From NCBI RefSeq assembly GCF_003086295.3, contig NC_092053.1, positions 85,435,671 through 85,499,670 on the forward strand: DNA of 64,000 nucleotides, read 5' to 3'. The stretch is from Arachis hypogaea (Eukaryota; Streptophyta; Magnoliopsida; Fabales; Fabaceae). Every line of letters begins with the position of its first letter. Positions within the stretch are counted from its first letter, which is position 1. Positions 1-64,000 of the stretch are shown here, piece by piece. Under the pieces are notes generated by a model that saw only the letters and a program-made list of their open reading frames with translations, made no database searches and was not told the origin of the DNA. A program made the position numbers and the translations under genes.

Positions 1-26
1 CAAGAAATATTTTAAGTTTGGTGTTG
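1..26 (+). other. Polypurine-tract region of element A, before its 3' LTR
   Basis: The window opens with CAAG, then an AT stretch, then TTTAAGTTTGGTGTTG directly before an LTR start. The same string precedes the 3' LTR of D (24309-24324) and, on the other strand, of H (48007-48022). It is therefore read as the plus-strand priming region of an element whose body lies left of the window. CAAG probably is the right arm of the AGGA-loop hairpin seen at the other copies; the left arm is outside the window. Confidence 0.75.
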
Positions 27-1332
27 TGATGCATTCGCATATTTGCTAGATTAGCTAGTCAGTTTAGTTAGTTTTAGCTTAGTTTCACTCATTTTCTTTG
101 AATTAAACAAGTATTTTTATGAGTTTTGTTTTCATGCATAAGAATACCAAGGACCATGTTAATTGTGGCTAATTTCATGCAAATGAGTCAAGGAATGCAT
201 AAATAAATAAATCTCATAAGTTGATTACATTGATTGCATGCATTGGTGGGACTTTGAAGCAAGTTTCCTTGTTTATGATAGGAGATGCAACAAGAAGGCA
301 TTGAAGCAAGAATGAAGCAAGCAAGTGGCTAACAATTCATTCAAGAAGAGAAACATGCACGTTGCTAACTTGGAGTTACATTGGAGTGCTTGGCAACAAC
401 GCAAAGAAGTAAACTGGGCAAGAAGAAGAGGAGTTGGGCGTTGCCAACGCCAGGAACAAGGGCATGCTCCTAAGCAACGCCAGGCAGCCCTGGAAAATGA
501 ATATAGAGGAGTTGCACGTTGCCAACTTGCACTTCAACTAGAGTGTCCATCAACAACGCCCAACAATGCAAGGCAGCCCTAGAGAACACATTTGGGCGTT
601 GCCAACTTGGAGAAAGGGTGAGTGTTTGATGGTAACGCCCAACAATGCAAGGCAGCCATGGAGAACACATTTGGGCCTTACCAACTTGGAGAAAGGGTGA
701 GTGTTTGATGGTAACGCAGGCAAGCAAGGAATTGGGCCAGGGAGGAGCTCGAGGGCATTGCCAAGATGGGAATGTATAGGCGTTCTTCAAGGCAACGCTG
801 AGCTAGAAGATTTTGTCCAGCCAAGGAAGCTCGAGCACGTTGCCAACGCCAGCTTCCAAAGGCGTATTTAGGGACAACGTAGCAAGCACAAAGCTCAAGC
901 ACGTTGCCAACTCCATGATGCATGGACGTGTTTGATGGAAACTCCAGCGACATAGGCAATTCAAGGCAACCCAGGGAAGAAGCTCGAGCACGTTGCCAAC
1001 GTGCTGCTTCACTAGAGTGTTTAGAGGCAACGCCAGGGAGGAAAGCTTGGAAGGAGGCAATCCTGGAGAGCACGTTGCCAATGTGCTGCTTCACTAGTGT
1101 GTTTGAAGACAATGTCAAGACTTGGCCCAGGAAGGGGAGAAGCTGGCGTTGCCAATGCCAGGAACATGAGACGTGTTCCAAGGCAACGCAGCAAGCCTTG
1201 GATCTCCACCCATCGAGCACGTTGCCAACGCCAGTCTTCATTAGCGTGTTTGGCAACAACTCAAGGCAACTTGGATGATGCCTCTCCAACTCAAGCACGT
1301 TGCCAACTCCAGGAAAAGTTGGAGTGTTTTGC
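27..1332 (+). mobile_element. Truncated 3' LTR of an Athila-like element (A)
   Basis: The LTR starts with TGATGCATTCGCATATTTGC right after the polypurine-like motif. It matches, as the reverse complement, the LTR of element B from 12362 down to about 11121. Similarity stops at the string GGAGTGTTTTG near 1332; beyond it the B copy continues into more LTR, whereas here the sequence switches to the 3' part of the B ORF2 read on the opposite strand. The LTR is thus cut to 1.3 kb of an expected 3.1 kb, with TATA box and U5 missing. The junction looks like a deletion or inversion breakpoint, not an LTR end. Family assignment to Athila-like Ty3/gypsy follows from B. Confidence 0.8.
430..1312 (+). 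repeat. About 80-bp tandem array with CGTTGCCAACG palindromes in LTR A
   Basis: CGTTGCCAAC or close variants recur near 437, 519, 597, 674, 754, 837, 910, 992, 1073, 1152, 1218 and 1298, mostly 77-83 bp apart. A second motif, GGCAACGCC or a variant, lies about halfway between successive copies (for example 631, 711, 793, 1027, 1192). The best preserved duplication is 583-655 versus 660-735. CGTTGCCAACG is self-complementary apart from its centre. The array creates long open frames on both strands that I regard as spurious. Confidence 0.8.
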
Positions 1333-1336
1333 TGAG

Positions 1337-2564
1337 CTTGCTCTTTCCTTTGTTAAGCTTGTTCCTGTATTACCTTTTCCATGGATCTTTTATATTCAAC
1401 AGATGAATTGTTGATGGCCTCATACATCTTGGCATATTGTTCTTGTTGTAGTTCCATCATGTGTGTTTGATATTTATTTTGCTGACACATCCATTGAACT
1501 TGAACTTCTCTTTGCTGATTCATTACCTGCCAAAGGTCCTTTTGTTGTTGAGCTTATTCCTCTTGGCTTCTTTGAATTTGTGAATATTGCCCAGAGATTC
1601 CTTCCAAAGCGGCTTGGAGTTGATTCATGTTCAAGGTACTTGTTTCTTCCATTTCTTGAGGCTCTTCCTCTTGTCTTGCTTCTTTCCTTTTCTTTTTTCT
1701 TGCTAAAGGTTGCCTCTCCAATTGGGTTGTGGTGACAAATTCCAATCTCTCCTTGGTGAGAGGCTTTCCAATAGATACCACGTCAGTTTCTTCAAATTCA
1801 TGGAGAGGTACTCTAGCTTCTTCACATAAGCACAGAATAGTACTAGGATATCCTAGCCAGCTGTCCTGTTTGACCGTCTGAGCTATGTCAATGATGTTCT
1901 TGGCTATAATTTCTCCAACATTGATCTCCCCTCCTTTCATTATGCAGTGGATCATTATTGCTCTATTCACTATCACTTCAGAATTATTCGAAGTAGAGAT
2001 TAATGATCTCCTCACTATGTCATGCCATCCTTTTGCTTGAGGTATGAGATCACCTCTTCTGAGTTTGAGTGGTTGTCCTTGTGAATTCAGTACCCAATCC
2101 GTGCCTACCTTGCACAGATCACCTAACACATCTACATATCTTGGATCATTTTCAACTCTTTCCTCATAGCTAGCTTGTTTGAACCGTTTTGGTTTGACTT
2201 TTAGCACCCTGTTGATGGCGTTTGGACTAAAGTCAACAGTCACCCCTCTTACATAACTCATGTATGGCTCTTCATCATCAAATTCTCTTATCACATTAGT
2301 GTAGAACTCATAGATGAGAAGCATGCTCACTTCTTGAGGTTGGTTACAGAGAAGCTCCCATCCCCTCTTCCTAATTATTTTTTGTATCTCAGAATATTCC
2401 TCCTTTCTTAGCTTGAAAGGTAACTCCGGGACAACATCTTTGCCTGACATCCAACTAAAGATGCACTCATTGTGTTTGGATTTGAATCTCCTTCGATCAA
2501 AGTGGCTTTGTTCTTCATTTTCGACGGGTTGCTTGTCCCTCCTAGCTCTTGATGATGAGGCCAT
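1337..2564 (-). pseudogene. ORF2 of element B (putative plant transposon protein family), broken
   Basis: The product is a 336-residue open stretch from ATG at 2562-2564 (MASSSRARRDKQPVE) to a TAA at 1554, continuing in frame as a Gln-rich coiled-coil-like tail with a further stop near 1357. An upstream in-frame ATG at 2621 would place the start inside the hairpin/polypurine module, so 2564 is preferred. The core (RGDLIPQAKGW, then SLISTSNNSEVIVNRAIMI, near 2000) aligns with the ORF2 of D, H and, more distantly, C. Plant databases label such proteins 'putative plant transposon protein' (recalled, not checked). No enzymatic motif is visible. The N-terminus is basic; the C-terminus is acidic, then Gln-rich. 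Function is unknown; in Athila elements this position holds an env-like or accessory gene. Confidence 0.7.
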
Positions 2565-2588
2565 TGAAATTGCAAGGGTCAAATCTTC

Positions 2589-2625
2589 CAACACCAAACT
2601 TAGATGAATGCTTGTCCTCAAGCAT
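2589..2625 (-). other. AGGA-loop hairpin plus polypurine-like motif upstream of ORF2 (B)
   Basis: On the - strand ATGCTTG-AGGA-CAAGCAT (2625-2608) forms a perfect 7-bp stem with a 4-nt loop. It is followed by TCATCTAAGTTTGGTGTTG. The same layout, with different stem bases, occurs at 21964-22000, 24287-24324, 28967-29004, 30414-30450, 48007-48044 and 50218-50254. It lies 25 bp upstream of the probable ORF2 start. Confidence 0.75.
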
Positions 2626-3432
2626 AAAGAAGATGTTTATGAAGGGGGTGTAGATAGATATGGTGACAAGGTAAGGAATACAAGCTTGAAAGTGATTGTG
2701 AGATGGAAGGGGGTGGTTCGGGTAGGCTAGGGGGATTAGTGCACTCTAAGTTTTGTTGAGCAAAACATAGGTTCAAAGCTAAAATCTACAAAGCAAGGAT
2801 GATTTAAAAGATGAGTGTGAATTCGGCTGAGGTAAATTGATGAAATGGGGTGATGGAGAAGGGTATATATGAGTGAGGATAAAGTGAGGTTTGATGAATA
2901 TGGTTGGAGTAGTTAAAGTGATATTTATGATGGGGGAATGGTTTTGAATGTTCGGTCAAGGCATGGGGAAAATGAAACTTCTTTGCCTAATGCATGCTAA
3001 GGTGTTTTCCTCAATGCACATAATTCAAGACTCATGTGACTTTCTTTTCCTTGTGTGTCCGTGACTTCTCTTCAAGGATTCTCCATCACTTCTTTCTTTC
3101 ACTTCCCTGCAACAAAATTCCAAAATATTGAGATTCTTGAAGTGTCTTAACATATGCCAACAAATTATGATGATATTATCATAAAAAAAACTACACTCTT
3201 TTTTTTTTATATGATTGCTTCCATATTACTAAAAGAAATAACTACACTGTTGCTCTATGGTCTAGCATTTTCGTGTATGTGTGGACACCAAACTTAGTTT
3301 GTGACTAATTGTTGTAAAAAAAACTTTTGCAATTATTTTGAGATTGGTCACACAAAACTTAGTTCTTTGCATACACTATATGCTAGTTCACTCTTTATTA
3401 TCACTAAAGCATGAAAATAAAAGATTCCTGTG
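2626..3432. other. Noncoding spacer between ORF2 and pol of B
   Basis: This AT-rich stretch has no credible reading frame. On the - strand it contains another AAGTTTGGTGT motif (3295-3285) lying in a perfect short inverted repeat, CAAACT-T-AGTTTG at 3289-3301, and a degenerate copy near 3352. Nothing else is recognised. Confidence 0.5.
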
Positions 3433-3458
3433 CATGGGTTGCCTCCCATGAAGCGCTT
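3433..3458 (-). other. AGGCAA-loop hairpin after pol (B)
   Basis: On the - strand AAGCGCTT is followed by CATGGG-AGGCAA-CCCATG (3450-3433), a perfect 6-bp stem with a 6-nt loop, about 40 bp after the pol stop. Homologous hairpins with compensating stem changes lie at 21178-21193 (D), 26198-26215 (C) and 51078-51095 (H). Confidence 0.75.
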
Positions 3459-3495
3459 GTTTATCGTCCTTAGCTTGACATTGCAGCTCTTTTGC

Positions 3496-6400
3496 TCATG
3501 TTAGTAAGTGCACATTTTCTTCCTTGCTCCAGGGGCCACCAAGATAAAGTTTCACCCTATGTCCATTGGCTGTGAAAGTCTGTTTTGAAGCCTCATCAAG
3601 TAATTCCACATAGCCATGAGGGGATACTTTGGTGATGGTGTATGGACCAGTCCATCTAGACCTCAGCTTCCCAGGGAAAATCTTCAGTCTTGAGTTGAAT
3701 AGCAACACCTTTTGGCCTGGTTCGAATGTCCTTTGGGTTATCCTCTTGTCATGCCACCTTTTTGCTCTTTCTTTGTATATTCTGGCATTTTCATATGCCT
3801 CCAATCTGAACTCTTCCAATTCATTGAGTTGTAGTAACCTCTTTTCTCCTGCTGCTTGGGCATCTAAGTTCAAAAGTTTGGTGGCCCAAAAGGCCTTGTG
3901 TTCAAGCTCCACAGGGAGATGGCATGCTTTCCCATACACCAGCTGAAATGGGGATTTTCCTATGGGCGTTTTGAATGCTGTTCTGTATGCCCAAAGTGCA
4001 TCATCCAGCTTCCTAACCCAATCCTTTCTTGTTGCTCCCACAGTTTTCTCCAGAATCCTCTTTAGCTCTCTGTTAGCAAGTTCAGCTTGCCCATTTGTCT
4101 GTGGGTGATAAGGTGTAGCCACTCTGTGAGTAACTCCATATTTGTGGAGTAGAGAATTTAGTTGCTTGTTGCAGAAGTGGCTTCCCCCATCACTTATAAG
4201 TCCCTTGGGTACTCCAAATCTAGTGAAGATATTTCTCTTTAGGAACTGCAAGACCACGTTGGTATCACATGTAGTGGTGCCTATTGCTTCTACCCACTTT
4301 GAAACATACTCCACTGCCACCAAAATGTATTTGAATGTGTAGGATGGAGGGAAGGGTCCCATGAAATCTATTCGCCATAAATCAAAGAGTTCCACTTCCA
4401 AAATGAACTTCTGAGGCATCTCATTTTTCCTTGTCAAACTCCCTGTTCTTTGACACTCATTGCAATGGCTCACAAAGTCTCTAGCATCCTTGAAGATGGA
4501 AGGCCAGTAGAAACCACTTTGAAGTACCTTTGCAGCAGTTCTCTCAGCTCCAAAATGGCCACCATAGCTTGAGTTGTGACAATGCCATAGTATGTCCTTC
4601 ATCTCAACCTCCGGTACACACCTTCTTATCATTCCATCTGGGAACCTTTTGAATAGAAATGGCTCATCCCAGAAGAAGAACTTAGCCTCATGTAACAACT
4701 TCTTGACTTGTTGTTTTGTGTATTCTTGTGGGATGATCCTTCTTGCCTTGTAGTTTGCCATGTCTGCGAACCAAGGAACATGTTGAATCTGCAAGAGGTG
4801 CTCATCTGGAAATTCCTCATTTATTGATTGAAGATTATCTTGACATGTATCTTGTGGCACCCTTGATAGATGGTCAGCAACTTGATTTTCACTACCCTTT
4901 CTATCCTTTATCTTAATGTCAAACTCTTGTAGGAGTAGTACCCATCTGATTAGCCTTGGTTTGGCATCCTGTTTTGACATAAGATACTTAAGAGTAGCAT
5001 GGTCAGTATATACTAAAACTTTATATCCAATCAAATATTGTCTAAACTTATCAAAAGCATATACCACAGCTAGCAACTCTTTCTCTGTTGTAGTGTAATT
5101 TCTTTGAGTTTCATTCAACACTTTACTTGCATAGTAGATAACATGAAGCTTCTTTTCCTTCCTCTGCCCCAACACAGCACCAATTGCAAGGTCACTTGCA
5201 TCACACATGAGTTCAAAAGGCAATTCCCAACTTGGGGGTGTGATGATTGGTGCTGTGGTGAGCTTAGCTTTTAGAGTTTCAAAGGCATGTTTACATTCAT
5301 CATCAAAGAGGAAAGGGTTATTTACCACCAGCAGATTGCTTAGTGGCTTTGCTATTTTAGAAAAATCTTTGATGAATCTTCTATAGAATCCAGCATGCCC
5401 TAAGAAGCTTCTAACAGCTTTCACACTAGTTGGTAAAGGAAGTTTTTCTATAATTTCTACTTTTGCCTTGTCAACCTCTATACCCTCTCTTGAAATTTTG
5501 TGACCAAGAACAATGCCTTCGGGTACCATAAAATGGCATTTCTCCCAGTTTAAAACCAAATTGGTTTCTTGGCACCTCTTCAAGACTAGGGTAAGATGGT
5601 GCAAGCAAGTATTGAAAGAATCACCAAAGACAGAGAAATCATCCATAAAGACTTCAATAAATTTTTCTACCATGTCCGAGAAGATTGATAGCATGTATCT
5701 CTGAATGGTAGCTGGGGCATTACACAGTCCGAATGGCATTCTCCTGTAAGCAAAGACTCCAAAAGGGAAAGTAAAGGAGGTCTTCTCTTCATCCATGGGG
5801 TCAACTACGATTTGGTTATATCCAGAGTATCCGTCAAGGAAACAGTAATAAGCATGGCCAGCCAGCCTTTCTAGCATCTGGTCAATGAAAGGAAGGGGGA
5901 AATGGTCCTTTCGTGTGGCATCATTCAGCCTCCTATAGTCAATGCACATCCTCCATCCAGTCACTGTTCTTGTTGGAATAAGCTCATTCTTCTCATTGAC
6001 AATGACAGTCATCCCACCTTTCTTGGGTACTACTTGAACTGGGCTAACCCATGGACTGTCAGAGATGGGGTAAATGATCCCAGCTTTACATAGCTTCAAT
6101 ACTTCTTTTTGGACCACCTCTTTCATTGTAGGATTCAATCTTCTCTGAGGTTGTACTACTGGTTTAGAATTTTCCTCCAAGAGTATTTTGTGCATGCATA
6201 TGGCAGGGCTTATGCCTTTCAAGTCATCAATGGTCCACCCCAGCGCCTCTTTGTGAGCTCTCAAAACTACAAGTAGCTTTTCTTCTTCCTCAGCACTCAA
6301 TGTAGAATTGATGATTACTGGGAAACTATCCTTTTCAACAAGAAATGCATATTTAAGATGAGGGGGTAGTGGTTTCAACTCTTGTTGTGGTGCCTCTTCT

Positions 6401-7020
6401 TTCTTAGCTTCACTTGGTTCCTCTGGTGTGTCCAATTTGTTCTCTTCTTGTCCTTGGATGTCCTGGACTTCCTCCTGTTTCACTTGATGGTTTATTTCAA
6501 GTACTTCTTCAACTAAAGAATCCACCACATCAATCCTCATGCAACTCTCTTTCTCAACGGGGTGTTGCATTGCCTTGAAGACATTTATGGTCATTTGCTC
6601 ATCATGTACCCTGAAGATCATCTCTCCCTTTTCCACATCAATGATTGTTCTAGCTGTAGCCAAAAAAGGTCTACCAAGGATAACTGAGTTGCTCCCCTCT
6701 TCGTCCATATCTAGGACCACAAAATCAGCTGGGAATATAAAGTTCCCCACTTTCACCAAGAGATTCTCAACTACACCATTTGGTATTTTGATAGATCTGT
6801 CAGCAAGTTGGAGTGACATCCTTGTGGGTTTTAACTCTTCTATCATCATTTTCTTCATCATGGTAAGGGGCATTAAGTTAATGTTTGCTCCCAAGTCATA
6901 GAGTGATTTGTCAATGGCTATACTCCCAATTGTGCATGGTATGAGGAAGCTGCCTGAATCCTTGAGTTTTGGTGGCAGTCCCCTTTGAATAATGGCACTA
7001 CACTCTTGAGTGAGAATCAC
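3496..7020 (-). CDS. pol: Ty3/gypsy pol polyprotein of B: protease, RT, RNase H, integrase
   Basis: An uninterrupted 1174-codon frame. The start is arbitrary: the frame enters from upstream, where frameshifts separate it from gag. The aspartic protease shows DLGA with D at residue 42 and [10 protein letters not shown] near 113. Reverse transcriptase carries [17 protein letters not shown] and the catalytic FMDD at 458-461. RNase H shows CDAS, TEKELLA, TDHATL and ADHLSR. Integrase has an H2C2 zinc site ([10 protein letters not shown]...CNEC), then catalytic IDFMG (D885), SDGGSHF and a Glu in NRELK. The C-terminus has the [16 protein letters not shown] region and no chromodomain that I recognise. 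The product would reverse transcribe and integrate element RNA in cytoplasmic particles and the nucleus. All active-site residues look intact, so this is the best preserved pol in the window. Activity is doubtful because gag and the 3' LTR are damaged. Confidence 0.92.
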
Positions 7021-7996
7021 TGTTTCTTTCTCTTGCCAACTTCTCTTCTCTTCTTGGTGATTAATTCTTTAAGAAACTTTGCATATAGTGGCATTTGTTC
7101 CAAGGCCTCCGCCAATGGATGTTGATTTCAAGTTTCTTAAAGATTTCTAAGAACCTTGGGAATTGTTGATCTTTCGTTCCTTTGTGTACCCTGGTTGGAT
7201 ATGGAAGCTTGGGTACATAGGCTTTCACTCCGTCATTTTTGTTCTCCTATTGTGGCTTCACACTCTCCTTGTTATTGGGGTGGTTGTCTGGAGTGGGTGT
7301 CTTGCTTTGTGGCTTTTCATCTTCTTTGCCTTCTTGAGGTGTTGCTATCTTGTCTTCATCTTGCTTGCTTGATGTGCCTTGCTCTTTGAGTTTTATTGCT
7401 TCCTTGTTAGGACTTCCTCCAATTACTTTGCCACTTCTCAACTGAAGAGCTTTGCATTCTTCTCTTGGGTTGGGCACTGTGTCACTTGGGAGGATATTGG
7501 TTGGCCGTTCAGCTTGTTTAGCCAATTGTCCCACTTTCCGTTCAAGGCTCTTCATGGTAGCTTCATTTCTCTCTTGCACTTTGATCAAGCTTTGAGTGGA
7601 TTAAGCAATTGCTTGTAGGGCTGCCTCAAGACTTGAAAGTCTACTTTCATGATGGTCAATTGGTGGTATGATGGGGGTGGAATGTGGTTGCTGGAAGTTG
7701 TTTGTAGGGGTAGTGTGGTAGTTTTGGGGGTTAGATGTTGGTGCGGGAATTCTATTTTGATGAGTTTGTGGAGTGTGGTGAGGTGGTTGATATGTGTTTT
7801 GTGGTTTCTTGTATTGGTTAGTGTTGTTGGATGAGTGGTATTGGTTGTGTGTGTTGCGGGAATGGTTGGAGTTGTTGTTCTTCTGCCACTGGTTTTGATT
7901 ATCACCCCATCTCAGGTTGGGGTGGTTCCTCCAGGATGAGTTGTATGTGTCACCATGAAAGTCATTTTGAAATGAACTTGAGGTATTTTGCATGTA
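7021..7996 (-). pseudogene. Degenerate gag C-terminus and gag-protease linker of B
   Basis: Downstream of the gag stop the reading continues in pieces. Residues from 7993 to 7601 are Asn/His/Thr-rich and start with the NSSWRNHPNLRWGDN signature typical of this gag. Residues from 7588 to 7247 contain a coiled-coil-like KSLERKVGQLAKQAE followed by ECKALQLRSGK. Between about 7190 and 7020 at least two frameshifts and stops interrupt the linker that leads to the protease (compare the continuous linker of H at 54750-54980). No CCHC zinc knuckle is seen. Confidence 0.7.
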
Positions 7997-9067
7997 TTAA
8001 ACTTGTTCTTGTTGTTGCTCAACATTGCCTGCTTCATTTTGACCCCATTCAATTGAAGTCTGATTTGTGGTACTCACTGAAGCTAGTTGGAGGCCATCTA
8101 TTCTCTTAGCCATCATTTCCATTTGTTGCTGGATTTGTTGGTGCATCAACTTGTTCTGTGCCAAGATAGTATCCACTCCTTCTAGTTCCAACACACCTTT
8201 CTTTTGAACGGGTTGACGTTGCCTCTGATGAGCAAAGAAGTATTGGTTATTTTTCACCATGTCTATGAGATTCTGAGCTTCTTCGGCTGTATTCATTAAT
8301 TGTAGCGAGCCTCCTGCAGAGTAATCCAAAGATTCTTGAGATTTTTCAGTCAACCCTTCAAATAAATTTTGAAGTTTATCCCATTCACTGAACATCTCAG
8401 GTGGACATTTTCTAATCAAGGTTTTGTATCTTTCCCATGCTTCATACAATGTTTCCCCATCCATTTGAGTGAACGTTTGCACCTCCGTTTTCAACCTGAT
8501 GATCCTCTGACGCGGATAGAACTTGGATAGGAATTTATTCACTAGATCATCCCAAGTGTTGATACTTTCTTTGGGAAATGTCTCCAGCCATTGAAATGCC
8601 TTATCCCTCAAAGAAAATGGGAATAATAGTAGCTTGTAAACATCTGGATGCACACCATTTGTCTTGACAGTTTTACAAATTCTTAGGAAGACAGATAAGT
8701 GTTGATTTGGGTCCTCAAGGAGGCCTCCTCCATAGGAGCAATTGTTCTGCACGAGGGTGATGAGTTGAGGCTTCAATTCAAAATTGTTTGCATGAACATT
8801 GGGGGCAAATATATTGCTCCCACAGTGTCTTGGATTTGGGAGAGTGTAAGAAGCTAGAACTCTCCTTTGAGGTGGGTTGTTATTGTTATTGGCTACCCTT
8901 TCTGGTAGATTCGGTGGATTTGTTAAGTGTTCCTCCATATCTTGGAATTCTTCTTCTGACTCCTCTTCTCCAACAATGTTTTTCCCTCTTTCATCTCTTC
9001 TTAATCTTCTAAGGGTTCTTTCGTCTTGTTCACAAAAAGTGGATATAATTCTCCTTGTACCTGACAT
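7997..9067 (-). CDS. gag: Gag of element B (retrotransposon gag domain)
   Basis: A 356-residue product starting MSGTRRIISTFCEQDERTLR. The retrotransposon gag core spans roughly residues 90-250, with FELKPQLITLVQNNC, LLLFPFSLRDKAFQWL, YEAWERYKTLIRKCPP and SLDYSAGGSLQLM. These blocks align with D (18861 on) and H (56246 down). Gag forms the cytoplasmic particle that packages element RNA. The frame ends at 7997 by a stop ahead of the expected Asn-rich tail, which continues at 7993, so this is probably a premature end. The start lies about 190 bp from the primer site. Confidence 0.85.
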   Translation of the reverse strand: MSGTRRIISTFCEQDERTLRRLRRDERGKNIVGEEESEEEFQDMEEHLTNPPNLPERVANNNNNPPQRRVLASYTLPNPRHCGSNIFAPNVHANNFELKPQLITLVQNNCSYGGGLLEDPNQHLSVFLRICKTVKTNGVHPDVYKLLLFPFSLRDKAFQWLETFPKESINTWDDLVNKFLSKFYPRQRIIRLKTEVQTFTQMDGETLYEAWERYKTLIRKCPPEMFSEWDKLQNLFEGLTEKSQESLDYSAGGSLQLMNTAEEAQNLIDMVKNNQYFFAHQRQRQPVQKKGVLELEGVDTILAQNKLMHQQIQQQMEMMAKRIDGLQLASVSTTNQTSIEWGQNEAGNVEQQQEQV

Positions 9068-9257
9068 GCAACCAAAGCATAAGAATCACACAACACTAGA
9101 AAGGCAATAACATTTCAATCCATGGCTGAAGTGAAATGTTAGTTGGCTTAAGCAAAAATTCAAATAGTTAGTGTGTTAGTTAAAAGTTAAAGGAAAAAAA
9201 TAAAAAGTGCTAGATCTAGATCTTCACTTCACTTAATCATTCTCAATCTAATTCAAT

Positions 9258-9274
9258 CCCCGGCAACGGCGCCA
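9258..9274 (-). other. Primer binding site, tRNA-Asp type (B)
   Basis: The - strand reads TGGCGCCGTTGCCGGGG, complementary to the 3' end of plant tRNA-Asp(GTC) including CCA. It lies 6 nt from the LTR end, the usual place for minus-strand priming. Confidence 0.9.
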
Positions 9275-10486
9275 AAAACTTAATACGTAAAAAATTAATT
9301 TCACGTAATTACCGGCAAGTATACCGGGTCGTATCAAGTAATAAAACACACTAAGAGTGAGGTCGATCCCACGGAGATTGGTAGATTAAGCAACTTTAGT
9401 TAAATGGTAGATTTAGTCAAGCAAACATTGTTTTGATTTCATGAGATTTGTGATTTTTGAACATAATTGCAAAAAGTTAAATGGCAAGGAATTTAAAGAA
9501 TTAGAAGAGAGAAAGAAGATGAAAGTAAATAACTGAAACTTAAAATGCAAGAAACTTAAATGACATTAAAGATAAATTGCAAGAAAGTAAAGATTGCAGA
9601 ATTTTAAAGAGCATAAGAGTAAATAGCAAGAAATATAGAAACAGAATGTAAATGACAAGAATAATGAATTGCAAGAATGTAGAAGGGAATTGGAAAATGG
9701 GTATTCAAACAACTAAAGAGCAAAAAAAATGAGAATTAATGATGGAAAGGATCATTAGGGATCGGAGATGCAAATTCTCATGAATTGATGTTGATCAATT
9801 CCTTCTCAATCATGGGTATAGATCCAAGGCAATTTGTGGGTAATTGAGTCCCAATCTCTTGGTTACTCAATTTCTCTCAACACAACGAATTGCCACTCTC
9901 GTGATCTAATTGTTCATGAGAAGGGATGAAGTTCAATTTCTAATCCAAGCCACACAACTTCCAGAATCTCAACTAAGGGAGGTTACATCTCACATACCAA
10001 CCAAAGTGTATTGATTAAGGAAATCATGAAAGGATGAACTCTAAACTGAATTATGTGGCTCCTTTCTCAAATTCACCACATAATTCATATAGATTAATCC
10101 CTCTCTCGATGGTGATTAAATCTTTGAAGAACAAGAGTTTCCTCTTGGATTAACCACTTGAATTAAGAAGGAGAAGAGGGGTTATCAATTCATTCAAATA
10201 AACAGAGCTCTTCCCCCTAATGAAAGTGGGGTTTAGTGAATCATAGCTCCAATTTCAACAACAATTGCAATAGATGAAAATTAAACTAAGTATAGAGAAG
10301 AATGAAGAAGAAGAAGAAGTTCTTAAAATTAAAATTCAAAGTTGCAAGCTAAACAAAATAGAATATGGTTGAGAAGCAGTGAAAACCAAAAAAAAAACTC
10401 TAAGTGTAAAAGTAAAAGTATCTAAGAGTAAAAATTGCTAAAAAAATAAAAGTCAAAAAGTCCCCTCAAAGTACCAAACTCTTTTC

Positions 10487-10494
10487 TATTTATA
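10487..10494 (-). promoter_or_regulatory. TATA box in LTR B
   Basis: The - strand reads AGTAGTATAAATAGAAAAG. This is the only strong TATA element in this LTR, about 1.87 kb from its start and 1.2 kb before the U5 end, and it is probably the element promoter. Confidence 0.55.
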
Positions 10495-10659
10495 CTACTC
10501 CTAAAACTCCTTCAGAGATCTTTAATTTGGGCTAGCAATGTAGGCTTTCTCTTTGTTGAATTCCTGGCTCAATGGAAGAAGTGTTGCTAAACATGGAAGG
10601 AGGAGTTCATTCATAATGCTTCTGGCCCAATGGCTTGGCATTTTTTCCAAAAATGCTAG

Positions 10660-11995
10660 CCTTAATGCACGTTGGCAACGTGCATGGTATTTTCCTGGTA
10701 GTGGGTTTTGATACTTGGGCGTTGTTAGCCCAAGTTGTTGCTAACAACTTGCTTTTCTTCTTCTTGACTTTACTTTCATGCTTAATGTTGCCCAGACTTT
10801 GAGTGTTAATCCTCTGCTTCAATATGGACTATCATACATCATTGGAAAGCTCAGAGTGTCTTCTTTCTAATGCACTTGGAATCATCTCAATTGGATTTTT
10901 CTAGCTCAAGTTATGCTTCCTCAAAGAAGGTAAGGTCAGGCTGCCAAGTTTGTTGGAGTTGTTGCTGAACACGCCCCTCTCTTCCAAGTTGGCAACGTGC
11001 CAAACCTCCCAAGGCTGAGACATGGGGCTGGCATTGTTGCTGAACACTCCCCCTTGTTGGCACGTTGCCAACGTGTTCGTGCTTTCCTTATGGCCCCAAG
11101 CATTCTTTGCTGCGTTGTCACAAAACACTCCAACTCTTCCTGGAGTTGGCAATGTGCTTGAGTTGGAGAGGCATCATCCAAATTGCCTTGAGTTGTTGCC
11201 AAACACACCAATGAAGGCTGGCGTTGGCAACGTGCTCGATGGGTAGAGATCCAAGGCTTGCTGCGTTGCCTTGGAACACGTCTCTTGTTCCTGGCGTTGG
11301 CAATGCCAGCTTCTCCCCTTCTTGGGCCAAGTCTTGACGTTGTCTTCAAACACACTAGTGAAGCAGCACGTTGGCAACGTGCTCTCCAGGATTGCCTCCT
11401 TCCAAGCTTTCCTCCCTGGCGTTGCCTCTAAACACTCTAGTGAAGCAGCACGTTGGCAACGTGCTCGAGCTTCTTCCCTGGGTTGCCTTGAATTGCCTAT
11501 GTCGCTGGCGTTTCCATCAAACACGTCCATACATCATGGAGTTGGTAACGTGCTCGAGCTTCCTTGGCTGGACAAAATCTTCTAGCTCAGCGTTGCCTTG
11601 AAGAACGCCTATACATTCCCACGTTGGCAACGCCCTCGAGCTCCTCCCTAGCCCAATTCCTTGCTTGCCTGCGTTACCATCAAACACTCACCCTTTCTCC
11701 AAGTTGGCAACACCCAAATGTGTTCTCCAGGGCTGCCTTGCATTGTTGGGCGTTACCATCAAACACTCACCCTTTCTCCAAGTTGGCAACGCCCAAATGT
11801 GTTCTCCAGGGCTGCCTTGCATTGTTGGGCGTTGTTGATGGACACTCTAGTTGAAGTGCAAGTTGGCAACGTGCAACTCCTTTATATTCATTTCCCAGGG
11901 CTGCCTGGCGTTGCCTAGAAGCACGCCCTTGTTCCTAGCGTTGGCAACGCCAAATTCCTCTTCTTCTTGCCCAGTTTACTTCTTGGCGTTGTTGC
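10660..11995 (-). repeat. CGTTGGCAACG palindrome array in LTR B
   Basis: The inverted copy of the array in LTR A. CGTTGGCAACG variants recur about every 80 bp (for example near 10669, 11222, 11370, 11450, 11620, 11790 and 11940). The part from 10660 to 11110 extends beyond what LTR A retains. Tandem units such as 11690-11770 and 11760-11830 are nearly identical. Confidence 0.75.
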
Positions 11996-12362
11996 CAAGC
12001 ACTCCAATGTAACTCCAAGTTTGCAACGTGTATGTTTCTCTTCTTGAATGAATTGTTAGCCACTTGCTTGCTTCATTATTGCTTCAATGCCTTCTTGTTG
12101 CATCACCTATCATAAACAAGGAAACTTGCTTCAAAGTCTCACCAATGCATGCAATCAATGTAATCAACTTTATGAGATTTATTTATTTATGCATTCCTTG
12201 ACTCATTTGCATGAAATTAGCCACAATTAACATGGTCCTTGGTATTCTTATGCATGAAAACAAAACTCATAAAAATACTTGTTTAATTCAAAGAAAATGA
12301 GTGAAACTAAACTAAAACTAACTAAACTGACTAGCTAATCTAGCAAATATGCAAATGCATCA

Positions 12363-15281
12363 GTTCACCAAGAAGAAATAAAAGAGAAGCACATGGAGCA
12401 AGGTCCAAGTGTGGGGACACCCTCTGAACACAATGCGGACACTTTGCCATTATCACTAGCCCCCAATGATCCAGAGCTTAGCCATGAGCAGAAATTGGAA
12501 TTAAAGCCCCTTCCTCCACACCTCAAGTATGCTTACCTTGAGGATAATCAAAAGTTTCCAGTTATCATTGTAAGGGAACTCACTTCTCAACAAGAAGAGC
12601 AACTGCTCAGTGTGCTGAGAAAACATAAGAAAGCAATTGGATGGAGCTTGGCGGATATAGTAGGCATCAGCCCTCAAGTTTGTGAACACAGAATATTCTT
12701 AGAAGAGGGAGCAAAGCCTGTCCGTCAGCCTCAAAGAAGATTGAATCCAACCATCTTAGAAGTTGTCAAGAAAGAAGTGACCAGGCTACTTGAAGCAGAT
12801 ATCATTTACCCCATCTCAGACAGTGAATGAGTCAGTCAAGTACAAGTGGTGCCCAAAAAGTCTAGAGTCACAACAGTCAAGAATGAGTATGGAGAGCTCC
12901 TGACAACTAGAGTGCAGAATTCATGGAAGGTCTGCATTGACTATAGGCGTCTCAACCAGGTTACTCGCAAGGATCATTACCCTTTGCCATTTATTGATCA
13001 GATGCTTGATCGCCTGTCAGGTAAATCCCATTACTGCTTTCTAGATGGCTATACAGGCTACTTTCAAATTCATATAGCTCCTGAAGATCAGGAGAAGACT
13101 ACTTTTGCATGTCCCTTTGGAACGTATGCATACAAAAGGATGTCCTTTGGCTTATGTAATGCACCGGCTACTTTCCAAAGATGCATGATGAGCATCTTTT
13201 TAGATCTTATTGAGAATTGTATGGAATTTTTTATGGATGATTTTAGTGTATATGGTGATTCATTTAGCCTTTGCTTGGATAGTTTGTCTAGAGTATTAGA
13301 CAGGTGTGTTAGTACAAACCTTGTATTGAATTTTAAAAATGTCACTTTATGGTAAAACAAGGAATTGTACAAGGACATGTTGTGTCTAACACTGGTATTT
13401 CTGTAGATCCAGCAAAGGTAGATGTCATTTCTAGTTTACCTTACCCCTCCTCTATGAGAGAAGTTCGTTCGTTCCTTGGCCACGCAGGTTTTTACAGGAG
13501 ATTCATTAAGGACTTCAGTAAGGTAGCATTGCCTTTATCCAGACTATTGCAGAAAGATATTGAGTTCGAGTTCAGTGAAAATTGCATGCAAGCATTTGAT
13601 AAGCTAAAGATCGCCCTAACTCAAGCTCCGATTGTGAGAGGACCATACTGGAGCTAGCCATTTGAAATTATGTGTGATGCCTCCAACCATGCAGAAGGAG
13701 CGGCGCTAGCTCAGCGCGAAGGGAAAGACCCTTTTGTAATTGCTTATGCGTCTAAGACTTTAGACGCTGCTCAGTCTAATTACACTACTACTGAAAAAGA
13801 ACTTCTAGCTATTGTTTTTTTCTCTGGATAAATTTCGAGCCTATTTACTTGGTACTAAGGTGGTAGTGTACTCAGACCATGCAGCTCTAAAATATTTATT
13901 AGCTAAAAAGGAGTCCAAACCAAGGCTAATACGTTGGATACTGTTACTAAAAGAATTTGACTTAGAAATTAAGGATAGGAGTGGTAACCAGAATTTAGTG
14001 GCAGACCACTTGAGTCGCCTTGAGCACATTAAGCATGACTCCACCCCTATAAATGATGCTTTCCCATTTGATAGTTTGCATGCAGTATCTGAAGTAGTTC
14101 CTTGGTATGCACCTGTAGCTAATTATCTAGTTAGCCACACTTTCCCTCCAAATTTTACTAAGCATCAAAGGGACAAGCTGAAAAGCGAGTCTAAATATTA
14201 TATATTGGATGATCCATATTTATGGAGGTGTGGTGCTGACTAGGTAATTAGACGATGTGTACCACAATCAAAATTCCAGTCCATTTTAGAGGCCTGCCAC
14301 TCATCTGAGAGTGGAGGGCATTTTGGCCCTCAAAGAACAGCTAGAAAAATTCTAGACTATGGATTCTGGTAGCCTACTCTTTTTAAAGATGCTGCCGAAT
14401 TTTGTAAATCTTGTTCCCCATGCCAAAGGTTTGGTAATATATCCAAGAGAGATGAGATGCCTCAACAGATTATGCTTTTCTGTGAAATTTTTTATGTTTG
14501 GGGCATTGACTTTATGGGACCCTTTCCAAACTCTAATGGTCACCTTTATATACTGTTAGCTGTAGATTATGTTTCTAAATGGGTGGAAGCAATTCCTACC
14601 TGTACTGATGATGCTAACACTGTTATTTCTTTTGTTAGAAACCATATTATTTGTCGCTTTGGGTCACCATGAGCAATCGTGAGTGATCAAGGCACTCACT
14701 TTTGTAACAGGAGACTGACAAGATTACTAAAAAAGCATGGAATTGTTCATAAAGTAGCAACAGCTTATCATCCTCAAACCAATGGACAAGCACAAGTGTC
14801 TAACAGGGAGATTAAACACATTCTAGAGAAGATAGTAAAATCTCATAGGAAGGACTGGAGTGCCAAGCTACAAGATGCACTCTAGGCATATAGAACCGCG
14901 TACAAGACACCCATTGGGATGAGCCCCTTCCGCTTAGTATACGGAAAGGCTTGCCACCTTCTAGTGGAAGTGGAACACAAGGCTTTCTGGGCTGTGAGGG
15001 AGTGCAATATGAATTTTGAAGAAGCTGGTGCTGAAAGGAAGCTGCAACTAGCAGAATTGGAGAATCTTTGCCTAGAAGCATATGACAATTCCAGGCGATA
15101 CAAAGAAAAGATGAACGCTGTCCATGACAAGCACATAAAAAGAAGAGAATTCAGACCAGGAGAGTTAGTTCTTCTATATAACTCCAGAATGAGGCTTATG
15201 CTAGGCAAACTGAGATCAAGATGGGAAGGTCCCTATAGAGTAGAAAAGGCAGAGCCATACGGAGTTTTTCACCTGCGTCAT
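12363..15281 (+). pseudogene. pol: pol of element C (RT, RNase H, integrase), degenerate and interrupted
   Basis: The frame enters open at the B junction and reads [13 protein letters not shown], then RT. It has a premature TGA at 12828-12830, CIDYRRLN near 12940, FMDD near 13230 and a frameshift near 13345. RNase H follows (CDAS at 13675, TEKELLA near 13795, then a frameshift, SDHAAL, ADHLSR). Stops follow at 13655-13657, 14241-14243, near 14370, 14670-14672 and 14883-14885. Integrase motifs are visible: an H2C2-like zinc site near 14300, GIDFMGPF near 14510, SDQGTHF near 14690 and a Glu in NREIK near 14810. Several stops sit where related proteins have Trp or Arg and fit C-to-T or G-to-A decay. 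The protease is missing. The frame ends at 15281, where D inserted. Confidence 0.85.
15277..15281. other. Target site duplication of D, left copy (GTCAT)
   Basis: GTCAT directly precedes the D 5' LTR and is repeated at 26024-26028 directly after its 3' LTR. Five bases is the usual Ty3/gypsy duplication length. Removing D and one copy restores the C pol reading frame. Confidence 0.95.
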
Positions 15282-16980
15282 TGATGAGCGGATAATTTTT
15301 ACGCTTTTTGGCATTGTTTTTAGGATGTTTTTAGTAGAATCTAGTTACTTTTAGGGATGTTTTTATTAGTTTTTATGTTAAATTCACATTTCTAGACTTT
15401 ACTATGAGTTTGTGTGTTTTTCTATGATTTCAGGTATTTTCTGGATGAAATTGAGGGACTTGAGCAAAAATCAGATTCAGAGATTGAAGAAGGACTGTTG
15501 ATGCTGTTGGATTCTGACCTCCCTGCACTCAAAGTGGATTTTCTGGAGCTACAGAACTCAAAATGGTGCACTTCCAATTGCGTTGGAAAGTAGACATCCA
15601 GGGCTTTCCATACTTTGGCCGAGTTTAGATGACGTAAAAGGGCATTGAACGCCAGTTCTACGCTGCTGTCTGGAGTTAAACGCCAGAAACACGTCACAAG
15701 CCAGAGTTGAACGCCAGAAATACATTACAAACTGGCGTTCAACTCCAAGATTGACCTCTACACGTGTAACATTCAAGTTCAGCCCAAGCACACACCAAGT
15801 GGGCCCCGGAAGTGGATTTATGCATCAATTACTTACTTCTGTAAACCCTAATAACTAGTTTAGTATAAATAGGACTTTTTACTATTGTATTAGACATCTT
15901 TGATCAGTTTTATGCTATCTTAGACTTTCATGGGGGCTGGCCATTCAGCCATGCCTGAACCATTATCACTTATGTATTTTCATACGGTAGAGTTTCTGCA
16001 CTCCATAGATTAAGGTGTGGAGCTCTGCTGTTCCTCAAAGATTAATGCAAAGTACTACTGTTTTTCTATTCAATTCAACTTATTCCGCTTCTAAGATATT
16101 CATTCGCACTTCAACCTGAATGTGATGAACGTGACAATCATCATCATTCCCCCACGAATGCGTGCCTGACAACCATTTCTGTTCCACCTTAGATTGAATG
16201 AGTATCTCTTGGATCTCTTAATCAGAATCTTCGTGGTATAAGCTAGATTGATGGCGGCATTCATGAGAGTCCGGAAAGTCTAAACTTTGTCTGTGGTATT
16301 CCGAGTAGGACTCTGGGATTGAATGACTGTGACGAACTTCAAACTCGCGAGTGCTGGGCATAGTGACAGACGCAAAAGGAGGGTGAATCCTATTCCAGTA
16401 TGATCGAGAACCTCAGATGATTAGCCGTGCTGTGACAGAGCATTTGGACCATTTTCACAAGAGGATGGGATGCAGCCATTAACAAGGGTGATGCCTCCAG
16501 ACGATTAGCCATGCAGTGACAGCGCATCGGACCATTTTCCAGAGAGGATAAAAAGTAGCCATTGACAACGGTGATGTCCTTACATAAAGCCAGCCATAGA
16601 AAGGAGTAGGACTGATTGGATGAAGACAGCAGGAAAGCAGAAGTTTAGAGGGACGAAAGCATCTCTATACGCTTATCTGAAATTCTCACCAATGATATAC
16701 ATAAGTATTTCTATCTTTATTTTCTATTTATTTATTAGTATTTTCAAAAACTCCATAATCAATCATTATCCGCCTGACTGAGATTTACAAGATGACCATA
16801 GCTTGCTTCATACCAACAATCTCCATGGGATCGACCCTTACTCACGTAAGGTTTTATTACTTGGACGACCCAGTGCACTTGCTGGTTAGTGGTATCGAAG
16901 TTATGAATGAAAAACAATTTATTAAGACGTGCGTACAGTGTTTTTGACGCCATTGCCTGAGTTCACAATTTCGTGCACCA
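15282..16980 (+). mobile_element. 5' LTR of element D
   Basis: It starts TGATGAGCGGATAATTTTTA and ends TTTCGTGCACCA. It contains a degenerate palindrome cluster (GGCATTGAACGCCAG and relatives, 15630-15740), a TATA box at 15864, and a U5 with GATCGACCCTTACTCACG. Compared with the 3' LTR, several of its differences are TG or CA where the 3' copy has CG, as expected from decay of methylated cytosine. Confidence 0.95.
15864..15871 (+). promoter_or_regulatory. TATA box in D 5' LTR
   Basis: TATAAATA in the context AGTTTAGTATAAATAGGAC, about 580 bp into the LTR. The same box is kept in the 3' LTR at 24907-24914. Confidence 0.65.
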
Positions 16981-16986
16981 AGTTTT

Positions 16987-17003
16987 TGGCGCCGTTGCCG
17001 GGG
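16987..17003 (+). other. Primer binding site, tRNA-Asp type (D)
   Basis: TGGCGCCGTTGCCGGGG, complementary to the tRNA-Asp 3' end, 6 nt after the LTR end. Confidence 0.93.
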
Positions 17004-17004
17004 A

Positions 17005-17022
17005 TTGTTCGAGTTTGAACAA
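17005..17022 (+). other. Hairpin directly after the primer site (D)
   Basis: TTGTTC-GAGTTT-GAACAA is a perfect 6-bp stem with a 6-nt loop, 1 nt past the primer site. H carries the identical hairpin at 56828-56845. Retroviral leaders carry dimerisation and packaging hairpins at a comparable place; that role here is inference. Confidence 0.55.
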
Positions 17023-18860
17023 CTGACGGTTCATCTTGTTGCTTAGATTAGGTAATTTTCTTTTTGTTTATTTTCAAAAAATTTTCAAAAACCTTTCAAA
17101 AATTTCTCATCTGTTTTAGAAAAAAAATAAATCTTTTCAAAAATATATTTTTCTTCAGAATTTTTAAGAATGAATTCTAGAGTTTCATGAAGCATGTTGA
17201 AGCCTGGCTGGCTGTAAAGCCATGTCTAATTATTTTGGATAGGGGCTTCCAACCATCAGCATAGAGGCAAGTTAATTGGAATGTCAGCCGTGGCATGTCT
17301 GAGTTACATACTAAAGCTTGGCTGGCTATTAAGCCATGCCTAACCCTCGGATTGGAGCTTTAGACTAAGAATACAAGATTCCTGGAATTCATATTAAAAA
17401 AAAAATTTTTGAAATCCTTATTTTCTTTTTCCTATATGTTTTTTCGAAAAAAATATACAAAAATCCAAAAAAAAAATCATAAAAATCAAAAATATTTCAT
17501 GTTTCTTGTTTGAGTCTTGAGTCAAGTTGAAAGTTTGGTGTCAATTGCATATTCATCTTGCATTTTTCGAAAAATTCATGCATTCATAGTGTTCTTCATG
17601 ATCTTCAAGTTGTTCTTGGTAAGTCTTCTTGTTTGATCTTGATGTTTTCATGTTTTGTGTCTTTTCTTGTTTTTCATATGCATTCTTGCATTCATAGTGT
17701 CTATACATGAAAAATTTTTAAGTTTGGTGTCTTGCATGTTTTCTTTTCATTAAAAATTTTTCAAAAATAAGTTCTTGATGTTCATCTTGACATTCAAAGT
17801 GTTCTTGGTGTTCATCTTGACATTCATAGCATTCTTGCATGCATTCATTGTTTTGATCCAAAATTTTCATGCATTGAGTCTTTTTCATGTTTTTCCCTCT
17901 CATCATTAAAAATTCAAAAATCAAAAAAAAAATATCTTCCCCTTTTTCTATCTTAAAATTTCGAAAATTAGATTTGACTTTTTCAAAAAATTTTAAAATC
18001 AAGTTGTTTTTATGAGTCAAATCAAATTTTCAATTTAAAATCTTATCTTTTTCAAAATCTTTTTCAAAAATCATATCTTTTTCACTTTCCTTATTTATTT
18101 TCGAAAATTTTTAAAATATTTTTCAAAAATCTTTTTCTTAATTTCACATCATAATTTTCGAAAATATCATCATCAATTAATGTTTTGATTCAAAAATTTC
18201 AAGTTTGTTACTTACTTGTTAAGAAAGATTCAAACTTTAAGTTCTAGAATCATATTTTGTGATTTCTTGTGAATCAAGTCATTAATTGTGATTTAAAGAA
18301 AAATCAAATCTTTCTCAAAACTAATTTCAATCATATCTTTTCAAAAATATCTTCTTATCTTATCTTTTTCAAAATTTGATTTTAAAATATCTTTTCTAAC
18401 TTCTTATCTTCTTATCTTTTCAAAAATTGATTTTCAAAGTTTGTTTCAACTAACTAACTAACTTTTTGTTTGTTTCTTATCTTTTTCAAAACTACCTAAC
18501 TAACTCTCTCTCTCTCTCCAATTTTCGAAAATATCTTCTCTCTTTTTCAAAATTTCTTTTTAATTAACTAATTAATTTAATTGTTGATTTTAATTTTCGA
18601 AAATTACTAACCTTTTTCAAAAACTAATTTCGAAAATCACTAACTCTGTTTCAAAAATTATTTTCGAAAATCCTCTTTCTCTCTCATCTCCTTCTATTTA
18701 TTTATTCATCTACTAACACTTTATCTCACCAAAAATCTGAACCCTCTCTCTCTGAGTTCAGATTTCCTCTTCTTCTTTTCTTCTACTTACATAAGGGAAC
18801 CTCTATGCTTGGGCAAAAAGGAACTCTATTATTATTATTTTTCTGTCCCCTCTTCTTCAT
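17023..18860 (+). other. Untranslated leader of D
   Basis: A 1.8-kb AT-rich leader dominated by TTTTTCAAAAAT and TTTTCGAAAAT strings, with a short CT microsatellite near 18505-18520. Two AAGTTTGGTGTC motifs occur at 17530-17541 and 17719-17731, copies of the polypurine-like motif. A TGGCTGGCTGTAAAGCCATG string near 17202 recurs as a variant near 17320. No reading frame is credible here. Confidence 0.7.
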
Positions 18861-21128
18861 ATGAGCAGGAGCAAGGACAAGAATATTCTTGTTGAAGCAG
18901 ATCCAGAACCTGAAAAGACTCTGAAAAAGAAACTAAGAGAGGCTAAATTACAACAATCCAGCAAGCACCTTTCAGAAATTTTCGAACAGGAAGAGGAGAT
19001 GGCAGTCGAAAATAATAATAATGCAAGGAGGATGCTTGGTGACTTTACTGCACCTAATTCCAATTTACATGGAAGAAGCATCTCCATTCCTGCCATTGGA
19101 GCAAACAATTTTGAGCTGAAACCTCAATTAGTTTCTCTGATGCAGCAGAACTGCAAGTTTCATGGACTTCCATCTGAAGATCCTTTTCAGTTCTTAACTG
19201 AATTCTTGCAGATATGTGATACTGTTAAGACTAATGGAGTAGATCCTGAAGTCTACAGGCTCATGCTTTTCCCTTTTGCTGTAAGAGACAGAGCTAGAGT
19301 ATGGTTGGACTCTCAACCCAAAGATAGCCTGAACTCTTGGGATAAGCTGGTCAAGGCTTTCTTAGCCAAGTTCTTTCCTCCTCAAAAGCTGAGTAAGCTT
19401 AGAGTGGATGTTCAAACCTTCAGACAGAAAGAAGGTGAATCCCTCTATGAAGCTTGGGAGAGATACAAAGAACTGACCAAAAAGTGTCCTTCTGACATGC
19501 TTTCAGAATGGACCATCCTGGATATATTCTATGATGGTCTATCTGAATTAGCTAAAATGTCATTGGATACCTCTGCAGGTGGATCCATTCACCTAAAGAA
19601 AACGCCTGCAGAAGCTCAGGAACTCATTGACATGGTTGCTAATAACCAGTTCATGTACACTTCTGAGAGGAATCCTGTGAGTAATGGGACGCCTATGAAG
19701 AAGGGAGTTCTTGAAATTGATACTCTGAATGCCATACTGGCTCAGAATAAAATATTGACTCAGCAAGTCAATATGATTTCTTAGAGTCTGAATGGAATGC
19801 AAGCTGCATCCAACAGTACTCAAGAGGCATCTTCTGAAGAAGAAGCTTATGATCCAGAAAACCCTGCAATAGTAGAGGTGAATTACATGGGTGAACCTTA
19901 TGGAAACACCTATAAACCCTCATGGAGAAATCACCCAAATCTCTCGTGGAAGGATCAACAAAAGCCTCAACAAGGCTTTAATAATGGTGGAAGAAATATG
20001 TTTAACAATAGTAAACCTTTTCCATCATCCACTCAGCAACAGACAGAGAACTCTGAACAAAATACCTCTAATTTAGCAAACTTAGTCTCTGATCTATCTA
20101 AGGCCACTGTAAGTTTCATGAATGAAACAAGGTCCTCCATTAGAAATTTGGAGGCACAAGTGGGCCAGCTGAGTAAAAGGATCACTGAAATCCCTCCTAG
20201 TACTCTTCCAAGCAATACAGAAGAAAATCCAAAAGGAGAGTGCAAGGCCATTGACATAGTCAACACGGCCGAACCTGGAGAGGAAGGGGAGGACGTAAAT
20301 CCCAGTGAGGAAGACCTCCTGGGACGTCCAGTGATCAATAAGGAGTTTCCGTTTGAGGAACCAAAGGAATCTGAGACTAATCTAGAGACCATAGAGATTC
20401 CATTGAACCTCCTTATGCCCTTCATGAGCTCTGGCGAGTTTTCATCTTCTGAAGAGAATGAGGATGTTACTGAAGAGCAAGTTACCAAGTACCTTGGTGC
20501 AATCATGAAGTTGAATGCCAAATTATTTAGTATTAAGACTTGGGAAGATGAACCTCCCTTGTTCACCAATGAACTAAGTGATCTGGATCAACTGACATTG
20601 CCTCAGAAGAAACAGGATCCTGAAAAGTTCGTAATACCTTGTACCATAAGCAACATGATCTTTCAAAAGGCTCTGTGTGACCTTGGTTCAGGGATAAACC
20701 TCATGCCCCTTTCTGTAACAGAGAAACTGGGAATCTTTGGGGTGCAAGCTGCTAAAATCTCATTAGAGATGGCAGATAATTCAAGAAAACAGGCTTATGG
20801 ACAAGTAGAGGACGTGTTAGTAAAGGTTGAAGGCCTTTACATCCCTGCTGATTTCATAGTCCTAGGTACTGGGAAAGATGAGGATGAATCCATTATCCTT
20901 GGAAGACCCTTCCTAGCCACAGCAAGAGCTGTAATTGATGTTGACAGAGGTGAACTAGTCCTTCAATTAAACAAGGACTCCCTTGTGTTTAAAACTCAAG
21001 GTCATCCTTCTGTAAACATGGAAAAGAGGCACAGTAAGCTTCTCTCAAAACAGAGTCAACCAGAGCCCCCACAGTCAAACTCTAAGTTTGGTGTTGGGAA
21101 GTCTCAACAATGCTCTGAACATCTGTGA
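18861..21128 (+). pseudogene. gag-pro: Gag-protease polyprotein of D with one in-frame stop
   Basis: A frame of 756 codons from ATG 18861, broken only by TAG at 19782-19784. The first 307 residues hold the gag core (FELKPQLVSLMQQNC, LMLFPFAVRDRARVWL, YEAWERYKELTKKCP, SLDTSAGGSIHL). After the stop come WRNHPNLSWKDQQ, an Asn/Gln-rich stretch, a coiled-coil-like NLEAQVGQLSKRI, an acidic linker, and a retropepsin with CDLGSGINLMP (catalytic Asp) and [10 protein letters not shown]. The frame ends at 21128 with no reverse transcriptase. No CCHC knuckle is seen. The stop is probably a CAG-to-TAG change; programmed readthrough is possible but unsupported. A polypurine-like AAGTTTGGTGTTGGG overlaps the last codons (21083-21097). 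Confidence 0.85.
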
Positions 21129-21162
21129 GGCTCCATGAGAGCCCACTGTCAAGCTATTGACA

Positions 21163-21193
21163 TTAAAGAAGTGCTTGTTGGGAGGCAACCCAA
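21163..21193 (+). other. AGGCAA-loop hairpin after the coding region (D)
   Basis: AAAGAAGTGCTTG is followed by TTGGG-AGGCAA-CCCAA (21178-21193). It is homologous to the hairpins that follow pol in B, C and H, although D has no pol. This places the pol deletion between the protease and this hairpin. Confidence 0.75.
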
Positions 21194-21335
21194 TTTTTAC
21201 TTATTTAATTTTATTTTTCTTGTTCTTTCTTGTTTTATTAGGTTCATGATCATGTGGAGTCACAAAATAAATATAAAAATTGAAAATGGAATCAAAAATA
21301 GTAGAAGAAAAATCACACCCTGGAGGAAGACCTTA

Positions 21336-21582
21336 TTGGCGTTTAAACGCCAGTAAGAAGCATCTGGCTGGCGTTCAACGCCAGAACAGAGCATGGTTCT
21401 GGCGCTGAACACCCAAAATGGGCAGCATCTGGGCGTTTGAACACCAGAATTGCACCCTGGAGAAGAGCTGGCGCTGAACGCCCAGAACAAGCATAGTTCT
21501 GGCGTTCAACGCCAGAAATGGGCAACAAATGGGCGTTCAACGCCCAGAACAAGCACCAATCTGGCGCTGAACGCCCAGAGTT
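21336..21582 (+). repeat. GGCGTTNAACGCC palindrome array, about 31-bp period (D)
   Basis: Eight units of the form CTGGCGTTCAACGCCAG or close variants, starting near 21338, 21368, 21401, 21432, 21469, 21501, 21532 and 21562. Each is a near-perfect palindrome and the spacers are GC-poor. The array sits in the spacer between protease and ORF2. The same motif occurs in the D and H LTRs, in the H spacer and in the H gag-protease region. Confidence 0.9.
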
Positions 21583-21963
21583 GTGTGCAAGGGCATTTTG
21601 CATGCCTAATTTGGTGCAAGGTTGTAAATCCTTGAACACCTCAGGATCTGTGGACCCCACAGGATCCCCACCTACCTCCACTCACTTCTTCTCACCCCTC
21701 TTTCACACAATCCCATAAACACTCTTCCCCAAAACTCTTCACCAATCACCTCAATCTCTCTTCCCTATAACCACTTCACCACTCACATCCATCCACTCTT
21801 CCCCATAAACCTACCTCATAAACCCCCCTCCCCTCCCTATATAAAGCCCTCCATTCTTCCTCATTTTCACACAACACAACCCTCTCTTCTCTTCTTGGCC
21901 GAATACACCTCTCCCTCCTCTCCTCCATATTTTCTTCTTCTTCTTCATCTATTCTTTCTTCTC
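21583..21963 (+). other. C-rich spacer upstream of ORF2 (D)
   Basis: Pyrimidine-rich noncoding sequence (many CACTCTTCCCC-like strings), including TATATAAAG at 21838-21846, which could be a TATA box for a separate ORF2 transcript about 190 bp upstream of its ATG. That promoter is inference only. Confidence 0.4.
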
Positions 21964-22000
21964 TTGCTCGAGGGCAAGCAATATTCTAAGTTTGGTGTGG
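21964..22000 (+). other. AGGG-loop hairpin plus polypurine-like motif before ORF2 (D)
   Basis: TTGCTCG-AGGG-CAAGCAA (one C-A mismatch in a 7-bp stem) is followed by TATTCTAAGTTTGGTGTGG. It lies 34 bp before the ORF2 ATG, matching the arrangement in B and H. Confidence 0.7.
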
Positions 22001-22033
22001 TAAAAACATAAGCTTTTTGTTTTTCCATTACCA

Positions 22034-23179
22034 TTGATGGCACCCAAGACCGGAGAATCCTCTAGAAAAGGGAAAGGGAAGACAAAAGCTTCCACCTCTG
22101 AGTCATGGGAGATGAAAAGATTCATCTCCAAAGCTCATCAAGACCACTTCTATGATGTTGTGGTCAAGAAGAAGGTGATCCCCGAGGTCCCTTTCAAGCT
22201 CAAGAAGAATGAGTATCCGGAGATCTGACATGAAATCCAAAGAAGAGGTTGGGAAGTTCTAACAAACCCCATCCAACAAGTCGGCATCCTAATGGTTCAA
22301 GAGTTCTATGCCAATGCATGGATCACTAGGAACCATGATCAAAGTAAGAACCCAAACCCAAAGAATTATATTACAATGGTTCGGGGGAAATACTTAGATT
22401 TTAGTCCGGAAAATGTGAGGTTGGCGTTAAACTTGCCTATGATGCAAGGAGATGCACGCCCCTACACTAGAAGGGTCAACTTTAATCAAAGGTTGGACCA
22501 AGTCCTCATGGACATATGTGTGGAAGGAGCTCAATGGAAGATTGACTCCAAAGGCAAGCTGGTTCAATTAAGAAGACTGGACCTCAAGCCTGTGGCTAGA
22601 GGATGGTTGGAGTTCATCCAACGCTCCATCATCCCCACTAGCAACCGATCTGAAGTTACTGTGGATCGGGCCATCATGATTCATAGCATCATGATTGAAG
22701 AGGAAGTAGAAGTTCATGAAGTCATCTCCCTTGAATTCTACAAAATAGCCAAAAAGCCCTCTCTTGGGGCAAGGCTAGCTTTTCCTCATCTTATTTGCCA
22801 TCTATGTTACTCAGCTGGAGCTTTCATAGAAGGAGACATTCCCATTGAGGAAGAGAAGCCCATCACTAAGAAAAGGATGGAGCAAGCAAGAGAGCCCATT
22901 CATGGATCTCAAGAGACGCATGAAGCTCATGAGATCCCGGAGATGCCTCAAATGCATTTTCCTCCACAAAACTATTGGGAGCAAATCAACACCTCCCTAG
23001 AAGAATTAAGTTCCAACATGGGACAATTAAGGGTGGAACATCAAGAGCACTCCATCATCCTTCATGAAATAAGAGAAGATCAAAAAGCAATGAGGGAGGA
23101 GCAACAAAGACAAGGAAGAGACATAGAAGAGCTCAAGAACATCATTGGTTCCTCAAGAAGGAAACGCCAACATCACTAA
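22034..23179 (+). pseudogene. ORF2 of D (putative plant transposon protein family), one stop
   Basis: A 381-codon frame from MAPKTGESSRKGKGK, interrupted by TGA at 22226-22228 (probably CGA to TGA). Features in order: a basic Lys/Ser-rich N-terminus; a conserved block VIPEVPFKLKKNEYPEI; MVQEFYANAW; MVRGKYLDFSP; then the core LKPVARGWLEFIQ and PTSNRSEVTVDRAIMIHSIM near 22580-22700; and a Glu/Gln-rich coiled-coil-like C-terminus. The same order is found in B and H. No nuclease, transposase triad or membrane segment is seen, so the name given by databases to this family should not be read as activity. Function unknown. Confidence 0.75.
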
Positions 23180-24286
23180 GGTGGACTCATTCGTTGTTCT
23201 TACATTCTCTATCTTTCGTTTTCTCTATGTTAAGTGCTTATCCATGTTTGTGTCTTCATTACATGATCATTAGTATTTAGTAACTTTGTCTTAAAGTTAT
23301 GAATGTCCTATGAATCCATTACCTCTCTTAAATGAAAACTGTTTTAATTCAAAAGAACAAGAAGTACATGAGTTTTGAATTTATCCTTGAACTTAGTTTA
23401 ATTATATTGATGTGGTGACAATGCTTCTTGTTTTCTAAATGAATGCTTGAACAGTGCATATGTCTTTTGAAGTTGTTGTTTAAGAATGTTAAATATGTTG
23501 GCTCTTGAAAGAATGATGATAAGGAGACATGTTATTTGATAATCTGAAAAATCATAAAAATGATTCTTGAAGCAAGAAAAAGCAGCAAAGAACAAAGCTT
23601 GCAGAAAAAAATAGCGAAAAAATAGAAAGAAAAAAAAGAGAAAAAGCAAGCAGAAAAAGCCAAAAGCTCTTAAAACCAAGAGGCAAGAGCAAAAAGCCAA
23701 TAACCCTTAAAACCAAAAGGCAAGGGTAAATAAAAAGGATCCCAAGGCTTTGAGCATCAGTGGATAGGAGGGCCTAAAGGAATAAAATCCTGGCCTAAGC
23801 GGCTAAACCAAGTTGTCCCTAACCATGTGCTTGTGGCGTGAAGGTGTCAAGTGAAAACTTGAGACTGAGCGGTTAAAGTCAAGGTCCAAAGCAAAAGAAG
23901 AGTGTGCTTAAGAATCCTGGACACCTCTAATTGGGGACTTTAGCAAAGCTGAGTCACAATCTGAAAAGGTTCACCCAATTAAGTGTCTGTGGCATTTATG
24001 TATCCGGTGGTAATACTGGAAAACAAAGTGCTTAGGGCCACGGCCAAGACTCATAAAATAGTTGTGTTCAAGAATCATCATACTGAACTAGGAGAATCAA
24101 TAACACTATCTGAACTCTGAGTTCCTATAGATGCCAATCATTCTGAACTTCAATGGATAAAGTGAGATGCCAAAACTATTCAAGAGGCAAAAAGCTACAA
24201 GTCCCGCTCATTTAATTGGAGCTATGATTCATTGATAGTTTGAAATTTATAGTATATTCTCTTCTTTTTATCCTATTTGATTTTCG
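23180..24286 (+). other. Long conserved noncoding 3' block of D
   Basis: No reading frame is credible, yet the part from about 23440 to 24230 matches H (48830 down to about 48110 on the - strand) almost base for base, by eye around 93%. Shared strings include GAGCATCAGTGGATAGGAGG, CTTGTGGCGTGAAGGTGTCA and GGTGGTAATACTGGAAAACA. It includes an A-rich stretch (23575-23700) that carries most of the length differences. It probably holds cis-acting signals needed by both elements. Confidence 0.7.
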
Positions 24287-24324
24287 GTTGCTTGGGGACA
24301 AGCAACAATTTAAGTTTGGTGTTG
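24287..24324 (+). other. AGGA-type hairpin and polypurine tract before the D 3' LTR
   Basis: GTTGCTTG-GGGA-CAAGCAAC (perfect 8-bp stem, 24287-24306) is followed by AAT and TTTAAGTTTGGTGTTG (24309-24324), which abuts the LTR. The purine-rich run is short and broken by T, which is unusual for a plus-strand primer. Confidence 0.8.
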
Positions 24325-26023
24325 TGATGAGCGGATAATTTATACGCTTTTTGGCATTGTTTTTAGTATGTTTTTAGTAGAATCTAGTTACTTTTAGGGA
24401 TGTTTTCATTAGTTTTTATGTTAAATTCACATTTCTGGACTTTACTATGAGTTTGTGTGTTTTTCTGTGATTTCAGGTATTTTCTGGCTGAAATTGAGGG
24501 ACTTGAGCAAAAATCAGATTCAGAGATTGAAGAAGGACTGCTGATGCTGTTGGATTCTGACCTCCCTGCACTCAAAGTGGATTTTCTGGAGCCACAGAAC
24601 TCAAAATGGCGCGCTTCCAATTGCGTCGGAAAGTAGACATCCAGGGCTTTCCATACTTTGGCCGAGTTTAGATGACGTAAAAGGGCGTTGAACGCCAGTT
24701 CTACGCTGCTGTCTGGAGTTAAACGCCAGAAACACGTCACAAGCCAGAGTTGAACGCCAGAAATACGTTACAAACTGGCGTTCAACTGCAAGATTGACCT
24801 CTACACATGTAACATTCAAGCTCTGCCCAAGCACACACCAAGTGGGCCCCGGAAGTGGATTTATGCATCAATTACTTACTTTTGTAAACCCTAATAACTA
24901 GTTTAGTATAAATAGGACTTTTTACTATTGTATTAGACATCTTTGATAAGTTTTATGCTATCTTAGAATATCATGGGGGCTGGCAATTCGGCCATGCCTG
25001 AACCATTATCACTTATGTATTTTCATACGGTAGAGTTTCTGCACTCCACAGATTAAGGTGTGGAGCTCTGCTGTTCCTCAAAGATTAATGCAAAGTACTA
25101 CTATTTTTCTATTTAATTCAACTTATTCCGCTTCTAAGATATTCATTCGCACTTCAACCTGAATGTGATGAACGTGACAATCATCATCATTCCCCCACGA
25201 ATGCGTGCCTGACAACCATTTCCGTTCCACCTTAGATTGAATGAGTATCTCTTGGATCTCTTAATCAGAATCTTCGTGGTATAAGCTAGATTGATGGCGG
25301 CATTCATGAGAGTCCGGAAAGTCTAAACCTTGTCTGTGGTATTCCGAGTAGGACTCTGGGATTGAATGACTATGACGAACTTCAAACTCGCGAGTGCTGG
25401 GCGTAGTGACAGACACAAAAGGAGGGTGAATCCTATTCCAGTATGATCGAGAACCTCATATGATTAGCCGTGCTGTGACAGAGCATTTGGACCATTTTCA
25501 CAAGAGGATGGGATGCAGCCATTGACAAGGGTGATGCCTCCAGACGATTAGCCATGCAGTGACAGCGCATCGGACCATTTTCCAGAGAGGATAAAAAGTA
25601 GCCATTGACAACGGTGATGTCCTTACATAAAGCCAGCCATAGAAAGGAGTAGGACTGATTGGATGAAGACAGCAGGAAAGCAAAAGTTTAGAGGGACGAA
25701 AGCATCTCTATACGCTTATCTGAAATTCTCACCAATGATATACATAAGTATTTCTATCTTTATTTTCTATTTATTTATTAGTATTTTCGAAAACTCCATA
25801 ATCAATCATTATCCGCCTGACTGAGATTTACAAGATGACCATAGCTTGCTTCATACCAACAATCTCCGTGGGATCGACCCTTACTCACATAAGGTTTTAT
25901 TACTTGGACGACCCAGTGCACTTGCTGGTTAGTGGTATCGAAGTTGTGAATGAAAAACAATTTATTAAGACGTGCGTACAGAGTTTTTGACGCTATTGCC
26001 TGAGATCACAATTTCGTGCACCA
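24325..26023 (+). mobile_element. 3' LTR of element D
   Basis: A 1699-bp copy of the 5' LTR with the same ends and about 2.4% by-eye divergence. TATA box at 24907-24914. Palindromes near 24685-24785 are better preserved here (GGCGTTGAACGCCAG) than in the 5' LTR. It is followed directly by the duplication GTCAT. Confidence 0.95.
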
Positions 26024-26028
26024 GTCAT
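26024..26028. other. Target site duplication of D, right copy (GTCAT)
   Basis: Identical to 15277-15281; see the left copy. Confidence 0.95.
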
Positions 26029-26154
26029 CCTTCTAGCTCCAAATTCATCAAGGTCAATGGACATCGCCTGAAGCTTTATCATGGAGAAAAGATTAAGGAT
26101 CACAAAGAACTAGAGGTTTTCCTCTTGGAAGACCCACCAACAAAAGTAGAATGA
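26029..26154 (+). pseudogene. pol: C-terminal end of the C pol, resumed after D
   Basis: The frame interrupted at 15281 resumes here and runs about 42 codons to TGA at 26152-26154. It contains FIKVNGHRLKLYHGE, which aligns with [14 protein letters not shown] at the end of the B pol. This confirms that the pieces at 12363-15281 and 26029 on are one gene split by D. Confidence 0.85.
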
Positions 26155-26189
26155 GTCTGAAGAACATCCAACTTAAGGACGTAAAAGCA

Positions 26190-26215
26190 AAGTGCTAGGT
26201 GGGAGACAACCCACC
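26190..26215 (+). other. AGACAA-loop hairpin after pol (C)
   Basis: AAGTGCTA is followed by GGTGGG-AGACAA-CCCACC (26198-26215), a perfect 6-bp stem 44 bp after the pol stop. The stem differs from those in B, D and H by paired substitutions; the loop has one change, G to A. Confidence 0.75.
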
Positions 26216-26339
26216 ATGGTATGATCGTTCAGTTTCAGTCTTAGTTTTATGTTACTTTATTCTATTTGTATTTTTTGTTAATGACTCTTCTCATAATCTC
26301 TGCATATAGCCTGCATTCGCATTTCCGTACTGCAAAAAA

Positions 26340-26885
26340 AAAATGCACGCGACGCGTAAGCGTCGCTGACGCGTCCGCGTCATAGGTGCATTCGGAAGAA
26401 AAGAGAATTGAACAGAGAGTCACGCGGGAGCATGGCTGGAGGCGTGCCTTAGGCACAAACACGACCACGCGAACGCGTCAGTGATGCGTCCGCGTTGCGA
26501 AACCAGCCTTCCACGCATGCGCGTCGCCCATGCGCACGCGTGACCCTGCAAAATCGACGTAAAGAGGTATATGGCAGCAAGTTGTGATGGAGTGGGGCTG
26601 GACTCGTGCTAGAAACACAAGCCCTACCACGCGAACGCATGTCCCACGCGTCTGCGTCATTTTCAAAATATTGCCATTCACGCGTGCCCGTGACCCACGC
26701 GCACGCGTCACCTCAAATTTTGGCTATATGCAAACAAAACAGAGAGTTGTGCGTACACGAGGCTGCATTCGCGCCAGTAGCACAAATCAGGCCACGCGAT
26801 CGCGTGACCCACGCGTCCACGTCACCTGAAAATTATCACACACCACGCAATCGCGTGACCCACGCGTCCGCGTTACATGTGACGC
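26340..26885 (+). repeat. ACGCGT-type palindrome array in the C pol-ORF2 spacer
   Basis: Repeated CCACGCGNNCGCGT and GACCCACGCGTCCGCGTCA-like units, in at least six clusters (for example 26343-26385, 26463-26495, 26515-26540, 26625-26660, 26680-26710, 26790-26822 and 26845-26875). The core ACGCGT is palindromic and CpG-rich in an otherwise AT-rich element. The same motif recurs in the C LTR (30752-30945) and, surprisingly, in the LTRs of the unrelated element F. Confidence 0.85.
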
Positions 26886-27726
26886 ACAACTTATCCAGAA
26901 GAGCACCAAATATGTTATCTTTTCTTTCCCCCAAATCCAAATCTTTTCCTATCCCTTCTTATTTTATTTTTCTCCCTTCTTCCTTCTTTATTCTTTCTCA
27001 CTTTTTACTTTCTCCCTTCCTTATTTTTTCACATCCATTATCAAGGTTCTTTTTTTTCTTTCCTTACTTTTTACTTTTTCTTTATTATTTTTATTAATAT
27101 TTTCTTCTTCTTTTTCTTTTCACTTTCATTATCTATATTTTCTTTTTCTTTCTTTTTCTTTTCTTTTTATTCCTTTAATTGGTGTTAGAAATTTAATTGG
27201 GTAATTATTTTCTTTTACATTTTTCTTGTGAGTATATTAAGGTATTGTTTGACAACTAATATTACTTCTTAAAGGGTTGCTTGCATGTTCAGTTTAATAT
27301 TCTCAATAACATATTTACCATGCATGCTAAGTGTTTGTGAAAAAGCCCGTATGGCATCATGCATTACTTTTATGTCATTCTATTACTCTAATGCCTGTCT
27401 TTTTCACAAAACCCTTTTTATATTTTATTGATTAAATATAATTGTCAATACAAACAGGTTGTTAGTTTGAAAGAGTTGATAATCTAAGTTGGACATTTAA
27501 TGATTGATCTATGCTACTCATGCCTTTGCCAACATACCAATAAAGATCTTGCATTTAATTGTCATCACCTGCACTTGCTATATTTCCAGTGATGAACTTT
27601 TCACATGTAGTCATGACCATGTGTTAACGACATCCTTCTTTACCGTGCATTGATTATCATGCATCCTGTCCTCTTCCTTGCTCTAACCCTTGAAGTTTTA
27701 AAAATACTTACTTTTTCCCTTTTAGG
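26886..27726 (+). other. T-rich spacer upstream of the C ORF2
   Basis: A pyrimidine-dominated stretch (26930-27180 is mostly TTTCTT-like), then AT-rich sequence with no reading frame. It ends in TTTTTCCCTTTTAG directly before the G and ATG of ORF2, which looks like a plant 3' splice site. Confidence 0.5.
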
Positions 27727-28992
27727 ATGGCCACCAAGAAGGGTAAAGAGAAAGCTACTCCCAAACCACCAGCAAGGAAAGGAACAAAAATAGCACTAAT
27801 GGCAGAGCCATCTTCAACAGCGGTGAAACCCTTAACAAAACGAATCAAGAAGATCATCACGGTCGATGAAAAAGAAAAAGCTTTTCCAGCAAAGGATACT
27901 GCGCGGTTCACTAACCGCTACTGTGAGCAGATGCTCCCCATCCTGGCTGAAAGGAATTATAACAATGAGTACCTTCTTATCCTCCCGACCAACATTGCAA
28001 AATTTGTTGAGCCCCGCATTGAGCAAAGACAATGGAGATTCCTACAGAGACAGCCACGGCAGGTTAATCTATCATGGGTAGTTGAATTCTACTCTAATTT
28101 TCACATTCCAACACTGCAGTTTGTCTATGTCCGTCAGAAGCAAGTCCCCATAAATGAAGAAGCCATTCAGCGAGCTTTAAATCTCCCCCCTGCTCTAGAA
28201 GGATTGGACGCATTCCAAGAAGCCTCACTCAATCGCCAAACATACCAATTTGACTGGGATGTCGTTCTCAGAGTTATCGCACAACCTGGCAGCGTATGGA
28301 TCTACGGATACCATCAGTCCCGACCTAAGAGCATATTGGCCTCAGCACTCACCTTGGAGGCTCGAGTATGGGCACAGATCATGTCCCATTATGTCTTTCC
28401 GAGCACTCACGAGTCCTCCTTCACTGTAGACATGGCTGTTCTACTCTGGTGTATCCTTACAGACCAGCCTCTAAACATACCGAGACACATCTGAAATGCT
28501 ATGGGACACGTACAAATTGCGGGCAACTTACCTTTCCCCGCCTTGGTTTCAGATCTAGTCTCAGCAGCCGGAGTCTCCAACAGAGCTGGGGACACCAAAG
28601 CCATGATTCCACGGGATGGTCAGTACCTCCCTAACTGGAAATATATCAAACCTCCAACAGCCACTATCAACCAGAGCACAAAACCAGCGGAAGATATCAC
28701 TTCTCCTACCATATCACAAGCACCTTCAACAAATCAGCTACTCCTACAGATAATCCAAAAGTTAGACCGGCTTGAGCAGAAAGGAAAGCAAAAGGAGCGC
28801 CATAACAAGTGCCAATTTACATACCTTAAGGAGCTTATTATTGGTAACCACCCACCTAAAGAAGACCCAGATACCCCGGACTCCACTTCATTTACCAGCA
28901 CAGGGAGCCATGACGGTCCCGATGGTGGAGATGCTGCAACCAGCCCCCCTTTGTTCCTGACTGATGGCACCGAGGACGGTGCAAAGCTTTAA
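27727..28992 (+). pseudogene. ORF2 of element C, divergent member, one stop
   Basis: A frame of 421 codons from MATKKGKEKATPKPPARK, broken by TGA at 28492-28494, after which it continues in frame (NAMGHVQIAGNLPFPALVSD) to 28992. The N-terminus is strongly basic. The middle shows FVEPRIEQRQWRFLQRQ and VVEFYSNFHIP. The core VWAQIMSHYVFPSTHESSFT, then VDMAVLLWCIL, aligns with the PTSNRSEVTVDRAIMIHSIM core of D and H. The C-terminus has a coiled-coil-like QIIQKLDRLEQKGKQ followed by an acidic Ser/Asp-rich tail. No catalytic motif is seen. The last codons overlap an AGGA-loop hairpin and polypurine-like motif. Confidence 0.72.
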
Positions 28993-29004
28993 GTGTGGGG
29001 AGGT
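28967..29004 (+). other. AGGA-loop hairpin plus polypurine-like motif at the C ORF2 end
   Basis: GCACCG-AGGA-CGGTGC (28967-28982) is followed by AAAGC and TTTAAGTGTGGGGAGGT (28988-29004). The purine motif is identical to the one that precedes the C 3' LTR at 30434-30450, and the stem uses different bases. Unlike B, D and H, the internal copy sits at the end of ORF2. Confidence 0.75.
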
Positions 29005-30413
29005 CGGTCAGTACCTGACTTCCGGATGTAATTTCTCTTTCTTAACACCAATAAAATAGGATATTTATTTTATTTTTTTCTTTTGTTAGGATAGGATAGA
29101 TTGCATAGAAATAGGTAGTTGCATGCATGTTCTATTTGGTTAAAAAAAATTAATAAGTTTCTTTTTAAGACCCTATTTTTGAAAAAAAATCACTAATTTA
29201 AATCAAAATTTTTGTTTTAAAATTGTTAGAAGTTGTATTTGGAACATAGTTTAAAAAGCTAAGAACACACAACCTGTGAGATTTGAGCCTAATTACATGG
29301 TTACATTATTTAACCATAAATATTATTCTTGTGTGTTTACTTCTCTATGATTGTAATCTTTATTTTATTCCATCCTATATGTCCAATGTTTAATGTGTTA
29401 TATGCATGCATATGATTGAGGCCATTATTTTATTAACTCACTTATCCCAAATAGCCTACCCTTCCATTTACCTTTGTTAGCCACTTTGAGCCTTTTAAAT
29501 CCCATTTGTTCTATATTTTACCACATTACTAGCCTTAAGCGGAAAAATAATTAAATATCCCAATTGAATCTTTTGTTAGCTTAAGATAGAAATTGTGTGT
29601 CAATTGAGTATGGGAAGATTGTGGGAACATGGGTTAATAAGGGAATGTGGCATGATAAAATAATGGGAATTTGGGTACCTATTCATGTGAAACTAGAAAA
29701 ATTGAAAATCCATGTGCATTGATAATGTTATGTTTATTTTTATGCTAAAAAAAATCCAAAAATACTTAAGTAATTAAATAATTAAATAAGGAGACAAAAT
29801 TACCCCAATGCTAAGTTAAGTTAATGAAAAGATCAATGCATATGTGATAAAAATTAAAGGAAAAGTTGAAGCATGAGTATGTAATGCAAAAGTGAGAATT
29901 TTGGGTAGCTAGGCATGAACTTAAAGTATATAGAATGTGTATATAGGTAAGAGCTTAGGTTAATCAAAGATTCAATTTATAGCTCACTTAGCCATATATA
30001 TACCCTCACATTTACCTTGGCCCCATTAAAACCTTGAAAAGACCTCATGATGTTTGCATTGGTACATTAAATATTTGTTGATTGATTAGGTGAAGAACAA
30101 GGTTTAGAAATCATGATTAGAGAAGAGTAGAGTGATTACCCTATACACTAGAGAGACTAGAGTGTATATACACCACCAGTGAGGGTTCAATGCTTAATTC
30201 TATGTTCCCTGCTTTCATGAGCTGTCTTCTTACAAGTTTACTTGTCTTTACTGTATAGTTTGAATTAGTGGGGTTTGAGTTATTTTTGTCTTGAAGAACT
30301 TATTTATTTTAACCAAGTAGACAAAATCATATAGTTGCATTCATATACATAGGTTACATTGCATTGCATGAGTCTTACTTGTCCCTACTCATTTATTTCA
30401 TCTCCTTAAGCTA
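29005..30413 (+). other. Noncoding 3' region of element C
   Basis: A 1.4-kb AT-rich stretch between the two hairpin/polypurine copies. No credible reading frame and no similarity to the 3' block of D and H noticed. Confidence 0.5.
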
Positions 30414-30450
30414 AGCATGAGGACATGCTAATGTTTAAGTGTGGGGAGGT
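30414..30450 (+). other. AGGA-loop hairpin and polypurine tract before the C 3' LTR
   Basis: AGCATG-AGGA-CATGCT (30414-30429) then AATG and TTTAAGTGTGGGGAGGT (30434-30450), directly before the LTR start TGATAAACTACTATT. Confidence 0.8.
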
Positions 30451-30751
30451 TGATAAACTACTATTTTATAGTTTATCTTGCGTTTAATTGAGTGGTTTCA
30501 TTAAGTCTTCACCCACTTATTCATACTAATTGCATGATTTTATAACTCTTTCCTAGTATTGTTTTATAATTGAAAACTTGCTTCCTAAAGATCTTTAATT
30601 AGTATATTTTAATTCTCCTTTATACCATTCGATGCCGTGTCCGTGTGTTAAGTGTTTCAGGCTTCATAGGGCAGGAATAGCTTAGAGAATGAAGAGGAAG
30701 CTTGTAAAAATGGAAGGAACCCAAGAAACTAAGGAGATGACCAGCGAACAC

Positions 30752-30945
30752 CGACGCGCGCGCATGGCTCACGCGAGCGCACGGAATGGAAAAAATTGCA
30801 GCGATGCGTGCGCGTGCCTGACGCGTACACGTAGATTGGAGTCTGCACGAATGATGCGAATGCGTGGACGACGCGTACGCGTGACAAGGAAAACCACCGA
30901 ATGATGCGCACGCGTGGACGACGCGTACGCGTGACCTGCGCGATC
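30752..30945 (+). repeat. ACGCGT palindrome cluster in the C LTR
   Basis: Units such as GACGCGTACGCGTGAC occur near 30870 and 30920, with degenerate ones from 30752. It is the same motif as in the C pol-ORF2 spacer (26340-26885). Confidence 0.8.
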
Positions 30946-31956
30946 TGCAAAATTAACAGAAAATGCTAAGGGTGATTTTGGGCCGCGTTTTAACCCATTT
31001 TTCGGCCCAGAAACACAGGATAAAGCCAGGGAACAAGCAGAGACTCAACACACACACACATAGACGGAGATACACATTCATTCATGTTAGGATTACTTTT
31101 AGTTTTAGATCTGAATCTAGAGAGAGAATTACTCTTCCTCTAGTTTCTCTTTACATTCCTAGTTATTGCTTTTGCTTTTGGATATGAAGAGTCATTACCT
31201 CCGTTGAAGACATTATTCTAATTTGTTTCCTTACTTACTCTTTTATTTATTCCATATTCTTAATTCCTGTTTAAAGTGGCAATTGGATTATTTTCATGGA
31301 TTATTAGTGAAAAGGATTGTTTTATCATTAATTAATTTATTATGTATTTTTCTTATATTTTTCTGAGTATTATATTCATGTCAATGGAGTAGAATTCCCA
31401 AACTTGACATGGGGATTGATTAAGAGGAGATACTTGAGTTGGAAGGCTTAAGTGCTGATTAAACTGGAAGTTGTTGGCTAGTTCTGTATTTACTAACGCT
31501 AGACCTTCCCAAGGGAGAGGACTAGGATTTGCGAATAAGGATTAGCTCAATCACTTGACTTTCCTTTATTTAGTAAGGGTTAACTAAGTAAAAACAACAA
31601 CCTTTTTGATACTACACTTAAGAGATCCCAACAAGGATAGGACTTCCAATTCATCATTCCCGCGGTCAAGGCTTTTTATTAGAATATTAATAATTGTTCT
31701 TAGTTTTATTGCTTTAATTTATAATTATTTAATTGCTCATTATCCAAACTCAAACTCTCTTGAAAATTCCTGATTAATAAATTAGCACCCTTTCTTGCAA
31801 CTCGTTGGGAGACGACCTGGGACTCATACTCCCAGTATTATCGTTTCTAAATTTTGTGACAACTTTTCTAAATTGACAAGGCGGATCTTAGCTGGTTAAG
31901 AACTATACTCTCAACGCATTCTCTATATTGATTTCTTAATTAGCCGACTTCTGCCC

Positions 31957-31961
31957 TCACG
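31957..31961. other. Target site duplication of F, left copy (TCACG)
   Basis: TCACG precedes the F left LTR end and is repeated at 43355-43359 after the right LTR end. Confidence 0.93.
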
Positions 31962-33186
31962 TGTAACACCCTAATATGCAAATCCTTATGCTCGAGTCAT
32001 AAGTCAATGATACTACGGTGGTATGACACTCAGGTGGATTTTTAATATATAGATATAGGTAATTTCAAAAGGAATATTAATCGAGAAGCCTGAAAAGAGT
32101 AGAAATAAAATCGCGAAGACGTACCACTCACGTTTTGACAACAAAAAGATAAACAGTGAAGCCGAAAGCGATATACGAACAAAGCAATAAGGAGATTAAG
32201 AGATAGATAACAGATAGATATATAACATAAGTAAATAGCCACTAGTCGTGACCCGTGAAATTTAGGCCGGCTAGGGTACAGTATGAAAGTAGTTGACAAC
32301 AGTATATCCTAATCTCTCCCAAAGGAAACACGAGAGCCTCTATAGGCCAGTTTAAAGAGTTCAATACATAATATAATCTTTTCGAAACAAAGGTGGAGAG
32401 ATTCTAAGCAAAACACAAAGTGGAGAAAATAAAGATCTTCGCCGTCTCTCAGACGACCCACAACTCACTTCTGAGCACCTGGACCTGTATCTGAAAAATA
32501 AGAGATATATACGGAATGAGAACCCCGGGCCCATGGGTTCCCAGTACGGTAAAAGTGCCAAATAAATACAATGCACTGCAATAAAAACTCATTAAGCATC
32601 CTAAACTCCTTTTCACCAAGTATCCAGCCTAGATTGTCACTAATCCATGAATAGGCAACTGTCGTAAGGGGATACTAAATCTAGTTCATATCTCATATGA
32701 TTCCCAACTCGCTGACTCTCCCACGAATCGGATTCAGAATCATAAACAAAACCATCATTAGTCGTCCTGTCTCAGCAATTCTATATCAATACATCATACC
32801 CTCACCTGGAGCTAGTGAAATCACATCACTGCGTCTACCCTGGGATCTCAAATCATCTCATCCAATGGTCATCATCATCATGCAATCGCATCATCAGTTC
32901 ATCTCATCGAGAACAGCCCTTAACCTCTACCGACACCAACATTAGGGGTCTCCCAGTTGTACGAACACAATCAATACAGGCAAGTAATACACAATTAAGG
33001 TACAAGTAGAACAAGTAGCACATAATCAGGTAACATAGCAAATATAATGTAGAAATCCAAAACAAATAGGCAAACCCAAACAATTCAAACATATGCAAAT
33101 GATGAGTGCCTGCCCTATGACTGATGATATCATCTGTCGGTTATCAAGCCAACCCGACGTGTCCGGTAGCTAACCCGGGCACAGTC

Positions 33187-33312
33187 TCTCTGTTGCGCAA
33201 TAATATCATTAGAGGGAATATGTGCCCTGTCACCATTAGAGGGTATCTGCGCCCTGTCACCATTAGAGGGTATCTGTGCCCTGTCGCCATTAGAGGGTAT
33301 CGGTGCCCTGTC
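33187..33312 (-). repeat. 27-bp tandem repeat in the F LTR (4 copies)
   Basis: Units of CCATTAGAGGGTATCTGNGCCCTGTCA type, four here and three at 40360-40450 in the partner LTR. Since the LTRs were identical at insertion, one unit was gained or lost since. Confidence 0.85.
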
Positions 33313-33830
33313 ACCCTTACAACCAGAGAGAAAACACAAGCAAACTTACATTCAACATTTTCCATCATTATTCATTTATCATATTCGTTCATTTATCATA
33401 TATGCATTTATACTCAGCCATAATCCATAATGGCTTTGCCGTAACCCGACAATAACTCAGCCATCCGGCTCACAGTTCAATCCAGAACTAGCCAATTTAT
33501 CAACATAGCTCCGCTGTATTCGGCAATAACTCAGCCACCCGGCTCATGGTTCAATCAAGAACCAGCCATTTATCAATAAATATAGCCCTTCGGCTCATGG
33601 CATACACGGTACTCCCACCGTCATCCTTTATATCTCATATAATCATCTTTGATCATCATTGATCATAACTTTTCCCCTTGCTTCATTCGCAAGTTACCAC
33701 ATCCCCTAGCTCTTTTCTCATTGCTAGGCATATCGTAATGATTTAATACATAAGGGGTGAGATCGGAGGCTTAGAAGCATGAGGTTTGGCTTTTAAAACT
33801 CAAAAATTAACTTTGGCATGAAAACAGGGC

Positions 33831-34130
33831 CACGCGTACGCGTCCTCCACGCGCACGCGTGGATGGCCACAAAGCTCATCGACGCGTATGCGTCATACAC
33901 GCGGACGCGCGGATTGAAACACAGCTAGACAACGCTTACGCGTCAGCCACGCATACGCGTGGATGCATTTACGCCCCAGGCACAAAACTGGCACAACTCT
34001 GGCACAACTCTCGGAAAAATGGCTGGGCATTGGGTGCAACGCATCGACGCGCACGCGCGCACCACGCGCATGCGTAGATGGTGCCTTCTTGAAGAACGAT
34101 GCGTACGCGCCAAGTGCGCCTACGCGTGGA
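33831..34130 (-). repeat. ACGCGTACGCGT palindrome array in the F 3' LTR
   Basis: Units such as CCACGCGTACGCGTCC, CCACGCGCACGCGTGG, GACGCGTATGCGTC and CCACGCATACGCGTGG are regularly spaced by about 20-30 bp. The partner array in the 5' LTR is at 40963-41285. The core matches the array of element C. Confidence 0.88.
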
Positions 34131-36185
34131 GGGTCATTCTAATAAAAATTTTCTAAGTTAAAAGCTGCAGAATTCAAAGATTCAACCCCCAATCTTCCGA
34201 CGGACATAACTTTCTCATTTTAAATCATTTTTCGCCCGTTCTTCAAACGGCATGGACATCCCGAATCCAATTTCACTTCTACGTAAGTTTGGCACAAAAC
34301 GAAAATCCACAGTCCAAGTTATGTCCCGTCAAAGTATGCCCAAAAACCATGTTTTCACACAAGACAACAAAGTGCCATTTTCAAAACAAGCCATTTTCAA
34401 CCCTTTTTAAAATCAACCAAAGCATGCCAATTTCAACCCCTTTTGAAATCAATCAAAATATACCAAAACCAACATCAAGCCTCCTCAACTCATACATTAA
34501 CACTTTACCACAATTCACAAAACTGCCATATAACCGTTTTTACCCATTTCAAACAAATGGCTAAATTGTAAACACATTAACATGTCATACATCCTTCCTC
34601 ATCCTAATTTCCAACAATACTATTTTCAATCAATCATCATTATACATAATCAATATCATACTCACTATCACGTGGTTTCACCCACTAATCAACCTTAATC
34701 ATTCCTCAAGCATATATCACAACATACATATCTCTCATGCATCATCATACCATCAAGGCATCATTAATCATAATCACATATATGACCACATAATATATCT
34801 CAACCAAAACTAAACATACCTCATCTACATAATTTCACCCAAAATTACCAAATTCCACACTTCAACTCCTCAAACCTTATTATTCAATAACCAACCCAAT
34901 TATTCATATATTCATTATCTGAAATTCATCCAATCACTTGTGTCATCATACAATGCACACATCAACTTACCTTCTTTACCTCTTTCCGGCCTCCTCCGGC
35001 CCAATTCATAATTTAAAAACATAAACCACAAATCAATACTCATTACCCAATACATACAATTCTCAATACACCAAGCATACAAGGCCACACAATTCTCAAC
35101 CCAATCATTAATTCACATTACATACCAACTATGCATATTAGCACCAACCATTTACACAATCCAAACTTAATCCTAGGGGCATCTAGCCTAGGAATTCTCA
35201 TCACACCACACGGTACTTAAATGAAACTTAAACCGTACCTCTTGTAGCCAAACCAATTGAGCCCCTTCTATGGAAGTCTCCACCAACCCTTAGCTCCAAG
35301 CCTCACCAAAGCTCCACAAGCAACACCAACCTCCCAATTGTGTATCAAAATCACCAAGTACACTAACATAACCAATATCACATACACACATCAATCTAGG
35401 GCTCATAAATATGATAAATCACAAGGGTTGGAGAGTTTTTTATCTTAACCCACTGAAGTTTGTGATGAATATCACCCATGGCTCATACTCGAGCACTCCT
35501 AAACAACCAAAATCATAAGGTTTCCTCAAAACCCAAACCAAATTCGAATTTGAAGAGGAAAATGAAAACTGGGCAGAGGACAGTGGATTACTCACCACAA
35601 AACTTAGATAGAATTGTAGAGGATGAAAAGAGCGATGCATGACCGCAAACGGCTCGTCAATCGGAGCTCCGTAGCTCAAGTTATGGTGGTTTGAAGATCA
35701 AAGAGACTTAGGTTTTCTCTCTTCCCTCCTCTCTTCTCAATTCAGCGCCCCAACCCTTCCTTTTAGCGTAGAATGAGCTGGAATGCTCATAACTAATGTT
35801 TATATATATTGGGTCTTGGGCCCACTCAGGTCTGGTTTACTTATTTTTGTCCGTTAGCCCAATTTTGGGCCAAAACCTTTAAGATTAGCACTCCAAATCG
35901 CATTTTAAATATTTCTACATTCCCTAATTAAAATTCCTCCTTTCTTAATCTTATTTACTTATAATCAATTTTCTCAACTGCAGTACCAGACAGATCTCAG
36001 CCGGTACTGCCGGTCAAAATTCCACTGCGCGTTTTTACGCAGAAAACTATGTTTTCGACTCGGAAAAATTCACTGAATCCAAATATCATATTTAAATGAT
36101 CAAATTCCAATTGCCAAATCTTCCAACCATATTCGCTCCTATTTAATTTACTATTTAATTAATTTCCGTTAGACCGGGTATTACA

Positions 36186-37318
36186 TTCTACCCCTAACAG
36201 AAATTTTTGCCCTCGAAAATTCCATCCATCACTGCGAGTACGCGAGCATAGTTTGCCTTTATATCCAACGCATAAAAGTTCCAAGGTCCTTTTACTCTAC
36301 GCGCTTCCGTTGCCGCGCTCTGATTTCTCTATCTCCGAGGGTCTCGCTCATTCGTTCAACGCCAACCAACAGCCTCGTTCCTTACTTTTATCATCTCATC
36401 AACTCACACCCTATTAAATCTCAAATCATGTCATCAATAAGATTGCCATCATCGTTAATCATAGCCATCATCCTACATCACTATAATCAATCAAAGATAT
36501 TCACCACACCTTAATCATACTCCATCACTATCCTCTCTCTCTGCAAAGCCAATTCCTCTAATCACAGTTCAACTCCAAGCATAACCTCCAAACTTACTTT
36601 TTTATTCTCAAACCCTTGAAGTTCTACATGACTTGCTGTTATGAAGTCTCTGACTTGTCAATCAAGAACCCCTTTCATTTCTAGAAATCAAATGAGTTTA
36701 AAATAACAATTTAACAAAATCATGAGAATCCGCTTTCCTTTAATAATCTATAAAAGCATTCGAGACACATCTCTTTTGTTAGAGTTACTCATATCAAAAA
36801 AATCATCTTCAAAACCATAACCAACAATCTTTCAAATTCTTGGAAAAAAAATTTTCAACAATACCTCTCCAAAAATTGGAGTTCACCACCTGTCACGGGT
36901 TCCCTCAAACCAATCTCAGTACCGCATCAACATTTCAATTTAATGGTTTTCACATTCGTCTTTCAAAACTAACCATTATAAATCTCAATCTAAATCCAAG
37001 GTCACTATGACCAATCATCATAGTACTCATCTCTCAAACACGACAACTTGCACCCTCTCATCATCAAAATCCAATTATGCATCAATGATAATTTTCTCAT
37101 CCGCTTTAGAACCATCAAAGCTCGCAGCCGCAATCAATTCCAACTATTTGGGGATCATTACTTACAGTAACCCGCTTAACCCTTCTAGTATTCAAACTTA
37201 AGATATTATAGTAAACTTTTACAACTCCTATTCGTAGCTATCCTGTGTTACTGCTTTCGCAAGTTTCTGCTGCTTTATTCTGATCTCTCGCCTAGTACTA
37301 GCTCTATCACTTACTTCC
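36186..37318 (-). other. F interior, noncoding part next to the 3' LTR
   Basis: About 1.1 kb without a credible frame and without recognisable protease, RT or integrase remains. On the - strand the last bases before the LTR read TTAGGGGTAGAA, a plausible polypurine tract. Confidence 0.55.
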
Positions 37319-37642
37319 TCAAGTACTCAACCACAACTTAGCATGATTGGCATTCACTAGATTTCTATCTATGATAGCCAAAACTACATACCAACTTAAT
37401 CGTACTTTTAACACGTTGTTATCGATCTTTCGCTTACCAATTCCCAAACTGTCAAATCTATCGGTATCACCCGTTGTTTTAGTGAACACACAACCTTGTT
37501 GTTGTCCCTTTGTAGTATTCCGGTTGACCTTCTTAGGACATTTCCAGGACACGTGTCCAACTCCTCTATAACCATGGTAAAGTCCCAATCCATCTCGACA
37601 CGGATTTACCGGATTATGGCTTTCACATCTCCCACAAGTCAT
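37319..37642 (-). pseudogene. Decayed gag zinc-knuckle/protease-boundary remnant of F
   Basis: About 108 residues beginning MTCGRCESHNPVNPCRDGLG, with a CxxC-H-C knuckle start followed by a segment (YHGYRGVGHVSWKCP) that aligns with the intact knuckle YNCGKLGHLVRDCP of the upstream gag but has lost its first Cys residues. A QQGCVFTKTTGD-like string follows, similar to the start of the protease region in related elements. It probably is a second copy of the gag C-terminus left by an internal deletion or recombination. Confidence 0.55.
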
Positions 37643-37830
37643 CCCACTCTGAGGTCGCTTTCCATTAAAGGCCTACCTAATCATTATGCTCACCAAACCT
37701 TCTATTAAGATAACTTAGGGTTATCTAGAACAGATCATAATTTTTCATTTGACCCTGTATTATGAGTGAATACCAGCCTTCAGCATTGTCTAAAGTGGTA
37801 AGGAATTAAGTTATTAGTTTTCTTATTACC

Positions 37831-38928
37831 TCAGGTACGAGAATCGGACCTGGCAGTCTCCTGGTCCTTTCGGTGTGGGCAATCTCTGACCAAATGTCCT
37901 AGCTTTCCGCAATTGTAACACAAACCCGAACCATAACAACATGGTCTATTTGGGTGATGACCTCCACATCTCTGACAGCTCAAAACATCCGAAGCAGACA
38001 CTATCTGTTTTCTCCTACCTTTTCCTTGGGAATTCTTATTCGTCGCAAGGTCATTTCTCCCTTGGGGAAAACGTTGTGGGTATCCTCTTCTCTTAAACTC
38101 TTGACCCCTTGTTGGGCATTCTTGATTGTGCTCCCTGCGGTGGGACTCCCGACGGTCATTCTTCGCCTCAACAGCCTTCCTCACACATTCTTCAGCAATA
38201 CTGCTCTTGTTCACAAGTTCGGAGAAGACCCTAATCTCCATCGGTCCAACAGAGCTCAGGATTTCACTTCGAAGTCCTCCCTCATACTTAATACACTTCC
38301 ATTCCTCGAAGTCTCCCGGGGTTCCTTGACACATACGAGAAAACCTGAATAACTCCTCAAATTTATCCGTATACTGAGATACGGACATTGTACCCTGCTT
38401 CAGCTGCAGTAATTCAAGTTCCTTGGCCATTCTAGCAGAATTCGGGAAGTACTTCTTATAAAATTCCACTCGGAAGGCACCCCAGGTGATAGGATCATTC
38501 CTCTGCTGCAAGAGACATCGAGCCCCTTGCCACCAATGCGATGCTTCCCCCGTGAGCAGATAGGTAGCAAATTCAACACACTGCTCTTCAGGCACCAACT
38601 GCGCTTGCAGTGCTCGCTCCATGGCCTGAAACCAGGTGTCAGCTTCAGGCGGATTGGTGGTTCCCTTGAACTTAGGTGGATTAACCTTTAAGAAAGTTGC
38701 CAGTGTCATCGGGCCCTGAGCTCCACTTCCGCCATTGCCTTTATTATTTATCTGTTTCCCAAGAGCCTCCGCAGTGGCCTGCATAGCAGCAGCCATATTC
38801 TCCAACGCCGCCATAAGGTTTACCGGGTTATTCGGGTTGATTTCCGGTTCCTGAGTACTAGTACGATCTCTCTCACGCCCCTGACCGGCTCCACAAGCCG
38901 CCATCTGGTTCTTATACACACCAAACAA
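37831..38928 (-). CDS. gag: Gag of element F with CCHC zinc knuckle
   Basis: A 365-residue uninterrupted product; the start is either at 38928 or, more likely, at MAACGAGQGRERD (38904). The gag core covers roughly residues 80-240: FLKVNPPKFKGTTNPPEADTW, then LLTGEASHWWQGAR, FYKKYFPNSARMAKELELL, LKQGTMSVSQYTDKFEEL. The C-terminus is basic and ends with a CxxC-H-C unit (CQRCGGHHPNRPC) and a classic knuckle CYNCGKLGHLVRDC, which bind RNA during packaging. This is a chromovirus-type gag, unlike the knuckle-less gags of B, D and H. Its open frame in an element without pol suggests it is either recent or useful for mobilisation in trans. Confidence 0.88.
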   Translation of the reverse strand: MFGVYKNQMAACGAGQGRERDRTSTQEPEINPNNPVNLMAALENMAAAMQATAEALGKQINNKGNGGSGAQGPMTLATFLKVNPPKFKGTTNPPEADTWFQAMERALQAQLVPEEQCVEFATYLLTGEASHWWQGARCLLQQRNDPITWGAFRVEFYKKYFPNSARMAKELELLQLKQGTMSVSQYTDKFEELFRFSRMCQGTPGDFEEWKCIKYEGGLRSEILSSVGPMEIRVFSELVNKSSIAEECVRKAVEAKNDRRESHRREHNQECPTRGQEFKRRGYPQRFPQGRNDLATNKNSQGKGRRKQIVSASDVLSCQRCGGHHPNRPCCYGSGLCYNCGKLGHLVRDCPHRKDQETARSDSRT

Positions 38929-39105
38929 TCGATATCAAGTTGATCAGTCTCAATATCGAAAGTATAGTGCTTCAAAGTACCAAAGGTACACTCATGGACT
39001 TCATGCTAGATGTATCGGTTAGATACCCTAACTAGCACAGGCACAGACTCAGAGTATGCACTTAAGCATAAGCAGTTCCATCCCTCAGGCTCACGAGGAC
39101 GAACT

Positions 39106-39117
39106 GCTCTGATACCA
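39106..39117 (-). other. Primer binding site, initiator tRNA-Met type (F)
   Basis: The - strand reads TGGTATCAGAGC, complementary to the 3' end of initiator tRNA-Met, 3 nt from the LTR end. Confidence 0.92.
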
Positions 39118-39120
39118 TAA

Positions 39121-42100
39121 TGTAACACCCTAATATGCAAATCCTTATGCTCGAGTCATAAGTCATTGATACTACGGTGGTACGACACTCAGGTGGATTT
39201 TTAATATATAGATATAGGTAATTTCGAAAGGAATATTAATCGAGAATCCTGAAAAGAGTAGAAAAAAAATCGCAAAGACGTACCACTCACGTTTTGACAA
39301 CAAAAAGATAAACAGTGAAGCCGAAAGCGATATACGAACAAGGCAATAAGGAGATTAAGAGATAGATAACAGATAGATATATATAACATAAGTAAATAGC
39401 CACTAGTCGCGACCCATAAAGTTTAGGCCGGCTAGGGTACAGTATGAAAGTAGTTGACAACAGTATATCCTAATCTCTCCCAAAGGAAACATGAGAGCCT
39501 CTATAGGCCAGTTTAAAGAGTTCAATATATAATATAATCTTTTCGAAACAAAGGTGGAGAGATTCTAAGAAAAACACAAAGTGGAGAAAATAAAGATCTT
39601 CGCCGTCTCTTAGACGACCCACAACTCACTTCTGAGCACCTGGACCTGTATCTGAAAAACAAGAGATATATATGGAATGAGAACCACAGGCCCATGGGTT
39701 TCCAGTACGGTAAAAGTGCCAGATAAATACAATGCACTGCAATAAAAACTCATTAATCATCCTAAACTCCTTTTCACCAAGTATCCAGCCTAGATTATCA
39801 CTAATCCATGAATAGGCAACTTTCGTAAGGGGATAATAAATCTAGTTCATATCTCATATGAATCCCAACTCGCTGACTCTCCCACGAATCGGATTCAGAA
39901 TCATAATCAAAACCATCATCAGTCATCCTGTCTCAGCAATTCTATATCAATACATCATACCGTCACCTGGAGCTAGAGAAATCACATCACTGCGTCTACC
40001 CAGAGAGCTTAAATCATCTCATCCAATGGTCACCATCATCATGCAATCATATCATCAGTTCATCTCATCGAGAACAGCCCTCAACCTCTACCGACACCAA
40101 CATGAGGGGTCTCCCAGTTGTACGAACACAAGCAATACAGGCAAGTAATACACAATTAAGGTACAAGTAGAACAAGTAGCACATAATCAGGTAACATAGC
40201 ATATATAATGTAGAAATCCAAAACAAATAGGCAAACCCAAACAATTCAAACATATGCAAATGATGAGTGCCTACCCTATGGCTGATGATATCATCTGTCG
40301 GTTATCAAGCCAACCCGACGTGTCCGGTAGCTAACCCGAGCACAGTCTCTCTGTTGCGCAATAATATCATTAGAGGGAATATGTGCCCTGTCACCATTAG
40401 AGGGTATCTGCGCCCTGTCGCCATTAGAGGGTATCGGTGCCCTGTCACCCTTATAACCAGAGAGAAAACACAAGCATACTTACATTCAACATTTTCCATC
40501 ATTATTCATTTATCATATTCGTTCATTTATCATATATGCATTTATACTCAGCCATAATCCATAATGGCTTTGCCGTAACCCGGCAATAACTCAGCCATCC
40601 GGCTCACAGTTCAATCCAGAACTAGCCAATTTATCAACATGGCTCCGCTGTATTCGGCAATAACTCAGCCACCCTGCTCATGGTTCAATCAAGAACCAGC
40701 CATTTATCAATAAATATAGCCCTTCGGCTCATGGCATACACGGTACTCCCACTGTCATCCTCCATATCTCATATAATCATCTTTGATCATCGTTGATCAT
40801 AACTTTTCCCTTGCTTCATTTGCAAGTTACCACATCCCCTAGCTCCTTTCTCATTGCTAGGCATATCGTAATGATTTAATACATAAGGGGTGAGATCGGA
40901 GGCTTAGAAGTATGAGGTTTGGCTTTTAAAACTCAAAAATTAACTATGGCATGAAAACAGGGCCACGCGTACGCGTCCTCCACGCGCACGCGTGGATGGC
41001 CACAAAGCTCATCGACGCGTATGCGTCATACACGCGGACGCGCGGATTGAAACACAACTAGACAACGCGTACGCGTCAGCCACGCATACGCGTGGGTGCA
41101 TTTGCGCTCCAGGCACAAAACTGGCACAACTCTGGCACAACTCTCGGGAAAATGGCTGGGCATTGGGTGCAACGCATCGACGCGCACGCGCGCACCACAC
41201 GCACGCGCGCACCACACGCACGCGTGGATGGTGCCTTCTTGAAGAACGACGCGTACGTGCCAAGTGCGCCTACGCGTGGAGGGTTATTCTACTAAAAATT
41301 TTCTAAGTTAAAAGCTGCAGAATTCACAGATTCAACCCCCAATCTTCCGACGGACATAACTTTCTCATTTTAAATCGTTTTTCGCCCGTTCTTCGAACGG
41401 CATGGAGATCCCGGATCCAATTTCAATTCTAAACAAGTTTGGCACAAAACAAAAATCCGCAGTCCAAGTTATGTCCCGTCAAAGTATGCCCAAAAACCAT
41501 GTTTTCACACAAGACCACAAAGTGCCATTTTTAAAACAAGCCATTTTCAACCCTTTTTAAAATCAACCAAAGCATGCCAATTTCAACCCCTTTTGAAATC
41601 AATCAAAATATACCAAAACCAACATCAAGCCTCCTCAACTCATACATTAACACTTTACCACAATTCACAAAACCACCATATAACCGTTTTTACCCATTTC
41701 AAACAAATGGCTAAATTGCAAACACATTAACATGTCATACTTCCTTCCTCATCCTAATTTCCAACAATACTATTTTCAATCAATTATCATTATACATAAT
41801 CAATATCATACTCACTATCACGTGGTTTCACCCACTAATCAACCTTAATCATTCCTCAAGCATATATCACAACATACATATCTCTCATGCATCATCATAC
41901 CATCAAGGCATCATTAATCATAATCACATATATGACCACATAATATATCTCAACCAAAACTAAACATACCTCATCTACATAATTTCACCCAAAATTACCA
42001 AATTCCACACTTCAACTCCTCAAACCTTATTATTCAATAACCAACCCAATTATTCATATATTCATTATCTGAAATTCATCCAATCACTTGTGTCATCATA

Positions 42101-43354
42101 CAATGCACACATCAACTTACCTTCCTTACCTCTTTCCGGCCTCCGGCCCAAAATTCACGGCCTCCGGCCCAATTCATAATTTAAAAATATAAACCACAAA
42201 TCAATACTCATTACCCAATACATACAATTCTCAATACACCAAGCATACAAGGCCACACAAATCTCAACCCAATCATTAATTCACATTACATACCAACTAT
42301 GCATATTAGCACCAACCATTTACACAATCCAAACTTAATCCTAGGGGCATCTAGCCTAGGAATTCTCATCACACCACACGGTACTTAAATGAAACTTAAA
42401 CCGTACCTCTTGTAACCAAACCAATTGAGCCCCTTCTATGGAAGTCTCCACCAACCCTTAGCTCCAAACCTCACCAAAGCTCCACAAGCAACACCAACCT
42501 CCCAATTGTGTATCAAAATCACCAAGTACACTAACATAACCAATATCACATACATAAATCAATCTAGGGCTCATAAATATGATAAATCACAAGGGTTGGA
42601 GTGTTTCTTACCTTAACCCACTGAAGTTTGTGATGAATATCACCCATGGCTCATACTAGAGCACTCCTAAACAACCAAAATCATAAGGTTTTCTCAAAAC
42701 CTAAACCAAATTCGACTTTGAAGAGGAAAATGAAAAATGGGCAGAGGAAAGTGGATTACTTACCACAAAACTTAGATAAAATTGTAGAGGATGAAAAGAG
42801 CGATGCGTGGCCGTAAACGGCTCGTCAATCGGAGCTCCGTAGCTCAAGTTATGGTGGTTTGAAGATCAAAGAGAGTTAGGTTTTCTCTCTTCCCTCCTCT
42901 CTTCTCAATTCAGCGCCCCAACCCTTCCTTTTAGAGTAGAATGAGCTGAAATACTCATAACTAATGTTTATATATATTGGGTCTTGGGCCCATTTAGGCC
43001 CGGTTTACTTATTTTTGTCTGTTAGCCCAATTTTGGGCCAAAACTTTTAAGATTAGCGCTCCAAATCGCATTTTAAATATTTCTACATTCCCTAATTAAA
43101 ATTCCTCCTTTCTTAACCTTATTTACTTATAATCAATTTTCTCAACTGTAGTACTAGACAGATCTCAGCCGGTACTGCCGGTCAAAATTTCACTGCGCGT
43201 TTTTACGCAGAAAACTATGTTTTCTGACTCGAAAAAATTCACTGAATCCAAATATCATATTTAAATGATCAAATTCCAATTGCCAAATCTTCCAACCATA
43301 TTCGCTCCTATTTAATTTACTATTTAATTAATTTCCATTAGACCGGGTATTACA
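39121..43354 (-). mobile_element. 5' LTR of element F
   Basis: 4234 bp. A TATA-like CCAATATATATAAAC on the - strand (near 42965-42980) lies about 380 bp into the LTR and is the likely promoter. It carries a short local duplication of CGGCCTCCGGCCC (42139-42170) absent from the partner, three copies of the 27-bp repeat and the ACGCGT array at 40963-41285. Confidence 0.9.
40963..41285 (-). repeat. ACGCGTACGCGT palindrome array in the F 5' LTR
   Basis: Partner of 33831-34130, with one extra duplicated unit around 41190-41225 (CGCGCACCACACGCACG twice). Confidence 0.85.
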
Positions 43355-43359
43355 TCACG
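43355..43359. other. Target site duplication of F, right copy (TCACG)
   Basis: Identical to 31957-31961. Confidence 0.93.
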
Positions 43360-43362
43360 TCA

Positions 43363-44750
43363 TGGAGCAAAAGTGTGATTCAGAGACAGAGAAAGCACTG
43401 CAGATGCTGTCTGGATCTGACCGCCTTACACTCAGAAGAGCTTTTCTAGACCTTCAGAAGTCCAAATGGAGCATTCTCAACAGCTTTGGAAAGCTGACTT
43501 CAAGAGCTTTTCAGCAATATATAATAGTCTATACTTTGCGTCTGATTAGAAGTCTCAAAACTGGCGTCCAACACGAGCCTCCTGCCCCCTTCCAGGTGTC
43601 CAGCGCCCACAAGGAAGATACCAACGTCCAAACGCCCAAAGAGGACCCTCTAGCCAGCGTTCAATGCCCTAAAGGCCTCATAGCACGTGAATTTCATCAA
43701 AGCTCAGCCCAAACACTCACCAAGTAGGCCCCAGAAGTGGATTTTAGCACTAAAAAGACTATTTTACCCTTACTAGTCATTAGTTTAATATTTAAGCGAT
43801 TAGATTTATATCATTTGGAGATTTTCTACCACTTCTACACCATATTTTTGTTTCCACCATTGTATTTCCTATTAGTATGAGTTTTTAAACCTCCTAGGTT
43901 GAGGGGAGGAGCCCTGCTGAGTTCTATGAATTAATAAAAGTATTACTATTTCTCTTCATGTTTGATTAAATTCTAAGATGTATATTCGTTCTTCAACATG
44001 ATGGATGGGATGATCCGTGACAATCAGCTCCAGTCATCATACTAAGACAGCGTGTCTGACAACCATCCTTGTCTACTTGGGTTCGTGTGAATACGTGACT
44101 GGAAAGCATGAACCACCAGCTTTATTATATATCTCTTAGACGGCTAATCCACGACTTTGTTGGGGACTTCTCGAGACACCAGTTCAGCCAATTTATGGGA
44201 AGATTAGGGTCTCTGTGGTAGAGGCTAGAACCCAAAGGCGCAACATTCTCTGATCCGTAAGATCCGACTTTGTTTGTGGCGTTTTGAGTAGGATCATTAA
44301 GGAGAATGGACTGCAGGAGCTTCACCCTCAATCAGAGTGGATGCGCACTAACCCTAGTATTCAAATCTGGAGGAGCATTGACGACCTCTCAAGAAAGGTG
44401 TTGATCACATACAGCCTGCCATTGAAGAAATCATTCACAATTGAAGAAGACAGTAAGACCAGAGTTAATTCAGAAGGACAAAGCAACTCCAAGCCGTAAC
44501 CATCTTCCTATCCCGAATTATAATTGAATTTACAAAGTATTTTATACACTTTTATTCCTTTCATGTCAACCTAGTTTAGATCTCACAAATCCAACAACCT
44601 CTGATTCACCTGACTAAGACCTGCAAGATAACTATAGCTTGCTTCAAGCCACAATTCTCGTGGGATCGACCCTGACTCACTTAGGTATTACTTGGACGAC
44701 CCAGTGCACTTGCCGGTTCAGCTGTACAAAGCATAGGGATTCGTGCACCA
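43363..44750 (+). mobile_element. 5'-truncated LTR remnant G, related to the D/H LTR
   Basis: The sequence aligns with the D LTR from its GAGCAAAAATCAGATTCAGA region (here GGAGCAAAAGTGTGATTCAG) to the terminal TTCGTGCACCA at 44750, but with much more divergence than D versus H. Degenerate GGCGTCCAACACG palindromes lie at 43560-43680. No primer site follows, so it is a 3' or solo LTR. Element C appears to have inserted in it. A 121-codon open frame across 43362-43727 is LTR sequence and not a gene. Confidence 0.75.
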
Positions 44751-46479
<1,729 letters not shown>

Positions 46480-47067
46480 CACTACAAGAAAAAGTAGTAT
46501 TTATAACAAAAACAATTGTTACAATAAATCTGAATTTTGAAATGAAAGGAATTTGTAACAAAAAAAAAAGAGGTTGTTGCAATATATCTTGTTACAAAAA
46601 GTTTTTGTAAAAATTTTTTAATACAAAAATGGTAATAATTTTTTACCTTTAAAATATTTTTTGTAACAATATGTTTTTTCCTATCATAAAATTTTGTTAC
46701 AAAATATAACTTGATTTTGTAACATTTTTTTTTTTAGTTACAAAAGCATAACATTTATTTTGTAACATTTTTTTTAATATAAATTACATATATAATTTTT
46801 CAAATTATTTTTTAATTAATTGATATATTACCTAATTTACTGAGCAAGTCAATATTTATATAATATGTAATAATATAGATAATTCAAACATGCTTCATTT
46901 AGCTAAGATTATTATAAAACAAAATAACATTAGTGTGTACATTGATTAGTTCCACAAGTTTAATCAAAAGTTAAAAGTCTAACATAGATTAGTGCCTCTA
47001 TAAATCAAAATATTCTTAAGTCCTTTAGATAGCATATTGTCACCATTTTAGCACTCATGTAAATAGA
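46480..47067 (+). repeat. Left terminal and subterminal region of the CACTA-like element
   Basis: The terminal CACTACAAGAAAA is followed by repeats of TTTTGTAACA in both orientations (for example near 46555, 46598, 46668, 46700, 46717 and 46765). From 46780 to 47067 the sequence is AT-rich without repeats. Confidence 0.6.
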
Positions 47068-48006
47068 ACGGAGATTCTGATTAAGGAATCTAAGAGATAT
47101 TCATTCAATCTGATGTAGAACGGAGGTGCTTGTCAGACACACGTTCATGGATTGAGGAAGGTGATGAAGGTCACTGATCATCACCTTCTCCATAGTTAAG
47201 CGCGAATGGATATCTTAGATAGAAACATGCATGTTTGAATAGAAAACAGAAATACTTGCATTAATTCATTGAGACACAGCAGAGCTCCTCATCCCCAACA
47301 ATGGAGTTTAGAGACTCATGCCGTCAAAGAGTACAAAGTTTTTGATCTAAAAATGTCATGAGATCCAAAATAAGTCTCTAAAAGTTGTTTAAATAATAAA
47401 CTAGTAGCCTAGGTTTACAGAAATTGAGTAAACCATAATAGATGGCATAGAGATCCACTTTTGGGGCCCACTTGGTGTGTGCTGGGGCTGCGACTTAAGC
47501 AATTCACGTGCATAAGGCCATTTTGGGCATTCAACGCCAGGTTTGGATCCATTTCTGGCGTTGAACTCCAACTTTTAATCCTTTTCTGGCGCTGGACGCC
47601 AGAATTGGGCAGAGAACTGGCGTTGAACGCCAGTTTACGTCGTCTATCCTTGAGCAAAGTATGGACTATTATATATTTCTGGAAAGCCCTGGATGTCTAC
47701 TTTCCAACGCAATTGGTAGCACGCCATTTCGAGTTCTGTAGCTCCAGAAAATCCACTTTGAGTGCAGGGAGGTCAGAATCCAACAGCATCAGCAGTCCTT
47801 TTTCAGCCTGAATCAGATTTTTGCTCAGCTCCCTCAATTTCAGCCAGAAAAATGCCTGAAATTACAGAAAAACACACAACTCATAGTAAAGTCCAGAAAT
47901 ATGAATTTTTCCTAAAAACTAATTAAAATAAACTAAAAACTAACTAAAACATACTAAAAGCTATATGAAATTAACCCCAAAAAGCGTATAAAATATCCGC
48001 TCATCA
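47068..48006 (-). mobile_element. 3' LTR of H, truncated
   Basis: It matches 57468-58407 of the 5' LTR. The 600 bp nearest the U5 end are missing at the left edge, so the element was cut after insertion and no target duplication survives. Palindromes GGCGTTGAACGCCAG lie at 47525-47635. Confidence 0.88.
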
Positions 48007-48044
48007 CAACACCAAACTTAAACTGTTGCTTGTCCTCAAGCAAC
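48007..48044 (-). other. AGGA-loop hairpin and polypurine tract before the H 3' LTR
   Basis: On the - strand GTTGCTTG-AGGA-CAAGCAAC (48044-48025) then AG and TTTAAGTTTGGTGTTG (48022-48007) abut the LTR. This is the same module as D at 24287-24324. Confidence 0.8.
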
Positions 48045-49062
48045 TAGACAAATAAAATAGAAGACTAATAGGTTAAGAAGCAATAATATCTCAGAGTTTT
48101 TGAGTGAAGCTCAGATTCTAATTAGATGAGCGGGACTAGTAGCTTTTTGCTTCCGAACAGTTTTGGCATCTCACTTTATCCATTGAAGCTCAGAGTGATT
48201 GGCATCTATAAGAACTTAGAATTCAGATAGTGTTATTGATTCTCCTATTTCAGTATGATGATTCTTGAACACAGCTATTTCATGAGTCTTGGCCGTGGCC
48301 CTAAGCACTTTGTTTTCCAGTATTACCACCGGATACATAAATGCCACAGACACATAATTGGGTGAACCCTTTGGATTGTGACTCAGCTTTGCTAAAGTCC
48401 CCAATTAGAGGTTTCCAGAGTTCTTAAGCACACTCTTCTTTCTACTTTGGACCTTGAATTTAACCGCTCAGTCTCAAGTTTTCACTTGACACCTTCACGC
48501 CACAAGCACATGGTTAGGGACAGCTCGGTTTAGCCGCTTAGGCCAGGATTTTATTCCCTTAGGCCCTCCTATCCACTGATGCTCAAAGCCTTGGGATCCT
48601 TTTTATTACCCTTGCCTTTTGGTTTTAAGGGCTATTGGCTTTTTCTGCTTTTCTTCTCTCTTTTTTTTTTTTTGCTACTTTTTCTTGCTTCAAGAATCAT
48701 TTTTATGATTTTTCAGATTATCAATAACATGTCTCATGTTCACCATTCTTTCAAGAGCCAACATATTTAACAGTCTTAAACAACAAATTCAAGAGACATA
48801 TGCACTGTTCAAGCATTCATTCAGAAGACAGAAAGTATTGCCACTGCATTTAACTAATTAGAATTTCTCTTATTAAAAACTCGAAATTTTATTGCCTCTT
48901 ATTCAAAAGATCTACTATTTTATTCATGTTTGCTGATGATGAGAAAAATAAACTATGGCTTAATTCGAGATAAAATCAAAATAGATACTAATTACTACTA
49001 TATGACTCCTAAGGTGAACTTCTATAACGACACTATCACAGAGTTAAAGTAGAAATTGGAAT
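48045..49062 (-). other. Long conserved noncoding 3' block of H
   Basis: Counterpart of 23180-24286 in D. The portion 48110-48835 is about 93% identical to D by eye, although no protein is encoded; 48836-49062 is less similar. Confidence 0.7.
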
Positions 49063-50196
49063 TTAACAACCTTTGTTCTGGGAAATGGGTGTTCCTCTGA
49101 TCCGTGGGGTGCTTGATTCTTCAAGAGAAAACTTCTGGCGCTTTAATTCCCTTAAGTCACGCCCTTGCTCCTCTTGTTCTTTAAACATATAGGTCAGCAT
49201 TTGACTGTGTTCCTTCTGTTCTTTTATTATTTGCTCCATAGCTTCCCGTATCTTGGTGACAGACGTCTCAAGATACTCCCAGTATTTAGATTGAGGGATT
49301 TCTGGGAGAAATTCCTGTGTTTTCTTCTTGGTGGGATCCTCCTGCGCTTGTTGTTTTTCCATTGATACTTTGGTGATTGGTTTCTCAACTGAGATATACT
49401 CAGTTATTCCCATTCTTACCCCGGCGTCCTTCCAGAGTAGAGAGATCACGCTTGGATAAGCCAACCTGGCCTCTTTAGAATTTTTGTTAGCAATTTTGTA
49501 GAATTCAGCTGAGATCAGCTGATGAACTTCCACTTCCTTTCCCATCATGATGCAATGGATCATCACTGCTCTTTTAACTGTGACTTCAGAACGGTTGCTA
49601 GTAGGCAACAGAGAATGCCCAATGAAGTCCAGCCATCCTCTGGCGACTGGTTTGAGATCCTCTCTCTTGAGTTGATTTGGGACACCCTTTGTGTTGGTGG
49701 TCCACCTGGCTCCAGGGATACATATGTCCTCTAGAATCTTATCCAGGCCCTTGTCTGTTCTCATCATTCTCCTGTTGAAGGAGTCTGGATCATCTTTCAG
49801 CTGAGGTAGCTTTAAGATCTCTCTGATCTTATCAGGGATGGTATGAACAATCTTTCCTCTGACCATGGTCCGATATTCATAGAAAGAAGTTCCAGATAGT
49901 TTTTGCTTGTCAGTCTACCACATATTGGCATAGAACTCCTGGACCATATTCCTTCCCACTTTCGTTTCAGGATTAGCTAGGACTTCCCAGTTCCTGATTC
50001 AAATTTGCTCCTGGATCTCCGGATATTCATCTTCTTTCAGATCGAATCTAACTTTCGGGATCACTGATCTCAGACCCATTATTTTGTTATAATGGTCTGA
50101 ATGTTCTTTAGATAAGAACTTCCCTTGATTCCAAAGTGGTTTTGGAACGCTCTCTTTCTTGCCTCTTGGAGTGGGTTGTTTTCCTTTAGGAGCCAT
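49063..50196 (-). pseudogene. ORF2 of H (putative plant transposon protein family), two stops
   Basis: The frame starts MAPKGKQPTPRGKKESV at 50196, breaks at TGA 49999-50001 and TAG 49915-49917, and then runs open from 49914 to 49063. Blocks parallel D: VIPKVRFDLKEDEYPEI, MVQEFYANMW, YRTMVRGK, LKREDLKPVARGWLDFI, PTSNRSEVTVKRAVMIHCIM (near 49570), then a coiled-coil-like tail (EQIIKEQKEHSQMLTYMFKE). Overall identity to the D protein looks near half, with the core around PTSNRSEVTV best kept. Function unknown. Confidence 0.75.
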
Positions 50197-50217
50197 GATC
50201 TTAGTGATCGCGGATAA

Positions 50218-50254
50218 CACACCAAACTTAGAGGTTTGCTTGTCCTCAAGCAAA
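50218..50254 (-). other. AGGA-loop hairpin plus polypurine-like motif before ORF2 (H)
   Basis: On the - strand TTTGCTTG-AGGA-CAAGCAAA (50254-50235, perfect 8-bp stem) then CCTC and TAAGTTTGGTGTGT. It lies 21 bp before the ORF2 ATG. The stem differs from the 3' LTR copy of the same element by a G-C to T-A pair change at its base. Confidence 0.78.
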
Positions 50255-50756
50255 AGAAAAGAGAGGGATAGAAGGAGAGCTAGGTGCAATTGTTGATGGA
50301 AGGGGGGGCCGAACCCAAATTTAAAGGGAGGGAGGGTGGGTTTTCGAAAAAAGATAAAGATATGATAAAAAGATTGATTTGGAAAAGATAAGATAGAAGA
50401 TATGATAAGAGAGGATATAGTTTAAAATTGAAAAGATCTGAAAGATTTTTGAAAAAGATAGATTTAGATTTTGAAAAAGATAAAGTGGAGGTTTTGAAAA
50501 AGATATTGATGAGTTGAAAAGATAGATTTGTTAAAAAAAAGGATTTGAAAAGAGTTGGATTGAATTTGCAAAGAGGCCTGGTGCTTATGGATTAAAATAC
50601 ATTTGATATTTTTAAGGTAGGGTTTTTAGAAATTAGGGATTTTAGAAATCAGGGTTCTTAACATGTTTATGCAAGAAATCATGAATTGAAGTATGAAAAT
50701 CAAGATTTAGAATGAAAAAATATGAAGAAAAATGAGTTTTGCCTCCTCCCTGCCAT
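50255..50756 (-). other. Noncoding spacer of H, GAAAAGAT-rich
   Basis: A low-complexity stretch of TTGAAAAAGATA-like strings (on the + strand), comparable to the leader sequences. No reading frame. Confidence 0.5.
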
Positions 50757-50935
50757 CCTGGCGTTTGAATGCCCAAACACTGCCTGTTTTGGGCGTTCAA
50801 CGCCCAAATGCTGCTCTCCTGGGCGTTCAACGCCCAGCTACTGCCATTACTGGCGTTCAACGCCCAGTGGGTGCCCAGTTCTGGCGTTGAACGCCCAGAT
50901 TGCTACCATTACTGGCGTTTTCTTGCCAGTGAGCT
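50757..50935 (-). repeat. GGCGTTNAACGCC palindrome array in the H pol-ORF2 spacer
   Basis: Six units near 50758, 50790, 50820, 50850, 50882 and 50912, about 30-32 bp apart, of the form GGGCGTTCAACGCCC or TGGCGTTGAACGCCC. Same motif and place as the D array at 21336-21582. Confidence 0.9.
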
Positions 50936-51077
50936 CTTTTTTTCTGTTTTGTGTGCCAAATCCTTCTGTAACTCTGTGAACTTATACAAATGATTCCTCA
51001 CCTTAGTGTCAGTAAACTTTATATAAATAAATAAAAATAAAAATAGGGCAAAATGCTTAGAGGATTGATGCCCCATG

Positions 51078-51103
51078 GCTGGGTTGCCTCCCAGCAAGCG
51101 CTT
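51078..51103 (-). other. AGGCAA-loop hairpin after pol (H)
   Basis: On the - strand AAGCGCTT (51103-51096) then GCTGGG-AGGCAA-CCCAGC (51095-51078), a perfect 6-bp stem about 45 bp after the pol stop. Confidence 0.78.
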
Positions 51104-51137
51104 CTTTATTGTCTTTTAGCTGGACCTTGCTGAGCTT

Positions 51138-54100
51138 TTAGTCTAGTTTCAGCCTTGAGAACTCTTGCTCAATGTTGCCTTCAAGATAGTGCTTGATTCT
51201 CTATCCATTGACAATGAACCTCTTATCAGAATCGATATCTTGAAGCTCTACATAACCATATGGTGATACGCTTGTAATCACGTATGGTCCCTTCCACCGG
51301 GATTTCAATTTCCCGGGGAATAGCCTGAGTCTAGAGTTGAACAGCAGAACCTTCTGTCCTGGTTCAAAGATTCTAGATGACAGCTTTCTGTCATGCCACT
51401 TTTTTTATTTCTCTTTATAAAGCTTGGCATTTTCGAAAGCTGTGAATCTGAACTCCTCTAGCTCATTTAGCTGGAGCAATCTTTTTTCTCCTGCTAATTT
51501 GGCATCAAAGTTTAGGAATCTGCTTGCTCAGTAGGCCTTATGTTCCAGTTCCACGGGCAGGTGACATGCCTTACCATACACCAGTTGGTATGGAGAGGTC
51601 CCTATAGGGGTCTTGAATGCTGTTCTGTAAGCCCACAGAGCATCATCCAAGCTCCGTGCCCAATCTTTTCTACGGGTATTTACTGTCCATTCTAGGATTC
51701 TCTTTAATTCTCTGTTAGAGACTTCAGCTTGCCCATTAGTTTGTGGATGATATGGAGTAGCCACCTTGTGGCGAATTCCATACCGAACCATGGCAGAGTA
51801 AAGCTGTTTATTGCAGAAGTGAGTGCCCCCATCACTGATTAGTACTCTAGGGACACCAAATCTGCTAAAGATATGTTTCTGGAGGAACTTCAGCACTGTC
51901 TTAGTATCATTGGTGGGTGTGGCAATGGCCTCAACCCATTTTGATACATAGTCAACTGCCACCAGAATATAAGTGTTTGAGTATGATGGTGGGAAAGGTC
52001 CCATGAAGTCAATTCCCCATACGTCAAACAAATCAATTTCCAAGATTTCTTGTTGGGGCATGGCGTAACCATGAGGCAGATTACCAGCTCTTTGGCAACT
52101 GTCACAGTTACGTACAAACTCTCGGGAATCTTTATAGAGTGTGGGCCAATAGAGGCCACATTGGAGGACCTTGGTTGCTGTTCGCTCACCTCCGAAATGG
52201 CCTCCATATTGAGATCCATGGCAATGCCATAGGATCCTCTGTGCCTCTTCTCTAGGCACACACCTACAGATTATTCCGTCTGCACATCTCTTAAAGAGAT
52301 AGGGTTCATCCCACAAGTTGTACTTTGCATCAGTAATTAATTTCTTCTTTTGTATCCTGTTGTACTCCTTGGGTATGAACCTTGCAGCTTTATAGTTTGC
52401 AATATCGGCAAACCATGGTGCTTCCTGAATGGCAAATAAATGCTCATCCGGAAACGTCTCAGAGATCTCAAGAGAGGGGAGGGACGTCCCTTCTACTGGC
52501 TCTATCCGGGACAGATGATCAGCCACTTGGTTCTCTGTCCCTTTTCTGTCTCTTATTTCTATATCAAACTCTTGCAGAAGCAACACCCATCTGATGAGCC
52601 TGGGTTTTGAATCCTGCTTTGTGAGTAGATATTTAAGAGCAGCATGATCAGTATACACAATCACTTTTGATCCTACTAAGTATGATCTGAACTTGTCAAT
52701 GACGTAAACCACTGCAAGTAATTCTTTTTCTGTGGTTGTGTAATTTTTCTGGGCATCATTTAGAACGCGACTGGCGTAATAAATGACATGCAGAAGCTTA
52801 TCATGCCTCTGTCCCAACACTACACCAATAGCGTGATCACTGGCATCACACATTAGCTCAAATAGTAATGTCCAGTCTGGTGCAGAAATGACTGGTGCTG
52901 TGACCAGCTTAGCTTTCAGCGTTTCAAATGCCTGCAGGCACTCTATGTCAAATACAAATGGTGTGTCAGCAGTTAGCAGATTGCTTAGAGGTTTTGCGAT
53001 TTTTGAAAAATCCTTTATAAACCTCCTATAGAATCCTGCGTGCCCCAGAAAGCTTCTGATTGCCTTAACATTGGCAGGTGGTGGTAATTTTTCAATTACC
53101 TCTATTTTTGCTTGATCCACCTCTATTCCCTTGTTTGAAATTTTATGCCCAAGAACAATCCCTTCAGTCACCATGAAGTGACATTTTTCCCAGTTTAAAA
53201 CTAGGTTGGTCTCTTGGCATCTTTTCAGAACAAGTTTCAGGTGATCAAGACAGGAGCTGAATGAGTCTCCATATACTGAGAAGTCATCCATGAAGACTTC
53301 CAGAAATTTTTCCACCATATCAGAGAAAATAAAGAGCATGCATCTTTGGAAGGTTGCAGGCGCATTACACAGTCCAAATGGCATCCTTCTATAAGCAAAC
53401 ACTCCAGATGGACATGTGAATGCCGTTTTCTCTTGATCCTGAGGATCTACTGCAATCTGGTTATAGCCTGAGTAGCCATCCAAAAAGCAGTAATAATCAT
53501 GACCTGCTAGTCTTTCTAGCATCTGGTCTATGAATGGTAAAGGAAAATGATCCTTTCTGATGGCTGTATTGAGCCTTCTGTAGTCAATACACATGCGCCA
53601 CCCTGTAACTGTTCTTGTAGGAACCAATTCATTTTTTTCATTATGAATCACTGTCATGCCTCCCTTTTTTGGGACGACTTGGACAGGGCTCACCCAGGGG
53701 CTATTAGAAATAGGATAAATAATCCCAGCCTCTAGTAATTTGGTGACCTCTTTCTGCACCACTTCCTTCATGGCTGGATTTAGCCGCCTCTGTGGTTGAA
53801 CCACTGGTTTGGCATTATCCTCCAATAAGATTTTATGCATGCATCTAGCTGGGCTTATGCCCTTAAGGTCACCTCTGGACCACCCAAGAGCTGTCTTGTG
53901 TGTCCTTAGCACTTGAATAAGTGCTTCCTCTTCCTGTGAATTTAAGGCAGGGCTTATGATCACTGGAAAAGTGTCACCTTCTCCCAGAAATGCATATTTC
54001 AAGGACGGTGGTAATGGCTTGAGCTCGGGTTTAGGAGGTTTTTCTTCTTCCAGAAAAATTTTCAGAGGCTCTTTCATGTCCTCTGAATCCTCTAAATCAG

Positions 54101-54281
54101 GCTGAACATCTTTGAAGATGTTTTCCAACTCTGATTCGAGACTCTCAGCCATGTTGATCTCTTCTACCAAAGAGTCAATAAGATCAACATTCATGCAGTC
54201 TTTTGATGTGTCAGGATGCTGCATGGCTTTGACAGCGTTCAACTTAGACTCATCATCATTGACTTTCAGGGTTATTTCCCC
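51138..54281 (-). pseudogene. pol: pol of H: RT, RNase H, integrase, with in-frame stops
   Basis: In frame with the upstream protease but separated from it by TAG at 54282-54284. An uninterrupted 904-residue stretch (54242-51528) holds RT ([21 protein letters not shown] near residue 317), RNase H (CDAS, TEKELLA, TDHAAL, ADHLSR) and integrase (H2C2 zinc site [10 protein letters not shown]...[19 protein letters not shown]; Glu in NRELK). The integrase C-terminus continues past TGA at 51528-51530 with further stops near 51410 and 51205, ending at TAA 51138-51140. All catalytic motifs are preserved, so inactivation is recent and due to point changes. The product would have served H and probably D. 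Confidence 0.88.
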
Positions 54282-55043
54282 CTATTGGACGTCAATGAGG
54301 GATCGTCCAGTTGCTAGGAAGGGTCTTCCTAGAATGAGAGTAGTACTCTTGTGCTCCTCCATTTCCAACACAACAAAGTCAGTGGGAAAGGCGAATGGCC
54401 CAACTCTGACAATCATGTCTTCAATCACGCCTGATGGGTATTTAGTGGAGCCATCAGCAAGTTGGAGACATATCCTGGTTGGTTTAACTTCTTCAGTTAA
54501 GCCAAGCTTTCTGATAGTGGATGCAGGTATTAGGTTGATGCTTGCCCCAAGATCGCATAAAGCTGTCTTGGTGCATTGACCTTCTAATATGCATGGTATC
54601 AGAAAACTACCAGGGTCTTTGAGCTTCTCAGGAAAGCTTTTCAGAATGACTGCACTGCATTCTTCAGTGAGGAGAACTCTTTTTGTTTCTCTCCAATCCT
54701 TTTTATGACTCAAGATCTCTTTCATGAACTTGGCATAAGAAGGTATTTGCTCAAGTGCTTCTGCAAATGGAATCTTTATTTCAAGAGTCCTGAGGTAATC
54801 TGCAAAGCGAGCAAATTGCTTATCCTGCTCCTCTTTCCGGAGTTTTTGAGGATAAGGTATCTTGGCTTTATATTCTTCAACCTTAGTTGCTGTAGGTTTA
54901 TTGCCTACAGAAGTGGTTGAAGAAGCCTTTTTAGAGGGGTTGTCATCAGCACATGTGTGTGTCTGATCCCTCACTGGCAATTGAGTGCCAGAGTTAGAAG
55001 CTGGAGTGACGTGAGACGCTAACTCATTATCTGTTCCTGGCGT
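54282..55043 (-). pseudogene. pro: Protease region of H
   Basis: In frame with gag and pol, between TAG at 55044-55046 and TAG at 54282-54284. A Lys-rich linker (YPQKLRKEEQDKQFARFADY) leads to a retropepsin with ALCDLGASINLIP (catalytic Asp) and [11 protein letters not shown]. It matures the polyprotein in particles. The residues upstream of the first Met at 54980 are also open, so that Met is not a start. Confidence 0.82.
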
Positions 55044-55235
55044 CTAAACGCCAGAACTGTGCCCATTTTGGGCGTTCAGCGCCAGGTCTTGCCCATTTTG
55101 AGCATTCAACGCCAGATCCTTGCCTATTTCTAGCGTTGAACGCCAGTCCTGCCTTGTTTCTGGCGTTGAACGCCAGTCCTGAGCATGGTCTGGGCGTTCA
55201 GCGCCAGCTTTCCACCAAATTTCTGGCGTTTTAAT
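55040..55235 (-). repeat. 30-bp palindrome array inside the H gag-protease frame
   Basis: About seven GGCGTTNAACGCC units near 55041, 55070, 55101, 55131, 55160, 55190 and 55221, almost exactly 30 bp apart. A 30-bp period keeps the reading frame, unlike the slightly irregular 29-37-bp spacing in the noncoding array of D. Confidence 0.85.
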
Positions 55236-56246
55236 TCCAGAATTACTTTTCCCTGGGCTCTTATTGTCCTTAGGTGAATTTTGAGTAGTTTGCTCATTTC
55301 TTAGCTTTTTGCTACCTTGAGGTGGGGTATTTAATGTTTTCCCACTTCTTAGTTGAACTGCTTGGCATTCTTCTGTTATTTGCCTTGACAGTTGCTGCTT
55401 TGTTTGCTTAAACTGTTCGTCCATATGTATATTAGCCATCCTTGTCTCTTGTAGTCTATCTTTGAATTCGGCTAACTGCTTTGTTAGAAAGTCCAATTGC
55501 TGATTGAATTCAGCAGCTTGTTTTACAGGACTGAGTTCAGCAGTTACTGTTTTAACCTCTTCTTTCATGGAAGGGTCACTGCTTAGATACAGATGCTGAT
55601 TCCTGGCAACTGTATCAATGAGCTCTTGAGCCTCTTCAATTGTCTTTCTCATGTGGATAGATCCACCAGCTGAGTAGTCCAAAGACATCTGAGCTCCTTC
55701 TGCAAGCCCATAATAGAAGATGTCTAACTGAACCCACTCTGAAAACATTTCAGAGAGGCATTTTCGTAGCATCTCTCTGTATCTCTCCCAGGCATCATAA
55801 AGAGATTCATTATCTCCTTGTTTAAAGCCTTGGATGTCCAGCCTTAGCTGTGTCATCCGTTTTGGGGGAAAGTATTGATTCAGGAATTTTTCTGTTAGCT
55901 GCTTCCATGTCCTTATGCTGGCCTTAGGTTGGTTATTCAACCACCTCTTAGCTTGATCTTTTACAGCAAATGGAAACAGTAACAGTCTGTAGACATCCTG
56001 ATCTATTTCTTTATCATGTACTGTGTCAGCAATCTGTAGAAACTGTGCCAGAAACTCTGTAGGTTCTTCCTGTGGAAGACCAGAATACTGGCAACTTTGC
56101 TGCACCATGATGATGAGCTGAGGATTTAACTCAAAGCTACTGACTCCAATGGAGGGCATGCAGATGCTACTCCCATATGAAGCAATAGAGGGGTTAGAAT
56201 ATGACCCCAGAGTCCTCCTGGACTGTTCATTTCCATTTAGATCCAT
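55044..56246 (-). pseudogene. gag: Gag of H, ending in a decapeptide-repeat insertion
   Basis: A 400-residue stretch from MDLNGNEQSRRTLG. The gag core spans about residues 30-220 (FELNPQLIIMVQQSCQ, LLLFPFAVKDQAKRWL, YDAWERYREMLRKC, SLDYSAGGSIHM), then a coiled-coil-like segment near 250-290 and ECQAVQLRSGKTL. The last 50 residues (about 55200-55044) are translated from the palindrome array and form ten-residue repeats (DWRSTPETRQ, DLALNAQNGQ, DLALNAQNGH). The stop TAG at 55044-55046 arises inside a palindrome unit (GGCGTTTAGACGCC), after which the frame continues into the protease; it is therefore probably a premature stop. The gag core itself looks intact. Confidence 0.8.
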
Positions 56247-56827
56247 GATGGAGAAAGGGAGATGATGTAAAATAAAAAAAATGGTTAAAAATTTTTGAAA
56301 AAATGAGGAGAGAGAGAAGGTGGTTAGGAAGTTTTGAAAAGGATATGATGATTTTTGAAAAAGGTTTTAAATTTTGAAATAAAAATCTGAATTTTAAAGG
56401 TAATTTTCGAAAATTAGCTTTAAAATAAAGAGAAAAGATATTTTTGAATTTAAAGAGGAGAGAGAAAAATAATAAGATAGCACAGGATTCAAAATTTTTA
56501 GATCTAGTGCTCCTTGTTTTTGAAAATTTTGGAGAGAAAACACCAAGGAACACCAAACTTAAAATTTTTTTAAGATCAAGACACAAGAAAAATTCAAGAA
56601 CACTTTGAAGACTCACAAGAACACCAAACTTAAAATTTTTAGAAAACCAAACTAAAATTTTCGAAAACTAAAGGGAAATCAACAAGAAAACACCAAACTT
56701 AAAGTTTGGCACAAAACTTAATAGAGAAATTATTATAAAAAAAAATTTTTTTTTTTGAAAAGAAAATAAAAGACTCTGACTCAAAAGACAAAAATTTCCT
56801 AATCTAAGCAACAAGATTCACCGTCAG
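56247..56827 (-). other. Untranslated leader of H
   Basis: A short AT-rich leader with three polypurine-like AAGTTTGGTGTT motifs on the - strand (ending near 56551, 56622 and 56691). The last forms a perfect inverted repeat CCAAACTT-A-AAGTTTGG at 56693-56709. Confidence 0.6.
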
Positions 56828-56845
56828 TTGTTCAAACTCGAACAA
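56828..56845 (-). other. Hairpin directly after the primer site (H)
   Basis: On the - strand TTGTTC-GAGTTT-GAACAA, identical to D 17005-17022. Confidence 0.55.
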
Positions 56846-56846
56846 T

Positions 56847-56863
56847 CCCCAGCAACGGCGCCA
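56847..56863 (-). other. Primer binding site, tRNA-Asp type (H)
   Basis: The - strand reads TGGCGCCGTTGCTGGGG, one mismatch from the tRNA-Asp complement (C to T at a former CC). Confidence 0.9.
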
Positions 56864-56869
56864 AAAACT

Positions 56870-58407
56870 TGGTGCACGAATTGTGAATCACACTTTTCAC
56901 AACTCGTACCACTAACCAGCAAGTGCACTGGGTCGTCCAAGTAATACCTTACGTGAGTAAGGGTCGAATCCCACGGAGATTGTTGGTTTGAAGCAATCTA
57001 TAGTTATCTTGCAATTCTTAGTCAGGAAGTCAATTATATTTATCAGTTGAATTGTGAATGAACAAGAGAGCATGGGTTAAAAGTTACTTGTTATGCAGTA
57101 ATGGAGAATATGTTGGAGTTTTGGAGATGCTTTGTCTTCTGAATTTCTGCTTTTCTCTGTTCTCTGATTCACGCACGCACGTCCTCCTATGGCAAGCTGT
57201 GTGTTGGGGCATCACCGTTGTCAATGGTTACATCCCCTCCTCTTGTGAAAATGGTCCAAATGCTCTGTCACAGCACGGCTAATCATCTGAGGTTCCCGAT
57301 CATGCTGGAGTAGGATTCACCCTCCTTTTGCGTCTGTCACTACGCCCAGCACTCGCGAGTTTGAAGCTCGTCACAGTCATTCAATCCCTGAATCCTACTC
57401 GGAATACCACAGACAAGGTTTAGACTTTCCGGATTCTCATGAATGCCGCCATCAATCTAGCTTATACCACGGAGATTCTGATTAAGGAATCTAAGAGATA
57501 TTCATTCAATCTGATGTAGAACGGAGGTGGTTGTCAGACACACGTTCATGGATTGAGGAAGGTGATGAAGGTCACTGATCATCACCTTCTCCATAGTTAA
57601 GCACGAATGGATATCTTAGATAGGAACATGCATGTTTGAATAGAAAACAGAAATACTTGCATTAATTCATTGAGACACAGCAGAGCTCCTCACCCCCAAC
57701 AATGGAGTTTAGAGACTCATGCCGTCAAAGAGTACAAAGTTTTTGATCTAAAAATGTCATGAGATCCAAAATAAGTCTCTAAAAGTTGTTTAAATAATAA
57801 ACTAGTAGCCTAGGTTTACAGAAATTGAGTAAACCATAACAGATGGTATAGAGATCCACTTCTGGGGCCCACTTAGTGTGTGCTGGGGCCGAGACTTAAG
57901 CAATTCACGTGCATAAGGCCATTTTGGGCGTTCAACGCCAGGTTTGGATCCATTTCTGGCGTTGAACTTCAACTTTTAATCCTTTTCTGGCGATGGACGC
58001 CAGAATTGGGCAGAGAACTGGCGTTGAATGCCAGTTTACATCATCTATCCTTGAGCAAAGTATGGACTATTATATATTTCTGGAAAGCCCAGGATGTCTA
58101 CTTTCCAACGCAATTGGTAGCACGCCATTTCGAGTTCTGTAGCTCCAGAAAATCCACTTTGAGTGCAGGGAGGTCAGAATCCAACAGCATCAGCAGTCCT
58201 TTTTCAGCCTGAATCAGATTTTTGCTCAGCTCCCTCAATTTCAGCCAAAAAAATATCTGAAATTACAGAAAAATACACAAATCATAGTAAAGTCCAGAAA
58301 TATAAATTTTTCCTAAAAACTAATGAAAATAAACTAAAAACTAACTAAAACATACTAAAAGCTATATGAAATTAACCCCAAAAAGCGTATAAAATATCCG
58401 CTCATCA
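56870..58407 (-). mobile_element. 5' LTR of element H
   Basis: 1538 bp from TGATGAGCGGATATTTTATA at 58407 to CGTGCACCA at 56870 (- strand). Palindrome cluster at 57925-58035. The region matching the D TATA box reads TTTATTATTTAAAC (near 57795-57808), a weaker TATA. The right flank CTCCA (58408-58412) would be its target duplication; the partner is lost. Confidence 0.9.
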
Positions 58408-58863
58408 CTCCACGTTATCGCTGGTGTTAGTGGCATTAACGTGGCCACTAACGCCACCAATCTTGCCCTTGTCGCTGGCGTTTGTGAGTGGCTAACTCCA
58501 CTACTAACACCACCAAGCTTGCCTTCCCACGTTAGTACTGGCATTAGTCGCGTTAACGTGGCCACTAACACCACTCCTCCCTTAGAAGCTGGCGTTGATA
58601 CTGGCGTTAACATGGCCACTAACGCCACTCCCCTCCTGCTTTCCTCTGCTACTTTTTGCCTATCATCAATCAAACAATTGCATCAAACCTTTGCTATAAT
58701 CACAAGATAATACATCATTCATTACATCAAGTAGTTATTTGCATTAATCTCATGAGAATGTGTATAATTCACAATGTTGATTGAATCAAGACATGCATAT
58801 ATAGCTCATCCAAATGCTTTCTTGTTGACTAAGAAAATGCATGAAACTAATCTAAAACATACT
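58408..58863 (-). mobile_element. Fragment of an Athila-like LTR
   Basis: It contains repeated GTTAGTGGC and GCCACTAACGCCAC palindromes (58420-58630), analogous to the CGTTGCCAACG array of LTR A/B but a different motif. An AT-rich stretch follows that resembles the beginning of LTR B read in the same (- strand) direction (ATGCATGAAAC, ATTTGCATTAATCTCATGA). Both ends are truncated. H inserted at its left edge. Confidence 0.5.
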
Positions 58864-60077
58864 AAAAAATGGGTTGTAAAGCTAGCCAAAATGCCCTGGC
58901 ATCACCTGGGTAGTAGCAGCAGTACTGGATTATTCCGCTTGCTCAAGGTTGAGCTTTTAAACACCCGCCTGAGTAGTAGCGGTAGTAGTAGTTCTTTCAC
59001 TCGCTCTCGGTTAAGTGGGTAGTAGCATGGGGGTTGTAGCTAAAACTCACTTGCTCCGCAATGGGTGTTTCTGTCCATGGTTAGCTACTAGGACATGTCG
59101 GGCTGTCTATATAACCGACAGATGATATCACCAACCATAGGACAGGCATGCATCATATGCATTTGTGTGTCTTGTATAATTTTGCATTAATTGGGCTTGC
59201 CTATGTGATTATTATGCCTACTTGCTAAATTTGCTACCTGCTGTAATTTGTACTCTACTTGTGTTTGCCATTGTCTGCTTGATTGTCTATGTGGTTCCAC
59301 CAGAGTTGGAGGTTTTGGAGGAAAGTAGATGATGGAGGGTTTCAGTTAGAGTTTAATTAAGATTTAGAACCGTAGATGACCTATATATCCTATTTGTGGT
59401 TTACAATTTTATTATCTTTAAGTTTTATAATCTGATTGTCGAAGTTCTAAGATCGCCTTCGACTTTTCCGGGATATTATATGTGAGAGATGTGGACACTG
59501 TTACCATGCTGAGAACCCCCAGTTCTCATCCCATATAATACTGTTGTTTTTTCAGATGCAGGACGAGAGACACCTCGGTAAGCGTTTGGAGTTCATTCTG
59601 CAAGCGAAGATTGGGATTACTGTATTTTGGATTATTCTAAGTGTATATTTATGTATATAGACTCTATATATATATATATATATTTGTATTTTGCCTTTTT
59701 GAGTGGACTTTTGGAGAGATAAGTGTTCTGTTATGTTTCTGTGATAATTTTGGGTTGTATATATATATGTACACTCTTGTCGACCTTTGCTTCGCAGGTC
59801 GAGTTAAGAGCTTGATTATCGTGCATCCTTGACCTTCTAACCTCTTTGCCTATATATTTATATATCTGCTTAAGCTTTATTCGTACGCAAGTAAACGTTA
59901 TTTCTGAGCGCCACACTTTTAATTTTACGATTTTGCTCTAACTATCCTTCAGGGCTCCTCGTATATTACATTCTCCAAATTATTACACACACACATATAT
60001 ATTATTTTAGAGGTCCTAATACCTCGCCACCTCTACTTTAAGACTTGAGCATAAGGTTCTGTGTAATAGGGTATTAC
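58864..60077 (+). mobile_element. Truncated LTR of a Tekay/Del-like element related to F
   Basis: The stretch 59090-59230 (ATAACCGACAGATGATATCA and neighbours) and the end ACTTGAGCATAAGG...GGGTATTACA (60046-60077) match the F LTR in the opposite orientation. No initiator-Met primer site follows, so this is a 3' or solo LTR fragment. The 5' junction near 58864 is approximate. Confidence 0.6.
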
Positions 60078-61534
60078 ATTTTATTTGAAGTCATTATGTC
60101 CCATTGGCGCACATGATTATGAACTTTATTTCTAATTTTGAACAAAAAATTATTGCATTCGGGATAAGGACAATGTATTTGATTTTTCACACCAGATTGA
60201 GAGAAGGCAATACCCAAAAGTAATTCATTGAGGCACTTTCTAAACTCAAGAGTATGCCTATCAAAATTAATCCAATATTTCTAGTATTTGACTATTAGAC
60301 TAATTTCTGCAGGAGATGAGAACAGATAGAAGGAAATAAAAAAAGAGTGGAAAAAACAGCAAGAAGACATAACCTAGCATTACAGCGACTACCATTTTCA
60401 AAGGGCTCTATCTAAACTAAATTCCGAGGTAGTTCCCTATAACTCCCCAATACAAACTATCCTAATTCAATGCACCGTAAAAAACATAAATTAATAACAA
60501 TATTAAATTAATATTTCTATATTAATAAGGATAACGTAGTAACCACAATAAGACATTCAATTCACAAACACAAAAATATAAGCAAAAATAGAATCAAAAT
60601 CATAGAATAAAAAGGCAAAAAATAGAATCAAAATAATGGAACAAAAAAAATTATCAAAATCAACTTCCCAAATAACCAAAAATCATATTATCAAACAGAT
60701 TATACAACAATATTTTCATAGACAACAAGAATTCAACAGAATCAAAACTCAGATTATCAAAGAACAATATAGGAAACAATATTCAAATAACATACATTTA
60801 CCTTTAGCAGAGCAGAACTCAGACTAGACCAACAACAGAGGAAGAATGGCCAAACCAGACCAACAACACAGAAAGAGCAGACAAACCAAACCAGTAGCAG
60901 AGGAAGAACGGCCAAAACAGACCAGCAGAGACAGAGGACGACGCAGGACGAGCAGAGGAGCAGGAACAACAACCACGAACAACGACGATGACGACCACGA
61001 CAAAGACCACGACGATGACGACCACCACAGAAGCCAACAACTGCGCACAGGAGACGCTGACGCACACTAGAACACGACGACGACGCACACGACACAACTA
61101 CGATGCAGAAGATGACAGCAGAGGAGACGAAGGCAAGGCATACCGTTGAAAGGAGGCTATGCCGGTGCTTCTTCTTCCAACAGGAGCTCCATTGTTGTTC
61201 AGTGGAGTGGAGGCGCAGAGAGACAGTAGAGTAAGGTTCCAAAGTGAGGGAGTTAGAATTTTTACTACTTTACTTTACCTTTTACATTTTAACTATTGTT
61301 GTTTATGTTTATAATTCAATTAAATTTTTTTAAGTTCCACAAATTAATTTTTAGTTAACATTAAAAATTTTATTATTAATAAATATTATATATTAAATTT
61401 AAAAAAATATATAAAATAATATCTACAATTTTTAAAATTAATGAATAGAAACATTTAAAAAATTTTAATTTTTGAACAATTTTTTTTATTCTTAAAGATT
61501 TTAACATTTTGAAATAACTTTTTTAGTTACAAAA
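60078..61534 (+). other. Interior of the CACTA-like element, right part
   Basis: AT-rich sequence with a GC-richer, purine-rich, AGCAGAGGACGAC-type low-complexity stretch at 60820-61130. Open frames here on both strands (such as 60757-61242 on the - strand) are compositionally biased and resemble no protein I know. Confidence 0.4.
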
Positions 61535-61940
61535 AATACTTATATTTTGTGACAAACAAATAAATTGTTACAAACAATATTAAATTTGGTGATAAATTTT
61601 TTTATTACAAAATAATTGGTATTTTTGAAACAAAAAGATATTTTGTTACAAAATAAGTTGAATTTTTGTAACTACTTTATCCTTTGTTACAAAATATAAT
61701 AAAATTTTATAACAACATACCAGTTCATTACAAAAGCTAATATAATTTGTAACAAAATAAATAGGTTGTTACAAAATATTAACACATTTTGTAACAACTT
61801 GTATTATTAGTTTATTACTACAAAATATTATTATTCTGTAACAATCATCAATTATTATTACAAAAGAATCATTTTTTTTATAACAATTTTAAATTTAGTA
61901 TAAAATTTTTGTTACAAATATTCTATTTTTTTACGGTATA
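61535..61940 (-). repeat. Right subterminal repeats of the CACTA-like element
   Basis: More than a dozen TGTTACAAAA/TTTTGTAACA copies (for example near 61600, 61640, 61664, 61684, 61748, 61768 and 61787). They end at about 61920 before TTTTTTTACGGTA. Their presence at both ends of a 15-kb interval, and nowhere else, supports one split element. Confidence 0.6.
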
Positions 61941-63520
61941 CCCTTAGGACACAAAATAAATAAACTCTATTTATTATTTAGATTATTTTAGATTTGAAAA
62001 GCATTAAGGTTTAGTTGATTAATAATTAATGGGGCAAGTAGAAGGGGGAGTTGCTACATCTGCGGCTCCACAGAATTCAGAGAATAAACATCAAAGTCAT
62101 ATGAGAAGTTAGGTGAGCAACTTTAAAGACTATGATGAAAATTAAATTGCGCCATTTAATGCTTGTTAGGTCTATTAATGAATTGGTCTAGTAAATGGCC
62201 TTAATTAGTTTCATGCAGTAGTAGCACGTCCATTAAACGCTTCACTTTGACAAAGTGTAGGTGGATGCTCTTTTCAAATATTTAAAGGACACAACAACAT
62301 TGTGTACATCACTTTCCCTTTAAAATAATCTACCATGTGAGTTATCACAGCCCTTAATGTTACTAGAGCAAGAAAAATCTCTTTAACTTATTTATTTATA
62401 AAATATGTGCAAGTCTTGTTTATTTACATTAGGTGTAATAATTTTTGTTAATTTATACCACTGAATAACGTTTTAAATATTATTAATTTTATCAATGAAA
62501 CTATTAAATTATGTGATATATATTATCTTTATAATCAAGTTTATCAATTTTTTTTAAAAAAAACTTAGATAGCAGTATCATATAAAATAAAATAATTAAC
62601 AATTATTTATATTTTCAAAGTCATATCATATATGGTCAAAATCTATCAAATATTCAAATTATTTCTAAATTTTATGAAATTTTAAAGAACGAAAATATAT
62701 GATAAATTGTCTCAATTCAAAAAAAATTAATTGATCAACTTCATAATTTATAAAACAATATTTAATAATATAATAGGTATAGCAAGACTTACATTTAATG
62801 TTTTAATGTCAGCGGATCCCACCCGGAAAAAATATACGAACACATGAAATCAACCTTGGCTGGATGCTAGTCCCAATCTGAGATTAATTAATTGGATTTT
62901 TACAATAATATCCATAATAATGGGCCTCCCTTTTTACTATAAAGTTTTGTGCTTGTAAATGGTTACTACCAGCAGCACTTCTTGTTGGTTCTAATAGAAA
63001 ATTGAGTGACCTATTTATTGCTAGAAAAATTGTGTGTATGAGAAGGCATGCATATATTGCATCAACCATAGTGCATTTATTTTTCTCCAACCTGATTTTG
63101 CTTAAGGTTTCAATCAAATAGTGTGTTACTCATGGCTATGGTGATGGGACAAATTATTATTAGACAGTATAGTTGTTGAACCATCAATGTAAGTTGAACC
63201 ATTATAAAAGGGGGGGTGTGATTAATTAATACAAAAAAAAAAAAGACTGAAATATATTTAGAAAGAAAAATAAAAGTACACAATAAAGGGTGGCTGGATG
63301 AGTGTGGAAGATTTTGGTACCAAACTAACTGTTAATATATTTTATTAGTTATTATATACTATATACTATACTACCAAGAACCAACTACGACCTTGACCAT
63401 GTTAAACTTAGAAGAGTGGAATTGGCAATTTATTAATAACACTCACAGCTGTTTTATTATGACTTTTAAAGCTTAGCTAGGTAATTGATTTAAGCGGATT
63501 TTGTTTAATATTATTTTATG
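61941..63520. other. AT-rich intergenic DNA
   Basis: No convincing gene or repeat. A 77-codon open frame at 62884-63117 (- strand) has no domain and no context. Confidence 0.5.
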
Positions 63521-63690
63521 AGGAATGCTAGGGCTAGCAACTTTTAGGATTTATAGCCATCAAATAGTTATCAATGAGACTTTTAATGGTGTAAGATTAG
63601 TGTAAGATTTCATCCAATGACTCACTCTTCTTTGATGGTTACATGCTGGCCAGAATTTGATAAAGTTGCTGGCCCTCTAGACTTTTTCAT
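63521..63690. mobile_element. Small MITE with imperfect terminal inverted repeats
   Basis: The left end GAATGCTAGGGCTAGCAACTTT pairs with the right end AAAGTTGCTGGCCCTCTAGAC. The interior (CATCCAATGACTCACTCTTC, GGTTACATGCTGGCC) resembles a MITE I recall as common in legumes. About 165 bp, no coding capacity. A target duplication was not resolved. Confidence 0.6.
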
Positions 63691-63917
63691 ATTTTATTTT
63701 ATTTTTCATTCTACCTTGCAATTATTGGTGGACTACCTGAAAACGACTCTGTTCCAATTATGCTTATCTCATTATCTGAAAATTATAAAGTTCTAGGCAT
63801 ATAACTTATTAAGGATGCCCAAATTATTATTATTTAAGATTAAATTATACTAAACTAAACCAAACTCTCTGACCGAAAGAATAATTCTTCTAATATTTTA
63901 TCAGATTCGTCTTGATT

Positions 63918-63928
<11 letters not shown>
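63691..63928. other. AT-rich intergenic DNA
   Basis: Nothing recognisable. Confidence 0.4.

Positions 63929-63967
<39 letters not shown>
63929..63967. repeat. (ATT)n microsatellite, about 13 units
   Basis: An uninterrupted TTATTATTATT tract near the window end. Confidence 0.95.
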
Positions 63968-63969
<2 letters not shown>

Positions 63970-64000
63970 TAATCTCCTTTAATTTAAACCTTCTTTTATA

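Follow-up and report, generated by a model that had tools for sequence, protein, structure and literature searches.

The window analysed here is the whole stretch of 64,000 nucleotides taken from one contig of the Arachis hypogaea genome (NC_092053.1, positions 85,435,671 to 85,499,670). It contains several LTR elements, of which A, B, C, D, E and H are discussed below; B, C, D and H have features of the Athila-like elements that are abundant in plant genomes. Element D is 10.7 kb in length and is bounded by an LTR pair (15282-16980 and 24325-26023), with an identical 5-bp GTCAT on both of its flanks. Because of these flanks, and because a C-type copy of a second hairpin described below is found ~180 nt past D (window 26024-26215), D seems from its sequence to have been inserted into element C. 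Element H is located on the minus strand, with LTR matches at 47068-48007 and 57469-58408 (the 3′ edge of the LTR is approximate). The pol frames of B and H have the gypsy order of reverse transcriptase, RNase H and integrase (RVT_1 then rve); this result covers these two elements, the pol of C lying outside the window and D having no detectable reverse transcriptase. Using the pol proteins of B and H neither reverse transcriptase nor integrase was detected in D, where there is only a gag and protease-like region, so that D (16981-24324) looks non-autonomous yet retains both of the hairpin modules described below. The gag region of D also lies antisense to the sole Rfam match in the window, to snoR71 (19395-19502, minus strand; 46.8 bits with a cut-off of 40).

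The sequence TGGCGCCGTTGCCGGGGA, which we take to match tRNA-Asp, is found at 16987, 6 nt past the 5′ LTR of D, and in B at 9274 (where the LTR edge is unmapped), with a near copy at 4638 in the C copy L193; no primer binding site of this type was found in H. The Athila primer binding site is for tRNA-Asp and is located ~5 nt after the LTR (excerpt of PMC1142308). An additional open reading frame (ORF2, matching Pfam PF20167) precedes the 3′ LTR, downstream of pol in B and H and of the gag-protease region in D, and is also present in C. Between families the ORF2 matches are 24-47% identical in protein sequence, and the gags of B, D and H 42-49%.

Elements B, C, D and H share a hairpin that we have named HP1, followed by a motif that is AAGTTTGGTGT in B, D and H, and AAGTGTGGGGAGGT in C. 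As the proteins of the families are strongly diverged, HP1 is conserved across well-separated families. The features are as follows.

1..24, plus strand: 3′ arm of HP1 and terminal motif of element A (the 5′ arm is left of the window, in L315)
1557..2636, minus strand: ORF2 of B, stop-to-stop frame (PF20167)
2591..2601, minus strand: internal motif of B; the first ATG of the ORF2 frame is at 2564, 26 nt on
2608..2625, minus strand: internal HP1 of B, ATGCTTG-AGGA-CAAGCAT
21964..21981, plus strand: internal HP1 of D, TTGCTCG-AGGG-CAAGCAA, with one C.A mismatch
21988..21998, plus strand: internal primer-like motif AAGTTTGGTGT of D; the ORF2 start ATGGCACCC is 38 nt on
22229..23176, plus strand: ORF2 fragment of D (Pfam PF20167)
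24287..24306, plus strand: terminal HP1 of D, GTTGCTTG-GGGA-CAAGCAAC, RNA fold -10.6 kcal/mol
24312..24324, plus strand: plus-strand primer region of D, AAGTTTGGTGT + TG, abutting the 3′ LTR that starts at 24325
27694..28491, plus strand: ORF2 of C, first open piece (PF20167)
28967..28982, plus strand: internal HP1 of C, GCACCG-AGGA-CGGTGC, within the 3′ end of the ORF2 frame
28991..29004, plus strand: internal motif AAGTGTGGGGAGGT of C; the frame 28495-28989 stops at TAA 28990-28992
30414..30429, plus strand: terminal HP1 of C, AGCATG-AGGA-CATGCT
30437..30450, plus strand: terminal primer motif AAGTGTGGGGAGGT of C; the LTR start at 30451 is placed from copy L193
48009..48019, minus strand: terminal motif AAGTTTGGTGT of H, adjoining the H 3′ LTR
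48025..48044, minus strand: terminal HP1 of H, GTTGCTTG-AGGA-CAAGCAAC
49066..49914, minus strand: ORF2 fragment of H (PF20167)
50219..50229, minus strand: internal motif of H; the ORF2 start ATGGCTCCT is 22 nt on
50235..50254, minus strand: internal HP1 of H, TTTGCTTG-AGGA-CAAGCAAA
21180-21191 (plus), 26201-26212 (plus), 51081-51092 (minus) and 3436-3447 (minus): second hairpin, GGG-AGGCAA-CCC
3295 (minus), 17531 (plus), 17720 (plus), 21084 (plus), 56560 (minus), 56631 (minus) and 56700 (minus): motif copies without HP1, several of them in leaders

All seven stem-loops cited by an earlier sequence-only reading of this DNA are present where it placed them and with the arms it described. The order of the module is the same at all seven sites in the window, i.e. 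a pyrimidine-rich tract, the first strand of a 6-8 bp stem, the loop, the second strand, 5-8 nt and then the motif. That reading had given the gap between stem and motif as 2-8 nt, of which the upper part of the range (5-8 nt) is what the seven sites occupy. It had also called the AGGA loop fixed, and this sequence is found at five of the seven; the loop is GGGA at 24287 and AGGG at 21964, which makes the word fixed a mild overstatement. A steadier measure is the distance from the loop-closing C to AAGT, which is 12 nt at six of the window sites and 13 nt at 28991. Elements D, H and C have both internal and terminal copies of HP1, and B has an internal copy, no terminal B copy being found in the window. 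An eighth HP1, with one stem mismatch, belongs to element A at the left edge and was read beyond the window (L315). HP1 has no match in Rfam at the gathering threshold. In element E (36181-36270; CCHC gag at 37834-38934, minus strand) AGGGGTAGAA is located before an LTR-like repeat, and no HP1 module is present in the 90 bases read there.

The second hairpin (with AGACAA in place of AGGCAA in C) is found in all four families and precedes the internal HP1, being located ~50 nt past the pol frame in B and past the gag-protease frame in D. Its outer pairs vary but match (TT/AA, GGT/ACC, CT/AG and CAT/ATG), and the genome contains 41,441 matches to the pattern GCTTNNNGGGAGGCAACCC(N5)W versus 0 to its reverse.

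The pairing of the HP1 stem was analysed using every instance of GGAC 10-14 nt before AAGTN(T/G)GG, with no requirement for a 5′ arm, taken from the window and from loci of its own genome. This gave 118 distinct instances with 55 distinct arm pairs. Many of the loci had previously been found by patterns fixing the loop and motif and not the arms; one search fixed one 3′ arm, and two loci came from a search that fixed both arms. Over stem positions 2-7 of the 55 arm pairs 287 of 330 cells are paired. Shuffling the 3′ arms 5000 times pairs 158.4 cells on average and never more than 198, although this does not remove shared descent among the copies. When all instances are counted at positions 3-7, pairing is seen in 550 of 590 cells in register, versus 140-225 when the arms are slid by 1 or 2. 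These counts are made on single copies from one genome, with kinship handled only by collapsing identical arms and by the slid controls, and they retain the failing rows (the chance matches L278, L285, L286 and L287, together with decayed copies). There are at least two types of Watson–Crick pair at each of six consecutive stem positions, and at least three at positions 2, 3 and 6. The cores observed include TGCTTG/CAAGCA, TGCTCG/CGAGCA, AGCATG/CATGCT, GCACCG/CGGTGC, GCATCG/CGATGC and GCACGG/CCGTGC. Between the internal sites of D type and H type a T-A pair is exchanged for C-G in both arms (L218 and L200), and elsewhere in the genome the D-type internal HP1 is perfectly paired as TTTGCTCG/CGAGCAAA (e.g. 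L218). Within one genome, and by comparison with both shuffled and slid controls, the earlier suggestion of a selected structure is thus upheld by the varied pair types at six positions.

Two other origins of such complementarity need to be considered. Reverse transcription is prone to quasi-palindrome template switching, and correction by this route could render the arms complementary in place of functional selection. The existence of several distinct perfect stems would be accommodated by such a process, but neither the conservation of the loop nor its steady spacing from motif and LTR would follow from it, and we regard it as improbable. Alternatively the palindrome might act as DNA, either as a site for a host or element protein, or as a cruciform in integration or recombination. 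HP1 is about equally stable on either strand, as such a role would allow, and for the same reason the folding does not demonstrate the RNA form. Selection for protein binding should, however, preserve the sequence and not the pairing; the loop and the orientation do not vary with respect to the motif, and the internal copy is far from the ends of the LTR; a role at the DNA level is therefore quite improbable.

The abundance of the module was counted in the 2.56-Gb genome from which the window derives, with reversed patterns as controls; the totals may be lower bounds. GAGGAC-N(6-22)-AAGTTTGG is found 42,656 times versus 313 for the reversed pattern, and GAGGAC-N(6-22)-AAGTGTGG 45,473 times versus 217. 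The signal of hairpin plus motif exceeds chance, being >100 times the reversed-pattern controls. A GCTTG/CAAGC stem with any 4-nt loop and AAGTTTGG within 3-12 nt occurs 63,356 times, and a GCATG/CATGC stem with any 4-nt loop and then AAGTGTGG 24,004 times, each with 0 in the control. Neither pattern specifies the loop, and among the first 100 matches listed of each, judged by eye, it is AGGA or GGGA in 99 of the former and AGGA in 94 of the latter. The gap following GAGGAC is similarly confined; judged by eye on the first 100 listed for each pattern, with 6-22 nt allowed, 97 with AAGTTTGG and 99 with AAGTGTGG have it at 11-13 nt. The core GCTTGRGGACAAGC occurs 64,511 times and is seldom found without the motif, since only 3 of its first 100 occurrences are missing, by eye, from the motif-linked set of 63,356. 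Viral contigs were tried as a source of relatives and rejected. Over at least 120 plus four stretches of these contigs the stems are of 1-3 bp at 119 of 123 scored places, short enough to be chance matches, with one of 7, one of 5 and two of 4 bp at the others.

The position of HP1 is closely coupled to that of the plus-strand primer, as the sequence-only reading had proposed, with a steady distance both to the motif and to the start of the LTR. In all 45 distinct terminal copies the loop-closing C precedes the start of the LTR by 24-26 nt, where 23-28 nt was allowed. Measured from the Watson–Crick base of the stem the distance is 17-19 nt in 35 of the 45, and 20-23 nt in the other 10. The LTR start is measured for D and for L193, a C copy whose motif directly adjoins the LTR, and is elsewhere taken from the matching position. 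For non-terminal copies the distance from the stem base to the equivalent boundary is 18-19 nt in 22 of the 27 with AAGTTTGG; among the other 28 it is 19-22 nt in 26, and at least 20 nt in 25. The 18 nt on the 5′ side of the stem are 76% pyrimidine against a background of 50% (100 instances with a stem of at least 5). Directly before the LTR 11 of 13 nucleotides are purine in L193. In D the motif is in the right place and has 7 purines in 13 bases, and the earlier label of polypurine is a poor fit to the D- and H-type motif.

While the hairpin is seldom without the motif, the motif is often without the hairpin. The claim that every main motif has an attached hairpin was overstated, as 7 of the 15 exact copies in the window lack HP1, the remainder comprising seven with the hairpin inside the window and the edge copy of element A. 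The bare 11-mer AAGTTTGGTGT occurs 364,973 times in the genome versus 5,139 for the control. An unselected sample was provided by the first 100 copies of AAGTTTGGTGT listed on contig C1, of which 32 are of hairpin type and 68 are not; 29 of the 100 pass a strict hairpin test. All 18 sample copies followed by TGTGATG (the LTR-start type) have the hairpin, 16 with a four-base and two with a six-base loop. Seven of the nine followed by GGTAA (the ORF2 side of D type) pass the strict test and two are decayed. Six of the remaining 73 pass, one by chance in A/T-rich sequence. Five sites were classed by eye from the downstream sequence, L197 and L245 as terminal and L200, L249 and L262 as ORF2-side. 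The leaders of D and H also contain AAGTTTGGTGT, and in D-type copies it recurs every 33 bp ahead of the post-gag hairpin.

At 34 of the 68 sampled sites without HP1 the motif itself forms a palindrome with its 5′ flank (e.g. CAAACTCTAAGTTTG); the 34 come from roughly five contexts and so are not independent cases. Such palindromes occur in 3% of shuffles (maximum 10%), and at 3 of the 32 HP1 sites. In internal C copies (window 28991-29015) a downstream GACTTCC or GATCTCC is able to base-pair with GGAGGTC, the 3′ half of the motif, so that by its sequence part of the internal C primer could be hidden. Another potential hairpin (HP2; GATGC-GTGA-GCATC and variants, in L201, L252 and L311) lies just past the motif at the LTR start. 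This is not claimed as a structure because its fold z-scores are not significant (mean z -0.41 over 35 representatives of 100 instances, p<0.05 in 2 of 35).

A regular internal second copy, which the sequence-only reading had anticipated, accompanies most of the terminal copies surveyed, so that the refuting outcome named in that reading, internal copies missing from most elements, is not what is seen. Over C1 12.59-15.60 Mb, with sites listed by eye, each terminal copy was scored for an exact internal copy lying 0.5-4 kb upstream of it on the same strand. One is present for 35 of the 55, and in 34 cases the distance is 1.2-2.3 kb; the controls give one downstream on the same strand and none on the opposite strand. 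As exact matching was used, the count is a lower bound. The excluded rows are two chance matches (C1:12655573 and 13624940) and two real sites (13816739, internal, and 14991542, terminal with no listed partner), and adding the two real sites gives 35 of 56. As expected of a central polypurine tract (PPT), the same tract is present at both positions, AAGTTTGGTGT in D and H, and AAGTGTGGGGAGGT in C.

Between the end of the internal module and the ATG of ORF2 there are 22-38 nt in B (26 nt), D (38 nt) and H (22 nt), and HP1 is preceded by its pyrimidine tract. These are the arrangements that would be sought in a signal for ORF2 expression, whether by re-initiation, internal entry or splicing. In C, however, the internal module is located at the far end of ORF2. 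The stop of the L195 frame coincides with the beginning of the 5′ arm, and that of the window frame falls in the TAA of the motif. Amongst 13 internal-type C loci, ORF2-like sequence is present upstream in four. Another four (L193 included) share the L193 arrangement over most of 1,360 bases, in which ORF2 is cut to its first codons and the hairpins are still paired (with one G.T wobble, in L047); the remaining five have only partial matches to this arrangement. Given this position in C, the survival of the module where ORF2 has been lost, and its presence also before the 3′ LTR, a general role in ORF2 expression, as the earlier reading had offered, is unlikely, and we consider that expression of ORF2 has very little prospect of being what HP1 is for. 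No pol is detectable in L193. Both L193 and D keep both modules with no detectable reverse transcriptase of their own, which is as expected if HP1 acts in cis.

The simplest reading of the coupling between HP1 and the plus-strand start site is a role in reverse transcription. From the sequence comparisons we consider it about evenly balanced whether HP1, the short A/T-rich spacer and AAGTKTGG constitute one cis-acting plus-strand priming module of Athila-like Ty3/gypsy elements. In such a module HP1 would fold in the genomic RNA and stall minus-strand synthesis as soon as the reverse transcriptase had finished copying the primer region. The RNase H site would then be located ~17-19 nt behind the stall, at the primer/U3 boundary, and a cut at that point would generate the exact 3′ end from which plus-strand DNA is primed. 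The internal module may provide a second plus-strand start in the manner of a central PPT. The pause is suggested by the 17-19 nt between stem base and U3 in most terminal copies, which resembles the 17-18 nt behind the growing end at which the polymerase-linked RNase H of HIV-1 cuts; in the excerpted account such cuts probably require a pause of the type that hairpins and other structures bring about (PMC3627382).

Several observations count against the pause. The distance anchored on the loop is tighter than that anchored on the stem, which fits a loop-binding protein as well as it fits a pause, and the non-terminal C-type copies are 1-3 nt further out. The ruler of 17-18 nt is known to us only for HIV-1, the excerpts giving none for the Ty3 or Athila enzymes. 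The reverse transcriptase of Ty3 has a different dimer architecture, and selection of the Ty3 primer and cut site is reproduced on preformed RNA/DNA hybrids (both in the excerpt of PMC5371799). The 68 of 100 sampled motif copies that have no HP1 weigh against the module as a whole. A stronger form of the proposal is that the primer is selected by structure and not by a polypurine tract, with HP1 parking the reverse transcriptase and RNase H cutting the LTR boundary. This we put forward tentatively, as a rather unlikely reading. If it were true, priming set by structure would have allowed the purine content of the D- and H-type primers to fall to 7 in 13, and the other sampled motif copies, about half of which are buried in the motif's own palindrome, would be rival primers.

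The main rival to the priming module is a loop-binding Gag or reverse transcriptase, in which HP1 would be a docking site for packaging, dimerisation or assembly, with a G-rich 4-base loop on a 6-9 bp stem repeated for avidity. HP1 presumably resembles the packaging hairpins of retroviruses, and docking would make sense of the loop being conserved (99 of 100 AGGA or GGGA, and 94 of 100 AGGA, in the first 100 listed by eye of each type), of loop-anchored spacing being the tightest measure, and of AGG appearing also in the loop of the second conserved hairpin upstream of the internal module. It leaves unexplained the rarity of the core without the motif and the spacing to the LTR. A zinc-knuckle Gag was rejected as the ligand, as a pattern search of the B, D and H gags, which may be degenerate, found no CCHC knuckle; another element of the window does carry the knuckle. 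On balance we think docking unlikely, though it is the best of the alternatives to priming. How reverse transcriptase picks one exact end for the plus-strand primer is still not fully explained, and a covarying hairpin with ruler-like spacing in tens of thousands of genomic copies makes the priming model directly testable. The HP1 module is also a sequence signature by which 3′ LTR edges and internal primer sites may be located.

In the literature searched, which was mostly outside subscription papers, we found no description of HP1. No HP1-like hairpin is described in the excerpts of PMC11963269, PMC2829016 and PMC1142308, and among the papers listed for the letters of the motif all look unrelated by title.

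The module can be compared with several known systems. In having a second, internal plus-strand primer tract it is like the central PPT of retroviruses and Ty1, beside which we know of no adjacent hairpin. Ty3 itself has no known central PPT (excerpt of PMC5371799). There is also a likeness to Athila4 and Calypso, env-like Ty3/gypsy elements of the same lineage with one extra primer-like PPT between pol and the 3′ LTR (Wright and Voytas 2002, as cited in the excerpt of PMC2829016); that account does not mention a hairpin, whereas HP1 is present here. The Sireviruses, in the same excerpt, have repeated PPT copies and a structure proposed to aid formation of the plus-strand primer, but these are Ty1/copia elements and the structure is an inverted repeat whose arms straddle the PPT, the left one preceding it and the right one lying within the LTR. 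In contrast both arms of HP1 end before the motif with none inside the 3′ LTR, and the pol of B and H has the gypsy order and not that of Ty1/copia. The upstream PPTs of Sireviruses are without the inverted repeat (PMC2829016, excerpt), whereas here the internal copy has its hairpin too. Lastly, in the pause-linked (3′-DNA-directed) RNase H cleavage of HIV-1 a hairpin in the template stalls the enzyme and cuts are made 17-18 nt behind, as proposed for HP1, but in the excerpt of PMC3627382 this serves general degradation of the RNA, whereas HP1 would be a dedicated signal defining the primer.
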